From Opitutus sp. ER46 (GTDB taxonomy: Bacteria > Verrucomicrobiota > Verrucomicrobiia > Opitutales > Opitutaceae): a DNA stretch of 64,000 nucleotides. Positions 1-64,000 of the stretch are shown here, one piece after another. The number at the start of each line of letters is the position of its first letter. Positions within the stretch are counted from its first letter, which is position 1. The stretch covers positions 434,001 through 498,000 of the forward strand of contig NZ_QAYX01000023.1 in assembly GCF_003054705.1 (NCBI RefSeq). The letters are read 5' to 3'. The notes beneath the pieces were generated by a model that was given only the letters and a program-made list of their open reading frames with translations, searched no databases and had not been told where the DNA came from. Both the position numbers and the translations under genes were made by a program.

Positions 1-1032
1 CGTCGGGCCGTCGATGCGACCGGGAATGTAGTCGGTGGTGGCAAGGGCGGCGCCGGTGGCGCCGGAGAAGACGGTCAGGTATTCGGGGCCGCTGAGAATG
101 TGGCCGGCGGGGTTGACCGTGCGCTCCACGGCGGGGCCGTTGCCGTCGCGCGGTGGGTGCATTACCTTGAACGACGCGCCCTCGGGCTGGACCCAGTTGG
201 CGTTGGCGTCGCCGATGACCTTGCCCGTGCCGTCGATCGTGCCGTCGGCGGTCTTGCAGACGACCTCGGCGCGGCCGTCGCCGTCGAGGTCGTACACCAT
301 GAACTGCGTGTAGTGGGCACCCCCGCGGATGTTGCGGCCGAGGTTGATGGTCCAGAGGTGGCGGCCGTTGAGCTTGTACGCCTGGAGCAGGGTTTCGCCG
401 GTGGCGCCGCCCTGGGAGTTGTCGCGCGGCTGGCGCTCCTGCTTGATGACGAGCTCGTATTCACCGTCGCCGTCGAGATCGCCGGCGGAGCCATCGCCCG
501 GCGTGTAGCCCTCCGGCGTCTGCAGCGGGATGGCGAGGTAGGGCAGCGGCGCGGGGGCGGCGGGGAAGGTGAACGCGGCGCTGGGCTCCTGCTCCTGGCC
601 ATCGACCACGGCGCGCACGAAGTACGAGGTGCTCGTGGCGAGGTTCGGCGCCTCGTCGAGAAAGCAAGTCGGGCCGGTGAGAGGAGCGGCATTCAATTTC
701 ACCGGCTGGCCGGACTCCGCCGCGCGGGGGCCGAACCCGCCGGGGCCAGGACGGCGACCGTTGCCACTGGCTGGCGGCGTGGCGCCCGGGGGCGTACTGC
801 GCGGAGGCGGAAAGCCGGGCGGACGCGGGAGAGGCTCGGACTTGCGATAGAGGTTGAAGGCGACGCTGTCCGGATCGGTAGCAAGGAGCCGCCAGCTGAC
901 GAAGACCTTGCCGTCGGGCTGGTGGATCGCGACGACGCCGCGTCCGAGCTTTTCCATGACAGGCTGGGCAGGGGAGAGCGTGGCGGCGGCGCAGGCGACC
1001 GCGGCCAAGACAAAGAGGCGGAGGGGAGACAT
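1..1032 (-). CDS. Rhamnogalacturonan lyase, PL11 family (partial, C-terminus beyond window)
   Basis: This frame is open from an ATG at 1032 to the window edge and gives 344 residues; the rest of a protein of about 600 residues is missing. A signal peptide is visible (MSPLRLFVLAAVACAAATLS then PAQP), so the enzyme is exported. The mature start reads MEKLGRGVVAIHQPDGKVFV, followed by SWRLLATD, which is the characteristic opening of PL11 rhamnogalacturonan endolyases (YesW/YesX type). Two calcium-binding-like segments, DLDGDGEYELVIK and DLDGDGRAEVVCKTADGT, match the beta-propeller repeats of that family. A Pro/Gly-rich insert (about residues 65-105) looks non-conserved. PL11 enzymes cleave the rhamnogalacturonan I backbone by beta-elimination. 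Together with the GH28 gene at 8797 it suggests pectin use. The family call is made from motifs only; substrate detail is inference. Confidence 0.88.
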   Translation of the reverse strand, partial: MSPLRLFVLAAVACAAATLSPAQPVMEKLGRGVVAIHQPDGKVFVSWRLLATDPDSVAFNLYRKSEPLPRPPGFPPPRSTPPGATPPASGNGRRPGPGGFGPRAAESGQPVKLNAAPLTGPTCFLDEAPNLATSTSYFVRAVVDGQEQEPSAAFTFPAAPAPLPYLAIPLQTPEGYTPGDGSAGDLDGDGEYELVIKQERQPRDNSQGGATGETLLQAYKLNGRHLWTINLGRNIRGGAHYTQFMVYDLDGDGRAEVVCKTADGTIDGTGKVIGDANANWVQPEGASFKVMHPPRDGNGPAVERTVNPAGHILSGPEYLTVFSGATGAALATTDYIPGRIDGPT

Positions 1033-1117
1033 GGGTGAGACAGCCATACGCAGGAGCGGGGGCAAGGTGACGGGTCTGGGCTGGGATCGCGCAGCTACCG
1101 ACGTCGGATGGTCTTCG

Positions 1118-1141
1118 CAGTTTTCGCGTCCGCGAAAACTG
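1118..1141. repeat. 24-bp palindrome, REP-like, copy 1
   Basis: The sequence is a perfect 11-bp inverted repeat (CAGTTTTCGCG and CGCGAAAACTG) around a two-base centre TC. A near-identical element lies at 11145-11168, also intergenic. Two intergenic copies of the same palindrome about 10 kb apart look like a small dispersed repeat of REP type. A protein-binding site is the alternative. Confidence 0.6.
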
Positions 1142-1183
1142 AAGAAGGAGCAGGCGATCGAGCCGTGTATTGTAAGATAATAT

Positions 1184-1201
1184 GCGCTAGTTAGATAGCG
1201 C
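1184..1201. promoter_or_regulatory. Inverted repeat upstream of PL11 gene, possible operator
   Basis: GCGCTA and TAGCGC flank a six-base spacer in an AT-rich patch (TAAGATAATATGC precedes it), about 150 bases upstream of the PL11 start. Spacing and symmetry fit a dimeric regulator site or part of a promoter. No regulator gene is visible in the window. Confidence 0.3.
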
Positions 1202-1420
1202 TATTTGACTGCCGCCTGGCCGGAGGTGCTGCCGTAACATGAAGGGCAAATGCTAAGAGGGGCGGTGTCGGGGCCGAGGAGGCGGGGCTGGGGGCGTGTT
1301 GTTCGCTTGTGTCGGGTCGGCGCTATCCGCTTGAGCCGCTCTGCCACTTGTTACGCGACGGCGTCGAGTGACGGAGTCGAGAACGAGAAAGATTTTGGGG
1401 GAGATATGCGGCTGGCAGAT

Positions 1421-1446
1421 TGCCCAACGTGACGCCACGTTGGGCA
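1421..1446 (+). promoter_or_regulatory. Perfect hairpin abutting the helicase start codon
   Basis: TGCCCAACGTG and CACGTTGGGCA form a perfect 11-bp stem around the four-base loop ACGC. The stem ends one base before the ATG at 1448. In mRNA this would occlude the ribosome landing site of an RNA helicase gene. That is consistent with temperature-sensitive or autoregulated translation, where the helicase or warmth opens the stem. The structure is seen in the sequence; the role is inference. A palindromic DNA operator is the alternative. Confidence 0.6.
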
Positions 1447-1447
1447 C

Positions 1448-3262
1448 ATGGACAAGAAGCCGTTTGCGGAACTGGGGTTGTCGGCCGAGTCGCTCAAAGC
1501 GACCGAGAAGATGGGGTTTGAAGAGGCTTCGCCCATCCAGACAGCGGTGATTCCGGTGGCGTTGACGGGGCGGGACGTGGTGGGGCAATCGTCGACCGGT
1601 TCGGGAAAAACCGCCGCGTTCATGCTGCCCGCGATCGAGCGGATCGAGGCGCGGAAGCGCGTGGTGCAGGTGCTGGTGCTGTGTCCCACGCGCGAACTGG
1701 CGGTGCAGGTCGCCGAGGAGACCGGACGTCTGGCGGCGTTCAAACCGGCGATCCGCGAGGTGCCGATCTACGGCGGGCAGAGCTACGAGCGGCAATTCCG
1801 GGCGCTGGCGGCGGGCGTGCAGATCGTGATCGGGACGCCGGGCCGGGTGATGGACCACATGGAGCGCGGGACGCTGCCGCTGGATCAGTTGCGGGTGGTG
1901 GTGCTCGACGAGGCGGACCGGATGCTGGACATGGGTTTTCGCGAGGACATCGAGAAGATCCTGAGCGCGACGCCGCCGGAGCGGCAGTTGTTGTTTTTCT
2001 CGGCGACGATGCCGCGGGCCATCCAGGAACTGATCAAGCGCTACAGCCGGGATCCGGCGTGGGTGAAGATCGAGGCGGTGGCGCAGAATGCACCGGCGGT
2101 GGAGCAGTTCTATTTCGAAGTGGATCGTCGCTCGAAGATCGAGGCGCTGACCCGGCTCATCGATGTGCACGACTTCCGGTACGGGATCATTTTCTGCAGC
2201 ACGAAGGTGATGGTGGACGACCTCGACGAGCAGTTGCATGCGCGCGGGTATGCGGTGGACCGGCTGCACGGCGATATCACGCAGGCGCAGCGCGATCGGG
2301 TGATGGCAAAGTTCCGGGAGCGGAAATTCGAGTTTCTCGTGGCGACCGACGTGGCGGCGCGCGGCCTGGACGTCGACGACCTCGAGGTCGTGTTCAACTT
2401 TGACCTGCCGAATGACGCTGAGGACTACACACACCGGATCGGCCGCACGGGCCGCGCGGGGCGGACGGGCAAGGCGTTTACGTTCGTGTCGGGGCAGGAG
2501 ATCTACCGCCTGCAGGGGATGATCCGCTTTGCGCGGCTGACGATCCGGCGCGGGAGCATTCCGTCGCTGGATGAAGTCGCGGAGGCGCGCAGCAATGTCC
2601 TGTACGAGACGATCCGGCGGACGCTCGAGGAGCGAAATTACCGGCCGCACGACGCCTTGGTCGACCGGCTGCTGGACCAGGGATTTGCGAGCACGGACAT
2701 CTGCTCGGCGGTGATTCACCTGTTGCAGGTCGGCGAGACGGGCGGCAGCGGCGGGCCGAGTGGGGAAGGCCGCACCGGCCAGGCGGTGGAAAAGCCGGCG
2801 AGTGCCCCGGCACCGCGGTGGGTGGAATCGCGCAAGGCATCGACGCCGCCGGCCAAACTGACGCGTCGCGACGAGAGTGCTCCTGGTGCGCCTGCAGCGG
2901 CCGAATCAGCGCGGCCTGCGCCGTCTACCTCCGCATCCGCCGCCGAGGCGTCGGCCGCGCGAGGCAAGAAGCACAAGTACGAGCGGCCTGCGCGCACGGG
3001 ACGCGAGGCCGGGATGGCGACCTTGCGACTCAATGTCGGGGGCGAGCATCTGGTCACGCCGGCAGACATCGTGGGCAAGATTGCGGGCGTGTGCCGGCTG
3101 CCCGGCGAGGTGGTCGGCGCGATGGACATTCATGACCGGCACACGTTGGTCGATGTGGCCGAGGAGCAGGCGGCGTACATCGCCCAGAAGCTCGCCGGTA
3201 TCCGCCTCAAGAACGTGCCGCTCCAGGTGGAACGGCAGCAGCCCGCGGCTGGGAACGCGTGA
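1448..3262 (+). CDS. DEAD-box ATP-dependent RNA helicase with DbpA-type RNA-binding domain
   Basis: The 604-residue protein carries the full DEAD-box set: a Q motif region (FAELGLSAESL), motif I SSTGSGKTAAF near residue 55, PTRELAVQ, motif II VVLDEADRMLDMGF near residue 155, motif III FFSATM, and HRIGRTGRAGR near residue 330. A low-complexity Ala/Pro linker spans about residues 430-515. The C-terminal 80 residues (ATLRLNVGGEHLVTPADIVG onward) match the DbpA/CsdA RNA-binding fold. Such enzymes remodel structured RNA in ribosome assembly and cold adaptation. The gene stands alone, divergent from PL11. The start at 1448 is the only one that includes the Q motif, and it lies directly behind a perfect hairpin. 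Whether it is a DbpA or a CsdA orthologue is not decidable here. Confidence 0.95.
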   Translation: MDKKPFAELGLSAESLKATEKMGFEEASPIQTAVIPVALTGRDVVGQSSTGSGKTAAFMLPAIERIEARKRVVQVLVLCPTRELAVQVAEETGRLAAFKPAIREVPIYGGQSYERQFRALAAGVQIVIGTPGRVMDHMERGTLPLDQLRVVVLDEADRMLDMGFREDIEKILSATPPERQLLFFSATMPRAIQELIKRYSRDPAWVKIEAVAQNAPAVEQFYFEVDRRSKIEALTRLIDVHDFRYGIIFCSTKVMVDDLDEQLHARGYAVDRLHGDITQAQRDRVMAKFRERKFEFLVATDVAARGLDVDDLEVVFNFDLPNDAEDYTHRIGRTGRAGRTGKAFTFVSGQEIYRLQGMIRFARLTIRRGSIPSLDEVAEARSNVLYETIRRTLEERNYRPHDALVDRLLDQGFASTDICSAVIHLLQVGETGGSGGPSGEGRTGQAVEKPASAPAPRWVESRKASTPPAKLTRRDESAPGAPAAAESARPAPSTSASAAEASAARGKKHKYERPARTGREAGMATLRLNVGGEHLVTPADIVGKIAGVCRLPGEVVGAMDIHDRHTLVDVAEEQAAYIAQKLAGIRLKNVPLQVERQQPAAGNA

Positions 3263-3278
3263 GGCGGCTCGCCGAGTA

Positions 3279-3303
3279 GCCAGTCGGACTTGGTCCGGCT
3301 GGC
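3279..3303. terminator. Hairpin between convergent helicase and methyltransferase genes
   Basis: GCCAGTCGGAC pairs with GTCCGGCTGGC (one wobble pair) around a TTG loop. It lies between the two stop codons of convergent genes, so it could terminate both. There is no T tract on either side, so intrinsic termination is uncertain. Confidence 0.45.
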
Positions 3304-3305
3304 CG

Positions 3306-4493
3306 CTAGCGCAGCCGGCTTGGCAGGGCTTGGAAAACCTCAAGGTCGATCAGGCCCTCCTTGCCCTGTCGATCGGCGACGGCGATGGAGTATTCGCCGT
3401 CGGCGAGCTGCAGCCAGAGCCCCGCGTCGGTGCCGTCGAGTCCCTGGGCTTCAGAGCCCGCGGCAGGGAGAAGTTCGCGCAGCATTCCCTGGGTGGTCTG
3501 GGGCAGCGTTTGCCAGCCCGCGTTGGCGGCGATGGCGCTGCCCGTGGCGTCGAAAAAGAGCAGGCTCGGTGCCGCCAGGAGATGTCCATAGCCCTGCTGC
3601 TGTAGTATCCGAGTGGAGGCTCGAACCCAGAGGTCGCAGTTTTGGCGGACCATAATCGACAGCCGGAGGTTGGCTGCGCCGACGCCGACATAGGCCCGCG
3701 CGGCAGCGATTCGGATGATCGGGGAGGGCAGTGGCTCGGGTGCGTGCGGCTGGCTGGGCGCAGTGTCTTCTTGGACCGCGGTGGCAACCGGCGGTGATGG
3801 CACCCGCAACACCGCCACCGACTGTCCCAAGTGGCCCTTGCCGCGCATGACACGGCCGTCTTCCCAAGTGACGTCCTCGTGGAGCGGGATGTGCGGCTGA
3901 TCGCCGCCGTGGATGCTCTCGACGACGAGGCCGAGTTGCCGGGCCCACGCAAGCAGCGTGTCGCGCTCAATGAACTGGTTCAGATGGCCGCTGCGGGCGT
4001 TGAACATCGGCCAGTGCGCGATCAGGCGAAACTCGAGGAACGACAGCACGATTCGGCCACCGGGGCGGAGCACGCGCATCGCCTCCTGAAGATAACGGTA
4101 ACAGTCCTCCTGCAGGAGGTGGGTGAAGACGGAGAAGAAGCAGACGAAATCAGCCGTGCCATCGGCGACCCGAATACGGGCGCCATCGGTCACATCGAAC
4201 TCCCAATCGTCGCGGTGACAGAGCCGTTTGGCATAGGAGATCAGGTCGGGGACGACGTCGAAGCCCATGAATCGGAGGTGTTCGTAGGCGGCAAGCTGGC
4301 AGGCGAGGCGTCCGCTGCCACAGCCCACATCGACGACGCACTGGCCGTCGCGAAGGCCGAGGGACTCAAGCAACTGGCGCTGTAGTGCGCCAACGGCGAA
4401 GAAATCGCCGCCGACGGCCCGACGCATTGCTTCGTCTTCGCCCAGACGGCTCTTCAGATCGGCCACAAAATCGACGTAGGATTGTTTTGCCAT
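3306..4493 (-). CDS. SAM-dependent methyltransferase with C-terminal secreted-type beta domain
   Basis: The N-terminal half is a class I methyltransferase: motif I reads VVDVGCGSGRLACQL, and ADGTADFVCFFSVFTHLL and MRVLRPGGRIVLSF supply later motifs. The C-terminal 120 residues (from about ARAYVGVGAANLRL) resemble a beta module common in secreted Opitutales proteins: NLRLSIMVRQNCDLWVRA, then LLFFDATGSAIAANAGWQT, then LWLQLADGEYSIAVAD. No signal peptide is seen, so the protein should be cytoplasmic. I chose ATG 4493 (MAKQSYVDFV); an upstream ATG at 4565 would add 24 residues that look non-conserved. The gene borders the glycan locus and diverges from the DUF2142 gene. The acceptor is unknown; glycan or sugar O-methylation is possible. 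Confidence 0.8.
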   Translation of the reverse strand: MAKQSYVDFVADLKSRLGEDEAMRRAVGGDFFAVGALQRQLLESLGLRDGQCVVDVGCGSGRLACQLAAYEHLRFMGFDVVPDLISYAKRLCHRDDWEFDVTDGARIRVADGTADFVCFFSVFTHLLQEDCYRYLQEAMRVLRPGGRIVLSFLEFRLIAHWPMFNARSGHLNQFIERDTLLAWARQLGLVVESIHGGDQPHIPLHEDVTWEDGRVMRGKGHLGQSVAVLRVPSPPVATAVQEDTAPSQPHAPEPLPSPIIRIAAARAYVGVGAANLRLSIMVRQNCDLWVRASTRILQQQGYGHLLAAPSLLFFDATGSAIAANAGWQTLPQTTQGMLRELLPAAGSEAQGLDGTDAGLWLQLADGEYSIAVADRQGKEGLIDLEVFQALPSRLR

Positions 4494-4803
4494 GATCGAC
4501 GAGGCTGTGAGCCCACCCGGTTGCGGAGATACGTCAATCCCTTGGCTCAAAATCGATTGAGTCATGAGTGGGGCTGAAAACCGGCGCGGCCTCCGGTGCC
4601 GCCTGGGGCAGGCATTCTGGCGTCTGCGACACGCGATATTGCTGCTGCCGCGGACTGAGCTGGCTTGGCGTTGTTCGATCGATCCAGGTGACGGGTATCC
4701 GGAGTGCGCGTGGCTGGGTGCGATGAACTGATTCGCGGGACTTGGTCTGGCTCAGGTAAATGGGTTTGATCGCGGCTGATCGTGCGACCACGTTTTGCGC
4801 TCC
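4494..4803. other. Divergent intergenic region, methyltransferase and DUF2142 genes
   Basis: There are about 310 bases between the chosen starts. The stretch next to 4565 may instead code for an N-terminal extension of the methyltransferase. A short GATCGATC palindrome is visible near 4677. I see no gene, tRNA or convincing terminator. Promoters for both neighbours must lie here. Confidence 0.5.
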
Positions 4804-6222
4804 ATGACGCGTTCGGCGCCGGCATCCAACACCCCGACTCGACTCGCCTGGCTCCGGCCAGAGCGGGTGTTTCTCGCCGTCGGGCTGGTCTTCGGGTTGA
4901 TGAACCTCTTCCTGAATCCGCCCTTCCAGGCGCCGGATGAACCCGACCACTTCTTTCGCGCGTTTCAGTTGAGCGAAGGCAAGTTGGTTGGGGTGCGTCG
5001 TGGGCAGCAGAGTGGCGGTGACCTGCCTTTGCCCATCATGGCGGTGGCGGATACCGAGGGTATCGCGTTTCATCCCGAGAAGAAGATGTCGGTGGCGATC
5101 ATCCAGAAGAAGCTCGCGCCGGCCGAAGTGGATTGGACGCATGCGCCGAGAGGCTACGCCCACTTCCCTCATACTGTCGTCTATTCGCCGGTGACGTATG
5201 CTCCTCAGATCGTCGCGTTGGGACTGGGGAAGGTGGTGTCCGCCGGCCCGCTCCTGCTGCTCTATCTGTGTCGGCTGGCGGTACTGGGGGCGTACCTCCT
5301 CGTGGGGTGGCTGGCGCTGCGCCGGCTTCCCGTCCGCACTTGGTCGTGTCTGCTCCTGCTCATGGTGCCGATGAGCTTGTATCTCGGGTCGGCAACCGCG
5401 GCGCCCGATTCACTGCTCAATTGTCTCGCGTTTCTGCTCGTGGCGCTGGCCGTCGCCGCCCTCGCCCGGCCGGCCGAGGCTCCGGAGCGGATGGGCGAAC
5501 TCGTCGGGTTCGGCTTGGCCGTGGCGCTGGTGGCAATCCTGAAGAATGTCTATCTGCCGCTTGGGCTCGCCGCGCTGCTGCTGCGTTTGACGCGGATATC
5601 GACGCCGCGGCGGCGCGTCATTTTCGGCATCACCACGTTGTTGGTGGCTGTGCTGCCGGTTCTGGTCTGGTCGCAGTTTGTCTCCGCCGCCTGGGTGGTG
5701 GGGCGGTCCGACATCCCGATTGATCCGGTCGCCCAGGCGCGGCACGTCGTTGGCGATCCGCTGGGCTTTCTCGCGCTCGTTGGCCACACGCTCCACGTCG
5801 AGGGCGTTCCATTGTACCGGTCTTTCGTGGGCCTGCTGGGCTGGGGTGACACGGACATGCCGGAATGGTTCTATCGGGCGTTTGGGATTGGTTTCGTGTT
5901 GTGCCTCCTCGCGGAGAGTTCTCGGGACGACCACGTGAGCTGGTCGCATCGTGGACTGTTTGCCGTGGCGGTGGTCGGGAGCTTGTTGCTGGTATTCCTG
6001 GCCCAGTACTCGTTGTGGAATGCGCCGGGCTCGACGGGTCCGATCGAGGGGGTGGGCGGACGGTATTTCCTGCCCATGGCTCCGTTCCTCGTCTTCTGCG
6101 CGCCACCAATCCGGTGGGTTGGTGTGCCAAGCGGCGTCATCGCGGCAGGTGCGGCGATTCTTACGGTTTTGTGTGGCGCCGTGACAGTCTATGCCGTCGT
6201 TGCGCGTTACTACGTCTCATAG
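4804..6222 (+). CDS. DUF2142 family membrane protein
   Basis: The 472-residue multispanning protein has about ten hydrophobic segments. Just after the first one comes the family signature NPPFQAPDEPDHFFRAFQLS, typical of DUF2142 proteins. A long extracytoplasmic loop (about residues 45-125) follows. DUF2142 members sit in polysaccharide clusters and are thought to be GT-C-like glycosyltransferases, but the reaction is not established. The ATG at 4804 gives MTRSAPASN. It appears to head a three-gene plus-strand run with the membrane protein at 6315 and the epimerase at 7562. Confidence 0.85.
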   Translation: MTRSAPASNTPTRLAWLRPERVFLAVGLVFGLMNLFLNPPFQAPDEPDHFFRAFQLSEGKLVGVRRGQQSGGDLPLPIMAVADTEGIAFHPEKKMSVAIIQKKLAPAEVDWTHAPRGYAHFPHTVVYSPVTYAPQIVALGLGKVVSAGPLLLLYLCRLAVLGAYLLVGWLALRRLPVRTWSCLLLLMVPMSLYLGSATAAPDSLLNCLAFLLVALAVAALARPAEAPERMGELVGFGLAVALVAILKNVYLPLGLAALLLRLTRISTPRRRVIFGITTLLVAVLPVLVWSQFVSAAWVVGRSDIPIDPVAQARHVVGDPLGFLALVGHTLHVEGVPLYRSFVGLLGWGDTDMPEWFYRAFGIGFVLCLLAESSRDDHVSWSHRGLFAVAVVGSLLLVFLAQYSLWNAPGSTGPIEGVGGRYFLPMAPFLVFCAPPIRWVGVPSGVIAAGAAILTVLCGAVTVYAVVARYYVS

Positions 6223-6314
6223 GTTGCCGATTGTCCATCTATCCTACCGGAGCGCGGTAAATTGCGGTTGTCACTTTGGGCCGTGGCCCGTTGTTTCGGC
6301 GGCTTCCAACCCCG

Positions 6315-7472
6315 ATGAGCAAACGTCATTTCATCCTGTGGTATGTTCTGGGCGCCATTTTTCTCGGCGTGTTCATTGCGCCGGTGGCATGGCGCAATGC
6401 GTTCATTACTCCGCTGCCGCTGCCGGAGTGGGTCCGGATTGCGATTGAAGGCGCATTGATCGGGCTAACGCCACTAGCGGCCTGGCTCGCCCTCGCCGGG
6501 GAGAAATTCGAGGGTCGGGGCAAACTCGGTGCCTGGTATGTCGCCCTCTGCGCCACGGCGATCTGCGAGGTCATCCATTACTGGGTCACGGATCGCGGCC
6601 ACTACTTTGGACAGTTCCCGGACAACACGACTTGGCAGGTCTTCATGCACGGTCCGATTCTTGATCTCAGCCCGGGCGCGCTGCCGCACTCCTATCGCTT
6701 CTTGCCTGACGCGTTCGTCCAGTTCTTCACCTGGCTGACCAATGACTTTGCCGTTTCGCGAATCGGATACCGGCTCCTCTTCAATGCGCTGCTCTTCACC
6801 GCGCTCTATCGCCTCGCGCGCACCTATGTCGTCGACTTGCTGGCGGCCGGCGCTGTGGCGCTCGCCGTCGCGATTTATCCGATCACGATCCTGAAGTACG
6901 CTGGTCAGTTCGTGGACCCGATGTCGCACTTCGTGATGATTGCCGGCGTCCTGTGCCTGGTGCGCCGTTACGAGGCCGGCTTCGGCCCGCTGCTGTTTGT
7001 CGGACTGTTCGCTAAGGAGTCGGTGATCGTGCTGGCGGCGTGTCGTCTCTTCCACGGCCGGAGCCGTGGGCGGGCGGCCTTGCTGGCTGGCGTTTACGGG
7101 GTGGTGGCGCTCGCGATCCTGTGGGGCATCCGCCGCGCCGTGTTGCAGGGGAATCTCGAGTATTCCGCGATCAGCGGGGTGGAGTTGAAACACATCACAG
7201 AGAACCTCGGGTGGTATCGGGAATGGATCCTGATGTACTTTGCCATCTCCCTCGCGTTGGTGCCGGGGGCGATCCTGGGGTGGAAGTACCTCGACCGTGA
7301 GTTCCAGCTCACGACCACCCTCACCATCATCGCCCTGGTGGTGTCGTCGCTGATGTTCAGCTGGCTTTCTGAGATTCGAAACCTGATGCCGGCGTTCATG
7401 CTGCTGGCGATTGTGAACATGGCCTACGTGCAGCACGCGTTGCTGCCGAAGCTGCGGTCGCCCGCGGTCTGA
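6315..7472 (+). CDS. Multispanning membrane protein of glycan locus, unknown function
   Basis: The 385-residue protein starts MSKRHFILWYVLGAIFLGVF and has about nine or ten hydrophobic segments. An acidic/aromatic loop of about 60 residues (GHYFGQFPDN through LPHSYRFLPDAFVQFF) lies after the third. This architecture resembles small GT-C-type or EpsG-like proteins, but I do not recognise a defined family. It lies 92 bases after the DUF2142 gene and 89 bases before the epimerase gene, both on the same strand. The ATG at 6315 was chosen because the upstream 13 residues are charged and unlike a membrane protein start. A role in building or modifying the glycan is inferred from context only. Confidence 0.7.
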   Translation: MSKRHFILWYVLGAIFLGVFIAPVAWRNAFITPLPLPEWVRIAIEGALIGLTPLAAWLALAGEKFEGRGKLGAWYVALCATAICEVIHYWVTDRGHYFGQFPDNTTWQVFMHGPILDLSPGALPHSYRFLPDAFVQFFTWLTNDFAVSRIGYRLLFNALLFTALYRLARTYVVDLLAAGAVALAVAIYPITILKYAGQFVDPMSHFVMIAGVLCLVRRYEAGFGPLLFVGLFAKESVIVLAACRLFHGRSRGRAALLAGVYGVVALAILWGIRRAVLQGNLEYSAISGVELKHITENLGWYREWILMYFAISLALVPGAILGWKYLDREFQLTTTLTIIALVVSSLMFSWLSEIRNLMPAFMLLAIVNMAYVQHALLPKLRSPAV

Positions 7473-7502
7473 GGCGAGATGCCGGGGAGCCGCCGAAGTT
7501 TT

Positions 7503-7526
7503 CCGGCTAGCGAAATCGCTGGCCGG
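7503..7526. terminator. Intergenic hairpin after the 6315-7472 gene
   Basis: CCGGCTAGCGA pairs with TCGCTGGCCGG (one wobble pair) around two unpaired bases. It lies 30 bases after the membrane protein stop and ahead of the epimerase start. It has no T tract, so it may be a partial terminator or an mRNA processing or stability element. Confidence 0.35.
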
Positions 7527-7561
7527 GGCTCAGGCTGGCGGGCTTCCAACGCTCTTCCATC

Positions 7562-8629
7562 GTGACCAAGACTCTCCTCGTCACCGGTTCGTCCGGGCTC
7601 ATTGGCTCCGAAGTGTGCGCGTATTTCGCGCGCGAACTCGGCTACACCGTCCACGGCGTGGACAACAATCAGCGGGCGGTGTTTTTCGGCCCGCAGGGGG
7701 ACACGCGCTGGAACCAGCAACGGCTGGCGCGGGAGCTGCCGGGGTTCGTGCATCACGAGTTGGATATCCGCGATCGCGCGGGCGTGCTCGCGCTGGTACG
7801 CGAGGTGAAGCCCCATGCCATCGTGCACACCGCGGCGCAGCCCAGCCACGACCGGGCGGCGGCGATTCCCTTTGATGATTTCGACACCAATGCGGGCGGC
7901 ACGTTGAACCTGCTCGAGGCGGCGCGCCAGGCGTGCCCCGAGTCTCCCTTCGTGCATATGAGCACGAACAAGGTCTACGGCGACGCGCCCAACCGGATTT
8001 TGCTGCGCGAACTCGAAACCCGCTGGGACTACGCCGACCCGGCGTACGAGCACGGCATCGCGGAGACGTTCACGATCGACCAGTCGAAGCATTCGCTCTT
8101 CGGCGCGTCCAAGGTTGCGGCCGACGTGATGGTCCAGGAATACGGCCGCTACTTCAACCTGCCGACCTGCGCGCTGCGCGGCGGCTGCCTCACCGGGCCC
8201 AATCACTCGGGCGTCGAGCTGCACGGCTTTCTGAGCTACCTGGTGAAGTGCAACCTCGAGGGCCGCGAGTATCGGCTCTTCGGCTACAAGGGGAAGCAGG
8301 TGCGCGACAACATCCACTCGCTCGACGTCGCCCGCTTCATGGCGGCTTTCGTCGCCGCGCCGCGCGCCGGCGAGGTGTACAACCTGGGGGGAGGCAAGGG
8401 GAACTCCTGCTCCGTGCTCGAGGCCTTCAAGCTCGCCGAGAAATTCTCCGGCAAGAAGCAGGTGTACACGTACGTCGAGCAGGCGCGCGCCGGGGACCAC
8501 ATCTGCTACTACAGCGACCTGCGCAAAATGCGGGCGCACTACCCAACGTGGGACATCACCCAGTCGCTCGAGGAGACCGTCCGCCAGATCGTCGAGGCAG
8601 GGAAGAAGAGGCTGAAGGCGGAAGGCTGA
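7562..8629 (+). CDS. NAD-dependent epimerase/dehydratase, CDP-paratose 2-epimerase-like
   Basis: The 355-residue extended short-chain dehydrogenase begins at a GTG with the nucleotide-binding motif [16 protein letters not shown]. Further family features are [24 protein letters not shown] and [19 protein letters not shown], which match the group annotated as CDP-paratose 2-epimerases. The position of the usual YxxxK catalytic pair reads [11 protein letters not shown], so the tyrosine is phenylalanine. I believe this is common in this subgroup, but it makes the exact reaction uncertain. It should supply a modified nucleotide sugar for the glycan locus. Its final codons and stop lie inside a GGCTGAA-type repeat array. 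Confidence 0.82.
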
Positions 8630-8815
8630 AAGCTGAAGCCGGAGGCCTGTCGGATGTCAGACGTCAGATGTCAGACGGAAGTCAGATGTCGGAGGAGATG
8701 TCCGGCAGAGAAGACCGCACCAGTCGGGCTGACGTCTGATATCCGACATCTGACATCTGGCCGCATCCGGTTTCAGCCCTTCAGTCCTTTAGCCCTTCAG
8801 CCTTTTCTCAGCTGC
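8611..8815. repeat. Nested inverted arrays of short TGA-containing repeats between convergent genes
   Basis: The left outer array (8611-8640) is built of GGCTGAA/GGCGGAA-like units and includes the epimerase stop codon. The right outer array (about 8772-8804) is its inverted counterpart (TTCAGCC units) and includes the GH28 stop codon. Inside, GTCAGAT-like units (8651-8696) face inverted copies (8729-8759). The whole can fold into a large imperfect hairpin and may terminate both genes. Comparable hexamer arrays flank the gene at 36489. Confidence 0.65.
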
Positions 8816-10203
8816 GGGGCGACGAAGTCGACGCAGTCGATCAGTTCGAGCTGGCTGGGCTGGGGGGTGACGATCTGGACACCGGCCATTTTCCAGCCGG
8901 CGGCGTAGCGGACGGTGCCGGCGCTCTCGGCCTCGATCCGGACGTCGTTCCAGCGGATGTCGCGCATCGGCTTTTCCGGATACGCCTCGATGTCGAGTGC
9001 CAGTGAGGCGAGGGGATCGGGCGTGTGCATGGCGACGGAGGAGGATAGGACGCGGTCGAATTCGCCGGGGGCGGCGGCCCGCGACACGATGCGCTCGAAA
9101 CTGATGTTGCGGAACTCCGGCAGACCGCGCTCCGGCGGCAGCACCGGCTCGAGCATCCGCTTCCAGTGTGCCGGGATCTCGCCGGTGAAGTCGGCCGGCA
9201 ACGTCGGATAGCTGTAGGTCGGCATCCAGTTCAGCGTGAACCGGAATGGCCGCGGCACGCCGACCATCTCGATGTCGTGGATCGAAATCCGCTCGACCAG
9301 GCCGCCGCGGGTGCGGGCGGACTTGAAGCTGAATCCCAGCCACGTGCCGAACGCCTTCAGGTTGTACACCTCAACGTCGCGCATGCCACCGGACGTCTCG
9401 CTGCCGATCGTGAAGAGACCGTGGCCGGTGCGGACGACGCAGTCGCGGATCACGACCCGCTCGGTCGGTCGGCCGACGCGCAGCCCGTCGGCATCGCGAC
9501 CGGACTTGAGGCACAGGGCGTCGTCGTTGCAGTCGACGTCGCAGTTCTGGACGAGGATGTCGCAGGACGAGTCGATATCGATACCGTCGGAGCTCGGCCC
9601 GAGGTTCTCGCGGATGACGATGCCGTCGACGGTGACGTGGTCGGAGAAGCAGACGTGCACGGTCCAGAAGCCGGAACGCTTCAGGACCAGATTGTGCAGG
9701 GTGACATCGGACGAGCGGTACACCAGCATCAGACGCGGACGCTTGCAGTCGTAGTCGACGGCCCAGCGGAGATTGCGCGCCTCGTAATCGCGGAGCATGC
9801 CGCCCTTTTCGTCGGGGCCCCAAAACTTGTCCCACCAGAACTCACCGCGGCCGTTGATCGTGCCGCCGCCGGTGATGCGAACGCGTTTCTGATCGCAGAT
9901 GTTGATGAGCGCGGCCGGCCAGGTCATCTCGATGCCGGCGACGCGGGTCCAGATGTCGGGGAAGGCGGCCTCGTCCTGCACCGCGCGCAGTTCCACGCCC
10001 TGGTCGACGCGCAGCTCGACGTCGGATTTGAGGAACAGCGAGCCGGTCAGGTACACGCCCGGCGCGAAGGTCACCACGCCCCCGGCGACGGCGGCCGCGT
10101 CGATCGCGCGCTGGATGGCGCCCGTGACGGGCGTCGGCTGATTGGGGGCCGCGCCAAAGTCCTGAACGGAGAACGTGCGTAAACTGCCAGCCGGCTTGTG
10201 CAT
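8797..10203 (-). CDS. Glycoside hydrolase family 28 (polygalacturonase-like), no signal peptide
   Basis: The 468-residue protein has a right-handed beta-helix pattern and the GH28 active-site series: SSDGIDIDSS, CNDDALCLKSG (Asp pair), GHGLFTIGSETSGG (His) and FSFKSARTRGG in the place of the usual RIK segment. The start VQDFGAAPNQPTPVTGAIQR is the usual GH28 opening. I chose ATG 10203 (MHKPAGSL), behind a pyrimidine-rich leader; an upstream start at 10275 would add 24 unlike residues. No signal peptide is seen, so it probably acts in the cytoplasm on imported oligogalacturonides, as an exo-acting enzyme. It sits convergent to the epimerase and downstream of a GT2. With the PL11 gene it points to pectin use, though a role in trimming the glycan is possible. 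Confidence 0.88.
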   Translation of the reverse strand: MHKPAGSLRTFSVQDFGAAPNQPTPVTGAIQRAIDAAAVAGGVVTFAPGVYLTGSLFLKSDVELRVDQGVELRAVQDEAAFPDIWTRVAGIEMTWPAALINICDQKRVRITGGGTINGRGEFWWDKFWGPDEKGGMLRDYEARNLRWAVDYDCKRPRLMLVYRSSDVTLHNLVLKRSGFWTVHVCFSDHVTVDGIVIRENLGPSSDGIDIDSSCDILVQNCDVDCNDDALCLKSGRDADGLRVGRPTERVVIRDCVVRTGHGLFTIGSETSGGMRDVEVYNLKAFGTWLGFSFKSARTRGGLVERISIHDIEMVGVPRPFRFTLNWMPTYSYPTLPADFTGEIPAHWKRMLEPVLPPERGLPEFRNISFERIVSRAAAPGEFDRVLSSSVAMHTPDPLASLALDIEAYPEKPMRDIRWNDVRIEAESAGTVRYAAGWKMAGVQIVTPQPSQLELIDCVDFVAPQLRKG

Positions 10204-10376
10204 GAAAAGAGGTGCTGGCGAGGCCTGGAAGCGCGCCAGTGCCGCCGAATCTCGCAGCTCATCCGGCCCTCTCAACGCAGGGTAATTCGTACCGTCTGAT
10301 GCGGACTACCGGCGGGCAGCTGCGCCGAGGTGCGCCGGCGGAGCGAGCGTGGGCGAGTGGCCCGCGCGCCGCCGAG

Positions 10377-11129
10377 TCACAGTGGGCCGAAGCGGGATTT
10401 CGCCCAGGCGACAATCCAGGTGATCGGGTCGCGGAACATGGAGATCTTCTTCCCCTCCTTGAACGAGCGCGACTTGTAGCTGATCGGAATCTCGATCGGC
10501 CGGTGCCCCTTGCGGATCAGCTTGATCAGGAGCTCCCAGTCGAAATCGAAGCGGTTGCACTCGAACGTCAGGCCCTGGATGCACGAGCGGCGGAACACCT
10601 TGTACATGGTGAACGGATCGCGCAGCCGGACCCAGCAGGAGACATTGATCAGGAAGGTGAAGCCCCAATGGGCGGTGTTCAGGAGCAGCGCCTGCACGGG
10701 CTGGTCGGAGAACTTGCGGATCGCCCAGCCCCCCTCGCCGTGGCGCGAACCCAGGACAAACTCCTGCCGGCCGGCGGCGATGGGGGCGAGCAGCGTGTCG
10801 TAATCGGCGAGATCGTACTCGAGGTCGGCGTCCTGGATCAGGATCACGTCGCCGGTGGCGGCGGCGAGGCCGGCACGGACGGCGTGGCCCTTGCCCTGGG
10901 GACGATCCTCGAGGATGACCCGGACCCGCGGGTGGGACTGGTAGCTGAGCACGATGTCCCGGGTGCCGTCGGTCGAATTGCTTTCAATGATGATGATCTC
11001 GAGCCGCCAGCCCGGGATTTCCTTCGCCACGATCGCGGCGAGCGCTTCGCGTGCGGTCGCGGCTTCGTTGAAGGCGGGGACGATGACGGACAGGACGCCG
11101 TTATGGATGGGCGGAAACGGAGGGTTCAA
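10377..11129 (-). CDS. GT2 glycosyltransferase, dolichol-phosphate-mannose-synthase-like
   Basis: The 250-residue single-domain GT-A enzyme reads LSVIVPAFNEAATAREAL, IIIIESNSTDGTRD, and the metal-binding DxD-type segment ILIQDADLEYDLADYD. LGSRHGEGG and DPFTMYKVFRRS are typical of DPM1/ubiquitous polyprenyl-phosphate glycosyltransferases. It lacks C-terminal membrane helices. The likely reaction is transfer of a sugar from a nucleotide donor to polyprenyl phosphate on the cytoplasmic face. The only start upstream of the fold is a TTG at 11129 behind CTCTCCC. It follows a run of three giant membrane proteins on the same strand, separated by 321 bases, and may feed lipid-linked sugar to them. 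Confidence 0.85.
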   Translation of the reverse strand: MNPPFPPIHNGVLSVIVPAFNEAATAREALAAIVAKEIPGWRLEIIIIESNSTDGTRDIVLSYQSHPRVRVILEDRPQGKGHAVRAGLAAATGDVILIQDADLEYDLADYDTLLAPIAAGRQEFVLGSRHGEGGWAIRKFSDQPVQALLLNTAHWGFTFLINVSCWVRLRDPFTMYKVFRRSCIQGLTFECNRFDFDWELLIKLIRKGHRPIEIPISYKSRSFKEGKKISMFRDPITWIVAWAKSRFGPL

Positions 11130-11144
11130 AGGGAGAGCAGGAGG

Positions 11145-11168
11145 CAGTTTTCGCTGACGCGAAAACTG
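11145..11168. repeat. 24-bp palindrome, REP-like, copy 2
   Basis: CAGTTTTCG and CGAAAACTG flank six central bases. The element differs from the copy at 1118-1141 only in the centre. It lies 16 bases upstream of the TTG start of the GT2 gene, so it could also influence that gene. Confidence 0.6.
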
Positions 11169-11214
11169 AGTTATTCGTTATCGGTTATTGGCGGCCGCCG
11201 GAACGAACGCGGAC

Positions 11215-11232
11215 GTGAGAGTGAGAGCGAAA
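11215..11232. repeat. Short hexamer run GTGAGA/GCGAAA
   Basis: Three consecutive hexamers (GTGAGA, GTGAGA, GCGAAA) match the arrays that flank the four-helix-bundle gene at 36425-36454 and 36881-36916. It may be a solitary remnant of such an array. Confidence 0.45.
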
Positions 11233-11309
11233 GGAGGGCCAAAGGGGAGCGGGAAAATGAAGAGGGAGGAGGGCCGAAACGACGGGAGACCAAGGGAAAA
11301 GTAGCGGGG

Positions 11310-11358
11310 GAGTATCTGGACATTATTCCTACGCGATTCCTGAGTATCTGGATATTAT
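11310..11358. promoter_or_regulatory. Pair of 17-base direct repeats, 32-bp period
   Basis: GAGTATCTGGACATTAT (11310-11326) is repeated with one change at 11342-11358. A period of 32 bases is three helical turns, which would suit a dimeric regulator bound to one face. The surrounding DNA is unusually AT-rich for this window. It lies 180-230 bases upstream of the GT2 start. The regulator is unknown. Confidence 0.4.
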
Positions 11359-11450
11359 CGCGTTAGTGGTTGGTACATGGGCAATAATAATTGCAGCCCT
11401 CGTGCTCTCGGCGTCCTTGGCCGGGCCTCGCGCGGGCACCGATTGCCGCG

Positions 11451-14237
11451 TCACTGGACCCAGTCGGCCTTGATGAAGGCACCGCGGAAGAGCGGGTCGT
11501 CGAGCGCGGCGCGCACGCGATTTTCGCCGAGCACGAGTTCGTCGGGGGTGAAGCCGTACGTGGCGACTTTGGCGCGGAGAACCTCGCGTCCATCCAGCCG
11601 GATCCACAGCTCGCCCTCGGCGGGTTGGCCGAAGCGATCCGGGGCGAAGCTGGGCAGGTGAATCTCGAGGTCGTGGCCGATATTCTCGTCGACCTCGATC
11701 ATCTCGCCGGAGCGGAGCGGCGCGCCCCAGTGATCGAAGCGAAACTGGAGCGCGGACGTGCCCACGTAGTATACGGAGAGGATGTCCGCGGCGCCGGCGT
11801 GGCCGGTGCTCAGAATCGGTCGCCAGGCGCCCTTCACGCCCTTGGGCAGCATCATGCGCAGGACGAGCGTTCCGCCGCGGCGCCCGGTCATCGCGGCGTC
11901 GGCGACGGCGCGCAAGCCGGGGAACGTCGCGGCAATGCTGGCGTCGCCGCTGCGGTTTTCCCCGACGACGACCTGCGCGTGGGTCGAAGCGACGGCGGGC
12001 ACCGATGCATGCCAAGCCAGGCGATCGTCGCACCAGAGGGCGAGGAGCCGGGACCCGGCAACTGGCTGGGCCCAGCCGGTCTCCGTCTGGCGGATCTCCA
12101 GCCGATGGGGAGCGTCGGTATCGAAGGCGAAGGCATCGCTCCACGAGCGCGTGCCGTCGGCCGCGCGATAGCCGAGTCGCGCTTGGCCGGGCTGGACGGT
12201 TTCCAGGAGCAGCACGTCGGCCGCGTTGTCGGGACCGGAACTCAGGAGCGGAAGCACCTTGGACGCGTCGAGGCCGATCGCTGGCATCTGGAGCACGAGG
12301 TTGGCCGGCGTATCGATCTCGCGCTGGGGCAGATCCGCGCTGAGCCGGCGGAACGCGAGCACCTGGCCGGAGAAACTGGATTCGGCGTGCGTTGGCGCGC
12401 CCCGGCGGGCCGGGTCGAGCGGGGCAAAGGTGCGCAGCGCGACCTGGCCGTTGAGCTGGAGCTCAACGCGGTGCTGCAGCCAGGCGGCCTTGTGGACCTC
12501 GACGCCGTTGAAGAAGCCATGTTCGGCCGGCGGATAAAACGAGCCGAGTTCGACGCGCAGGCGCGCCACACCGTCGTCGACCGCAAGGCGCTCGCTCCAC
12601 TGGACCGGCGTGGCCGCGTGCTGGAATCCGAGTCGAAGTCGTCCGCGCGTGTGCCAGTCGAGGAGCACGCGATCAGGGCGCGCCGGGTCCCCGGCCACCA
12701 GGAGCGTTTCAACCTCGGCCGGGTTCGACCCGCGCCGAAGTTCCAGCTCGACGGACCCATAGTGGAGTCCGCGGGCGCGATCGCGCAGCACCTCGAGCGG
12801 GCTGGTGATTCGGGTGACGTGTTGGACGAGCTCCGGGTTGGTCCGGCGCAACGTGCGTCCAAGATCGAACAGCGCGACGGTGCCGACGGCGATCGAGGCG
12901 GCCGTGAGGAGGAGAAGGCCAGTGCGCTTGAGCCGCGGCGTCCAGCCCGGCGAGCGATCACGCGCCACCACGAGGAGGCCGGTTGCGCTGAGCAGGGCGA
13001 GCGCCGGAAAGAAATCGACCGCGTAGCGCGGGATCGTGGCCACGTAGAGCAGGATCACGATCGCGGCCGAAACGGTGAGCAGCAGGAAAGCGAGGAGCAC
13101 GGTGCGCAGGCGGACGCGTTCCTCGTGGGACCGGCGCGCGAGCGCGAACGGCGCCGCAAGCGCGAGCAGGGCCGCCGGAAAGATCGTCAGCAGCCCGAAC
13201 GGGTCGTCGACGGTGTAGAACTCCCGCGGCATCTCCGATCGCAGCACCGGCACCGGGGCGAAGAAAGGCGGCTGCCAGGTCCACTCCCCGGGCAGGAGAA
13301 AGTACATCCGGGCGTTGAAGAGGAAGTAGTCGAGGCCGAAGAGCCGCACCTTCGACTCGTAGGCCATGCTCAGCAGGTAATCGTGCCCGAAGTCGAAGCC
13401 GCTGCCGAACCGGGCAAGGTTGTAGGTGAATACCGCGATGCCCATGACACCGATCCCGGCGGCGCCGGCCAACAGCATGGACCACCAACGGCGGTCGCGG
13501 CCGTGCAACTGCGCGTGGGCCAGCAGCGGCAGCGCGAGGATCGGGACCGCGTACACATACGTGGGCCGGGAGGCGACGGCCAAGCCGAGCAGCAGGCCGG
13601 CGGCCGCCATCCCGAGCGCCTGGCGGCGGGGAGAGTGGAGCGCGCCGTAGAGCGCCAGCAGCGCGAGCATCGCGAACGCATAGCCACCGGCGGTGGCGAG
13701 TTCCCAGAAATACGGCCGCCGCAAGAGGACCGCGACCGTGCTGCCGACGGCGAGGACCAGGACGCCGAGCGGAGCGGTCCAGCCGGGCGTATCCGGAAAA
13801 TACCGCCGACGCAGCGCGAGCCAGACACTGACCGAGGCGAGAAATCCGAGGCTGGTGAAGATCAGGATCGCGCGCGGCGTGGGCAGGAACTCGCCGGTCA
13901 GGAGCCGGTAGGGCAGGAGCAGGGTGACCGCGGGGGCGGCGCCAAAATAGAGGTAGTATCGGTCGCTAAAATACGAGACGTCGGTCATCCGCACCCGGTA
14001 GTTCTGCGTTGGGTCGTAGGGATCCGGCAGCGCCTTCAGCGCCTCCGGCACGGGGACGTCCATGTGCAACTGCCCCTTCACGAAGCCCCGGACGAGCAGG
14101 TTGTAGTAATCGTTGTCGGCCGGCTGCGGCGAAGCCGGGTAGAGCCCGCCGGCGGCACCGACGGTCCAGTGGAACAGCCACAGCGCGCCGACAATGGCCG
14201 CCAGCGTGCAGAGGTTTTGTCCCAGGTGTTTGCTCAT
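11451..14237 (-). CDS. Giant membrane protein, GT-C-like core with three C-terminal beta modules
   Basis: The 928-residue protein starts at ATG 14237 (MSKHLGQNL); starting at 14312 would overlap the upstream gene. Residues 1-460 hold about ten to twelve membrane segments. The first extracytoplasmic loop carries DNDYYNLLVRGFVKGQL and YYLYFGAAPAVTLLLPYRL. Residues about 490-925 are soluble and consist of three copies of a roughly 140-residue beta module, the last reading ADILSVYYVGTSALQFRFDH then WG. The closest relative in the window is the plus-strand gene at 38169, with the same loop motifs and module count. It follows the YfhO-like gene at 14278 by 40 bases. A periplasmic sugar-transfer role is inferred from topology and context; no catalytic residues can be assigned. 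Confidence 0.75.
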   Translation of the reverse strand: MSKHLGQNLCTLAAIVGALWLFHWTVGAAGGLYPASPQPADNDYYNLLVRGFVKGQLHMDVPVPEALKALPDPYDPTQNYRVRMTDVSYFSDRYYLYFGAAPAVTLLLPYRLLTGEFLPTPRAILIFTSLGFLASVSVWLALRRRYFPDTPGWTAPLGVLVLAVGSTVAVLLRRPYFWELATAGGYAFAMLALLALYGALHSPRRQALGMAAAGLLLGLAVASRPTYVYAVPILALPLLAHAQLHGRDRRWWSMLLAGAAGIGVMGIAVFTYNLARFGSGFDFGHDYLLSMAYESKVRLFGLDYFLFNARMYFLLPGEWTWQPPFFAPVPVLRSEMPREFYTVDDPFGLLTIFPAALLALAAPFALARRSHEERVRLRTVLLAFLLLTVSAAIVILLYVATIPRYAVDFFPALALLSATGLLVVARDRSPGWTPRLKRTGLLLLTAASIAVGTVALFDLGRTLRRTNPELVQHVTRITSPLEVLRDRARGLHYGSVELELRRGSNPAEVETLLVAGDPARPDRVLLDWHTRGRLRLGFQHAATPVQWSERLAVDDGVARLRVELGSFYPPAEHGFFNGVEVHKAAWLQHRVELQLNGQVALRTFAPLDPARRGAPTHAESSFSGQVLAFRRLSADLPQREIDTPANLVLQMPAIGLDASKVLPLLSSGPDNAADVLLLETVQPGQARLGYRAADGTRSWSDAFAFDTDAPHRLEIRQTETGWAQPVAGSRLLALWCDDRLAWHASVPAVASTHAQVVVGENRSGDASIAATFPGLRAVADAAMTGRRGGTLVLRMMLPKGVKGAWRPILSTGHAGAADILSVYYVGTSALQFRFDHWGAPLRSGEMIEVDENIGHDLEIHLPSFAPDRFGQPAEGELWIRLDGREVLRAKVATYGFTPDELVLGENRVRAALDDPLFRGAFIKADWVQ

Positions 14238-14277
14238 CGGGCGAAGAGGCGCAGGGGGGGCGCGAAGCCGGCGGGGC

Positions 14278-17200
14278 TCAGGCCGTCGCGGCGTCGCGGC
14301 GGGCGGAGCCATTTCCGGCCGGCCAGCGCCAGGCGGCGGCGAGGGAGGCCAGGAACAGCACGGCGCCGACGATCGAGAAGGCGACGTTGCGGTACCAGTG
14401 GCGCGGCACGCAGCGGAACTCGATGCGGTAGTCGCCGCCGGCGGGCAGGGCGACGCCCTTGAAGGCGTGGTTCAGCCGGAGGATGGGCTGTTTGCGGCCA
14501 TTGACGAAGACGCGGAAGTCACCCGCCCAGAACGTCTCGAGGAGCACGACGGCGCCGGGGCCGGGCGCGTGCACGTCGAAGGCCGTGGTGTTCTCGGTGA
14601 GTCGGTAATGCGTGGCCGGCACGACGCGGCGGCCTGCCCAGTCGCCCCAGAGCGCGGCGAGCGTGGGGGTGGCCGCGAGGTCCTTGCGGGCCATGGCGGC
14701 GAACGGCCGGCCGTCGCCGGTGCGGATCTTCTCGGCAAACTCCTCGGCGCGATCGTAGGGCGCGACGCGGTCGGTGAAGAACGCGCGCGGCCACACCGTG
14801 GGGCTCTCGTACACGTCGAGATCGGCGATCTTCGTCAGCTTGAGCGCGCGGCCCATCAGCCCCTGGTCGCTGTGGCGGTCGAGGTAGAAGCGGACGTTGA
14901 GCGCGTCGAAGAACGGGCGGGCGGCCGGGACGTTGGGCGGCTCGAGGTAGATGCGCCAGTCCCAGAGCCGCTGGGCGCCGCCGAGGAGGCCGGTGAGTTC
15001 GCGATACCACGGGTTCATGAGGGCGTCGGGCCCGTGGATCGTCTCGAGGCCGTAGACATCGTTCCAGCCCGGAAAGAACACGCCGCGGATGCCGTAGGCG
15101 CGGGCGGGTTCACGGGCGACGGCGGCCTGCATGAGCTGGACGGCCTCCGATTTGGCGTGGAAGTCGACGCGGGTGGTGGGGCGGAGGACGAAGCTCTCGA
15201 AACCAGCGGCCGGCGCGTGCAGCGCGTGGCGCCAGACAAGGGCGCCGGCGCTGGCGGCGAGGAGGAGCGTGAGCGCGGGAGTGAGCCGGCGCGTGACGCT
15301 GGCGTGCCGCACGCCGGCGGCGAACACGACGACGGCGAGGAGCAGCGACGCGAGATAGCCCCAGAGGAACGGAGCGACGGCCAGCGGGCGGCCGAGATCG
15401 TTCACCGTGAAGGCGGTCCCGTACATCGGGCGGTGCACCGCCTGGCGAAACGCGATCCAGGCGAAGACGATCGCGCCGAGCAGGAGGCCGGCGATGAGCA
15501 GATCGCCGCGGCCCTCGCGCGTCGGGAGCCGGCGCATGGCGGCGGCGAAGCCCACGCCCGCGAGGACCGACCAGAGGACGATGAGCACGCAGGAGAACGT
15601 GTTGTCGATGTGGGCGATGTTCGCGAGGAACGGCAGCCCCATGATCCACGCCGGCGGAACCAGGCCGAAGGCAAGGGCGAGCGGGAGCAGCGAGACGGCC
15701 GCGATGGCCATCACGCGCCGGGCGCCGAAGTGGGCGCGGAGCGTCGCGAGAAAATAGAGAAAGCCCAACAGGAGCAGGAAATTGAGCGACGGGCTGAAGG
15801 TCTGGTTGTTGGGCGCGATCGGCCGGTAGAAGGCCTCGTCGAACAGCCCGAGGATGATCGAAGGCTGGATCTGGTAGGCGGCGGCGGAGTTGTACGAGGT
15901 GTAGGCGTTGGCCAGTTCGTGCAGGAACGTGCCCCAGATCGGCGCGGTGAGGAGGACGAAGAGCAGGCCCGCCCACGCGGTGCCGGCGAGCTTGAGCAGG
16001 CGCTGGCGCCAGGGAGCGGCGTCGGCCAGCAGGACGGCGGCGCCCGCGAGATTCATCGCCAGCAGCAGCATGTAGGCCTCTTTGGCCGTGCCGCTGTTCA
16101 TCAGCGCGAGATTGGCGACGACGAGCCCGGCGGTCCAACCGGCGGCCCCGCGCACGCGGCGGGCGGCGGTGACGCGCAACCAGCAATAGAGCGGCCAGGG
16201 CGCGTAACAGAGACTGAAGAACGCCGGGTGGTTGAAGCGGTAGAGGAAGAAGCCGACGAAAGGCGCGGCCGCAGCGACGACGAGCGCAGGCAGCAGGGAG
16301 GTGCTGAAATGATCCCCGGCTTCGGTGGCCGGCGGCGCGCCGGCGGAGCCGGTCCTCGTCCCGTTCGTGCGCACCAGGGTGAACACGATCAGGCCGAGGC
16401 CGCTGGCGAAGATCCACTTCGCGAGCAGGAACTTGAGGTCCCACGCCCAGGAGCGGCCATTGGTGGCGAGGACGAGCAGGTGCAGTGGATCGCCAAACAT
16501 CGACTGGCCCTGGCCAAGCAGGGGAGTGCCGCCGGTGTTGTAGCGGTTCCAGAGCGGCACCTCGCCCTGGCGCAGCGCGCGCGCCTCGACCATCGAAAGC
16601 GGGATGTGCTGCCACATGATCGCGCCGAGGTCCGATCCCTTCACCTCGCCGGCGGTCGCGTCGCGGTAACCCGGCAACGTCGGAAACTCCTCGTACAGGA
16701 GGACCGTGCCCATGTTGGGCGAGACGTAGCTCTTGCCGAGGAACACGACCGGGTAGCTGCTCGCGGCGACCGCGAGGGCGGCGACGAGGCTGAGCGCGAG
16801 GACGGGCCGGGCGGCGAGCCGACGGGCGCGGCTCGCGAGGGCGTCACGGACGCGCGGGAGGCGATCGAGGGCGACCAACAACAACAGGAGAACGGCGAAG
16901 CAGGCGACGGCCGGACGCCAGCCGCCGACGACCAAGGCGAGGCGCGAAGGTTCGAGTTGGAGCGGGGGATCGAAGGCGACCGTGAGCTGGGGGTCGTTGG
17001 CGTTGGGCGCGGGGAAGATCTCGAGGCCATCGGCGGTCGGGCGAAGCTCGCGGATGGCGTAGGCGGGCTGGAGCGCGTTCAGCGCGACGTCACGCACCAC
17101 GCGGCCATCGACGCGGACGACCCGCAGCGACTTGAGCGTGACCGCGGTGTCGCCGTCGACCGGGTCGAAACGAAACTGACGGTAACGGCCGGGCGGGATA

Positions 17201-17439
17201 GGAAAGCGGTAGGTGGTGAAACCAGCTCCCGGCGTGAGCGCCTGGATGAGCGAACTCGCTTCGGTGAAACCCGTCCCGGCGTCGGGATAGATCTGGACGC
17301 GTCCCGCGGACGTGGAACGCAGCTGGACCTCGATGGCGAAGGCGTCGGGCGTCTCCTTGGCCGCGGGGCTGAACGGCACGGCGAAGAGGAGGGCGACGAA
17401 GGCAGCGACGAGCAGGGAGGCGGCCGAGAGGAACTTCAT
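14278..17439 (-). CDS. YfhO-like giant membrane protein
   Basis: The 1053-residue protein has an N-terminal membrane anchor, then an extracytoplasmic beta domain (about residues 30-160; AFAIEVQLRSTSAGRVQIYP then DAGTGFTEASSL), then a many-spanning core. SYPVVFLGKSYVSPN, GEVPLWNRYNTGGTPLLGQG and MFGDPLHLL form the YfhO-type pattern of a W/G/P-rich loop. A C-terminal periplasmic region ends with a last helix and a short basic tail. YfhO-family proteins take part in glycosylating wall or surface polymers and are grouped with GT-C enzymes. The N-terminal beta domain is shared with the next gene upstream (17475), 35 bases away, so the two are probably co-transcribed and act in the same process. 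The exact substrate cannot be told. Confidence 0.8.
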   Translation of the reverse strand: MKFLSAASLLVAAFVALLFAVPFSPAAKETPDAFAIEVQLRSTSAGRVQIYPDAGTGFTEASSLIQALTPGAGFTTYRFPIPPGRYRQFRFDPVDGDTAVTLKSLRVVRVDGRVVRDVALNALQPAYAIRELRPTADGLEIFPAPNANDPQLTVAFDPPLQLEPSRLALVVGGWRPAVACFAVLLLLLVALDRLPRVRDALASRARRLAARPVLALSLVAALAVAASSYPVVFLGKSYVSPNMGTVLLYEEFPTLPGYRDATAGEVKGSDLGAIMWQHIPLSMVEARALRQGEVPLWNRYNTGGTPLLGQGQSMFGDPLHLLVLATNGRSWAWDLKFLLAKWIFASGLGLIVFTLVRTNGTRTGSAGAPPATEAGDHFSTSLLPALVVAAAAPFVGFFLYRFNHPAFFSLCYAPWPLYCWLRVTAARRVRGAAGWTAGLVVANLALMNSGTAKEAYMLLLAMNLAGAAVLLADAAPWRQRLLKLAGTAWAGLLFVLLTAPIWGTFLHELANAYTSYNSAAAYQIQPSIILGLFDEAFYRPIAPNNQTFSPSLNFLLLLGFLYFLATLRAHFGARRVMAIAAVSLLPLALAFGLVPPAWIMGLPFLANIAHIDNTFSCVLIVLWSVLAGVGFAAAMRRLPTREGRGDLLIAGLLLGAIVFAWIAFRQAVHRPMYGTAFTVNDLGRPLAVAPFLWGYLASLLLAVVVFAAGVRHASVTRRLTPALTLLLAASAGALVWRHALHAPAAGFESFVLRPTTRVDFHAKSEAVQLMQAAVAREPARAYGIRGVFFPGWNDVYGLETIHGPDALMNPWYRELTGLLGGAQRLWDWRIYLEPPNVPAARPFFDALNVRFYLDRHSDQGLMGRALKLTKIADLDVYESPTVWPRAFFTDRVAPYDRAEEFAEKIRTGDGRPFAAMARKDLAATPTLAALWGDWAGRRVVPATHYRLTENTTAFDVHAPGPGAVVLLETFWAGDFRVFVNGRKQPILRLNHAFKGVALPAGGDYRIEFRCVPRHWYRNVAFSIVGAVLFLASLAAAWRWPAGNGSARRDAATA

Positions 17440-17474
17440 GAAAAAGATAACGTTGGGGGACGCGGGGGCGGGTG

Positions 17475-19868
17475 TCAGCGCCGCGTTTCGCCGGCCGGGA
17501 GCAGGCGACGCAGGAACCAGCCGGCGCCGAGGTCGATGTCAGTCGCCCGTACTTCGCGGGGCGGCGGACCGGGCGTGAACACGAGCCAGTCGAGATCGGC
17601 GGGCAGGGGTGTGCCGGCAGGCTGGTTGAGCAGAGGGACCAAGGTGCGCGCGTGGCGCGGACCGAACAGCGGGTACTCGTAGCCGGAGAGCGCGACGCCG
17701 ACGCGGGCGTGGAGCGGGACGCGCTCGGCGAAGGCGCGTTGGGCGGGATAGCTGGGGTGGAGGCCGGTCATCTGCTGCACGCGGTCCTGCCCCCAGAAGG
17801 CAGGGCGGCCCGCGTGCGGCAGGAAGAACGCGTTGTTGCGCAGCAGCGCGGCCGGGGCGACGTGGACGCAGGCGAGCGCGACGAATCCCGTGGCGGCGAG
17901 CCGGCCGCCGCGCCGCCAGCGACTGGCCCACCAGGCGAGTCCCGGCAGGAACAGCACCGCGCCGTACAGGAATTGGCGGCCACGCGTGAGATCGTACGGG
18001 CCGGCCAGGCACTGCGTCGCCAGAAAGACGATACCGCCGACGGCAAGCCACCGCAGGTTCCGCGCGCCGCAGGAGACGAGGAAGCCGGCGAGGAGGAGGA
18101 GGCCGAATGGGCCGAAATAGGAGAGGTTTTCGTCGGGGCGGATGAGGCGCGGGGACATGAAGCCCATGCGCGAGTTGTCGGTGCCGACGAGGTCGACGCC
18201 GTGCCGGGCCAGCGCGGACGCAACGCGCCCCTTGGCGTTGGCGAGCCGCGCGGCAAGGCGCTCGGTGGGAGGGGCCAGATCGAGCGTGCAGAAATCGAGG
18301 GCGAAACGCAGGGCGTTGCGTCCCCCGACCGCGAGCCGCGAGGCGATCGTGTGCTCTGCGCCGACGTGCAACGTGAGCGCCTCGGCCCCGAGCGGGTGAC
18401 CGTGGCGGCGGACGTTGCCGACGTAGCCGGCGGGCAGGATGAACACCAGCGCGGTGAGCCCGGTGACGGCGGCGACCCGCACGCGCCAGAGGGAAGGTCC
18501 GACCGCGAGGGCGAGGGCGGGCAGGAGCGTCAGCGCGCTCGCCTTGGTGCCGATGGCGAGCCCGAGCGCCAGCCCGGCGAGCGCGAGCCAGAGGATGCGC
18601 CGTTCGTCGCGGTAGCGACGCAGCAGGAAGAACGCGGCGGCGAGTTCCGCGGCGATCAGCAGATCGTTCTGGGCGGTCACCGCCTCCAGCCACGCGATGC
18701 TGAGGAGCATGGCCGTGAATCCGGCGAAGGCGGCGCCGGAAGGACGCAGCCGGTACGTCCGCGCGACCGCGTACACGGCGGCGCCGAGAACGAACCACGA
18801 CAGAAACTGCGGCCACCCGGCGACTACGTCGCTGCGGCCGCCGAGGGCGTACAAGCCGCTGAGCAGGACGGCGGAACCCTGGCCGAGTTGGTCCTGGGAG
18901 AAGTGGTTGCCGCCGTAAGCCGCGAGGCTGCCCTGCTGCAGGTAATAGCCGACGCGGGTCAGGTGGTAGAGCATCGCGTCGAAGCTGTTTGGGCTGGGGC
19001 CGAAGAGCAGGACGACGTTGGTGAGCGTGAGGAAGCCGACCAGCGCCAGCGCGAGCGTCAGGTAAGGACGGCTCCGGAGCAGCGTCTGCCAGCGTCGCGT
19101 TCGCAGGCCGCCACCGCCGCGGGCGACAGGCCGGCCAGCGAGGAGCACGCCCAGTCCGAGCCACAGCAGCCAGGCCCACGGCCGCGCCAGGACGCCGGCG
19201 GCGCCCAGCAGGTAACCGCCGGCGGTCCACCACGCCACGAGGGCGAGGAAGCCGAGGATGAGGCGCTCGGCGAGGTGACGTCCGCCGAGCCGCCAGCCAG
19301 CCTGGCGGCCGACGTGCGCGCTGGCGAGAACGGCGGCGACCAGTGCGAGCGCGGCGGTCACCGGATAGGGAATACGGGTGCGCGTTGCCGTGGGAATCTC
19401 GAGGGCCGGCGAGAACGAGGCGAGTAGTTGGGCGTCGTTGGCGGCGGTGGTCGGCTGGATCTCCAGTCCATCGACCCCGACACGCGCCGCGGCGATTTGC
19501 TGGAGCGGGGTGAGTTCCTCCGGCGCGAGACGACGCAGGGTTTCGCCGGACGGGGTGACGAAACGCGCCCGGTGGAGAACGACGCGCTCGGCGCCGTTGG
19601 TCGGATCAAGTCGCAGGCGGACGAGCCGGCCGGGCGGCAACGCGAACGAGTAGACCGCGGCCGCCACGCCGGGCCGCAGCGGCAGCCGCCGGGCATTGGC
19701 CTCGGAGAAGCCGGAGCCGAGATCGAAATAGGCCTCCACCTCACCGGGGCCGGAGGCGGTCAGGGTGAGTTCGAGCGTGTATGAAGCGGTGCTCTCCGTC
19801 GTGACTGGATTCAAGGCCGCGCTGACGAGTGCGACCACCAGCAGGAGTCCGATGCCGAAGAGCTTCAT
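17475..19868 (-). CDS. GT39-like giant membrane protein with N-terminal beta domain
   Basis: The 797-residue protein starts MKLFGIGLLLVVALVSAALN (anchor or signal). An extracytoplasmic beta domain (about residues 28-165) is homologous to that of the gene at 14278: compare VEAYFDLGSGFSEANA with VQIYPDAGTGFTEASS. After it comes a core with about a dozen helices. The loop after the core's early helices holds SPNSFDAMLYHLTRVGYYLQ and QGSLAAYGGNHF, as in ArnT/PMT-like proteins, where an acidic residue in this loop is catalytic; here D of FDAMLYH is the candidate. A short C-terminal soluble part ends in RRLLPAGETRR. It is the first gene of a three-gene minus-strand run. It is likely a lipid-linked-sugar-dependent transferase, by inference. 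Confidence 0.75.
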   Translation of the reverse strand: MKLFGIGLLLVVALVSAALNPVTTESTASYTLELTLTASGPGEVEAYFDLGSGFSEANARRLPLRPGVAAAVYSFALPPGRLVRLRLDPTNGAERVVLHRARFVTPSGETLRRLAPEELTPLQQIAAARVGVDGLEIQPTTAANDAQLLASFSPALEIPTATRTRIPYPVTAALALVAAVLASAHVGRQAGWRLGGRHLAERLILGFLALVAWWTAGGYLLGAAGVLARPWAWLLWLGLGVLLAGRPVARGGGGLRTRRWQTLLRSRPYLTLALALVGFLTLTNVVLLFGPSPNSFDAMLYHLTRVGYYLQQGSLAAYGGNHFSQDQLGQGSAVLLSGLYALGGRSDVVAGWPQFLSWFVLGAAVYAVARTYRLRPSGAAFAGFTAMLLSIAWLEAVTAQNDLLIAAELAAAFFLLRRYRDERRILWLALAGLALGLAIGTKASALTLLPALALAVGPSLWRVRVAAVTGLTALVFILPAGYVGNVRRHGHPLGAEALTLHVGAEHTIASRLAVGGRNALRFALDFCTLDLAPPTERLAARLANAKGRVASALARHGVDLVGTDNSRMGFMSPRLIRPDENLSYFGPFGLLLLAGFLVSCGARNLRWLAVGGIVFLATQCLAGPYDLTRGRQFLYGAVLFLPGLAWWASRWRRGGRLAATGFVALACVHVAPAALLRNNAFFLPHAGRPAFWGQDRVQQMTGLHPSYPAQRAFAERVPLHARVGVALSGYEYPLFGPRHARTLVPLLNQPAGTPLPADLDWLVFTPGPPPREVRATDIDLGAGWFLRRLLPAGETRR

Positions 19869-20009
19869 CCGGAGCAGCGAGTTTCATTAGCCGGCAGGGG
19901 TGGACAAGGCTTTATCCGTCGCCGGGGTCCGCCGCGGCGTGCGCCGCGCCGCCGAAGGGGAATTACTTCTTGCAGTGCCTCCTGAACTGGGGATTTTCAC
20001 GGCCCAATT

Positions 20010-21299
20010 ATGTCATTCGACGGCGTCCTCGACGGAAATGACGGGTGGCGGGCCTATGGCTGGGCCATCGACCGCTCGCGTCCGAACGAACCGGTCGAGG
20101 TCGAGTACACGCTTTCGTCGGGCGGGACCGGCACCGTCGTCGCCGATGTCTTTCGCGCCGATCTGAAGCAGGCGGGAATTGGCGACGGCCAGCATGCCTT
20201 CGCGATTCCGCTGCCCATGCGGGCGGGGGACGCGCCGCAGATCGCGGTGCGGATCAAGGGGACGAGCTTTGAACTGCGGGGCAGCCCGACAGTGCAGAAG
20301 CACCGCGAGGTGCTGGCGCTGGTCGCGGGTGACATCGTCAACAACTGCAACCTGCGGTGTCCGTTCTGCGTGGTCGATTACGCCGGGATCCGCGGATTGA
20401 AGCTGATGACGGAGGAAACCTTCCGAAAGGCGGCGGAGTTGATGCCGCTGGTGCCGCCGGGCCAGTTCTGGCTCTCCTGCCTCCACGAACCGACGATGCA
20501 CCCGCGGCTGGTGGACTTCATCGAGAGCGTGCCGCTGGAGCTGCGGAACCGGATCAGCTTCACGTCGAACCTGTCGCGGCGGCTGCCGGAGGACTGGTTT
20601 GGCCGGCTCGCGCGGTCGGGAATTCACAGCCTGCGGGTGTCGTTCGATTCGCGGCAGCCGGAGGTGTTTGGCGCGCTGCGCGCGGGGGCGCGTTACGAGG
20701 TGTTCAAGCAGAACGTGGAGCGGTTGGTCGCGGCGCTGCGGGGCACACCGGAGCGGCCGCGGCTGCATTTCATCACGATGGCGTTTCAGGACAACGTCGG
20801 CGAAATCGTGGACCTGATCCGTTACTGCCGGCACGAGCTCGGGGCCGATTCGCACGAAGTGCGGTTTCTCTACTACATGCCGCACCTCGCGCAGTGGGGG
20901 AAGGAACACATCCTGACGATCGAGCAATGGGACCAGTTGGAGGCGGCGCTGCAGCCGTTGAAGGCGGAGACGGCGCTGCAGATCGCGGGCCCGGTGCCCG
21001 GGACGCGCGAGCAGTTCGAAGAGCAGAAGGGCCTGGCGGAGTACGTGGCCCGCGAAAATGCGTTCGGCTGGGGTGACGACGCGCGGCAGACGCCGGTGCC
21101 GGTACCGGAGAACGTGGCGAACCGGCTGCCCGACGATACGTTTCAACTCCGGTTGCGCTGGGATGGCCTCGTCGTGGCGGAAGGATGTCCGGAGCACGAG
21201 TTCCGTCTCAACGTCGCACAGCTCGCGCGGCCGGCGGAGTATTTCGAGACGCTGCGCCTCGCGGCGTGGCAGGCGCGGCAGCCCGCGGTGCGGGCGTAG
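20010..21299 (+). CDS. Radical SAM protein with N-terminal beta domain
   Basis: The 429-residue protein has the radical SAM cluster motif NNCNLRCPFC (CxxxCxxC) near residue 112, followed by a TIM-barrel pattern (LSCLHEPTMHPRL, ISFTSNLSRRLP, LRVSFDSRQPEVF). Residues 1-90 form a separate beta domain (DGVLDGNDGWRAYGWAIDRS through AFAIPLPMRAGD) of a kind often attached to glycosyltransferases. No SPASM-type cysteine cluster is seen at the C-terminus; only single cysteines remain. It is likely cytoplasmic, and the single 4Fe-4S cluster binds SAM. The gene lies alone on the plus strand, divergent from the giant membrane proteins and convergent with the methyltransferase at 21309. Modification of a sugar or glycan intermediate is a reasonable guess, but no substrate can be named. 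Confidence 0.85.
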   Translation: MSFDGVLDGNDGWRAYGWAIDRSRPNEPVEVEYTLSSGGTGTVVADVFRADLKQAGIGDGQHAFAIPLPMRAGDAPQIAVRIKGTSFELRGSPTVQKHREVLALVAGDIVNNCNLRCPFCVVDYAGIRGLKLMTEETFRKAAELMPLVPPGQFWLSCLHEPTMHPRLVDFIESVPLELRNRISFTSNLSRRLPEDWFGRLARSGIHSLRVSFDSRQPEVFGALRAGARYEVFKQNVERLVAALRGTPERPRLHFITMAFQDNVGEIVDLIRYCRHELGADSHEVRFLYYMPHLAQWGKEHILTIEQWDQLEAALQPLKAETALQIAGPVPGTREQFEEQKGLAEYVARENAFGWGDDARQTPVPVPENVANRLPDDTFQLRLRWDGLVVAEGCPEHEFRLNVAQLARPAEYFETLRLAAWQARQPAVRA

Positions 21300-21308
21300 C
21301 CGCTCTGG

Positions 21309-22073
21309 CTAAGCCGCGTTCAGCTTGCGAGCGTCGGGGCGCAGTCCCCGGCGGGTGAAGGTGGCGCGGAGCCGGGTGGTGAGGGGCTTGTGGACGCGCG
21401 CGACGACGAGGAACCCGAGCGGGTTGGAGGACGGAAAGGACTCCTGCACCTCGACCACCTCGATGCGGCCGGCCCAGATGCGCTCACGGTTGCCGAGTTC
21501 GATGAGCCCCGTGAGGACCGGCGGCTCGAAGACGTGAAAGTGGATGTTGATCTCGTGACCCGCGGCGACGGCACCGCGGTAGTTGGCGGCGTACTGGTCG
21601 CGTTCCTTTTGCTCCAACTCCGGCGGCGTCGCCGGGGAGAAGAGCCGCCAGTCGAGTCCGTACACGAAGTCGTCGATGTGCGTGCCGTCGGACTGCGTGG
21701 TGCCGCGGCGATAATCCTCGAGCATGTGCGCGGGCGCGGTTAGCGGCCGGCGGTGATCGAACGTCTTCCGGCGATCCGGGACCACCATGTAGATGATGCC
21801 GAGGTGCGCCAGGACGCGGTACCATTCGGCCAGGGCGCCGAGCGGGTTGGCGGAGTGCTCGAGCACGTGCGAGGAGGCGACGTATTGGAGCGAAGAGTCG
21901 AAGAACGGCAGCTCGCTCGCGTCGCCGTAGTAGTCGGCGAGCGTTGGCTCGTTGGCGTAGTTGGCGAACCGGTCCACGTAGATCGGTTTGATCCCGGGAA
22001 TGGGCGTCTTGAAGGCGCCGATTTCCACGCCGGGTCCGGTGAGGTAACGCGCAACGAGTTCGAGGTGTTCCAT
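21309..22073 (-). CDS. Class I methyltransferase of polysaccharide-cluster type
   Basis: The 254-residue protein begins at ATG 22073 (MEHLELVARYL); the longer open frame to 22454 is the other strand-mate's shadow. The SAM-binding motif reads GVEIGAFKTPIPGIKPIYVD, followed by FFDSSLQYVASSHVLEHSAN (motif with the HVLEH signature) and VLAHLGIIYMVVPDRRKTFD. This type, with EIG at motif I and a long middle region containing HIDDFVYGLDW, is common in polysaccharide clusters. It lies 25 bases after the methyltransferase at 22099, in the same direction. It probably methylates a sugar or a glycan end; the target is unknown. Confidence 0.82.
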   Translation of the reverse strand: MEHLELVARYLTGPGVEIGAFKTPIPGIKPIYVDRFANYANEPTLADYYGDASELPFFDSSLQYVASSHVLEHSANPLGALAEWYRVLAHLGIIYMVVPDRRKTFDHRRPLTAPAHMLEDYRRGTTQSDGTHIDDFVYGLDWRLFSPATPPELEQKERDQYAANYRGAVAAGHEINIHFHVFEPPVLTGLIELGNRERIWAGRIEVVEVQESFPSSNPLGFLVVARVHKPLTTRLRATFTRRGLRPDARKLNAA

Positions 22074-22098
22074 GGACGAAGAGATGCCGGCGGGAGGC

Positions 22099-23085
22099 TC
22101 AGACCTCGGCAACGGCAAACAGGTGGTAGTCGAGCCGCGCGCCTTCACGCGTGCGCAGCGGCGTCTCGCCGTACGACTGGATCTCGACCGTGCGGAAATG
22201 TGGCCGGAGGAGTTCGCGGAGGCTGGCGCGGGAAAAGAAGTTGCGGTGGTCGCTCTCGAGCAGGTGCCACGGCACGGCGAGGTACGGGCGCAGGTAGGGC
22301 ACGAGCTCGAGGTTGGGCACGGAGATGAGCAGCCGGCCGCGAGTGACGCGTCGAGCCTCGGCGATGAACGACCAGGGATCGGTCGTATGCTCGAGCACCT
22401 CGATGCAGATCGCGGCGTCGAACTCGCCATTGGCGAACGGCAGGCGGCTCCCATCGACCTGGCGATGGGGAAGCCCGCGTTCAGCCATCGTGGCGCAGTC
22501 CTCGGCGCGAATCTCCACGCCCAGCCACTGGTAACCGGCGGCGATCAACGGCGGGCCATACGGACCGCGGCCGCAGCCGATGTCCAGAACGCGGGCGGAG
22601 GGTCGGGGCAGGTATCGGTTCAGCAGGGCGAGCAGGTCCGCGCTCGGCGCGTCCAGCGGAGGACCGCTGTGATACATGTGCTCCTGCCGGACGAGGTGCG
22701 GAAACGCGGGGTCGATGAGAATGCCCCAGTCGCCGGTGCGATAATCGCGGCCGGTGAGGGCGACCTCGCGGGTGAGAATGGTCTCGCGGCGGCCGTCGGC
22801 GAAGTGCGCCACGACGGCAAGGGCGAGCGTCTTCTCCGCGACCAAGGCGGTCGCGGTGCCGAGCAACGTGAAACCGGTGGGGGTGTCGACCGGGAGCCCG
22901 AGTGCCGTCGAGACGTCGGCGCGCGGATATAAAAGAGTGGTGCGGCCGAGGCTCAGCGTGCCGTTGGCGACGGCCTCGATTGCGATGGGCGCGGGCTCGG
23001 ACCCCGCGTGCACCCAGCCGCGGACGCACAACGTGAGGGGGTCGCAGATGTCGGTGGTCGACGGGAAGTCGAGGGCGGCGTGCAT
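22099..23085 (-). CDS. Class I methyltransferase with N-terminal beta domain
   Basis: The 328-residue protein has a soluble N-terminal domain (about residues 1-130; CDPLTLCVRGWVHAGSEPAP, IAIEAVANGT), similar in style to the beta domains attached to the glycosyltransferases and the radical SAM protein of this window. The methyltransferase follows: motif I VLDIGCGRGPYGPPLIAAGY, acidic residue in LGVEIR, then DAAICIEVLEHTTDPWSF and RGRLLISVPN. It starts at ATG 23085. The upstream 196 bases to the giant gene at 23282 hold no gene. Together with the downstream methyltransferase it forms a pair, probably co-transcribed, that may modify the same glycan. Confidence 0.83.
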   Translation of the reverse strand: MHAALDFPSTTDICDPLTLCVRGWVHAGSEPAPIAIEAVANGTLSLGRTTLLYPRADVSTALGLPVDTPTGFTLLGTATALVAEKTLALAVVAHFADGRRETILTREVALTGRDYRTGDWGILIDPAFPHLVRQEHMYHSGPPLDAPSADLLALLNRYLPRPSARVLDIGCGRGPYGPPLIAAGYQWLGVEIRAEDCATMAERGLPHRQVDGSRLPFANGEFDAAICIEVLEHTTDPWSFIAEARRVTRGRLLISVPNLELVPYLRPYLAVPWHLLESDHRNFFSRASLRELLRPHFRTVEIQSYGETPLRTREGARLDYHLFAVAEV

Positions 23086-23281
23086 GCGGAGGACGGCGTC
23101 GGTTCAGCGCCGGCCAGGCATGGGCGCACGGCGGAAAACGAGTGCGGGCGCGGTCCGGCTGCGCCCTGTGGGCACTGCTCGTGGTCTCATCCCGTGAGGT
23201 TCCTTTGCACCGGCCATTCGGCGGCCGACCGTAGGTTTGGAAAAGGTTGAAGCAATCCCATTTCCGGTGCGGAGGCGTGAC

Positions 23282-26200
23282 CTACGCGACGGATTTCGGT
23301 GCGGTGGTTTCACCGTCGCGCCGCTGGTACGCGACGAGGAGGAGCGCGCCGGCAAAGAGTATGTAACTGGCGCCCGCAAGCAGCGGCGCGTGGGCCGTGA
23401 GCCGCCAGGTGCGATAGCTGAGCGGCGAGACCCAGACGGGTTCGCTGAAGCCGACCCAGCGGGCGGGGGTGGCCACGTGCGCCACCAGAATGGCTGGTTC
23501 GGAGGGGCAGCGCACATAGGCGGCACGCCAGTGGGCGCCGGCGGGCTTGCTCGGAGCGATGCGGGCGAGAAGCGCGCCGGTCCGGGCCGAGACAAGCTCG
23601 AAGGTGGTACCCGACTGGCCAACATCGCCGGCCGTCTCGATCTTCCACCACCCGTGGTCAGCCGAAAGTGCCGGACTCCGCCAGGTTTGGCCCGCGGTGA
23701 CCACCCGTGCTGCGTCGGGCCAGAGCGTCGCGAGGGTGGGAACCGCGGCGAGCGAGCCGTCGTTCCGCAACCCCGGAACCTCGATCGGAGCGCGGACGCT
23801 GGCTGGCATGATGCGGCGGATCGTCGGATTCCGCAGCAGGCGGATGAGCCAGTCGGTGTGCGGGAAGGGCAGCTTGGGTTCGCGCGCGAATGCCTCCTGA
23901 TCGTCGGTGCGCAGGAACATCCGCACGTTGTGGACGTAGTCGCGGTGATCGGCGGCACGCTGGGGCAGTTCGGTTTGGAAGGTGGAGCGCGTAGCCACCG
24001 CGACGGCGGCGACGACCAGGATGCTCCAGGTCGTGGTGAGGGCGAAGCGTGAGGCGCGGCGCGTGTCGGGTGCGGCCGACCGTGCCAGCAGGGCCAGGGC
24101 GAAGGCGTTCAACACCACTCCGACGGCGAACACGTCGCCGTATCTGATCCCGGGAAGGCTGCTCCCGCCGCCGCGGGCGAAACTGACCGCGGCCACCTGG
24201 GCGAGGACCCAGAGCCCGCCGGCGACGACGAGGTCCGCCGTCACGCTGGCGCCGTGGCGCGGCTCGCGCGTGAACGGCGAGATCAGACGGCGGGTGGCGA
24301 GCACGAACCACGGCAGCCACAGCAGCGGGGCGAGCCACGGGAAACCGTAGAGCGGCCAGGAGAGGCAGCGCAGGGCGTACACGGCGGCCTCGGCGAAGGA
24401 GTGGGCGTGCAAGGGCGTGTGCCAGGGCGCCTGGGGTCGGAACCACCAGCCGATGGCGGCGAGGACAACGGCGGTAGCGATCGTCGCCAGGTTGCTCGCG
24501 CGACCAAGTCGGCGGGGACGTGCGGCGTTTGTCGGCTGACGCAGGCGCAGCGCGGCGAGCAGCGCGATCGGCGCGGTGACGAGCAGGCCGGAGCCCATGC
24601 TGACACCGGCTACGACCGCGGCGGCAACGCCGCCGCACCACCGCCACGAACCGGCGGGAGCTCCGAGCACGCCGCCGAGCGCGAGCAGGGTGAAGCCGAT
24701 AAGGAAGTAGAACTGCGACTGGAAGCCGAGCAGCACGTTCTCCCACGCGATGGGCGGGGCGGTGACGAGGACGATGGTGCCCACGACGGCCAGCGCCCAG
24801 CCGGTCGGCAGCCGGCGCAACGCCCAGGCCGCGAGGCCGGCGGCGATGAGGGCGTGGAGGGCTGCGCTCACGGCGCACTGCACGCGGGCATCCCACTGGT
24901 CGGCGCCGAGCCGGAGCAGTCCGAGGTTCAGCGCCAGCGTGGGCGCGATGCGATGCTCGCTGTGGGGAAGGAAGAGCGGTGCCCAGAACTCGTGGCGCTC
25001 AAACCACGGCGCGTAGCAGAGCTCTCCCTCCTTGGCCCACTGGTCCCAAACCGGCAGGTCGGTGCCATAGCGCCCGATTACCGCGAGCTTGGTGCACCAC
25101 ACGCAGAAGAAAACGGCCACAACGAGAAACGTGCGGCGGCGGCGCGCCGGACCGGAGATGGCCGGGGGTACATCGTCGTCCCGCCCGACCATGCGCGGGG
25201 CGGCGTCGGACCGGTGCAACCGGGCCAAGCGAATGAACGCGGCGATCGCGGCGAGCACGCCGATGACGGTGAGCCAGAGCGCGTGCCGGACCACGAGAAC
25301 CGCGAGGTAAGAAAGCGTCGCAACCTCCACCGGCGCGCTGAAGGCGAGCCACCGATGGGCGTCGCGGTCGTGGGCGACGATGACGAATGGTTGCGCCGGC
25401 ACGCGGACGTAGGCGGCGCGCCAGGGACCCGTGCCGGACGCGGGACCAACCGTCGCGAGGAGCTTGCCGCTGGCGGCATCGAGGAGCTCGAGACTTACGC
25501 CCGGCTCGCCGAGCTGGCCGGCGATGTCGAACCGCAACCAGGCGTGGGCGGACGGTGCGATCGGCTGGCTGCGCCACTCGCCGATCCCGGCGAGGCCGGC
25601 AGTGGAGAAGGAACCCCACGTGACGCGCGCAGGCAGCGGAGGCGTGTCCGGGGCCAAGCCGTGGCCGGGCCGTGGAGCGGGCGTGCGCGGTGTGACCCAG
25701 TTGCGGGTGAAGCCCTCGGCCCTGGCGGGTTCGAGCGGCACGGCGGGACGCACGCTCGCCGGGAGGAGGGGGCGGACGCCCGGCACGGCCAAGCGCTCAA
25801 CCAAGGCCTCCGCGGTGATGTACGGGATCGGGTCGCTGAGCTGGGCGGCGTCACCGGTAACCAGATACGAACGCAGGTGCGCCTCGCCGCCGGCGTAGTA
25901 CTGCTTCGCGTGGGGCAGGGGATCCGCGAGATTGTAGGTGAGCCGCCACTGCAGGCCCGCGGCGAGCAGGAGTGCCCAGAGGACCACGACGGTGATCCGC
26001 AGCGCGGACCGCCAGGCGCCGACGTGGGCTGCCGGCGAGGTGGCGAGTGCGGGGCCGGCCGGGCGCGGCCACACCAGGTGCAGCGCGGCGAGGACGTTGA
26101 CGCCGAGCCCGAAGATTAGCGTGCCGGCATAGCGGGAGGCGGGATAGGCGCCGCCGGCGCCGCGGGCGTAGGCGGTGGCGAGGACTTGGCCAAAGGCCCA

Positions 26201-27133
26201 GCCGCCGAGTGCGACGATGGCCCAGGTGATCGCCGCTGGCGCCGGCCGGCCGGCGCGGACGCGGAGCGAGCGGACGAGGGTCAGAAGCGTGAGAACCAGC
26301 CACGGGGTCCAGAGGAACGGCCCGGCCCAGTCTTGCTCGTGCAGCGGCCACTCGAGATTGCGCAGGAGCGTGACGACGAAGTCCCGGGCATTCGTGGCCA
26401 CGAGCGACGCGTGATAATCGACCGTGATCCGTGTGGCCTCGCCGAAGGCAGTGATGAGCCCGGTGACGAGCAGGGTTGGCCATGCCGAACGGAAGGAGGT
26501 CTCGCGGCAGAGTGCGCGCCACAGGACGACGCCGAACACGGTGGTCGCGGCGAGGTAGCCGGAGCCCATCGAACCGAGGACAAGGATCGCGGCGGCGAGA
26601 CCGGCCCACCAACGGCGGCTGGCCGGACGGGAAAACGGCAGGAGCGCGATCGCGATCAGCGAAAGGCCAATGAGCCAGTACTGCTGGGAATGAAAACCGC
26701 TGAGCAGGTTCTGGTCGGAAAGCGGCAGGCCGAAGAGCAGCGCGAGGCCGGCAAAGGCGAAAGGTTGCAGGCGCGGGGCAATGGCACGGCGGGCGAGCAG
26801 CCAAAGGCCGACGGCGATGCCGGCGTGAAGGAGGGCGTTGACGACGGATTGGAGACGCGCGTCCCACTGTCCATTGACCAAGGTGAGGGCAAGATTCTGG
26901 GCCTTGGTCAGAATCACGCGGTGTTCGTTATGAGCCGCGAAGAGGTTGCGGACGAAGTGATCGCCGGAGAACCAGGGGCCGATCGCGTGGACGCCCTCGG
27001 CGTCCCACTGGTCCCAATTGGGCATGTCGGAACCGTAGCGGTCGTAGGCGGCCCAGTTGAGTCCGAGGATGATGGCCAGGAGCGCGCCGACCAACGTGCC
27101 CCGGAGAAGGCGGGAAGGGCGGGGACGGCTCAC
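23282..27133 (-). CDS. Giant membrane protein made of two homologous halves
   Basis: The 1283-residue protein is an internal duplication. Near residue 33 it reads YGSDMPNWDQWDAEGV and near residue 687 YGTDLPVWDQWAKEGE. Each is followed by the same order of features: W-F loop, NEHR or SEHR with I, NL.L, QWDAR and a helix-rich core. Each half ends with an extracytoplasmic beta domain carrying WRAAYVR, P..P, AH, RW, FS.PV and LSY, then a closing helix. Each half is about 650 residues, near the usual size of a single GT-C enzyme. The start is a GTG at 27133 overlapping the stop of the 1321-residue glycosyltransferase gene by four bases, so translation is probably coupled. A GT-C-like function is inferred; no defined family recognised. 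Confidence 0.78.
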   Translation of the reverse strand: MSRPRPSRLLRGTLVGALLAIILGLNWAAYDRYGSDMPNWDQWDAEGVHAIGPWFSGDHFVRNLFAAHNEHRVILTKAQNLALTLVNGQWDARLQSVVNALLHAGIAVGLWLLARRAIAPRLQPFAFAGLALLFGLPLSDQNLLSGFHSQQYWLIGLSLIAIALLPFSRPASRRWWAGLAAAILVLGSMGSGYLAATTVFGVVLWRALCRETSFRSAWPTLLVTGLITAFGEATRITVDYHASLVATNARDFVVTLLRNLEWPLHEQDWAGPFLWTPWLVLTLLTLVRSLRVRAGRPAPAAITWAIVALGGWAFGQVLATAYARGAGGAYPASRYAGTLIFGLGVNVLAALHLVWPRPAGPALATSPAAHVGAWRSALRITVVVLWALLLAAGLQWRLTYNLADPLPHAKQYYAGGEAHLRSYLVTGDAAQLSDPIPYITAEALVERLAVPGVRPLLPASVRPAVPLEPARAEGFTRNWVTPRTPAPRPGHGLAPDTPPLPARVTWGSFSTAGLAGIGEWRSQPIAPSAHAWLRFDIAGQLGEPGVSLELLDAASGKLLATVGPASGTGPWRAAYVRVPAQPFVIVAHDRDAHRWLAFSAPVEVATLSYLAVLVVRHALWLTVIGVLAAIAAFIRLARLHRSDAAPRMVGRDDDVPPAISGPARRRRTFLVVAVFFCVWCTKLAVIGRYGTDLPVWDQWAKEGELCYAPWFERHEFWAPLFLPHSEHRIAPTLALNLGLLRLGADQWDARVQCAVSAALHALIAAGLAAWALRRLPTGWALAVVGTIVLVTAPPIAWENVLLGFQSQFYFLIGFTLLALGGVLGAPAGSWRWCGGVAAAVVAGVSMGSGLLVTAPIALLAALRLRQPTNAARPRRLGRASNLATIATAVVLAAIGWWFRPQAPWHTPLHAHSFAEAAVYALRCLSWPLYGFPWLAPLLWLPWFVLATRRLISPFTREPRHGASVTADLVVAGGLWVLAQVAAVSFARGGGSSLPGIRYGDVFAVGVVLNAFALALLARSAAPDTRRASRFALTTTWSILVVAAVAVATRSTFQTELPQRAADHRDYVHNVRMFLRTDDQEAFAREPKLPFPHTDWLIRLLRNPTIRRIMPASVRAPIEVPGLRNDGSLAAVPTLATLWPDAARVVTAGQTWRSPALSADHGWWKIETAGDVGQSGTTFELVSARTGALLARIAPSKPAGAHWRAAYVRCPSEPAILVAHVATPARWVGFSEPVWVSPLSYRTWRLTAHAPLLAGASYILFAGALLLVAYQRRDGETTAPKSVA

Positions 27134-30100
27134 GCGCGCGGCGGCCAGGCGAGGGCCCAGCCGAGAAGGTCGAGGGTGAGGTTCGGATTGTACGCGGGGT
27201 CGCGATCGAGCTGGGGGCCCCAGGTGCGGCGCATGTGTTCGATCTCCGCGGTGAAGCGGGCCTGCTTGGCGGGGTCGTGGTCACTGCCGCGCGACGCGGA
27301 TTCGTGGTGGTACAACTCGGCGAAGGGCGTCCAGAGATTGCGGTACCCGGCGGCGCGGATGCGCAGACAAAGGTCGATGTCGTTGAAGGCCACCGCGAGG
27401 TGCTCGGCGTCGAACCCGCCGACGCGGGCGAAAACCTCGCGACGCACGGCGAGGCACGCGGCGGTGACCGCGCTGTAGTTCTGGGCGAGTCGCGCGCGGT
27501 TCATGTAGCCGTCAGTGCCGTGCCGGTAGTGCAGGAACGCGTGGTTCGCGACGCCCCCGAGGCCCAGGACGACGCCGGCGTGCTGGATGGTGTTGTTGGG
27601 GTAGTAGAGCATCGCGCCCACGGCCCCGATCTCCGGGCGCAGGGCGTGGCTGGCCAGCTCGTCGAGCCAGCGCCCCGTAATGACCTCGATATCGTTGTTG
27701 AGGAAGCACAGGACCTCGCCGCGGGCCGCGCGGACGGCGTGGTTGTTGATGGCCGAGAAGTTGAACGGGGCGTCGAAGTCGACGGTCCGGACGTTGTCCT
27801 CGCGCCGGAGTTCCTCGAAGAACGCAAGCGTCTCGGGGTCGTCGGAACGGTTGTTCACCACGATGACCTCGAAGTTTGGATACTCGGTGCGCGCGAGGAT
27901 GGAGCCGACGCACGTCCGGAGCAGCGCGCAGGCGTTGCGCGTCGGGATGATGATCGAGACGAGCGGGGCGGGATGGGGCAGCGGGTAGACGATCTGCCAG
28001 TGATCGCCCGGGACGGGGCGGACCTCGGCGGCGATGCCGCGGCGGGCAAAGTGGTCGCAGAGGGCGCGCCGGGCGGCGTCAACGGAGTAGTTCTTTGCGC
28101 TGACCGTGACGGCGGTGGAGCCGCTGATCGCGCGCCAGTGGTAGAGCACCTTGGGCAGGTGGCGGACGCGCTCGGGCGTGGTGCGGTCGACGACGCGCAG
28201 GGCGAGATCCCAGTCCTGGCTGCCCTCGTAGCCGACGCGGAAGCCGCCGACCTCGCGGACGAGCGCGGTGCGGTAGACGGAAAGGTGCGACAGACAGTTC
28301 TGGCCGAGGAGCAGGTCGGGCAGGAAGTCGGGTTTGAAATACGGATCCCGGCGCCGGCCGTCCTCGTCGATCTTGTCCTCGTCGGAGAAGACAAGGTCGG
28401 TTTCCGGCTGGGCGGCGAGGAGGAGTGCGACCTCGGCCAGGGCGTCGGACGGCAGTTCGTCGTCGTGGTCGAGCAGGGCGACGAATTCACCGCGGACGAG
28501 TTCCAAGGCGGAGTTGGACGCGGCGGAGATATGGCCGTTCCTCGGGCGGAACGTGACGCGGATGCGGGAATCCGCGGCCTGGAGCCGCTCGAGGAGCGGC
28601 CGCACGTGGGCGGCGGTGGAGGCGTCGTCGGCGATGCAGAGCTCCCAGTTCTCGTACACCTGGGCGCGGACGGACTCGACGGCGCGCTCGAGCCAGCGCT
28701 CGGGCGCGTTGTGGACCGGCATGAGGACCGAGAGGAGCGGCCGCGCGGTCGCGGGCAGCGCCGCGAGGCGTTCCCGCAGCGCGGCGGCCTTGTCCGGCGT
28801 GACGGTGCTGAAGCACTCGACCCACGAGGCGTAGTCGTGCACGGCGCGCGGCCGGCTCGTGGTGTGGAGGGTGCCTTCGCGCGCAACCTGCCAGGAGCCG
28901 TCGTCGGCCTGCACCTCGACGCGGAGCGCGTGGTCGGTGTCGGCGGCGAGCCGGTAGTGAAATTCGAACCCGCAGCCCGCGGCGGAGGCGGCGAGCCCGT
29001 GGGCCTGGGCGACATCCTCCCGGCTCTGGCCGGTGGTGCCGGGGAGCGGCGTGCCGTCGAGCAGCACGCGGATGTTTGGAGTGGGCCGTTGGCCGGCGCC
29101 GAGGCACCAGCCGGAGATAACGCCCGAGGCAGGAGCGGCGTCCCAGAAGGCGGGGCGGTCCACCGCGAGGCGAAACTCTGGCGCGGGCGCGGCGGCGGAG
29201 GCGTCCTCCTTGGGCGCGCGGCGGAACGGATCGACCAACTGACGGCGCAGGGCGCGGGCGGGAGCGGTGGCCTGCCAGGACCAGGAGGCCTGCATGCGGC
29301 GCAGTTTGTCCTCGAGCGTGCGGATGCGCTGCTCGCGATCGGCAACATCGCCAGCCAGGGCCTGCTCGCGGACCGCCGCTTCGCGGATCTCATCCGCGTG
29401 ACGGCCCTCGGCGGCGGCGGTGGCGGCGCGGGCCTGTTCGACGGCGGACTTCTGTACGACGATCTCCCAATGACGGCGGCGCAGGTCAGCGCGGGCGAGC
29501 GCGAGGAGATGCCGTTCCCGGTCGAGGTCGGCACGATGCTGTTGCTCGCGGGCAGCGATCTCGGCGCGATGTTGGTGTTCGCGGCTGTCGTAGGCCTGCT
29601 GCAGTGTCGCCAGTTCAGCCTGATGCTTCAGCTGGTTGGCGCGGAGCTGATGCTCGAGTTGGGGAACGCGCGGGTTGCGCACCGAAGCCACGAGGTGGGG
29701 CCACAGGCGGCGCCACGCCGGATCGGTCTGCGCCAGCACGGGCGCAAGCGTGATGACGGCGCTGGCGAACTCGCCTTGGCGTCGCGCGCGGCTGGTGGCC
29801 AGGCGGCGGTAGTCAAAGAGCACGTCGGGGACCGTCTCGACGCGTCCGCCATGGCGGAGCAGTTGCAGGAGAAACTGCCAGTCCTCGTCGGCAAGTCGTT
29901 CGGCGGAGAAGCCGCCCTGCTCCAGAAACACGGAGCGGCGGACGAGAAAGTTGGTGTCGCCGAGGACGTTCTCGATGAGCCCAAGTTCGACGCAGCCGCC
30001 CAGCGGCGAAAGCACGTAGCCGGGATCAGCCGGGTCGACCGGATCGGAGAACGTGGCGAACGCGCACGTCACGCAATCAGCCCCGGTCATGGCCAGGGCG

Positions 30101-31095
30101 CGCGCCAGGGTGGCGACCATTTCGGGCCGGAACCGGTTGTCGGTGTCGCAGAACAGGACGGCGTCGCCGGTGGCGTGTTCGACGAGGCGGTTGCGGGCGG
30201 CGGCGGGGCCGGCGTTCGGCTGATGCAGGAAGCGCCAGCCCAGGGTCGCGTAGCGCTTCTCCGCCTCCGCGTAGGCGCGCAGGGCGGCGGGCGACTTCGA
30301 GCCGTCGTCCATCAGAATCACCTCGTGCGGCGGCAGAGTCTGCGCAGCGAGCGAGGCGAGCGCGTCCGCGAGGAAGTCGGGTTGCTCGTAATAGGGCAGG
30401 CAGACGCTGACGCGCGGCAATGGCCGCGGCGCGGGATGCGCGGGGGCGGGGACCAGGTAGGGTCGCCACGCCGTGGAGTCCGAGAGTGTTTCGAGCTGGC
30501 GGGCCGATGCGGCCGAGACGAGGCCGGCGTCGACCACGCGGGCGAGCACCGCCCGGTCGGAGAAGATTACCGCGTCGGCGGCGCTGAGGGCCCGTCGCTC
30601 GAGATAGTCATGGACGATCTCCTCGCGTCCGCCGAGGGGCAGGTCGTCCTGGGCGAGCCTTGCGAGCTCGCGCGGCAGGTTGGACACGAGGACGACAAAG
30701 CGGGTCGACGCGAGGGCGCCGCCGGTCTGGCGACGCAGGAGCGCGATCGCCGCGAGGGCGGGCGAGCCGAGCACGATGCACACCTCGGGCGTCAGTTCGC
30801 CGAGCAGGCGGGCGGCGTGGTGGGCGCGGGTGTGGCTCTCGGCCTGGGGAAAAAGGGGAACCGCGAACGCCGGCGGCGTTTCGCGCAGCGCCACGTAGCC
30901 CAAGTCACGGGAACGGGCGGCTGCCGGCAGACCGGCGGGCGTGCCTTCCAACGCAAAATTGGCGTCGATGATCGTGACGTCCTCCCCACCGCTCGCGAAC
31001 GCCGAGGCGAGCGCCCACGGATCGGCGGCGGCCGCCGCGCGGGCGGGCTCGGTCGGAGGCAGGAATTGGTCAACGAGAAGGCAAATCCGGCTCAT
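27130..31095 (-). CDS. Multidomain glycosyltransferase: GT-B-like half, three GT2 domains, coiled coil
   Basis: The 1321-residue protein reads in order: a Rossmann-like N-terminal domain (about 1-210; ICLLVDQFLPPTEPA), GT2 domain A (about 225-470; VSVCLPYYEQPDFLADALAS, DTDNRFRPEM), a coiled coil (about 477-615, rich in E, R, Q and H), a beta domain (about 638-745; SGVISGWCLGAG), GT2 domain B (about 780-1000; LLSVLMPVHNAPERWLERAV, LLDHDDELP) and GT2 domain C (about 1040-1290; LVSIIIPTRNACALLRTCV, FLNNDIEVI). Domains B and C resemble tandem GT2 pairs of O-antigen clusters. One chain could add several sugars in series in the cytoplasm. It overlaps the GT2 gene before it and the giant membrane gene after it by four bases each. 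The linkage and sugars are not predictable. Confidence 0.88.
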   Translation of the reverse strand: MSRICLLVDQFLPPTEPARAAAAADPWALASAFASGGEDVTIIDANFALEGTPAGLPAAARSRDLGYVALRETPPAFAVPLFPQAESHTRAHHAARLLGELTPEVCIVLGSPALAAIALLRRQTGGALASTRFVVLVSNLPRELARLAQDDLPLGGREEIVHDYLERRALSAADAVIFSDRAVLARVVDAGLVSAASARQLETLSDSTAWRPYLVPAPAHPAPRPLPRVSVCLPYYEQPDFLADALASLAAQTLPPHEVILMDDGSKSPAALRAYAEAEKRYATLGWRFLHQPNAGPAAARNRLVEHATGDAVLFCDTDNRFRPEMVATLARALAMTGADCVTCAFATFSDPVDPADPGYVLSPLGGCVELGLIENVLGDTNFLVRRSVFLEQGGFSAERLADEDWQFLLQLLRHGGRVETVPDVLFDYRRLATSRARRQGEFASAVITLAPVLAQTDPAWRRLWPHLVASVRNPRVPQLEHQLRANQLKHQAELATLQQAYDSREHQHRAEIAAREQQHRADLDRERHLLALARADLRRRHWEIVVQKSAVEQARAATAAAEGRHADEIREAAVREQALAGDVADREQRIRTLEDKLRRMQASWSWQATAPARALRRQLVDPFRRAPKEDASAAAPAPEFRLAVDRPAFWDAAPASGVISGWCLGAGQRPTPNIRVLLDGTPLPGTTGQSREDVAQAHGLAASAAGCGFEFHYRLAADTDHALRVEVQADDGSWQVAREGTLHTTSRPRAVHDYASWVECFSTVTPDKAAALRERLAALPATARPLLSVLMPVHNAPERWLERAVESVRAQVYENWELCIADDASTAAHVRPLLERLQAADSRIRVTFRPRNGHISAASNSALELVRGEFVALLDHDDELPSDALAEVALLLAAQPETDLVFSDEDKIDEDGRRRDPYFKPDFLPDLLLGQNCLSHLSVYRTALVREVGGFRVGYEGSQDWDLALRVVDRTTPERVRHLPKVLYHWRAISGSTAVTVSAKNYSVDAARRALCDHFARRGIAAEVRPVPGDHWQIVYPLPHPAPLVSIIIPTRNACALLRTCVGSILARTEYPNFEVIVVNNRSDDPETLAFFEELRREDNVRTVDFDAPFNFSAINNHAVRAARGEVLCFLNNDIEVITGRWLDELASHALRPEIGAVGAMLYYPNNTIQHAGVVLGLGGVANHAFLHYRHGTDGYMNRARLAQNYSAVTAACLAVRREVFARVGGFDAEHLAVAFNDIDLCLRIRAAGYRNLWTPFAELYHHESASRGSDHDPAKQARFTAEIEHMRRTWGPQLDRDPAYNPNLTLDLLGWALAWPPRA

Positions 31096-32453
31096 AGGCG
31101 CAGTCCTCGCCGAGAGAGAGCCAAAAGGAGGGCGCTGTCGACCTGCGCGCGGCGCATGCTGCGGTGCATCTCGTCGTCCGTTGGCTCACGCCCGAGCGTG
31201 CGCCGCCGGAGGACGTTCATCTCGGGGATGCCGTTCTCTTCGAGTCGGGCCTGGGACTTCTGCAGCGAGTGGAGGCGGAACATGCCAAGGAAGCGGGGCA
31301 GCCGGACGATCTTCGCCCCGGCAGCGGCAAAACGTAGCAGGAGGTCCCAATCCAGGGCGAATTGAAAGCTGGGGTTGATCCCACCCACGCGGTCCCACAT
31401 GCGCCGCCGCCAGAACAATGTTTCCTGCGGAACGAGGTCGTGCAGCCGCAAATCATCGCAGGCTTGGCGCGGCGAGAACCAGCGGCCGACCTCCTGGTTG
31501 TTCTCATCAATGAGGACGCGATGACCGTACACGGCGTCGACGTCCGGATGGCGGGCGAAGTACTCGAGCACGTAGCGGGCGGCGCCGGGCATCAGGGCGT
31601 CGTCCGAGTTCAGGTACATCATCACGTCCTCGGGGCCGCCGGTGGTGTGGGCGAAGCCGCGGCAGACGGCATCGGCCTGGCCGGCATCGCGGACTGATTC
31701 GCCATGGGCGAGGCGAGCGGCATGGCGGCGGATAATCTCGGCGCTGCCGTCGGTGGATCCGCCGTCCTGGACCACGTATTCGAGCCGGATGCCCGGCTGA
31801 TCGAGCACGCTGAGCATGGTCGTCTCGAGGAAGCGGGCCTGCTGGTACGACGGAGTGACCACGCTGAGCCGGGGCAGGTGTTCAGGCCGGGCGCCGGACG
31901 TCGGAAACACCTCGGGCGTGACGGGCCGCGGTGCGTACTGCGGCAGAAGCTGAAGATTGAGCCAGCCCTGGTGCCGGACCCAGGCGACGACGAAATCGCG
32001 TTCGTCCGGCGTGAGGCGGTCCCAGGCGGAAGGGCGTCCCAGCCAGGCGCGCGCCCAGAAGTTGAACCAGCGCCAGCGGTCGCCGGCGGGGGGCGGTTCT
32101 GCGTGCAGGGTGAAGCGTTTGAACTCGTGCCACGCGCCGTTCGCGAGCTGCACCTCGAGGACGCACAGGTTGGCGCCGCCGGACAGCGTCAGCGCGAGCT
32201 CGTAGCCCGAGCGCTCGCTGGTGGGAACGCCGCCCACGGCGGCGAAGACGTCGGGGCGGGGATCACCGTGCAGGCCTGGGAAGGTGCGATCGCCGACGCG
32301 CGCGCGGATGGCACGGATCGGCATGCCATCGAGATGGTAGCACCAACCGCGCAGGACCACGTGCGCGTGGACGAGGGTCTGCGTGGTCGGATGATCAACC
32401 CAGCTGCGAAAGGCGGCGTGCTCACCGGCCGCCGTGGCATTGATCGCGTTCAC
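31092..32453 (-). CDS. GT2 glycosyltransferase with N-terminal beta domain
   Basis: The 453-residue protein has an N-terminal beta domain (about 1-130; LVHAHVVLRGWCYHLDGMPI) and a GT2 domain: LSVVTPSYQQARFLETTMLS, YVVQDGGSTDGSAEIIRRH, MYLNSDDALMPGAA and FWRRRMWDRVGG. The same GT2 type forms the C-terminal domain of the fusion at 50120 (VTPSYGQARFLERTLRS). A GTG at 32453 is taken as start because the only upstream in-frame candidate is a TTG at 32516 inside the transaldolase gene. It lies 25 bases after the transaldolase stop and overlaps the next gene by four bases, placing heptose synthesis and glycan assembly in one transcript. Donor and acceptor are unknown. Confidence 0.85.
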   Translation of the reverse strand: MNAINATAAGEHAAFRSWVDHPTTQTLVHAHVVLRGWCYHLDGMPIRAIRARVGDRTFPGLHGDPRPDVFAAVGGVPTSERSGYELALTLSGGANLCVLEVQLANGAWHEFKRFTLHAEPPPAGDRWRWFNFWARAWLGRPSAWDRLTPDERDFVVAWVRHQGWLNLQLLPQYAPRPVTPEVFPTSGARPEHLPRLSVVTPSYQQARFLETTMLSVLDQPGIRLEYVVQDGGSTDGSAEIIRRHAARLAHGESVRDAGQADAVCRGFAHTTGGPEDVMMYLNSDDALMPGAARYVLEYFARHPDVDAVYGHRVLIDENNQEVGRWFSPRQACDDLRLHDLVPQETLFWRRRMWDRVGGINPSFQFALDWDLLLRFAAAGAKIVRLPRFLGMFRLHSLQKSQARLEENGIPEMNVLRRRTLGREPTDDEMHRSMRRAQVDSALLLALSRRGLRL

Positions 32454-32478
32454 CGCAAGGCCGGCGGCCGGCGAAGCA

Positions 32479-33198
32479 TCACAGCTTGAAGCCGGCGTCG
32501 CTCGCGTCCTTGGCAAACATCTTGACGGTGTCGAGGGACAGCGCGGTCAGGTCCATGCCAAGCATCTTGGAGGCCTTGGCGAGAATGTCGTGCGGGACGG
32601 TGACGATGTCGCAGCCGGACTCCTCCGCCTGGAGAAGATTGAGGACCTCGCGCACGCTGGCCCACAGCAGTTCGGCCTTGGGCTGGGCGTGGAGGAGGGC
32701 GCGGGACGCGCGCATGATCGGTTGCGGATCGACGCCGGCGTCGGCGATGCGGCCGGCAAAGACGGAGACGACGGAAGGCACCGCGGGGTTGAGCGACTCG
32801 GCGACGCCGGCGACCTGCTTGAGCGTGAGGATGGCGGTGACGTTGAGCTTAACGCCTTCCTGGCCGAGCTCCTTGATCAGGGGGAGGCAGGACTCGCCGC
32901 GCGAGTTGGTGATCGGGATCTTGGTGTAGACGTTGTTGGCCCAGCCCTTGATCTTGAGCGCCTGGCGCCGCATCTCGGAGAGATCGTCGGTGAAGACCTC
33001 GAGGGAGATCGGCTTGGCGGTGACCGTCTGGAGGATGTCCTTGGCGAACGCCTCGTAGTCCTTGATCCCGGCCTTCTTCATCAGCGTCGGGTTGGTGGTC
33101 AGGCCCTTAATGTAGGGCTTGGCGTAGAGGTCGAGAATGCCGGCCTTGTCTGCGCCATCGGCGTAGATCTGGATTTTGAGGTCGCTCAGCGATTTCAT
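32479..33198 (-). CDS. Transaldolase family protein (short, TalC/FSA-like size)
   Basis: The 239-residue protein matches the small transaldolase/fructose-6-phosphate aldolase group: IQIYADGADKAGILDLY, GLTTNPTLMKKAG, and the Schiff-base lysine in VYTKIPIT. A long GVKLNVTAILTLKQV segment and a VVSVFAGRIADAGVDP segment follow as in the family. The enzyme exchanges dihydroxyacetone units between sugar phosphates, linking fructose 6-phosphate and erythrose 4-phosphate with sedoheptulose 7-phosphate. It lies next to gmhB, gmhA, hddC and hddA, whose starting compound is sedoheptulose 7-phosphate, so it probably serves precursor supply for heptose synthesis. It is cytoplasmic. An aldolase activity on another sugar phosphate is the alternative. 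Confidence 0.87.
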   Translation of the reverse strand: MKSLSDLKIQIYADGADKAGILDLYAKPYIKGLTTNPTLMKKAGIKDYEAFAKDILQTVTAKPISLEVFTDDLSEMRRQALKIKGWANNVYTKIPITNSRGESCLPLIKELGQEGVKLNVTAILTLKQVAGVAESLNPAVPSVVSVFAGRIADAGVDPQPIMRASRALLHAQPKAELLWASVREVLNLLQAEESGCDIVTVPHDILAKASKMLGMDLTALSLDTVKMFAKDASDAGFKL

Positions 33199-33287
33199 GG
33201 GTGTGGATTACGTCGACTTTTGCAAAAAAGGGGAGAGTGCCGCCGAGCGTGCGGCAAGGTGAAAGTTTAGGCGTGGCGCTGGCGCCG

Positions 33288-33890
33288 TCAGCCCCGGCTG
33301 GCGGCGGTCTCGCGTAGGATCACGGCGGCGGCTGCGGAGAAGGATTTGACGATGAAGTCGGGTGCCGCGCGCAACTCCTCGGCATAGCCAAAATCGATGA
33401 AGACGGTGCGCACTCCCGCGCGCTGCCCGCAGTCGATGTCGCGCCAGCGGTCGCCGACCATCCAGGACCGCGTCAGGTCGAGATTCAACGCGCCGGCGGC
33501 GTCGTGCAGCATGCCGGGCAGGGGTTTGCGCCGCCGATCGGGCGGGGCGGTTTTGTCGAGACCGGGGGCGTAGCAAACTTCGACGCGGGAAATGGCTGGG
33601 ACGAGTTGCCGGAGGCGGGCGTGCATGGACTCGACGACGGCCTGCGACTGGGTGCCGCGGCCGACGTCAGGCTGGTTGGTGGCCACCACGAGCACGAATC
33701 CGGCGGCGGCGAGTTGCGCGCAGGCGTCGGGAACGCCGGGAAAAAGTTCGAACTGGGCGAGCGTCTGCGGCGGGTAGGGTTTGCCCTCGCGGACGACCTG
33801 ACGGTTGAGCGTGCCGTCGCGGTCGAGGAAGACGGCGGGAAGGAGCTCCGGCCGAGCGCCGGCAGGAGAGGAAGGAAGGGCGGACGGCAT
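33288..33890 (-). CDS. gmhB: HAD phosphatase, D-glycero-D-manno-heptose 1,7-bisphosphate 7-phosphatase-like
   Basis: The 200-residue HAD-family protein has the nucleophile motif AVFLDRDGTLNRQV, a second motif VVATNQPDVGRG and the metal-binding motif MVGDRWRDIDCGQRAG. Size and motifs match GmhB/HisB-N phosphatases. In the region where GmhB proteins usually carry a zinc site (pattern C-H-C-C before RKP) it reads VCYAPGLDKTAPPDRRRKP, so only one cysteine remains and the zinc site seems lost. The neighbours (hddA, hddC, gmhA) support removal of the 7-phosphate from heptose 1,7-bisphosphate in the GDP-heptose route. Start ATG 33890. The function is strongly supported by context, less by the altered loop. 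Confidence 0.85.
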   Translation of the reverse strand: MPSALPSSPAGARPELLPAVFLDRDGTLNRQVVREGKPYPPQTLAQFELFPGVPDACAQLAAAGFVLVVATNQPDVGRGTQSQAVVESMHARLRQLVPAISRVEVCYAPGLDKTAPPDRRRKPLPGMLHDAAGALNLDLTRSWMVGDRWRDIDCGQRAGVRTVFIDFGYAEELRAAPDFIVKSFSAAAAVILRETAASRG

Positions 33891-33939
33891 CGGCGGGACG
33901 CCGGCGCGGGAAGGCCCGCGCCGGGAGGCGAGGCGAAGA

Positions 33940-34548
33940 TTACTTCTTCGCGGGAGCGACGCTCTCCCACTTGGTCTGGTTCACCTTCAGGTCGGGATGG
34001 GAGACAAAGAGGTGCCACAGCACGCCCTGGAAGGCCTCGCTGTGCGGGGTGATGTTGTTCGGGTTGACGACCGGCACGACCACGCAGGCGTCGGCGACCT
34101 TGGCGGTGTAGCCGCCGTCCTTGCCGACGATGCCGATCACGCGGGCGCCGATCTCCTTGGCGAACTGGAGGGCGGTGACGAGATTGGGCGAGACGTTCTT
34201 CTCGAGGTTGCCGCCGCCGACGGAGAGGACGAAGAGGGCGTCCTTGGCGTTGAGGCGCGAGCCGCGGAGCCACTCGACGAACACGCTGGCCCAGCCCTCG
34301 TCATTGGTGCGGGCGGTGAGTTCGGAAACGTTGTCGGTCGGCGCATAGCACTCGAGGCCGCCGATCTTGCGGAAGTCGTTCACGGCGTGCGAGGCGTTGG
34401 CCGCACTGCCGCCGACACCCAGGATGAAGAGCCGGCCGCCGCGCTCGCGAACGGCGCGGAGCTCGCGGACGCATTTTTCGCAATCGTCCGGGTTCAGTTT
34501 ACCGATGATCTCGGCGGTTTCCTTCAGGTGTTGGACGGAGTAGCTCAT
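33940..34548 (-). CDS. gmhA: SIS-domain sedoheptulose 7-phosphate isomerase-like
   Basis: The 202-residue protein starts at ATG 34548 (MSYSVQHLKETAE); the long open frame above it belongs to the shadow of hddC. A SIS fold is shown by RLFILGVGGSAANASHAVND, the SVGGG loop with NLEKNV in place of the usual SxSGNS, and GIVGKDGGYTAKVAD. The C-terminal segment ITPHSEAFQGVLWHLFVS corresponds to the conserved ending of GmhA. GmhA converts sedoheptulose 7-phosphate to heptose 7-phosphate, the first committed step. Assignment rests on the neighbours gmhB, hddC and hddA. The altered phosphate-binding loop means the reaction should be tested. Length is normal for the family. Confidence 0.82.
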   Translation of the reverse strand: MSYSVQHLKETAEIIGKLNPDDCEKCVRELRAVRERGGRLFILGVGGSAANASHAVNDFRKIGGLECYAPTDNVSELTARTNDEGWASVFVEWLRGSRLNAKDALFVLSVGGGNLEKNVSPNLVTALQFAKEIGARVIGIVGKDGGYTAKVADACVVVPVVNPNNITPHSEAFQGVLWHLFVSHPDLKVNQTKWESVAPAKK

Positions 34549-34706
34549 GGAAGAAGAGACAGAGTGATGGGTCGGGGTGACGGGATTGAGCGTTCTGCGC
34601 GAACGAGGGCAAGCGACGAATATTTGTGCGCATCCGCGCCGGGGTGCGCAGGCGTGACGGCAACCCCTTGGACAACCCAGCGGTCGAAACCCGCCGGGTG
34701 CGCCGG

Positions 34707-35420
34707 TTACGGCGCGCGTTGCCGCAAGAGCACGTCGAGTTCCTGGAGTCCGTCGTGAGAGCCGATTTCGTAGAACCGCTGGCGGATCTCGTAACCCGCG
34801 AGCTGCCGGCGGGGGACGAGGGACTTCTGGACTTCGGCGAGATCGACGACGGCATCGCGGGCGAAGCCGTCGAACGCCGCCGCGCGGAAGACGCCGAGAC
34901 CGTAGTCGATGTGGTGCATCTGCGGCAGGCGGTTCTTCTTGTCGTAGACCTTGATCGCGCCGCCCTCGAACCAGACGTTGCTCGTGTCGTAGCGGCCGTG
35001 GTTTTCGTACACGGTCATGAGCCCGAGCTGGCCCGACTGGAGGAAGAAGTTGCCGACGGCCTGGTAATCGACCGGCAGGTAGCTGTCGCCGTAGAGGACG
35101 TAAAACGCGTCGCCGAGCTTGGGCAGGGCGGCGATGAGGGCGCCGCCGGTGCCGAGGAGCTTGGGGCCGTCGAAGGCGTACTCGATCTTCACGCCCCAGG
35201 TGGAGCCATCGCCGTACTGCTCGACGATCTTCTCGCCGAGGTAGCCGACGCACAGCACGAGCCGCGTGAGCCCGGCGGCCTTGAGGAGCCGGATCTGATG
35301 GGAGAAGAACGGCTCGCCGGCCACCTCGACGAGGAGCTTCGGCACCTTCTCGGTGATGGGCCGGAGGCGGGTGGCGAGGCCACCGGCGAGGATGGCGACG
35401 GGCAGGTCGGAGGCGGTCAT
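34707..35420 (-). CDS. hddC: Heptose 1-phosphate nucleotidyltransferase
   Basis: The 237-residue protein is a sugar nucleotidyltransferase: AILAGGLATRLRPITEKVPK (the G-G-x-x-T-R-L and K motif), VAGEPFFSHQI, LVLCVGYLGEKI, LGTGGALIAALPKL and VLYGDSYLPVDY. These match D-glycero-alpha-D-manno-heptose 1-phosphate guanylyltransferases (HddC). The product would be GDP-D-glycero-alpha-D-manno-heptose, the donor for surface polysaccharides in Gram-negative bacteria and S-layer glycans in Gram-positive ones. It lies 12 bases after hddA. Guanylyl specificity cannot be shown from the sequence alone; an ADP- or CDP- product would be the alternative. Start ATG 35420. Confidence 0.88.
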   Translation of the reverse strand: MTASDLPVAILAGGLATRLRPITEKVPKLLVEVAGEPFFSHQIRLLKAAGLTRLVLCVGYLGEKIVEQYGDGSTWGVKIEYAFDGPKLLGTGGALIAALPKLGDAFYVLYGDSYLPVDYQAVGNFFLQSGQLGLMTVYENHGRYDTSNVWFEGGAIKVYDKKNRLPQMHHIDYGLGVFRAAAFDGFARDAVVDLAEVQKSLVPRRQLAGYEIRQRFYEIGSHDGLQELDVLLRQRAP

Positions 35421-35432
35421 CCGGGGCGCGAG

Positions 35433-36416
35433 CTAGTTCTGGGCGACGACCTTGGTGCCCTCGAAGTCGAAGCGGAAGCGGACCTCCTGAAGTCCCTTCT
35501 GGCGCATGGCGTGGCGGAGCTTCTGCTTGTCCTGGGCGTAGAACATGAGGAAGCCGCCGCCGCCGGCGCCGATGAGTTTCCCGCCGAGGGCGCCGTTGGC
35601 CATGGCGAAGTCGTACCACTCGTTGATGTGGGCGTTGCTCATGCCGGAACTCCGGGCCTTCTTGCGCTGCCAGTGCACGTCCATCAGGCGGGCGAACTCC
35701 TCCAGGTTGCCGCCCTCGAGTGCAGCGAGGGACTGGTACCCGAGCTCCTTCGTAAAGTGCAGGTTGTCCAGCATCGCGGAGTCGTTCTGCTTCGAGCGGT
35801 CATTCTGGTCCTTGAGGATGGCCGACGCGCTGCGGGAGTAGCCGGTGAAGAAGAGGAGGAGGTTGTCCTCGAGGTTGAAGTGCGTCTCCTCGGAGATGTT
35901 GCATGGGCGGTACTCGACACGGCCGTCCTTGTGGAACGTGAAGGCGGTGATGCCGCCGATGGCCGCGATGTACTGGTCCTGTTTGCCGATGGGCTCGCCG
36001 AGCTTGTTCAGCTCGATGTCGCAGGCCTGCTCGGCGAGTTCGGCCGGGGAGATCAGGTTTTTGCGGTAGGTGTGGAGCGCCTTGAGGAGCGCGGTCGTGA
36101 AACTGCCGCTGGAGCCGAGGCCCGTGCCACCGGGGATGTCGGCCATCGAGGTGAGCTCAATGTGCGGGTCGGTCACGCCGGTCAGCTTGAGGGCCTCGCG
36201 CACGATCGGGTGCTCGATGGCGTCAACGGACGCCACGCGTTCGAGCTTGGAGTACTTGACGATAATCTCCTGCTGAAACGTCCGGTGCTTCGTGATGTAG
36301 ACGTACTTGTCGATCGCCGCCGCGACGAGGAAGCCGCCGTACTCGCGGTAATAGGACGGCAGATCCGTGCCGCCGCCGCCGAGGGAGACGCGTAGAGGAG
36401 AACGGGTGATGATCAT
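35433..36416 (-). CDS. hddA: GHMP kinase, D-glycero-alpha-D-manno-heptose 7-phosphate kinase
   Basis: The 327-residue GHMP-family kinase starts MIITRSPLRVSLGGGGTDLP, the exact family opening. The ATP loop reads ADIPGGTGLGSSGSFTTALL, and GALGGKLIGAGGGGFLMFY is the C-terminal GHMP motif. Additional HddA features are IGKQDQYIAAIGG and TGYSRSASAIL. It phosphorylates heptose 7-phosphate at C1 to give the 1,7-bisphosphate used by gmhB, then hddC. It heads the heptose block; the start lies nine bases from an array of GTGAGA hexamers (36425-36454), behind a C/T-rich leader. Whether that array acts in its promoter is open. Confidence 0.93.
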   Translation of the reverse strand: MIITRSPLRVSLGGGGTDLPSYYREYGGFLVAAAIDKYVYITKHRTFQQEIIVKYSKLERVASVDAIEHPIVREALKLTGVTDPHIELTSMADIPGGTGLGSSGSFTTALLKALHTYRKNLISPAELAEQACDIELNKLGEPIGKQDQYIAAIGGITAFTFHKDGRVEYRPCNISEETHFNLEDNLLLFFTGYSRSASAILKDQNDRSKQNDSAMLDNLHFTKELGYQSLAALEGGNLEEFARLMDVHWQRKKARSSGMSNAHINEWYDFAMANGALGGKLIGAGGGGFLMFYAQDKQKLRHAMRQKGLQEVRFRFDFEGTKVVAQN

Positions 36417-36424
36417 GAAAAAAA

Positions 36425-36454
36425 GTGAGAGTGAAAGTGAGAGTGAGAGTGGGA
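36425..36454. repeat. Left hexamer array flanking the four-helix-bundle gene
   Basis: Five consecutive hexamers GTGAGA, GTGAAA, GTGAGA, GTGAGA and GTGGGA are seen on the plus strand. The array runs up to within nine bases of the hddA start. It is inverted with respect to the array at 36881-36916 on the far side of the gene. Confidence 0.8.
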
Positions 36455-36488
36455 CGGAGCCCGAAAGTGAAAATGGGGCCGGGGAGAG

Positions 36489-36860
36489 TTACGGCGAGGG
36501 CTGGCTTCGCAGCGTGCTGATAGACTTGGTCAGGATCGCGATGATCTCACGGCAGAGGACGACGCGGGCATCGACGGTTTCCGCGGGGAGCCAATGTTTC
36601 AACCGCTCATAGCGGCCGGCGGTTTCTTGGGCCGAACCTCGGGCAATGACAAGGAAGTGGGCGTACTCCTTGGGACTGCCGCGGCCATAGCCTTCCTCAA
36701 TGTTCGCCGCGATGGAGTCGGCGCTGGCCAACTGCTGGCCAATGAGCCGGGCGAGCGCTGCGGACTTCGTGAGGGGCATCAAGTCGGCAGCCGTGAGGTC
36801 AAACAGCTCCAGCGCCTTCCGGTAAGCACCAAATGACGAGAGGTGTGAGTCGGCTGCCAT
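36489..36860 (-). CDS. Four-helix-bundle protein (S23 / 23S rRNA intervening-sequence family)
   Basis: The 123-residue all-helical protein starts at ATG 36860 (MAADSHLSSFGAYRKALELF). Family features are AYRKALELF at the start of helix 1, LIGQQLASADSIAANIEEGY with GRGSPKEYAHFL, and ARGSAQETAGRYERL. This is the four-helix-bundle group (TIGR02436-like) known from 23S rRNA intervening sequences and, as Avd, from diversity-generating retroelements. No reverse transcriptase or variable repeat is present here. The gene lies between inverted arrays of GTGAGA/GTGAAA hexamers, in the middle of the glycan locus, and has no functional link to its neighbours. It looks like an inserted cassette. Function unknown. 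Confidence 0.88.
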   Translation of the reverse strand: MAADSHLSSFGAYRKALELFDLTAADLMPLTKSAALARLIGQQLASADSIAANIEEGYGRGSPKEYAHFLVIARGSAQETAGRYERLKHWLPAETVDARVVLCREIIAILTKSISTLRSQPSP

Positions 36861-36880
36861 CGTCACCTGAACAAGTGGGC

Positions 36881-37962
<1,082 letters not shown>

Positions 37963-38168
37963 TCCGTGATGAATATGCAAGCAGCGCATGCGAATGCCCA
38001 AACGGTGGCAAGTGACGTTTTGCCGGGGGCGGCCGGCGATGGGCGTGGCGCAGTGGAGTGACGACTTGCCTGCAGTAATGGGTTGAAGGAGGCCGGCTCC
38101 GCTTCTTCCGTCGGGAGGCGGCCGAGTCGTAGGATGATGCGCCCGGCCAGCCTGCTACCCAGGTGTCC

Positions 38169-41027
38169 ATGAACCCTCCTCCAGGTAAACCTGCCTCGCG
38201 CGACGCGTCCACGACCCGCCGTGGAGAGTGGATTGTGTTCGCGGGCGTGGCGTTGCTCGTGGGCTGGTTTTACCTTTGGTCGGCGCGGACGGAGGACGCG
38301 TCGTGGCGCTGGGGACAGCCGCAGACGGATTACTACAACCTCCTCGTGGACGGGTTTCTGGACGGACAATTGTCATTGAAGGTGAATGTTCCCCCGGAGC
38401 TGTTGGCGGTGGACGATCCGTATGATCCGGCGAAGCGCCCGCCCGGACTTGGGCTACACGACGCGTCCCTGTACCGCGGCAAGTACTACCTCTACTTTGG
38501 CGCGACGCCGGCGGTGACGCTGATGCTACCCTTTCGGGTGATCACGGGCGTCGCGCTGCCGCTGCCGGCGGCGGTGGTGATCTTCAGCTGGCTGGGTTTC
38601 CTGGCGTCGGGACTCACCTGGCGGGAGTTGCGACGGCGGTATTTTCCGAACGGAGGACTGCTGCTCTGGACACTCGGGCTGCTGGCGCTGGGACTGGCGA
38701 CGATGGTTCCGGTGCTGGTGCGGCGCGCGAACATCTGGGAGCTGCCGCTGAGCTCGATGTACGCGTTTGGCGCGTTGGCGGTGTATGCGCTGTTTCGTTC
38801 CCTGCACGCGGAGCGGCGACCGTTGGCCTGGCTGGCGATGGCGAGCCTGAGCCTTGGGCTGGCAGTGGCGTCAAAGCCCACGCACCTGTTTGCGGTTGGC
38901 CTGATCCTGGTGCCGCTGGCGGTGCGGATCTGGGCGGCGCGAGGGACGTGGCGCGAGCAGCGGGCGGCGCTGCTGCGCTATGCGGGCGCCGCGCTGGTTC
39001 CGCTCGGAGGGATCGGGCTGGCGATGGCTTGGTACAACCTGGCGCGATTCGGGAGCGTGACCGAGTTCGGCATCTCGTATCAGTTCAGCGGTCTCTACGA
39101 AGTGAAGGCGCGACACTTCAGTTGGGCGTATTACCCGTACAATCTCTGGTTGTACGGCTTCGCGCCGTTCGAGTGGTCGCGCTATTTCCCGTACCTGCAT
39201 CCGACGCAGCTGCCGCGGACGCCGGCGGGCTTTTTCGGCACGGAGGAAGTCTGTGCAACGCTGCGTTACGTGCCGCTGCTGTGGCTGGCGGTGCTGGCAC
39301 CCTTCGGTGCGGCCCGGGGCGCAGCGGATCGACGACGTTTTATGATCTGGTTGGGCGCGGTGGCGGCGATGGGCGTCGGCACGCTGCTGATCCTAAGCGG
39401 GTTCTATGCCGCGATCGGCCGGTATGAGACGGAATTCATGCCGGCGTTTGTGCTGCTCGGGCTGGTCGGCGGGCTGACCGTCGAGCGCTGGTTGCAGGAG
39501 CGTGCGGGCAGGGTGGTGCACGCACTGGGGCAATCGCTGCTCGCGTTGGTGGTGCTGGCGGCCGCGGGCTTTGGCGCGCTGTTCAGCCTGCAGGTGTACG
39601 GAAATTTCGCGCGGTCGAATCCACGCGCCTACGCCCGGCTGGCCCTGATCGGAAATCTCCCGGCGAGTTGGTATGAACGCTGGCGCGGCGCCTCGTTCGG
39701 ACCGTTGGAACTCGAGGTGCGTTTTCCCATCCGGCCGGCGGGTGAGCGCGAGCCGCTACTGCACTCGGGCTGGTACGGGAAGGCCGACCACCTGGGATTG
39801 GAGTACGGCGAGGGCCGGCGGATCCGATTCGTCTTTGCGCACGACGGCGGCGCGACCCAGGCGAGCCGGTGGGTGGCGATCGATCCCGCGCGAACGTACC
39901 GGATGCGAGTCGAGTTTGGTTCACTGCTGCCGCCGGAGACGCATCCCGTCCTGCGGGGTCGGTCGGTGGACGCGGTGCAGCGTTTGACGCGCGGTGTGCG
40001 CGTCGAGTTGGCTGGCGAAGTTTTGCTCGACGGGTATCAGCGCTCGGAAGCGGCCACGTCCGACCAGATTCTCGTCGGCCGAGATCCGAAGGGGGCGAAA
40101 GATCCCGCGCGCTTCAGCGGGGAGCTGCGGGCCGTCGCGCGGGATGGCCGGATCGATACGCTCGTTGGCGCCGACTCGAGTCCATGCGTCCTGCAGTTCG
40201 CGCTGGCCGAGGTGGGCGCCGACATTGCGCAACCGCTGCTGAGCGTGAACACGGCCGGCGGGCCTGAGACGTGGTGCGTGCGCAGCGCGGGCGGGGCGTT
40301 GGTCTTCGGACGCGTGACGGCGGACGGTGTGCGCGAGAGCGCCCAGATCACGGCGGAACGGTCGCGGCTGCATCGCCTGGAGTTCCGGTGTCGCGAGGTT
40401 GGCGGAGAGCGGCGCACCTGGCTGGTGCTCGACGGCGTGCCGGTTTGGACGGTGGCGGGGCGCAGTTTCCGGCGCGGCGATGTGATCAGCATCGGAATCG
40501 CGCCCGCGGGGCTGGGGCGGTTTGCGGGGCGGATCCTAGAAGTGGAAGCGCGGGGGGCGGCGGCCGGGGCTGTCGAGCGGTTCGACCAGGTGAGTCTGCG
40601 GGTGACACTGCCGACGCGACGGACGATCGGGGCGCGAGAACCGCTGGCGACAACGGGGGTGACGGGCGGGGCGGACTTCCTGTTCGTGGAGTACCTGGAC
40701 GCAGCGCGCATTCGTTTTGGCCTCGAGCACTGGGGCAAATCACCGATCTACGGCGCGCCGCTGGCGTGGGCGGATGCAGAGCCCCGGCAACTCGCGATCC
40801 GGCTTGGTTCGTTCCCGGGAGCGGATCCCGGAGCGGGGAGGGTTGAGGTCAGCGTGAACGGACGGCCGATGTGGAGCGCGCCAGCGCGGTTCTATCGGGC
40901 GGACGCCGCGGATGTGTTTATCGGGACAAACCCCGTGGGCGGCACGGCGTGCAGCGAGCGGTTCTCGGGCGAAATCACCGAGGTAACGTGGACGGCTCGC
41001 GATCGTGCCGAAGCGGGGGCGCGCTGA
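38169..41027 (+). CDS. Giant membrane protein, GT-C-like core with three C-terminal beta modules
   Basis: The 952-residue protein starts MNPPPGKPAS and has its first helix near residue 25. The first loop reads QTDYYNLLVDGFLDGQLSLK and YYLYFGATPAVTLMLPFRV, the same as in the gene at 11451 (DYYNLLVRGF, YYLYFGAAPAVTLLLPYRL). About a dozen helices span up to residue 490. From about 508 to 945 come three copies of the beta module; the last reads GGADFLFVEY, then AARIRFGLEHWG, then VFIGTNPVGG. The two proteins share order, length and module count over their whole length, so they are paralogues on opposite strands about 24 kb apart. It is followed 52 bases later by the GtrA gene, probably in one transcript. 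Function inferred as GT-C-like; not proven. Confidence 0.78.
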   Translation: MNPPPGKPASRDASTTRRGEWIVFAGVALLVGWFYLWSARTEDASWRWGQPQTDYYNLLVDGFLDGQLSLKVNVPPELLAVDDPYDPAKRPPGLGLHDASLYRGKYYLYFGATPAVTLMLPFRVITGVALPLPAAVVIFSWLGFLASGLTWRELRRRYFPNGGLLLWTLGLLALGLATMVPVLVRRANIWELPLSSMYAFGALAVYALFRSLHAERRPLAWLAMASLSLGLAVASKPTHLFAVGLILVPLAVRIWAARGTWREQRAALLRYAGAALVPLGGIGLAMAWYNLARFGSVTEFGISYQFSGLYEVKARHFSWAYYPYNLWLYGFAPFEWSRYFPYLHPTQLPRTPAGFFGTEEVCATLRYVPLLWLAVLAPFGAARGAADRRRFMIWLGAVAAMGVGTLLILSGFYAAIGRYETEFMPAFVLLGLVGGLTVERWLQERAGRVVHALGQSLLALVVLAAAGFGALFSLQVYGNFARSNPRAYARLALIGNLPASWYERWRGASFGPLELEVRFPIRPAGEREPLLHSGWYGKADHLGLEYGEGRRIRFVFAHDGGATQASRWVAIDPARTYRMRVEFGSLLPPETHPVLRGRSVDAVQRLTRGVRVELAGEVLLDGYQRSEAATSDQILVGRDPKGAKDPARFSGELRAVARDGRIDTLVGADSSPCVLQFALAEVGADIAQPLLSVNTAGGPETWCVRSAGGALVFGRVTADGVRESAQITAERSRLHRLEFRCREVGGERRTWLVLDGVPVWTVAGRSFRRGDVISIGIAPAGLGRFAGRILEVEARGAAAGAVERFDQVSLRVTLPTRRTIGAREPLATTGVTGGADFLFVEYLDAARIRFGLEHWGKSPIYGAPLAWADAEPRQLAIRLGSFPGADPGAGRVEVSVNGRPMWSAPARFYRADAADVFIGTNPVGGTACSERFSGEITEVTWTARDRAEAGAR

Positions 41028-41079
41028 GCGCGGGAATTCGGGTTGCCGCGGGATTGGCCGGCGGCATTCCAGTACGCGC

Positions 41080-41490
41080 ATGACCGCAATCGCGTCCGCC
41101 GGTGGCTCCAACGTCTCGCGCTTCATCCGCTTTCTGGTGGTGGGCGGGACGGCCTACGTCGTGCAATGGGTCACGACCAAGGTATTCACCTGGTGGATGC
41201 CGACGAACCTCGCCTTTACGGCGGGCTTCATCTGCTCGACGTCGACGCATTACACGCTGAACCGGTTCTGGGCGCTGCCGAGCCTGCGGCAGGACACGTG
41301 GCGGCAGTTCCGGGAGTACCTGGCGACGGCGGCGTTGAGCTTCGTGGTCAATTTCGCGCTGTTCCGCCTCTGCATCGACGGCTTCAAACTCGGGCCCATG
41401 TGGGCGACGGCGATCGCCGTGCCGCCGTCGACGGTGCTGGTTTTCCTGATCCTGAACTTCCGGGTCTTTCGCGCGAAAGAGAAGCGGTGA
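41080..41490 (+). CDS. GtrA family membrane protein (polyprenyl-phosphate sugar flippase)
   Basis: The 136-residue protein has four membrane helices: IRFLVVGGTAYVVQWVTTK, LAFTAGFICSTSTHYTLNRF, YLATAALSFVVNFALFRLCI and ATAIAVPPSTVLVFLILNFR, with the ending NFRVFRAKEKR. RFLVVGG and the NFxVF ending are family hallmarks. GtrA-type proteins are thought to move undecaprenyl-phosphate-linked sugars across the inner membrane, working with a GtrB-type GT2 (49128) and a periplasmic GT-C transferase. It follows the giant membrane protein at 38169. ATG 41080 was chosen since upstream residues are charged and unlike the family. Small gene; confidence in the family is high, in the cargo low. Confidence 0.92.
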   Translation: MTAIASAGGSNVSRFIRFLVVGGTAYVVQWVTTKVFTWWMPTNLAFTAGFICSTSTHYTLNRFWALPSLRQDTWRQFREYLATAALSFVVNFALFRLCIDGFKLGPMWATAIAVPPSTVLVFLILNFRVFRAKEKR

Positions 41491-41506
41491 GGGAACCGGC
41501 TGAAGC

Positions 41507-41526
41507 GGGCCGGACGACGCCGGCCC
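41507..41526. terminator. Hairpin between convergent GtrA and SDR genes
   Basis: GGGCCGG and CCGGCCC pair perfectly around a six-base loop between the two stop codons. No T tract follows on either strand. It may serve both transcription units. Confidence 0.4.
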
Positions 41527-41542
41527 GATCAGCACACGGGCC

Positions 41543-42367
41543 TCACCATTTCTGGCCCCGTTCTTCCGGCACGATGCGGCGGAGCGTATAAATGTCCGAC
41601 GTGGCAAGTGCGGCGGCCTTGGTGTCGAGCGAGGACCACGGATCCCAGGGCGCGCTGATCAGCCGGCCGGTGATTCCATCGCTGGCCGGGGAAAGGAGCC
41701 ACTCGACGAGGCCGAGCGCCTTGTCCAGCGAAGCGCCGCCCGTGGCCTTCTGTTTTTGCGCGGCGGCAAACTCAGCGGCGCCGACGACGTCGGGTCCGAG
41801 GGCGAGCACCTCCTCGGTGAGGCGCGTGTTGATGGCGCCGGGCGCGATCGCGTTGATATCGTACGGGCGTCCGCGCTCTTCGTCGGCGATGGTCTCGACC
41901 AGCCGGACGACGCCGGTCTTGGCGACTCCGTAGGCGGAGAAACGAGGGCGGGATTTGGTGGCGCCGCCGCCCGAGAAGCAGATGACCTTGGCTCGGCGCG
42001 GAGTGCGGGCCAGGAGGGAGTCGCAGGCGCGCAGGGCGTAGTAAGTGCCGTCGAGGTTGGCGCGGACGGTGGCGCTCCAGCGGGCGGGATCGGCGGTCAA
42101 GGCGCGACCCACTTCACCCTGGATGCCGGCGCAGGCGATGAGCCCGTCGGCGTGGGGCCAGGTGGCGGTAATCTCAGAGGCGGCGCGGGCGACCTGGGCC
42201 CAGTCGGCGACGTCGCAGCGCGACGCGAAGAACTTTCCCGGGTGCTCCTCCGCAAAGTCGGACTGGTCGGAGCGGGCGAGGCCCCAGACGAGGTGGCCGC
42301 GGGCGAGGAGGTGGACGGCGAGAGCGCGTCCGATGCCGGTGCTCGAGCCGGTGAGAATCAGATGCAT
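41543..42367 (-). CDS. SDR family oxidoreductase
   Basis: The 274-residue classical short-chain dehydrogenase starts MHLILTGSSTGIGRALAVHL (cofactor motif TGxxxGIG). CDVADW (cofactor binding), ACAGIQGEVG in place of NNAG, and YGVAKTGVVRLVET (YxxxK) follow. The substrate could be a nucleotide sugar or lipid-linked sugar. It is the last gene of a nine-gene minus-strand run that starts near 57336. Start ATG 42367 follows a leader with a 14-base direct repeat. The C-terminal tail (STLRRIVPEE-like, ITGRLISAPWDPW) is longer than in minimal SDRs. Confidence 0.86.
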   Translation of the reverse strand: MHLILTGSSTGIGRALAVHLLARGHLVWGLARSDQSDFAEEHPGKFFASRCDVADWAQVARAASEITATWPHADGLIACAGIQGEVGRALTADPARWSATVRANLDGTYYALRACDSLLARTPRRAKVICFSGGGATKSRPRFSAYGVAKTGVVRLVETIADEERGRPYDINAIAPGAINTRLTEEVLALGPDVVGAAEFAAAQKQKATGGASLDKALGLVEWLLSPASDGITGRLISAPWDPWSSLDTKAAALATSDIYTLRRIVPEERGQKW

Positions 42368-42374
42368 GGAGGAA

Positions 42375-42412
42375 GGGAGTGAGGGATTAAGGGAGTCGGG
42401 AGTGAGGGGATT
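42375..42412. repeat. G-rich direct repeat in the SDR leader
   Basis: GGGAGTGAGGGATT (42375-42388) is repeated as GGGAGTGAGGGGATT (42398-42412). It overlaps the leader of the SDR gene (ATG at 42367). It resembles the other short-repeat gene-border elements of the window in its TGA-containing, gene-adjacent character. Confidence 0.45.
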
Positions 42413-42455
42413 GCGAGGTGAGCCCGAGGGCGCGTGGGGCGCAAGAGTGGGGGCG

Positions 42456-44135
42456 CTATTTGCGGAGGTCGGGGCGTTCGTAGAGCGTCACGGTCGCACC
42501 GTTGAAGGTGAGGGTCTTCACGCGGCGCAGGTGGGCTTCGCACCAGGCGCGCAGTTCCGGCCGGAGTGAGGCAAGTTTGTGGTCGAAGGGGTAGGGGCCG
42601 GGCGGGACGGCGTCGTCGGTCAGGAAGACGAAGTCGCTGTCGGCGACGCGCTGCCGGACGAGGGCGTCTTCGGGCGCGGCGATGCCGGTGGGGAGGCGCA
42701 TGTCGAAGTTTCGCCACACGTGGCGCCGCTCGTAGCAGATGACGCGGAGGACCTGGGCATCGAAGGCGTCGGTGATGTTGTCCACCGCCACGCGGATCGT
42801 CGGGAGTTTCGCGGCGTCGCCTGTGGTGATGATGTAATCGGCGATCGCGTTGACCTCGCGGGCGTTCGCGGTGGTGGCCGGCTGCTCGATCGCGCGAAGC
42901 TGGCGTTGGGCGAAGTAACCCAGGGTGGAAAAGACGCCGAGGGCGGCGACGAGCGCGAGCGCGCGGCGGGCGCCGGGGCGCCAGCGCTCGACCTCGGAGC
43001 CGACGGCGACGGCGATGCCGGCGAGGAGGAGAATGAGTCCGGGGACGAGGACCCCGAGGACGACGTCGGACTTCTGCGGGTGGAGCGTGAGGACGAGCAG
43101 GGGTGAAAGCAGGAAGACGAGGCCGAGAACGAAGATATCGACGACGCGCCGGAACGGATCGGGGGTGTCGTGGGCGGAGGCGGGGGCGGAGTTGGCGGCG
43201 GTCTTGCCCGCAAAGAGCCGGAGAACGGGCAGGACGAACACGATGACCGCGGCGAGCTTGGCGAAGAAGGACCCAAGGTGGCGTTGCGACAGCGCGTTGA
43301 GGATGAACTCGAGGGAGCGCTGCAGGCCAAAGTTCTGATTGCGGATGGCGCTTTCGGGTCCGACGTAGTGGCCCACGTAGTAGTAGTTCCAGACCCATTC
43401 ACGGTTGAGCCAGAAGATGGGGACGGCGATGACGGCAGCGGTGCCGGCGGCGAGGAGGACGTTGACCAGGCGCTGGCGCCGGTCGCCGGCGAGGGCGGCC
43501 CAGATGAAGAGGGCGGTGAAGATCAGGACGAAATACGTGCCGGTGATGAACCGGGTAAGGAGGGTGAGCCCGACGGCGACGCCGAAGGCCACGCACCAGC
43601 GCCGCACGCGCAGCCCCTCGGTAAGCAGCCCGAGGGCGGCGCTGATGCCGAACCCGCACATGCCGAGGTGATCGAGGCGGAAATCGTAAGCTGAGCCCGG
43701 GATGTTTTCCCAAGGCCCGTGGAGCGCCAGCGGGAGCATGGCGAACAGGAACGCCAGCGCGGGCGTGCCGCTACGGCGATAGATCGCGTAGAAGAGGGCG
43801 GCCTGCCAGAGGGCGAGGGCGAGAAAGTTGAGGGCGAGCGCGGCGCTCCGTGACGGACCGACGACCTGGAAGGCGAGCACCGCGAAGAAGTCGTGCAGCG
43901 TGCCTTGGGCGGACAGGTTGGTGAGTGTGTGCCAGAGCGCGGGCGCTAACCCGTCTGTGCGGGAGAGCTCATAGCCGGAGTATGCCTCGGATAAATAGAG
44001 GATCTGGTCATTCCACCGCGGGTAGATTGACGTGACCCGCCGGGAGCCGAACTGGTCGAAGAGGACGAACTCGAGCGCGACGAGCAGCAGAAGGCCGAGG
44101 ACGGCGAAGCCGAGGAGACGACGGGACGGTCGCAT
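42456..44135 (-). CDS. Multispanning membrane protein, GT-C-like, unknown
   Basis: The 559-residue protein starts MRPSRRLLGFAVLGLLLLVA and has about ten helices. The first loop (about residues 28-75) holds RWNDQILYLSEAYSGYELSR, and a loop with PWENIPGSAYDFRLDHLGMC follows. A soluble C-terminal domain of about 130 residues (VDNITDAFDAQVLRVICYER onward) ends the protein. I do not recognise a named family. Helix count, loop position and C-terminal domain fit GT-C-type transferases, as do its neighbours: an SDR 88 bases downstream and an epimerase 102 bases upstream in the same run. No catalytic residue can be assigned. Confidence 0.7.
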   Translation of the reverse strand: MRPSRRLLGFAVLGLLLLVALEFVLFDQFGSRRVTSIYPRWNDQILYLSEAYSGYELSRTDGLAPALWHTLTNLSAQGTLHDFFAVLAFQVVGPSRSAALALNFLALALWQAALFYAIYRRSGTPALAFLFAMLPLALHGPWENIPGSAYDFRLDHLGMCGFGISAALGLLTEGLRVRRWCVAFGVAVGLTLLTRFITGTYFVLIFTALFIWAALAGDRRQRLVNVLLAAGTAAVIAVPIFWLNREWVWNYYYVGHYVGPESAIRNQNFGLQRSLEFILNALSQRHLGSFFAKLAAVIVFVLPVLRLFAGKTAANSAPASAHDTPDPFRRVVDIFVLGLVFLLSPLLVLTLHPQKSDVVLGVLVPGLILLLAGIAVAVGSEVERWRPGARRALALVAALGVFSTLGYFAQRQLRAIEQPATTANAREVNAIADYIITTGDAAKLPTIRVAVDNITDAFDAQVLRVICYERRHVWRNFDMRLPTGIAAPEDALVRQRVADSDFVFLTDDAVPPGPYPFDHKLASLRPELRAWCEAHLRRVKTLTFNGATVTLYERPDLRK

Positions 44136-44237
44136 GGTGGAAAGCGGCCATTGATCCCAGACAACAAAGTTGTCGCAAGAGCAGAGTCCCGGTGGGGGAG
44201 GCGGCGCGGAACCCGCTGAGTTCCGCGGTCGGGGCGC

Positions 44238-45224
44238 TCAGTGCCGCGCGTCGTACACCCAGCGGTTGGCCTCGAGCCAGCGGAGGGTCTGGATGATGCC
44301 CTGTTCGATGGTGAGCTTGGGCTTCCAGCCGGTGGCCTGGATTTTTTTCGTATCGAGGAAGATGAACGGATTGTCGCCGATCCAGCCGCGGTCGCCGCCG
44401 GTGTAGTCCAGGCGGGGCTTGAGCCCGAGCGCGCCGCAAATGAAGCGGATGCTGTCGTTGACCTGCACGAACTCGGGCGTGCCCAGGTTGTAGATCTGGG
44501 TGTGATGCTTGGCGTCGCGCGCCGTGCCCTGGCGGGTCACGTGGAGGATGGCGTTGATACAATCCTGGACGTAGAGGTAGCTCTTGCGCTGGGTGCCGTT
44601 GCCCAGGACGCGGAGGTGGTCGGGGTGTTCGACAAGCTGCTGGTAGAAGTCGAAGACGTGGCCGTGCGTGTAGCGCTCACCGAGGATCGAGACGAAACGG
44701 AAGATGTAGGCCTCGGCGATCTGGCCGCTCTCGGCGTAGGCAGCGAGCAGGCCTTCGCCGGCGAGCTTGGAGGCACCGTAGAGGGAAGTCTGGACGGGGA
44801 AGGCGTCGGTCTCCGGGGTGGGGCGGTCGGGCGTGACGAGGGCCTCGCCGTAGACGGAGCCGGTGGAGGAGAAGCCGATCCGCTTCACCCCGTTGGCGCG
44901 CATCGCCTCGAGCACGTTGAACGTGGCAATCGTGTTTTGCTGCAGGTCCTTCTCGGGGTGGTTCCAGCCGTCGCGGATGTCGGCATTGGCGGCGAGATGG
45001 AACACGAAGTCGGCGCCCTGCATGGCGGTCTTGAGGGCGGGAAGGTCAAGGTTGTCGCCGCGGATGAGGCGGAACTGCGGGTGCTGGAGCGCGCCGGCGA
45101 GGAAGCGCTCCTGGCCGGTGGAGAGGTTGTCCCAGCCGGTGACGCGGACACCCTCGGCGAGGAGCCGATCGACAAGGTTGGAGCCAATGAAGCCGGCGGC
45201 GCCGGTGACGAACGCGTGTTGCAT
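44238..45224 (-). CDS. NAD-dependent nucleotide-sugar epimerase/dehydratase (UDP-glucose 4-epimerase-like)
   Basis: The 328-residue extended SDR starts MQHAFVTGAAGFIGSNLVDR (TGxxGxxG). ADFVFHLAANADIRDG, SSTGSVYGEA and SLYGASKLAGEGLLAAY (YxxxK) complete the active site. The catalytic tyrosine is present here, unlike in the gene at 7562. The reaction is probably 4-epimerisation of a UDP- or other nucleotide-linked hexose. It is in the same minus-strand run as the membrane proteins on either side. Start ATG 45224. Confidence 0.88.
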   Translation of the reverse strand: MQHAFVTGAAGFIGSNLVDRLLAEGVRVTGWDNLSTGQERFLAGALQHPQFRLIRGDNLDLPALKTAMQGADFVFHLAANADIRDGWNHPEKDLQQNTIATFNVLEAMRANGVKRIGFSSTGSVYGEALVTPDRPTPETDAFPVQTSLYGASKLAGEGLLAAYAESGQIAEAYIFRFVSILGERYTHGHVFDFYQQLVEHPDHLRVLGNGTQRKSYLYVQDCINAILHVTRQGTARDAKHHTQIYNLGTPEFVQVNDSIRFICGALGLKPRLDYTGGDRGWIGDNPFIFLDTKKIQATGWKPKLTIEQGIIQTLRWLEANRWVYDARH

Positions 45225-45306
45225 GAGATGAGGTCGGGAAATGGCGCATTACCTGGCCGACCGCAAGAAAGCAGACACCTGCGACTCGGCGGGCCAAGGC
45301 GACGGA

Positions 45307-46806
45307 CTAGGGCGATGGTGGACAAAGGAAGCCGTCGATGCGTTGGCGAAGGGCTTCGTGGTGGCGGTGGATCGATTCCGGCATGGCGGGCCCCCAGAAT
45401 GCCTGATATTCGAACACGAGAGCGCTGGTGATCAGGATTCCGACGAGCGCCAAGATCGAGAACGCGACGCGCAGGAGCCGCCCGCCAACCCCGGACAACG
45501 AGTCCAATGCCGCGACGCCAAAAATGGCGCTCGCGATGAGCCACGGGCACAGGTCGCCAGAATAACGCTGCGCGATTGCGATGAAGGCGACGAGCAGCAG
45601 TGTCATTGGGGCCGCCGCGAGCCACACGAGCAGCAAGGGCAGGCGCGCGGCTCGAAATCGCAAAAGCGCGATCAGCGCGCCGGCGGTTGCGAGTGCGAAT
45701 AGGCCGGGCATGGCGTAGGGCACCGGCACGAGCCAGTCGGCGAGGTCGATCTTGGCTCTGGAAAACGTGCGCGGGGGCTCGCGGCCACCGGCGAAGAAAT
45801 AGGGGAAACGGGGTTCGAGCCGGCAGTTGAGGCGTCCAAAATACGAATACGTTCCCCAGGGCACGTTCACGAGGTGGAACTTGCGGCCGTCGACGCGGGC
45901 ATAGCGCGCCGGATCCGCATAGGGGCGGCTGTACTGGAACGGCGCGGTGTCGAAGGTGCCAAATTTCAGGTACGCCAGACCGCTCAGGCTGAGCGCTCCG
46001 CCGACCGCCAGCAGCCCGATGGCTAACGCCAGACGCCGCGGGCGGTCGAGCCAGCCGACTGCGGCGGGCCCGCCGTGCGGGTGCACCCCACGCACCCATT
46101 GCCAGCCGGCGACCAGCCCGAGCAGGGTGAGGGCGAAAAGGCCGCAAGTGGCGCGGGCATGGGCGGCGAGCACGCCGCACAGCAGCGCAAGCAACCACCA
46201 GCGAGGGGCGGGCGAGGATAGCTGGCGCAGCGAGCACCAGGCCGACACAAGCGCGAACGTGAGTCCGCAGGCCACGGCTTCGTGGTACATCATGGGGCGC
46301 GCGCCGAGAAAGAAGGCAGTGCTGCCGAGCCCGGCGCTGCCGAGCAGGACGGTGATCGCCCATACTGACGGCAGCGCCTGGGGGTCCCGACGCAGTGCGC
46401 TCGTGGCCATCGCCAGCAATTGGTAGCTCACCCAGAGCAAACCGACAAAGTAGCCGAGCATGAACACCTTCGTGAGATGCCCCGGCGGAACGCCCGCCCA
46501 CGCAAACGGCAGCCGCAGGATCGCCGGGGTGGGACCGAAGTATCCGTAGTACCTTCCGCCCACAACGAAAGCCTCGTCGCGAATTGCCTCGTCCGGGACG
46601 TCAAGCCGCCCGGCCAGCAGGCTTTGCGCCTGGTAATCGTAGAATACCCCGACGTTCTCGTACGCCCATAGGTCGAACGTGCCAAACGTGACGGCCACGA
46701 CAAACCCCAGGGCGCTGGCGGCGATCACGAGGATCGCAATCGCGGAGGGGGCCGGTCGATGCCGCCCCTGGACCGGGCAGGCGGAGGACGAGGGTTGCGA
46801 CGGCAT
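45307..46806 (-). CDS. Multispanning membrane protein, paralogue of the next gene upstream
   Basis: The 499-residue protein has about eleven helices. The first loop reads NVGVFYDYQAQSLLAGRLDV, then GGRYYGYFGPTPAILRLPF. The same loop is found in the gene at 46969 (SFGTFYDYQALSLIHGRLDV, GKCYGYFGPTPALLRIPF), so the two are tandem paralogues. Unlike that neighbour it has no N-terminal beta module. The FDL/YDYQ and YGYFGPTPA motifs also echo the YYLYFGATPA loop of the genes at 11451 and 38169, which suggests one superfamily. Function: GT-C-like by inference. The stop is followed by 82 bases up to the epimerase gene. Confidence 0.75.
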   Translation of the reverse strand: MPSQPSSSACPVQGRHRPAPSAIAILVIAASALGFVVAVTFGTFDLWAYENVGVFYDYQAQSLLAGRLDVPDEAIRDEAFVVGGRYYGYFGPTPAILRLPFAWAGVPPGHLTKVFMLGYFVGLLWVSYQLLAMATSALRRDPQALPSVWAITVLLGSAGLGSTAFFLGARPMMYHEAVACGLTFALVSAWCSLRQLSSPAPRWWLLALLCGVLAAHARATCGLFALTLLGLVAGWQWVRGVHPHGGPAAVGWLDRPRRLALAIGLLAVGGALSLSGLAYLKFGTFDTAPFQYSRPYADPARYARVDGRKFHLVNVPWGTYSYFGRLNCRLEPRFPYFFAGGREPPRTFSRAKIDLADWLVPVPYAMPGLFALATAGALIALLRFRAARLPLLLVWLAAAPMTLLLVAFIAIAQRYSGDLCPWLIASAIFGVAALDSLSGVGGRLLRVAFSILALVGILITSALVFEYQAFWGPAMPESIHRHHEALRQRIDGFLCPPSP

Positions 46807-46968
46807 GGCAGGGTCACCCGGGCTCCGTGGCGCTGGCCTTTCGGCGGAGGTCGGACCGGTTAGGGTCCCACGTTGTGCGAATCCGGCGACCCAGTCGGTT
46901 CGGTGTCCAAGGGGCGGGCATCCGCATGTTTTTCCGCGGCGTTTTGGGGCTGCCGTTGGCGGTCCCGC

Positions 46969-49125
46969 TTACGATCTGTTCCCAAAGAAGCCGTCGACGC
47001 GCTCGCGCAGCCGCTGGTACTGCTGTTGAGTCTCAGCTGGTACGCCCCAGACCCCCTCGCCCTGATAGCTGAGCGTCAGCGCGGCGGTGATCGCGATGGA
47101 GACCGTGCACAGCAGCAGAAGGATCCAGTGGGTCAGCCGGCCCGTGATGCCTGCCCAGCGGTCGACGACCGCCATTCCGAGGGCGGCGGCGCAGAGCAGG
47201 AAGGGAACGAAATCACCCGTGTAACGGTGAGAAACGGCGATCGCCGCGAACATCGCGAAAGCCGTCGGAAGCACGGCGACCCAGATTGCGGCGACTTCAA
47301 AGCGCAGGGCGCCACTGCGCCGCGACCACGCGAAGAGGCCGAGAAGTGCGAGGGCAGACAGGCCGGGCATGGCCCAGGGAATGCCGGCCATGCTCTCGGT
47401 CATGTCGATCTTGGCGCTGGGGTAGGTGCTGGAATCCAATCCGTGGGTGGCGAAGTACGGAAAGTGTTTCGTCGTCTTGAGCGTCAGCTTCCCCAGATAG
47501 GCGTCGAAGCCGAACGGGACATTGCCCAGGTGGAATTGCTTTCCGTCGATGCGGGCCAGACGCGTGGCGTTGTACTGGACGTTGTACCGCAGGGGGCAGC
47601 CCTCGATGGTGTGAAACTTCAGGTAGCTCAGTCCATTGAAACTGAGTACGCCGGCCACGGCGAGGGCGCCGACGGTCAGGTGCTTCAGGGGCTGCCGCGC
47701 ACTCGCGGCATCCTTGGTGCGGCGGAAGCAGAGATGCATGGCGGCGACGACGCCGATCAAGACGAGGGCGTACAGACCGAGCGGCGGGCGCGCGTGTACG
47801 GCGAGAACGCCGCAGATGAGAGCGGTGATCCACCAGCGGCTCGCGGGGGCGTCGAGATAGCGGAGCGCGCCGTAGCAGGCCCATAGGCCGAACGCGGCGC
47901 CGCAGAGGATCGCCTCGTGGTAGATATACGCGCGGCTGCTGAGAAAGAAGAGCGTGCTGCCCAAGCCGGCGGTGAGAACGAAGGCCAGAGTGGCGAAGCG
48001 TGAGGGCCATGCGGCGGCACCGCTGCGCAGGCGCACCGCCTGGCACAAGATGGCATAGACGGCGGCAAGGCAGGCGACGAACTGCAGGACCATCATGGGT
48101 CGGCTGAGCAGGCCAAAGCCTACTCCGAGCAGGGCAAATGGGATCCGCAGCAGCGCGGGCGTGGGACCAAAGTATCCGTAGCATTTGCCATTGTAGATGA
48201 AGGCTTCGCCGCTGAGTGCCTCGCCGGCAACATCGAGGCGGCCGTGAATCAGGCTCAATGCCTGATAGTCGTAGAACGTGCCGAAGGACTCCGGGTAGAA
48301 TAGCTGGTAGGTTCCGGCGGTGATGACGTGGGTGAATACCAGCGTCGCGAGTACCGTGGCGCAGATGAACCAGCGGTGCGGCGGGCGATGGGGGGCGTCG
48401 GCGACGGCCTGCTGGGGCCGGGCGCGCAGCCAGCGCTGGCAGGCGGGAAGGAAGAAGCCGAAGGCCGCGCCCAGAAGCACCACGGCCGCGATGCGTTCGA
48501 ACTGCAGGGCGAACGCGGCGAGCCGGCGCGGCAGGGAAAAGTAGGACTCGGGGCCGCCCTTGACTGGCCGGTGGTCGATCCAGAGCGTGCCGCGAAAGGC
48601 GCCGGCCGGAGTGCCGCCAAGCGGATTCAGGCCGAAAAAAATCTCGTGCGACTTCCGCCGATGGAAACTGACCTCACCGCGGAGAATTTCGCGACCGGCG
48701 ACGCTGACCCGAAGGGGCGCCGTGGGGCGGGTGGAGACGCCATTGAGCTCCGTGAACGAAGGCATTTCTACGACGAGCCGGAGGCGTTCACCCGGGATGT
48801 ACGGGATAGGCTCAGAAACCGGTCCGCCGACGCCCCAGGCGTCGTAGGCAATGACGACACGATTCCCGGTCTCGTACTTGACGGAAAGAAAATCGGCATT
48901 GGCAAACTCGCCGGTGGCGATGATCGGCTCGATCCGGCCGTTCTCGGCCGGCGGGAACGCCACCTCGAGGGCCAGCACCGCTGGCATCGGAGGCCAAGTC
49001 CGGAGCGCGACGATGGAGGCCAGCGCGAGACCAAACAAGGCGGCGGCGGCGAGGCTGAAACGGCGGAACGAAGGCGGCGAGCCCACGGGGCGCGGCGTTT
49101 CGGCGGCGGAACGAGAAATCTGCAT
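46969..49125 (-). CDS. Membrane protein with N-terminal beta module and GT-C-like core
   Basis: The 718-residue protein begins at ATG 49125 (MQISRSAAETPRP); a TTG two codons earlier is possible. A first helix (about 24-42) is followed by an extracytoplasmic beta module (about 48-205): ANADFLSVKYE, NRVVIAYDAWG, IFFGLNPLGGTPAGAF. This module is the same kind as the triple C-terminal modules of the genes at 11451 and 38169, but here it is single and placed before the membrane core. The core (about ten helices) carries SFGTFYDYQALSLIHGRLDV and YGYFGPTPALLRIPF, and is paralogous to the gene at 45307. It starts two bases after the stop of the GT2 at 49128. A shared substrate for these proteins is likely. 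Confidence 0.78.
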   Translation of the reverse strand: MQISRSAAETPRPVGSPPSFRRFSLAAAALFGLALASIVALRTWPPMPAVLALEVAFPPAENGRIEPIIATGEFANADFLSVKYETGNRVVIAYDAWGVGGPVSEPIPYIPGERLRLVVEMPSFTELNGVSTRPTAPLRVSVAGREILRGEVSFHRRKSHEIFFGLNPLGGTPAGAFRGTLWIDHRPVKGGPESYFSLPRRLAAFALQFERIAAVVLLGAAFGFFLPACQRWLRARPQQAVADAPHRPPHRWFICATVLATLVFTHVITAGTYQLFYPESFGTFYDYQALSLIHGRLDVAGEALSGEAFIYNGKCYGYFGPTPALLRIPFALLGVGFGLLSRPMMVLQFVACLAAVYAILCQAVRLRSGAAAWPSRFATLAFVLTAGLGSTLFFLSSRAYIYHEAILCGAAFGLWACYGALRYLDAPASRWWITALICGVLAVHARPPLGLYALVLIGVVAAMHLCFRRTKDAASARQPLKHLTVGALAVAGVLSFNGLSYLKFHTIEGCPLRYNVQYNATRLARIDGKQFHLGNVPFGFDAYLGKLTLKTTKHFPYFATHGLDSSTYPSAKIDMTESMAGIPWAMPGLSALALLGLFAWSRRSGALRFEVAAIWVAVLPTAFAMFAAIAVSHRYTGDFVPFLLCAAALGMAVVDRWAGITGRLTHWILLLLCTVSIAITAALTLSYQGEGVWGVPAETQQQYQRLRERVDGFFGNRS

Positions 49126-49127
49126 TG

Positions 49128-50066
49128 TCAACGCGTAGTGAAACCTTCGGCGCGGTCGACGATGTACTTGGGCCGGCTGCGGACCTCCTCGTAGATGCGG
49201 CCGATGTACTCGCCGAGGATGCCGACGCTGATGAGCTGAATGCCGCCCATGAAGAGGATCAGGATGACGATCGTCGGGTTACCCGAGGCGAACGGCAGCC
49301 AGCCCATGATCTTGGCGACGGCGTAGAGCAGGGCGAAGACGAAGGAGCCGATGGCGAGCGTGAAGCCGAACAGGGTGCTGAGCGTGAGCGCGTAGGTGGA
49401 GAAACAGAAGATCCCGTTGAACCCGATGCGCAGCGAACCGAAGAACCGGTTGTAATTGGTCTCGCCCGCGAAGCGCGGCGGGCGGTCGAAGGGGATGATC
49501 GCCTGCTTGAAGCCGACGACCGCGACCATGCCGCGGAGAAAACCGTGCGACTCCTTGAGCCGCACGACCTCCGCCACGACGCGGCGCGCCATGAGGCGAA
49601 AATCGCCGGTGTTGGGCGGGATGCGAACGTCGGCGATCTTGTTGATCACCTTGTAGCCGGTCTCCGCGACAAGCTTCTTGATCCACGGCTCGCCCGTGCG
49701 GTGCCGGCGCTGCGGCAGCACGACGTCGTAGCCCTCGCGCCACTTGGCGACCATGGCGTGCAACAGCTCCGGTGGATCCTGCAGGTCGACGTCCATCACG
49801 ACCACCGCGTCGCCACTCGAATACTGCAGACCGGCAAGCGTGGCCATGGGCTGGCCGAAGCGGCGCGAGAATTTCAGCAACTTGATCCGCGCATCGGCGG
49901 CACGGTGCTCCAGCACGACGTCCTCGGTGCGGTCCGGCGAAGGATCCAGCGCGAAAATCAGCTCATAGTCCTCGGTGATCTCCGACAAAATTGGCCGCAA
50001 CCGCCGCAGGAACTCGGGGATGTTTTTCTCTTCCTTGTAGACCGGGACAACGATGCTGAGGAGCAT
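49128..50066 (-). CDS. GT2 polyprenyl-phosphate glycosyltransferase with membrane helices (GtrB/ArnC-like)
   Basis: The 312-residue protein has a GT2 domain (LLSIVVPVYKEEKNIPEFLR, ELIFALDPSPDRTED, VVVMDVDLQDPPELLHAMV with the DxD-type site) and two C-terminal helices (LTLSTLFGFTLAIGSFVFAL, VILILFMGGIQLISVGILGE) ending EYIGRIYEEVRSRPKYIV. This is the architecture of GtrB, ArnC and DPM-type enzymes. It makes a polyprenyl-phosphate sugar on the inner face of the membrane. With GtrA (41080) and the multispanning proteins it forms the usual three-part system for periplasmic sugar addition. Start ATG 50066, 53 bases after the GT9-GT2 fusion gene. Family call is safe; sugar unknown. Confidence 0.92.
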   Translation of the reverse strand: MLLSIVVPVYKEEKNIPEFLRRLRPILSEITEDYELIFALDPSPDRTEDVVLEHRAADARIKLLKFSRRFGQPMATLAGLQYSSGDAVVVMDVDLQDPPELLHAMVAKWREGYDVVLPQRRHRTGEPWIKKLVAETGYKVINKIADVRIPPNTGDFRLMARRVVAEVVRLKESHGFLRGMVAVVGFKQAIIPFDRPPRFAGETNYNRFFGSLRIGFNGIFCFSTYALTLSTLFGFTLAIGSFVFALLYAVAKIMGWLPFASGNPTIVILILFMGGIQLISVGILGEYIGRIYEEVRSRPKYIVDRAEGFTTR

Positions 50067-50119
50067 GAGGTTCAGCTGCGCAGGAACCTAGATTACGGTT
50101 GTTGCTGCAAGCGGAAAGG

Positions 50120-52966
50120 TTACCAGCGGATACCGAGTTCGAGGAGGCGCGTGGCGATCGCGCCCCTGCGCCGCACGCGCTGCACCTGTTCCTCGATTCG
50201 CGCGGTGTTGTCCTGCTGGTCACCATGAAAACGGGCGCGGATCCGCCGCATCTCCTCGGCGCCGGTGGTGTGAATGACGGAGCTGGTCTTCTGTTCGCCG
50301 TGCACGCGGAACGCCGCGAGGAAGTAGGGGACGCGCACCATCCGGCAGCCCGCCTGCTGGAAACGCGCGAGCAGGTCCCAGTCGAGGGCGAACTGGAACG
50401 CCGGATCGATGCCGCCGACGCGCTGCCAGGCCTGCTTCCGCCAGAAGAGCGTCTCCTGCGGAATGTAGTCGACCCACTCGAGCGAGGCGGCGTCGTGCCG
50501 TGGCATGATCCAACGTCCGATTTCGCGATCCTCCTCGTCGATGATGATGCGGTGGCCGTACAGCACGTCGACCTCGGGATGCCGGGCAAAGTAATCGCCC
50601 ACGTAGGCCAGGACGCCGGGGGCGAGCAGGTCATCCGAGTTCAGCCAGGCCATCACGTCCTCGGCACCGAGGGCGTCCTGGATCTTGGCAAAGCCGCGGG
50701 CGATGGCGTCGGCCTGGCCGGCGTCCGGCACCGACTCCCAGGCGGCGAGACGGGCAGCGTAGCCGGCGATGATGGCGGGGCTCGCGTCCTTGGAGCCGCC
50801 GTCCTGCACGGCGTAGCGGAGCTTTGGATACTGCTGGTCGAGGACGCTGCGCAGCGTGCGTTCGAGAAAGCGGGCCTGGCCGTAGCTCGGCGTGACGATG
50901 CCGATCTGGGGCAGGGCGGCGGTCGGGCGCCGGCGCGGCAGGCGGCGGTCCCAGCGGAGCGGGCGCGGCGGGTATTGCCGGAGCTCGCCAATCTGCATCC
51001 AGCAGCGTTCGACGAGGCGTTCGTTCCACCAGCGGGAAAGCGGCCGACCGAAGCGTTCGTACGCCCAGACGCGCGTGGCGCGCCAGGCGTGCCACAGCTT
51101 GCCGGTCACGGAGGTGGTCTCGGCCATGAGCTGGCGGATGACGGCTTCGCGCGCCTGGCAGTTGCGATGGAGATCCTGGATGACCGCCTCCTTCTCCGCG
51201 AGCAGGCGGCCGTAGTGCCGGGCCTGTTCGAGGTCCTGGCGTCCGTTCGTCATGTTGGCGAGCGAGGCTTTGAGGTCGGCGATCTCCCCGTCGCGCAGGA
51301 GGCGGATGGACTCGAGATTGCGGATATGCGCGGCCTGGCCGGCGATCGTTTCAACGGCGTACGCGCGGTCCTCCGGGAGCTCGCGCAGCGTCTTCACCAG
51401 CAGTTCCTTGTCGGCGGCGATGGTGACCGCCTTCGCCTCGAACGCACGGGAGTTGCGGTCGAGTTCGAAGATCAACTTTTCACGCTCGTCGCAGACCTGT
51501 TTGAGCGCCGCGATCTCGTGATCCTTCGAGTGGATCTCCGCTTCTTTCTCGAAAATCGACGCCTCCTTCTGTCGCAGCTCCGCCTCGGTCTTGAGGATCG
51601 CCTCCTCCTTTCCGTTGATGGCGGCCTCCTTCTCGGCGATCGCCGCTTCCTTTTCGGCTATCGAAGCCTCCTTCTCGGCGATGGCGGCGTCCTTTTCGCG
51701 GTCGAGGTCGGTCAGCTCCTCGAGCTTATGTTGGCGAGCGAGGTGGTCGGTGCGCGCCTGCCGGTAGCGGATCGCGGCCTTCCCCATGATCTCACGCGTG
51801 GTGGCGGGGAGCGGCTCGACCGCGCGAATCTCGGCGAAGTCCGTGCGGCCGCGGGCAAACGCCAGGTCCACCGCGGCGGTCACGTCGGCGACGGAGATGC
51901 CGTCGATGCAGGGCGCGTCGCCGAAGGCGCAATCCCAGCCGCAACCAAAGCAGGGGAGCGGTTGCACGACGCTCACGTGGCGGCGGGCGGCCGGGACGAA
52001 ACGAGGCCAGGTGCCGCCACCGAATACGGCGACCACGGGCACGTCGAGGGCTGCCGCGAGGTGCATCGCCCCGGTGTCATTGCCGAGGAAGAGTCCAGCT
52101 TGGCCAATGAGGGCGGCGAGTTCGGGCAAGGAACCGTCACGTCCGAGCCAAAGCGTGGTATCGCCACCCGCGGCGGCGGCAAGGGGCTCGAGGTGGGGGC
52201 GCTCGCTCTCCTGGCCCACGAGCAGTGTCGGCCGGCCGTGACGTTCCTGAATGTGGCGCAGGACGGCGGCGAAGCGTTCGGCCGGCCAGGTCTTGAGCGC
52301 GACGTTGGCGAAGCCGGCGGCGGCGCAGACCACGTAGCGTCCAGGTGAAAGGCGATGCTGCTGCAGGAACGCGGCGGGGCGGCTCACCACCTCGGCGGGC
52401 AGCGAGAGGCTCGGTCGGGACCGGGGCACGGCTCGGCCCAGGAGGGCGTCGGCCAGCCGCAGGCCGCGCACCCAGTCGGAGTCGTCGGCGGCGAACTCGG
52501 CGTGGCTGGTGAAGGCCTGCCGCGCGTCGATGCCGAGGTGTACGCGAAGCTGCGTGGCGAAGAACTCGTCGTCCGTCGCCGTGCCGAGTGCCACCCGATG
52601 GCTGGCGCCCGGCGTCGCGGCCAGCACCGTTTCCAGCCAATTCTGGCGCGAGGTGGCGGCGGCAATGACGTCGGGCTGCAGCGCGGCCACGACGTGGCGC
52701 AGGCGCGTCAATTCGGCCGGGTCGGCGGCCGGACCGCGGGCAAAGGGATCCAAGGAAGTGCCGATCCATTCCACGCCGGCCACGAGTTGCGGAGCCAGGT
52801 CGAGGTAGGCCTGCCGGATCACGACGGCGATGCGGGTGTCGGGCCAGGCGCCCCGCAGCGCGGCCAGGGCGGGTATGAACAGCACGAGGTCGCCGAGGGT
52901 ATCCACCTTGACGCACACCACGGTGCGCGGGCGGGCGGCGGCGGGTTGGGCAGAAGAGCCGGTCAT
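50120..52966 (-). CDS. Fusion glycosyltransferase: GT9 heptosyltransferase-like, coiled coil, GT2
   Basis: The 948-residue protein starts at ATG 52966, overlapping the stop of the upstream gene (ATGA). Domain 1 (about 15-370) is GT9: VVCVKVDTLGDLVLFIPALA, LFLGNDTGAMHLAAALDVPV and PCFGCGWDCAFGDAPC. GT9 includes ADP-heptose transferases. A coiled coil (about 400-620) contains seven-residue repeats of EKEAAIA type. Domain 3 (about 680-930) is a GT2: IGIVTPSYGQARFLERTLRS, AWLNSDDLLAPGVLAY, FWRKQAWQRVGG, similar to the enzyme at 31092. One chain could thus add two sugars, held apart or oligomerised by the coil. The heptose cassette at 32479-36416 makes a heptose donor plausible, but GDP- rather than ADP-heptose would be the product there. 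Confidence 0.9.
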   Translation of the reverse strand: MTGSSAQPAAARPRTVVCVKVDTLGDLVLFIPALAALRGAWPDTRIAVVIRQAYLDLAPQLVAGVEWIGTSLDPFARGPAADPAELTRLRHVVAALQPDVIAAATSRQNWLETVLAATPGASHRVALGTATDDEFFATQLRVHLGIDARQAFTSHAEFAADDSDWVRGLRLADALLGRAVPRSRPSLSLPAEVVSRPAAFLQQHRLSPGRYVVCAAAGFANVALKTWPAERFAAVLRHIQERHGRPTLLVGQESERPHLEPLAAAAGGDTTLWLGRDGSLPELAALIGQAGLFLGNDTGAMHLAAALDVPVVAVFGGGTWPRFVPAARRHVSVVQPLPCFGCGWDCAFGDAPCIDGISVADVTAAVDLAFARGRTDFAEIRAVEPLPATTREIMGKAAIRYRQARTDHLARQHKLEELTDLDREKDAAIAEKEASIAEKEAAIAEKEAAINGKEEAILKTEAELRQKEASIFEKEAEIHSKDHEIAALKQVCDEREKLIFELDRNSRAFEAKAVTIAADKELLVKTLRELPEDRAYAVETIAGQAAHIRNLESIRLLRDGEIADLKASLANMTNGRQDLEQARHYGRLLAEKEAVIQDLHRNCQAREAVIRQLMAETTSVTGKLWHAWRATRVWAYERFGRPLSRWWNERLVERCWMQIGELRQYPPRPLRWDRRLPRRRPTAALPQIGIVTPSYGQARFLERTLRSVLDQQYPKLRYAVQDGGSKDASPAIIAGYAARLAAWESVPDAGQADAIARGFAKIQDALGAEDVMAWLNSDDLLAPGVLAYVGDYFARHPEVDVLYGHRIIIDEEDREIGRWIMPRHDAASLEWVDYIPQETLFWRKQAWQRVGGIDPAFQFALDWDLLARFQQAGCRMVRVPYFLAAFRVHGEQKTSSVIHTTGAEEMRRIRARFHGDQQDNTARIEEQVQRVRRRGAIATRLLELGIRW

Positions 52967-55900
52967 GACTTGGCGGCGGGAGCGACGGTCGCGCGCAGGA
53001 GACGCAGGGCGCGGCGGCGGGAGTCGGGCGCGGGGAGGGTGAGTTCGGACGTGGCTTCGAGCTGCAGCCGTACGGGCGAAGCCGAGGCGGGGACACGGAG
53101 GCGCAGTTCCGGCCGGGTGCCGGGGACGAGGGCCAGCGGGGCGACCGGTGTGGTGCCGTCGAGGATTGCCTGTAGGTGGGCGGGTTTGGCGCCACCCCAA
53201 TCCGGATACTCGAAGGTGAGCAGGATCTCGCGCGGCTGGGCGGCGGCCGGGATCATGAGGCCGGCCTGGGGGAGCATCCAACCGTCAGGATCGATGCCGG
53301 GCGCGGCGAGCCGCGGGGCGCCGATGTGGGTGAAGTCGGATTCCAACGTGGCACTGGGGGCGACTACGCCGAGGTACTCGAGCAGGGCGGAGACGGGGCG
53401 TTCGTCGGGCGCTTCAAGGATCCCGGAGACGGAGAACCTGAGGTCGATGGCGGTGGTGCTGCGCGGGTTCGGAATCGGTAGCAGCCAGTCGAACGAACCC
53501 AAGGCAGCCGTGAGCTCGCCCACGGGTTGGCCGTTGATCGAGATTTTGACCGTGCCGGTGCCGACCTTCGAGCCCTTGATCTGGGGAACCACGCCGCGCA
53601 GCCGCACCATCTCGCCGGACTTGGCGCCGCCGATCACGAACGTGGCGTGGGCGGAAATCCATCCGTCCTCGAACATGCCCGAGAACTCAAGTCCTCGCGC
53701 CATGGCAAAATCGCGCGGGAAGTTGGAGATTTCGCGCGGACGCTCCAGGGCCAGGTACTCATCCTCGCCGATGGCGGAGATGTCGCGCGCCCAGCCGATG
53801 AGCCGGCGGTAATCGAGCGGGACCATCTCGTTGTAGAGACGCTTCAGGCCGGGCCGCCGGTCCTTGATGTACCGCGGGAACTCCTTGAAATCGATGGCCA
53901 GGTAGTTCGCACCCTCAAAAACCTGCGGCGCAAGCGGGCCGACGAAACGGTTGAACGCGCCGTCGCCGAGGCCGTCGAGGGGAATATCCTCGCGCCCGTG
54001 GACCACGGCGCGGGGGTCCCATGCGGTGTGACCCGTGATGAACGTGCGGGTCGCGGCGATCCGGAGGTAGACCTTCGGCGAAGGGTTCTCGATCCGCAGG
54101 AGGAGAAAGCGGCCGATGGCGTTGAAGTTCTGGCTGACCTCGTAGAGGTCCGGCTCTTGCTGGAAGAACGAGATTTTCCGGCGGTCGCCCAGGTAGTAGT
54201 GGTTGCCGAGCCCGGAGTGCACAAAGAGCAACCGGTTCTTCACCGTCGCGGCCGGCTCGACGACGAACAACCCGTCGCGGTCCCCGATGGCGGTCGGGAA
54301 GTGAAACTTATTGAACAGCGACAGCTGTGGCTCGATCGACACGTAGCTGGCGGTGGCTTGATTCACGACCGGCTGGGTGAGCTGGGTGCCCCAGAGCACG
54401 CCGTTGGTGATGAGATCGCGATTGCGCTCGGTGATCAGCGGCGCGGCCCGGCTCATCTCTTCAAAGTACGGGTGCAGGCGGACGGACCAGGTCGGGTCCT
54501 TGAAATCGGTCCGCGTGGTGGGCCAGAAAAAGTCGCGGGAGACGAGGGCGAGGGGATAGCCGCGCAGTTCGGTGCCGGCAAACTTCGCCGCGACGACGTT
54601 CTCGATGGTGCTCGTCAGCTGCGCGTTGTGGTCCGCCGGCGGCGGGATGGTCAGGCCGAGGCGGGACGCGAGCCGCAGTTCGGTGAGCCCGCCGGCGTTC
54701 ACGCCGCAGGACGCCTGCGTGTAATAGAGGCCGGTCGGAGCCGCACTCACGAGATAGAGGGCCACGATCGCGCCGGCTGCGACCACGCGTCGGCCGGTGA
54801 GGCTGACGATCCAGGCCGCGAGGCAAGCCGCGAGGGCGGGCTGCATCCACATTGCGAGCTTGTAGAGGCCGAAGTCGTTTGCGCCGCTGAAAAGCCGGGC
54901 GGCGAATGCAAACTGGATCAGAAGCAGGAGGGCGGCGGGCGCGAGGCGCCAGCTGTCGCGCAGTGCGCGCAGGAGAACGAGCGCCACGACGAGCATGCCT
55001 GCGGCGATCGAGAGGGAGACGACGGGCTCGGGAAAGTCGTGGGCGATCGGCATCCAACCCAGGAAGTTCGAGAATCCCGTGGGCAGCATGAAATACGGGA
55101 ACAGCGAGAGCAGGAGGTTGGAAGCATCCATCGCCCCGTTGAACTGCACCACGAGGATGCTGACGTAGGAAATCAGGTTGTGACGCAGCAGGATTACGAC
55201 GCCCAGGAGCGTGTAGGCGGCGAGGCCGAGGAGGGCCGAGGGCCAGGCGCGATTGCGGAGTGACCAGATGAGCGCGAACCCGACGAAGACCAGACCGGCG
55301 AACGGGGTGACTTCGGGGTAGAAGATGCAGAGAGCGGAGGCGGTGATCGCGGGCAGAATGGCGTACTGGATCATCACCCGGCGGCGCGGTGTGGCCCAGG
55401 GCCGCAGCAGCAGCGCGATGGTAGCGATGAGCAGCGCGACGCCCCCGACCTGGGCGATCAGTTGGTAGAGCGCGCCGAGCATAAACAGAGGACTGCCCGC
55501 CAGGACCCAAACCGCGACGGCGGCCTGGCGGCGCCACCGGCCAAGGTGAAGCACGAGGGCGCCGGCGGAAGCGAGTTGGACGAGGGCCAGCGCCATGATG
55601 GCCGGCATGAAGCCCTGGGTGGCCTTAACGTGCCCAAGGGCGGCACTCCAGGCGACCAGATGCTCGGCGCCGAACCGCATCATGTCGGCGACGTGCATGA
55701 AGAAGTAATAGCTGGAGTAGTCGCGACCGGCGAGTTCCGCCATCGTCGGGGCCTCGTAGAATCCCCGGTCAAGGAACCGCTGGGCGGCCAGGCAGTAGTT
55801 CGCCATATCGTCGTTGGCGTAGCTGACCCAGTCGAAACCGGTGAGGAGGGCTGGCCACCCGGCCCAGAGCAGGGCTGCGACGACGGCCAAGGCGAACGGC

Positions 55901-56175
55901 GCGATCTGGCGCCACGGAACGATTGGCCGCCGCTGGAAAAGGATGGCGAGGGAAACGCCCGCGAGTCCGAGCGTGAGCGGGGTGACGACGATGCCGAGCC
56001 GGAGGCCCAGTTGGTTGAAGACCATGAGCCCGAGGAGGAGCACGCTCAGGCCGAGGGCGGGTGAGAGCAGCCAGGAAAGGAGGACGCCGAGTCGCGGGAA
56101 GACGACGGCGATGACCGCACGCCCGACCAGAACCCAGAATGCGAAGAGGAGGAACGAATACGCCAGCGCTAGCAT
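52963..56175 (-). CDS. Giant membrane protein with C-terminal beta domains, GT-C-like
   Basis: The 1070-residue protein starts at ATG 56175 (MLALAYSFLLFAFWVLV) behind a C-rich leader. About fourteen helices up to residue 510 are broken by a loop with DWVSYANDDMANYCLAAQRF and RDYSSYYFFMHVADMM, whose DD pair is a candidate catalytic site. The C-terminal half is soluble: a mixed domain (about 520-800) and two beta-sandwich parts (about 800-1070; FSGMFEDGWISAHATFVIGG, REILLTFEYPDWGGAKPAHL). It follows the pyruvyl transferase and overlaps the fusion GT gene by four bases. I know of no named family for it; GT-C-like by architecture. Confidence 0.75.
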   Translation of the reverse strand: MLALAYSFLLFAFWVLVGRAVIAVVFPRLGVLLSWLLSPALGLSVLLLGLMVFNQLGLRLGIVVTPLTLGLAGVSLAILFQRRPIVPWRQIAPFALAVVAALLWAGWPALLTGFDWVSYANDDMANYCLAAQRFLDRGFYEAPTMAELAGRDYSSYYFFMHVADMMRFGAEHLVAWSAALGHVKATQGFMPAIMALALVQLASAGALVLHLGRWRRQAAVAVWVLAGSPLFMLGALYQLIAQVGGVALLIATIALLLRPWATPRRRVMIQYAILPAITASALCIFYPEVTPFAGLVFVGFALIWSLRNRAWPSALLGLAAYTLLGVVILLRHNLISYVSILVVQFNGAMDASNLLLSLFPYFMLPTGFSNFLGWMPIAHDFPEPVVSLSIAAGMLVVALVLLRALRDSWRLAPAALLLLIQFAFAARLFSGANDFGLYKLAMWMQPALAACLAAWIVSLTGRRVVAAGAIVALYLVSAAPTGLYYTQASCGVNAGGLTELRLASRLGLTIPPPADHNAQLTSTIENVVAAKFAGTELRGYPLALVSRDFFWPTTRTDFKDPTWSVRLHPYFEEMSRAAPLITERNRDLITNGVLWGTQLTQPVVNQATASYVSIEPQLSLFNKFHFPTAIGDRDGLFVVEPAATVKNRLLFVHSGLGNHYYLGDRRKISFFQQEPDLYEVSQNFNAIGRFLLLRIENPSPKVYLRIAATRTFITGHTAWDPRAVVHGREDIPLDGLGDGAFNRFVGPLAPQVFEGANYLAIDFKEFPRYIKDRRPGLKRLYNEMVPLDYRRLIGWARDISAIGEDEYLALERPREISNFPRDFAMARGLEFSGMFEDGWISAHATFVIGGAKSGEMVRLRGVVPQIKGSKVGTGTVKISINGQPVGELTAALGSFDWLLPIPNPRSTTAIDLRFSVSGILEAPDERPVSALLEYLGVVAPSATLESDFTHIGAPRLAAPGIDPDGWMLPQAGLMIPAAAQPREILLTFEYPDWGGAKPAHLQAILDGTTPVAPLALVPGTRPELRLRVPASASPVRLQLEATSELTLPAPDSRRRALRLLRATVAPAAKS

Positions 56176-56286
56176 GGAGGGGCAAAGTCGCACGGATTCG
56201 TCATATCCGACGAGCCTGTTTTTCCCGATTCCCCTCGATTCGTGGGGAGAGGCGAAGCGGCACTGGCGAGCCGGAGGGCAGGGGGC

Positions 56287-57336
56287 TCAGGTGCCGGCGG
56301 CCGACACAAACTCGCGGCACGCTGCGTACGCGCGTTCGGCGGAGGTGAGCGGAGGACGAACGGGGAGCGCGGAGGCGAGCGCGTGGCTGACGGTGGTGGT
56401 ATCGGCGTCGGGGGGCACGACGGGACAACCGAGTTCGCGGCCGATCGCGCGAAGCTTCTCGTTGGTGGCAATCACGACGATGCGTGAGCCGGCCCAGGCG
56501 GCTGCAATCGCCGCGTGAAAGCGGGACGTGAGGAGCCACTCGCCGGTCGGCCACCGTGCGAGGACGTCAGCGAGCGGAGCGCCGGGCAGCTCTGGAGAGA
56601 TCAATGCCCAGCCGGCGCGCAGGGGCGTGGCCAACGAGGAGAAGATGGCACGTTCAGCGCCCGGGAGGTCGCGGGACTCCTGCGCGAGCCAGACGCGTTC
56701 CGAGGGTGCTAGGCAGGCGACGGCCTGGAGGAAGGCGGGGGCGGCGTCCCAAGAGGCGTAATCGAAATTGGCGACGAAGGTAAGGCGCCGCGGCGCGGGA
56801 GGGGGCGGCCGGTGTTCGCGGAAGAACAGGTGGGCGAGATCGCTGCCAGGAGTGGCGCGGATGCCCGGATCGAGGGCGGAGAGGCGTTGCGCGGAGGCGA
56901 AATCACGCGTCCAGATGCCCGATGCCTCGCCGCAAAGCGTACGGACATCGGGTACGAGGAGTTCGGCCTCGGTTTGGGCGCCGACGCCGAGAAAGAACAT
57001 GCGTTTGCGGGCGGTGCGGCAGAGCGCGGCGTCAGCGTTGAGATGGTCGATGAACCAACGGGATTGGGCGGATTGAAACGGAGAGCCGCCGAGACCGAGC
57101 CAGACATCGGATTCGGCAATGCAGCGGGTGCGGAGCGCCTCCTCGTATGGATGCCACGTCACGGAGGGAAACCGCCGGCGAAGCGGCTCGAGGGGAAACG
57201 GGACGCAGCACGTCAAAGTGGCATCGGGCGCGAGCGTGCGCATGGCGCCCAGGAAGCCGGCGAGCATGAAATCGTCGCCCAAGTTGCCGGCGCCGTAGAA
57301 GTGGTGGCCGAGATGGATCCTCAAGGTTGCGGTCAC
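56287..57336 (-). CDS. Polysaccharide pyruvyl transferase family protein
   Basis: The 349-residue protein matches the CsaB/pyruvyl transferase group: HHFYGAGNLGDDFMLAGFLG (the GNxGD motif at the start), ESDVWLGLGGSPFQ, FLGVGAQTEAELLVP, IWTRDFASAQRL (R-D in the conserved R..xS), and LLTSRFHAAIAAAWAG (SR.H motif). It adds pyruvate ketals to sugars from phosphoenolpyruvate, often the last charge-giving step on a surface polysaccharide. Start is a GTG at 57336 (VTATLRIHLG read as M). It is the first gene of the nine-gene minus-strand run and lies 106 bases after the transporter gene stop, behind a terminator hairpin. Confidence 0.87.
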   Translation of the reverse strand: MTATLRIHLGHHFYGAGNLGDDFMLAGFLGAMRTLAPDATLTCCVPFPLEPLRRRFPSVTWHPYEEALRTRCIAESDVWLGLGGSPFQSAQSRWFIDHLNADAALCRTARKRMFFLGVGAQTEAELLVPDVRTLCGEASGIWTRDFASAQRLSALDPGIRATPGSDLAHLFFREHRPPPPAPRRLTFVANFDYASWDAAPAFLQAVACLAPSERVWLAQESRDLPGAERAIFSSLATPLRAGWALISPELPGAPLADVLARWPTGEWLLTSRFHAAIAAAWAGSRIVVIATNEKLRAIGRELGCPVVPPDADTTTVSHALASALPVRPPLTSAERAYAACREFVSAAGT

Positions 57337-57365
57337 GCAAAAACCGAACCGGAGAGGAGGCGAAG

Positions 57366-57405
57366 CAAAAACGGCGGGCCCCGCGTTTGGTCGCGGGCCC
57401 GCCGT
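57366..57405 (-). terminator. Intrinsic terminator after the secretion transporter gene
   Basis: A long GC-rich stem (ACGGCGGGCC, then CGCG, against CGCGGGCCCGCCGT, with one bulged base) around a TTTGGT loop is followed on the minus strand by a run of five T. It lies 37 bases after the stop codon of the FhaC-like gene and before the pyruvyl transferase. This is the one convincing rho-independent terminator in the window. Confidence 0.8.
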
Positions 57406-57441
57406 CGGCGTGCCGGGTGTCCGGCGAAAGGGGCGGAAGGA

Positions 57442-59073
57442 TCAGAAGGCGAGCGCGGCCTTGATGTGGCCGGCGCTGTGGGGGCCGCGGTAGGGAAGCT
57501 CGGTGAGCTGCCAGCCGTAGTCGAAGTTCAGGCTGAAGTTGCTCGCGATACTCAGCCGGACGCCAGTGCCGACCGAGGCAAGGGCGGTGAGCTTGGGATC
57601 CGAGCCGATGGGCATCTTGTAGAACACCTGGCCTGCATCGTAGAAGACGGCGAAGCGGGTATTGAGCGGTGGCAGGGTCTTGCGGAGCTTTTCGAGCTTC
57701 GTGGTGAAGCTCGGGGTAAGCAGTTCAGTGCTGAAGAGGAACCCCTCGTCGGCGGCGTGGATGATGCTCGCGAACCCCCGGACGCTAGTAGGCCCGCCGA
57801 TAGCGAGTTGTTCACTACCGAGAAGATTGGTGCTGGCGAGTTGGCCGATCAGCCGGGTGGATAGCAACCATGTGTCGAGGGTCAGCTGCCGCTGGATGGA
57901 GACGGTGCCGTAGACATACCGCGGTGAGGAAAGGAGGCGGGTGTTATCGTACGTGGTGTTGTTGTTGAGCGCACCGATGCCGCCGGGGCTGTAGTGGACG
58001 GTTGCGCCAAAGCCCCAGCTCCCGCGTTTGTCACGGCGCATGTGGCTGATGCCCGCGTTGAATTGGATCACGTCGGCCTCTTTCCGGTCCCGGATCAGCC
58101 CCCAAGCGAAGTCGTAGTCGTTGTTGCTACGCTTGAATTCGGTGCCGAACCAGACTTCGACGGGCTTCTCCCCGCCGCGGAGTGGAATCGCATAACGAAC
58201 CTCGGCGGACTTGCTGATGCCGAGTTGGACGATCTCGCCGGAGGCGCCAAACCTCGGATTCACGCGGGAGTAGCTGGCGTTGAACTCGAGGAAGTGGCGC
58301 CATGTGGTGGGTATGCGGTAGTTGAAGGCGTGAACCTGATAGGTCGACGGCTGGTCGGTCGTGACAAACTGATAGGACCCCTGATGATCGCGTCCCCAGA
58401 GATTTCCAAACTGCACGATCGCGGTGTAGTGACGTTTTCCGAGAACCTCGTTGCCGTAGTTGTCGATGGAGGTGGCGAAGCGCCAAGGCATCCGCTCCTG
58501 CACCCCGACGATGAGGTTGGCCTGGGTCGGGTGATCGCCGATAGGATTGACGATCACCTTTACCTGACGGAACGGATTCGTGTTAGTCCAGTTGACGGCT
58601 TCCTCAAGGACAGAGAGACGGACTTCGTCGCCCGGTTTGATCCCGAGCCGCTCTTCGAGCAGTTTGCTGCTGAACCACTTGTTGCCGACGAAGGCGACGT
58701 CCTTGAAACGGCCGAGAACGACGACCATGCGCAGGGACCCGTCCGCGATCGTCTGGGTGGGAATGTCGACCTTCGTGATCATGCGGTCGTGGCTCTGCAC
58801 ATATCGGCTGATGTGCGCGCGCACTTCGTTGACCAAGGGAGCGTCGATCGGCCTGCCGATGAGTGGAGCGATGATCGCCTTGAAAGTCGGATCATCAAGG
58901 ACCGGGACGTTCTGGACGACTACGGTCGCCGGATTGGCGGGATCAACCTTGTAGGCGAGCGCGGCCTCCGCAGTGTCGGCGGTGATCAGCCGCTTGAAGA
59001 TATATACATCCTGACCGATGGCCGCATGCGCTGAAAGGAGCAGCGCTAGAAAAGTGACGACGCGAAAGAGCAT
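57442..59073 (-). CDS. Two-partner secretion outer-membrane transporter, FhaC/ShlB/HecB family
   Basis: The 543-residue protein has a signal peptide (MLFRVVTFLALLLSAHAAIG then QDV), two POTRA-like parts (about 40-210: VVVQNVPVLDDPTFKAI, FKDVAFVGNKWFSSKLLEER, GVQERMPWRF) and a beta barrel rich in alternating residues. The conserved barrel motif appears as GGPTSVRGFASII, and the C-terminus is a phenylalanine (AALAF), as expected for outer-membrane insertion. It should export the adhesin encoded on the other side of the 503-base gap (59577). The pair is divergent, whereas TPS genes usually lie in one operon. Length is normal for the family. Confidence 0.93.
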   Translation of the reverse strand: MLFRVVTFLALLLSAHAAIGQDVYIFKRLITADTAEAALAYKVDPANPATVVVQNVPVLDDPTFKAIIAPLIGRPIDAPLVNEVRAHISRYVQSHDRMITKVDIPTQTIADGSLRMVVVLGRFKDVAFVGNKWFSSKLLEERLGIKPGDEVRLSVLEEAVNWTNTNPFRQVKVIVNPIGDHPTQANLIVGVQERMPWRFATSIDNYGNEVLGKRHYTAIVQFGNLWGRDHQGSYQFVTTDQPSTYQVHAFNYRIPTTWRHFLEFNASYSRVNPRFGASGEIVQLGISKSAEVRYAIPLRGGEKPVEVWFGTEFKRSNNDYDFAWGLIRDRKEADVIQFNAGISHMRRDKRGSWGFGATVHYSPGGIGALNNNTTYDNTRLLSSPRYVYGTVSIQRQLTLDTWLLSTRLIGQLASTNLLGSEQLAIGGPTSVRGFASIIHAADEGFLFSTELLTPSFTTKLEKLRKTLPPLNTRFAVFYDAGQVFYKMPIGSDPKLTALASVGTGVRLSIASNFSLNFDYGWQLTELPYRGPHSAGHIKAALAF

Positions 59074-59256
59074 GGGTTTGGCGATGTGAACGGGTTGGCT
59101 GGGACTGGGCGAGTCAGGAATTGTTCAGGCCGCCGCAATACTTCATATAGAAAACTGCGGGTCCGGCCTCCGGGACTTTCCCTTCGGGCGCCACCGGCGG
59201 TGTGGATGCATTGGCGGCCGGGAATCGGTGATCGCGTCCCAAAGGAGTTGATCTGC

Positions 59257-59272
59257 TGGGTAAATTTACCCA
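59257..59272. promoter_or_regulatory. Perfect 16-bp palindrome, candidate operator 1
   Basis: TGGGTAAATTTACCCA is a perfect palindrome with an AT-rich centre in the divergent promoter region of the secretion pair. It has the look of a dimer-binding operator. It lies 184 bases upstream of the transporter start and 305 bases upstream of the adhesin start. Confidence 0.6.
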
Positions 59273-59324
59273 CCAATTGCATGTAAAATGGGTTCCTTTG
59301 CGTACCAACGTGTGCGCGGAAGTA

Positions 59325-59338
59325 CGATACATGTATCG
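59325..59338. promoter_or_regulatory. Perfect 14-bp palindrome, candidate operator 2
   Basis: CGATACATGTATCG is a perfect palindrome, 68 bases (centre to centre) from TGGGTAAATTTACCCA. Two different palindromes suggest two regulators, or one regulator with unlike sites. Confidence 0.55.
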
Positions 59339-59576
59339 CAGTTTGCTGCTCCAAAGTGGCTTGCGTAAGTCCAGTCGGTTGGCACGGGGTCTGCCTTAGG
59401 ATCCGGCTACGAAGTTTCCCGGGTTACATTAGCCACCTTCTCTACGGGGTCCGTTTCGGTCGCAAACCGATGACTGGCTGCGTCTAGAAAGTGCTTGCCA
59501 ATGCTGGCGCGGAGCGGCTTCTTCGGCCCTGAATTGGCGTTATATCCGTCTTGTTCAACAACACTCAGTCTCACCC

Positions 59577-62500
59577 ATGAAGAATAAAACAAACGCGAGC
59601 GTGTCGCTGCGGAAGCTGTTGCTCTCCGCTCTTGTGGCAGCTCCTCTGGCTACCCTCCCCACTCCGTTGTGGGCGCTGCCTGCGAACCAGTCCGATCTGA
59701 ATTCACAGATTGCGAATAAGTCGTCCGGCGTCACGGTCACGTCCACGAGCTCGACTCAGGTCGACGTGACTTCGACGAGTCAGTATTCGGTCATCAACTG
59801 GAATAACTTCGGTGGTGCCGATGCTGCTCACAACAACATCATTGCCGGTGATACCGTTAATTTTGCGCTCCCGTCCTCGACGTCCTCGATTCTTAACCGG
59901 GTGACCGGGACGACGGGCACAACGGTCAACGGAACGCTGAGTTCGAACGGCAGCGTTTGGATCCTGAATCCGAACGGCGTGACCATTGGAGCTACGGGTG
60001 TGATCAACGCCGCTGGCGTTGGCCTGAGCACGGTTCCTGAAACGGAATATGCGTTTCTCACCACTGGTGCGCTTGCTGGCGTCGAGAACCAGGGTGATGG
60101 TATCACCACGACAACGGGAGTCAGCGTCCTCTCGGGGGCGAAGCTGACTGCTGCCTCAGGCAGCGGTAACGTTTGGATTTCGGGTAATGGCATTGCGCTG
60201 GCCGGCACAATCGACGCCGGCAACGTCACAGTTGCGGGCGTCCGCACGGGTGTCGTTAGCCTCGGCGATGCCGGCGACCTCACGGTCGGTAATGCGACGC
60301 TGCGCAATGCGAGCATGAACGTTACTACGGCAGCGAGCCAGATCGACGTGTCCAATGACGTCGTCGTACTGGGCTCGACGCTCTCGCTTACGACCGGAGG
60401 CAATGCCATCATCAATCAGACGGCAGGCTCGGTCCTCGCGATTGGCGACAGTCTCGCCGGTAACGCGACGCTTACTACGAGCACTGGTACCGGCGCCCAG
60501 ACCTTCGTGGATGTGCAGGCTTATGGTTCCGGGCTCCTGACCGTCGGCGCTACCGGTGGGGCCATGTCGATCACGTCGGGCGCTGGGCGCATCGCGGTCG
60601 GTGCGGTTTCATCTGGCGCACTTACGGTTACCTCGACTGGCGACCTGACGCTCAACGCCGGTAACGTTTCCGCACTCACGGCGACCAGCAGTTCCGGCTC
60701 CATCCTTTCGGGTGGCCAGATCGACGTTCGCGGTGGCGCGGTCTCACTGACCACAATCGCGGGCAAGGACGTTGCGATTTCCGTCAAGGCTGCTCCTTCG
60801 TCGGTCACGCTCGCTGGCGTTACGTTCGGGTCGGTCAGCTACACCCAAGCTACTGGCGATATCGTTATCCCTGCCATCACCGCAGGCAACGTTACCTTTA
60901 CGGCAACCGCCGGTAATATCAGCTTTGGCGGGGTGCAGACCGTTGCGACGCTCGCGACCTATAAGGGTAAGGACGTCGCGATCGGGTCGGCTATCAATAC
61001 TGGCAACCTCACGGTTACTGCGAGCGGCAACATCACGCAGACCGCTGCGATCAACGCCGCTGCTGCTGGAGTTGGCAACGTCAGCCTCGTTTCGACCGGC
61101 GGCTTGATCAACTTGACTTCGACGATCGGTGCGGGAACCGCCCCGAGTCTCGTCAAGGTTGACGCCAACAAGGGGGTTACGCTCGGTGGCGCCATCATCG
61201 CGACGAACATCAATGCCAAAGCGGGTACCGACCTGAGTGTCGCCGCCGCCCTGAATTCCACGGCGGCCGGTACCGGCGATATTTCGCTGACCAGCACCTC
61301 TGGCAGTATCACGAGCACGGCGGCCGGCATTATCGGCGGAGCCACTCCCGCCGCGAACATCACCATCACGTCCGGCAAGCTCATCGACATTGGCGCCGCG
61401 ATTACGGCGACCAAGGTTACCGCTACCGCCGCGACGACTTACAACCAGGCTGCTGCGATCAGCACGTCGGGAGACACTTCGATCACCGCGACCGGTAACG
61501 CGACCCTCGCTGCCGGTGGTACGATCACCTCGACTGCTGGCAATGTCAGCCTGTCCGGCGCTTATGTGAATCAGGGCGCCGCGATCAGCGCCAATAAGGA
61601 TGCGACGCTGACTGCGACGGGGAACCTCGCGGTTGCTGCCGCCGTCACTGCCACGACGGGTAACGTTAGCGCTTCCGGAGCGTACCTGAACCAGACGGCG
61701 GCCATCTCGGCGAGCAAGACCGCCAACCTGACCGCCACCGGAAACATCGTCGTTGGCTCGACGATCGGTGCAACTGATCTCAATGCCTCGGGCGCCTACA
61801 TCTCGGGCGCGGGCGTCATCACCTCGTCGGGCAATGCGACCTTCTCGTCGACCAGTTCGATCAATCTCACCGGCTCCAGCGACTTTGCCACTTTGGTGGT
61901 CAAAGAGACGCCTGGCACGGCGACGTTCACCGATGCCAATGCCGTGATCCTTGGCGATGGCACTGCTGCGACGGGTAATGTGACGATCACGGCCGGCAGC
62001 GTTGCCCTCGGCAACACTGCGGCTGGCACGGTCTCGGTCGACAAGAAACTCGACCTTACTGTCAGCGCCGGCGCCACTGCTGTGACCGACGCAACCAACA
62101 ACGCGAAGGTTGGCGGCAACCTCACGATTACGTCGACTGGCGCGGCCGTGGTTACCCTCGATGGTGCCACTGGCAACGCGGTGGGGCTGAACAGCAGCTA
62201 CGGTGCGGTCAAGATCACGACCGTTGGTGGCGCGGCGAAGGTCTTCGAAGCTCAGACCCTGAACCTCGGTACGATCAACTTGGGCGGCGCAGACCTGACT
62301 GCCTATAGCGCGACCGGTATCGTCAACTCGGGTGTCATCACCGCCGTTAACGTTAAGGTTGGCGCGGGCACGGCTACTAATCCGGGCGACATCGCCTTGG
62401 ATTTCAAGGATGGTAACGCCATCACCGGTACGGTCTCCCTGTACGACGATCTCGGCCTTCTGGGCTCCACGCTGGTTGGCAACTACCTCGCGAAGAACCT

Positions 62501-64000
62501 GACCATCGTGAACAACGCCGCTTCGGCGAGCTTGGTTTCGATTGGGACGGCCGACACCAACGCCAAGGTCAACGTCAATCTGACGACATTGGGGACCAAT
62601 GCTCTCAACTTTACCGCGTTGAACACGACCGGTTCGGTCACCTTGACTTCTGGCACCGGTGCGATCACTGGCGGCTCGAGCAAGTACACCAGCGTCACGG
62701 TTAACGCCGGCGGCGCGGTCAACCTTACTACGGCGGGTGCGCTTACGGTTAACGGGAATATCTCGGGCACCGGCGCGGTTACGTATACTTCCTCCGGTGG
62801 CAATCTGACCATCGGTCAGTATGTGAGCACCTCGACCGGCGTGACGACCTTCGCTGGCGCGAACGCCGTTATCGACTCGTCCGCGGGCATCTCGATCTTC
62901 GGTGACACCACCTTCACTGGGAAGTCGCTGAGCATCACCAACGCAGGCCACAACTTCGGTCAGGTCTCGATCACCACGACTGCTGGTGGCGCCTCGATCG
63001 TAGAGGCGGGGACCCTTCGCCTGAAAGCCGCCAGCGTGACGGGCGGAAATCTGGTCGCGACCAGCACCTACGGCGATGTCATCCAGTCGGGTGTGATCAC
63101 TGCGAACAAGGACGCTACGTTTAAGGCCAGCAACGGCGCCGTTACGCTCGATACCTCGGCGAATGTCATCACGGGCAACGTTTCGTTGACCGCGTTGAAC
63201 ACTTCGAAGTTCAGGAACACTCTCGCGACCAAGCTTGGTGCTGTGACGGTGGCGGCGGGCGGTCTCACCGTTGATCTCTCCGGTACCGCGGGTATCGCGC
63301 TGACGCAGAAGACTGGCACCGCGATCTATACGTATGGTGCGACGACGCTTAAGACGAACGCTGCGGCGATCACGCTTACGAACTCTGGCAATCAGTTCGG
63401 TGGCCTGACTCTGGCGAGCAATGGCGGCGATATTGCGGTGACAGAGCTCACTACGCTCAACTTGGCGGCTGTGACCACCGGTGCTGGTAACCTGACCGTT
63501 ACTTCCGAAGGTGGCGATATCATCGATACCGGTGTTGTGACCGTGGGCGGCGTGGCGTCATTTGCCGCGACGATCGGTAGCATCACGTTGGACAAGGTCG
63601 GCAGCGATTACGCGGTTGTTAAGCTCAGCGCTGCTGGTGATGCTCAGATTATCGACAGTATCGGCAATCTGCAGCTCGATACGTCGAGCGTTACGGGGGC
63701 CCTCTATGTTGAGAACACCCTCGGCAACATTAGCCAGCTGGGTGCGCTTACGATTGGTGGTAACTCTACCTTCATCGCGTCAGCCGCCGGGAGCTCGCTG
63801 ATCCTGAACAACACGGCCAATGCGTTCGGCGCCTTCCGCTTCACGGCGGGCACGGGTGGCACCCTCATCAACGAGGCCACCAGCTTCAACCTCCGCGCGG
63901 GCAGCATCTCGACGGGTGCGGTTACCATCAACACGGGCGGTGACTTCCTCACCTCCGGCACGGGTGGCAGCAGCATCACGAACAACCTCACGATCAACGC
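59577..64000 (+). CDS. Filamentous-haemagglutinin-like two-partner secretion adhesin (partial, C-terminus beyond window)
   Basis: The frame is open from ATG 59577 to the window edge: 1474 codons plus two bases. A long signal peptide (MKNKTNASVSLRKLLLSALV then AAPLATLPTPLWA) leads into a TPS secretion domain with the hallmark VINWNNFGG and the NPNG motif (SVWILNPNGVTIGATGV). After about residue 170 it is a long beta-helix of G-, N-, T-, S- and A-rich repeats (such as GNVSLSGAYVNQ, TATGNLAVAAAV). It is exported by the Sec system, then across the outer membrane by the transporter at 57442. Codon use differs from the glycan genes: more T-ending codons (GCT, GGT, GTT) and lower GC. The role is adhesion or surface display. 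Its full size and any C-terminal anchor are not visible. Confidence 0.93.
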   Translation, partial: MKNKTNASVSLRKLLLSALVAAPLATLPTPLWALPANQSDLNSQIANKSSGVTVTSTSSTQVDVTSTSQYSVINWNNFGGADAAHNNIIAGDTVNFALPSSTSSILNRVTGTTGTTVNGTLSSNGSVWILNPNGVTIGATGVINAAGVGLSTVPETEYAFLTTGALAGVENQGDGITTTTGVSVLSGAKLTAASGSGNVWISGNGIALAGTIDAGNVTVAGVRTGVVSLGDAGDLTVGNATLRNASMNVTTAASQIDVSNDVVVLGSTLSLTTGGNAIINQTAGSVLAIGDSLAGNATLTTSTGTGAQTFVDVQAYGSGLLTVGATGGAMSITSGAGRIAVGAVSSGALTVTSTGDLTLNAGNVSALTATSSSGSILSGGQIDVRGGAVSLTTIAGKDVAISVKAAPSSVTLAGVTFGSVSYTQATGDIVIPAITAGNVTFTATAGNISFGGVQTVATLATYKGKDVAIGSAINTGNLTVTASGNITQTAAINAAAAGVGNVSLVSTGGLINLTSTIGAGTAPSLVKVDANKGVTLGGAIIATNINAKAGTDLSVAAALNSTAAGTGDISLTSTSGSITSTAAGIIGGATPAANITITSGKLIDIGAAITATKVTATAATTYNQAAAISTSGDTSITATGNATLAAGGTITSTAGNVSLSGAYVNQGAAISANKDATLTATGNLAVAAAVTATTGNVSASGAYLNQTAAISASKTANLTATGNIVVGSTIGATDLNASGAYISGAGVITSSGNATFSSTSSINLTGSSDFATLVVKETPGTATFTDANAVILGDGTAATGNVTITAGSVALGNTAAGTVSVDKKLDLTVSAGATAVTDATNNAKVGGNLTITSTGAAVVTLDGATGNAVGLNSSYGAVKITTVGGAAKVFEAQTLNLGTINLGGADLTAYSATGIVNSGVITAVNVKVGAGTATNPGDIALDFKDGNAITGTVSLYDDLGLLGSTLVGNYLAKNLTIVNNAASASLVSIGTADTNAKVNVNLTTLGTNALNFTALNTTGSVTLTSGTGAITGGSSKYTSVTVNAGGAVNLTTAGALTVNGNISGTGAVTYTSSGGNLTIGQYVSTSTGVTTFAGANAVIDSSAGISIFGDTTFTGKSLSITNAGHNFGQVSITTTAGGASIVEAGTLRLKAASVTGGNLVATSTYGDVIQSGVITANKDATFKASNGAVTLDTSANVITGNVSLTALNTSKFRNTLATKLGAVTVAAGGLTVDLSGTAGIALTQKTGTAIYTYGATTLKTNAAAITLTNSGNQFGGLTLASNGGDIAVTELTTLNLAAVTTGAGNLTVTSEGGDIIDTGVVTVGGVASFAATIGSITLDKVGSDYAVVKLSAAGDAQIIDSIGNLQLDTSSVTGALYVENTLGNISQLGALTIGGNSTFIASAAGSSLILNNTANAFGAFRFTAGTGGTLINEATSFNLRAGSISTGAVTINTGGDFLTSGTGGSSITNNLTIN
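61539..61755 (+). repeat. 40-residue tandem repeat inside the adhesin gene
   Basis: The segments starting at 61539 (GNVSLSGAYVNQGAAISANK) and 61659 (GNVSASGAYLNQTAAISASK) are 120 bases apart and share most residues of a 40-residue unit, ending in TATGNLAV and TATGNIVV. It is part of the beta-helix; DNA identity is lower than protein identity, so the duplication is not recent. Confidence 0.7.

Follow-up and report, generated by a model that had tools for sequence, protein, structure and literature searches.

The reverse strand of the DNA analysed here (64,000 nucleotides from Opitutus sp. ER46, hereafter the window) carries at 23282..27133 a single uninterrupted frame of 1283 amino acids, which raises the question of whether one gene can encode two whole enzymes and how these came to share a chain. 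The frame opens with a GTG codon that overlaps the stop codon of an upstream GT2 gene. An earlier note had read the product as a GT-C-like protein with an internal tandem duplication of the entire enzyme, offering two successive transfers or a fused heterodimer as what it might encode.

By BLASTP with composition correction the first half of the protein (aa 1-650) aligned to the second (aa 651-1283) with 33% identity across 624 aa (E 7.6e-68). The Smith-Waterman score of this pair was 736, which is 46 standard deviations (z 46) over a block-shuffled null (70.6 +/- 14.4, maximum 121); unrelated polytopic proteins from the same window, used as a control, scored 52-77, i.e. at null level. The homology thus spans the whole of each half and is not confined to short shared motifs. 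Signature motifs recur in the same order in both halves, as had been noticed: YGSDMPNWDQW at 33 and YGTDLPVWDQW at 689, EHRV at 70 and EHRI at 726, QWDAR at 89 and 746, and WRAAYV at 571 and 1202. The reported spacing of about 655 residues holds for the N-terminal motifs (656-657) but not for the C-terminal motif, where it is 631, and the EHRI assigned to both halves occurs in the second only.

Each half was modelled with AlphaFold2 on alignments of 76 (half A) and 66 (half B) natural sequences, giving a pLDDT of 94.5 and pTM of 0.94 for half A and 92.7 and 0.93 for half B. In the models, half A (aa 1-636; 25226..27133, reverse strand) consists of a GT-C membrane domain, a periplasmic CBM-like beta domain and a last TM helix, and half B (aa 669-1283; 23285..25129, reverse strand) repeats this complete set. 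Between them lies a short basic linker (aa 637-668; 25130..25225, reverse strand), predicted from hydropathy and charge to be cytoplasmic; similar short linkers are found in other fused relatives. Foldseek returned Mycobacterium smegmatis EmbB as the top match of half A (E 6.4e-8), covering the membrane part and the C-terminal carbohydrate-binding module, while the top matches of half B, AftA (E 7e-3) and ArnT (E 2e-2), were weaker. In VIA-align the top rows for both halves were GT-C enzymes (Z 12-15, 325-390 residues, rmsd about 5), among them oligosaccharyltransferases, PMTs, ArnT, ALG and Aft/Emb enzymes. The CBM-like beta domain of half A (aa 460-606; 25316..25756, reverse strand) superposed on the EmbC C-terminal domain 3pty with Z 11.6 and rmsd 2.8 (130 residues aligned, 21% identity), and that of half B (aa 1114-1238; 23420..23794, reverse strand) with Z 8.5 and rmsd 3.1 (121 aligned). 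Both models are polytopic, and in each TM1 is followed by a first periplasmic loop that is helical. We consider it nearly certain from these models that both halves adopt the GT-C fold. The fold matches bear out the GT-C-like identity first proposed, the halves do not belong to unrelated families, and the 624-aa self-alignment and the confident models of each half agree with the reading of two whole enzymes in one chain.

At the level of sequence the protein stands apart from the families that its fold recalls. The full 1283-aa protein had no Pfam, NCBIfam or PDB-sequence match. Pfam searches with 40 family members gave chance-level matches only (best DUF6057, E 0.015) and no Emb model at E 0.1, and the family profile, run against PDB sequences, had a single chance match (E 1.4) and no Emb chain at E 10. 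PF14896 had no match in the Opitutus sp. ER46 genome, whereas the control Corynebacterium glutamicum did match. The EmbB alignment begins at EmbB residue 255, which corresponds to model residue 4, leaving the halves without room for the Emb N-terminal region, which comprises the first helices and a periplasmic domain. Since the sequence tests fail and this region is absent, GT53 membership is not supported. Neither the double protein nor the 40 members had a Pfam PMT or MIR match; Pmt1-Pmt2 carry MIR where the double protein has its CBM-like C-terminal module. Judged by sequence, it is a member of neither the Emb nor the PMT family. This points to a GT-C family with an Emb-like architecture for which Pfam and NCBIfam hold no model; a profile scan found it to be frequent in Opitutaceae, with sporadic members in Pseudomonadota, Chlorobiota and other groups.

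The search for homologues of one half only showed that the usual form of the family is a single protein of about 620 aa. In the tree the A halves sit among such single proteins in a 19-row clade (support 100/99) and the B halves, again with singles, in another clade of 10 rows (support 100/100). AU tests on 39 rows under the LG+G4 model rejected a tree in which both halves of this protein are forced together (a cost of 261 log-likelihood units, p-AU 1.0e-5), and likewise a single clade of all A and B halves without singles (p-AU 3e-6). Compared with relatives from other species, half A has 51% and half B 50-58% identity, against 33% between the two halves themselves. If the entire enzyme had recently been duplicated within this gene, similarity along the full length of the halves would follow, and such an event is known from another genus (below), but with halves closer to relatives in other species than to each other, and with sister halves rejected, we regard it as very unlikely here. 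Given the separate, well-supported clades and the rejected sister-halves tree, the gene is, with high confidence, a fusion of two old paralogues in the order A-B. The tandem duplication that had been proposed for this gene is thus not upheld, and the fused heterodimer named beside it fits better.

The same A-B order is fused in eight species of the family, in the genomes of Opitutus sp. ER46 (G000), G026, G006, G171, G183, G091, G146 and G129; the fused genes of G091, G146 and G129 are cut by contig ends, and in G183 the contig ends inside B. One might ask whether two adjacent genes were merged by assembly or gene calling, as the relatives are mostly metagenome assemblies and one of them has the two genes nearly abutting. 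The frame is, however, single and stop-free, its third-position GC is coding-like in each half (0.86, 0.87) and the fused architecture recurs across the eight genomes, which makes an artefact exceedingly improbable. Unfused homologues occur within each half's own clade, and an unfused neighbouring pair exists in G176 (L075), where A stops at 6016 and the B frame has its first ATG at 6029; the unfused B there also bears an additional domain at its N-terminus, for which further membrane proteins of the cluster have homologues. G140 and G123 have A and B on opposite strands with about 2.5 kb between them, an interval that in G140 holds an SNF2 helicase gene. Standalone A genes without B are common and a few B genes lie apart from A (G163, G217, G072), so pairing is not obligatory. 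A single clade of A halves was also rejected by the AU test (p 5e-6), which implies that A and B fused on several occasions or that B has repeatedly been lost.

Other arrangements were seen in the family. One doubled protein in another genus (G106; L127:1871-5815, also L036:4991-8935) arose independently and has sister halves that are 52% identical, a true internal duplication. Neighbouring single-copy pairs are found in L128 and L144. Taken with the fusions, this duplication and these pairs indicate that pairing recurs in the family. In L037, L040, L041 and L052-L057, ORFs of 1130-1390 aa join one domain copy, or its membrane part, to a different hydrophobic and possibly GT-C-like region; Pfam gave no match for four of these long ORFs (L037, L040, L041, L052). 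A reverse-strand gene at L042:2701-5832 appears to fuse a flavin amine-oxidase domain (aa 12-454) to one GT-C copy (aa 448-1018), and on the forward strand, in L084:2849-5893, a partial C-terminal family module precedes a full A-type copy, an arrangement that may be a broken tandem copy. The Opitutus sp. ER46 genome itself holds a distant single paralogue (G000:C17:18070-19251, L002; 30% identity), a 520-aa frame with the membrane part only.

Are both halves likely to be active? Across 76 aligned domains, 38 columns are conserved in at least 93%, and 34 of the 38 are identical in both halves. Residues kept in both include D41/D697, E46/E702, E70/E726, H71/H727, R72/R728, H241/H905, R324/R987, R334/R997 and Y335/Y998. 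The comparison of catalytic acids between halves that the earlier note had called for thus finds both D41/D697 and E70/E726 retained. The candidate catalytic aspartates, D41 of the WDQW motif (27011..27013, reverse strand) and D697 (25043..25045, reverse strand), are invariant in the 76 aligned domains and are placed just after TM1 in the models, D41 being assigned to the first periplasmic loop. The glutamates E70, in the HNEHR motif (26924..26926, reverse strand), and E726 (24956..24958, reverse strand) are also invariant. EmbB has the acid pair D285/E313, of which D285 is required for activity (PMC7305291; PMC7341804). From its position and from the 29 residues that separate it from E70, which resembles the spacing of D285 and E313, we infer that D41 may be the equivalent of D285.

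One difference between the halves concerns the RYxD aspartate, kept by 93% of the aligned domains and present in half B as D1000, which is replaced by glycine (G337) in half A; the half A site could be weakened by this change. The loss, together with the long end branches of both halves in the tree, would fit a protein in which only one half is catalytic and the other a regulatory or scaffold pseudo-enzyme. Against this, half A retains D41, E70, H71, R72, R324, R334 and Y335, and the A halves of other fused proteins keep the RYxD aspartate. Between fused relatives dN/dS is 0.18-0.32 for A and for B, a similar purifying selection on both, so neither half is decaying in these relatives. We therefore think a pseudo-enzyme half improbable, and favour two working sites.

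The double gene is surrounded by genes for GT2, methyltransferase, radical SAM and heptose-type sugar functions and by further large membrane proteins, and parts of this cluster travel with the fused gene. The upstream multidomain GT2 glycosyltransferase (27130..31095, reverse strand; Pfam PF00535) shares 51% identity with a GT2 protein encoded close to the fused gene of G026, and a methyltransferase of the cluster (22099..23085, reverse strand) has 42% identity to one that abuts the fused gene in that genome. A membrane protein of about 1050 aa (14278..17439, reverse strand) has counterparts of 55-57% identity in G026, G006 and G171, where they come immediately downstream of the fused gene. 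The cluster fits a role in surface-glycan assembly. We looked among the genes near the fused gene for a clue to the donor, and they did not point to any particular polyprenyl-phosphate sugar. The products encoded at window positions 32479-36416 resemble a heptose sugar set: a transaldolase, an HddA-like GHMP kinase and a protein that has a GmhA-like sugar isomerase domain, with the NCBIfam matches of the GmhA-like and HddA-like proteins falling below the cut-off. Large membrane proteins with long hydrophilic C-terminal tails are encoded on opposite strands at 11451-14312 and 38163-41027 of the window, the latter with a weak PMT match (E 0.0004). An N-terminal domain of about 160 aa is common to several membrane proteins of these clusters that otherwise differ (in the window, 14278-17439 and 17475-19868) and is found also in the unfused B gene L185:261-2720.

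Several known systems offer comparisons. The Emb arabinosyltransferases (GT53; EmbA, EmbB, EmbC) share with the double protein the order of a GT-C domain and, C-terminal to it, a periplasmic CBM, and the acid pair of EmbB is spaced like D41 and E70 of half A. The paralogues EmbA and EmbB assemble into a heterodimer (PMC7341804, PMC7305291). The double protein differs in its lack of a sequence-level match to Emb and of a counterpart of the Emb N-terminal region, in holding both partners in one polypeptide, and in its host, which belongs to the Verrucomicrobiota and not the Actinobacteria. The protein O-mannosyltransferases Pmt1-Pmt2 (GT39) share the GT-C fold (Z 13-15) and are likewise a heterodimer of paralogues, but the Pmt chains are separate, eukaryotic and without a sequence match to the double protein; they have MIR in place of a CBM-like C-terminal module (PMC7759382). 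GT136 ORF12 of Citrobacter, a bacterial GT-C enzyme that carries a CBM and uses a polyprenyl-phosphate donor to decorate a surface polysaccharide (PMC11127046), is likened here by description rather than by sequence and has one GT-C to the two of the double protein. ArnT (GT83) and AftA/AftB have the same bacterial periplasmic GT-C fold, but they are single enzymes with no detectable sequence similarity to it. With a limited set of search phrases we found no literature description of a tandem, fused or double GT-C protein, which is weak evidence of novelty; a broader search brought up unrelated papers only.

How might the two halves work together? We suggest, with somewhat better than even confidence, that the gene product is a pseudo-heterodimer whose halves are joined covalently, with two active sites in the periplasm and a joint mechanism. 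The gene arose when neighbouring paralogues that had diverged long before, A followed by B, were fused. Hydropathy and the models suggest that the N- and C-termini of each half lie in the cytoplasm, and with a short basic linker between the halves fusion would thus carry no topological cost. In each half the first periplasmic loop of the polytopic GT-C domain would bear D41 or D697 and E70 or E726 with the adjoining H/R, and the periplasmic CBM-like module may bind the acceptor glycan. Probably both active sites are in use, each adding a sugar from a polyprenyl-phosphate donor, and the halves, packed side by side as a fixed 1:1 pair, would act on the same surface glycan. By analogy, the protein would most likely work like a linked EmbA-EmbB or Pmt1-Pmt2 pair, and the analysis suggests that A and B normally work as a pair on a cell-surface glycan.

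The conserved residues of both halves would also suit two independent transferases that act in succession and add different sugars in turn, with no Emb-like dimer. Their 33% identity leaves room for different specificities, and the membrane domain is found also in the long ORFs with other extra domains, which indicates that fusion is frequent in the family. Fold relatives of known structure, on the other hand, often dimerise (EmbA-EmbB, EmbC2, Pmt1-Pmt2, Pmt4), favouring pairing, and we hold successive independent transferases to be possible though rather unlikely. Returning to the joined pair, it is conceivable, if speculative and on present grounds doubtful, that the protein represents an undescribed Emb-like GT-C family outside Actinobacteria, in which an A/B heterodimer of ancient origin has become fixed as a single chain and the two sites alternate on one growing glycan, forming a single-polypeptide machine for the addition of disaccharides. 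GT-C enzymes such as Emb and PMT are often dimeric, with the contribution of the second protomer an unsettled point. Where nature has fused A to B, and related bacteria keep A and B unfused, each active site could be switched off separately at a fixed 1:1 stoichiometry.
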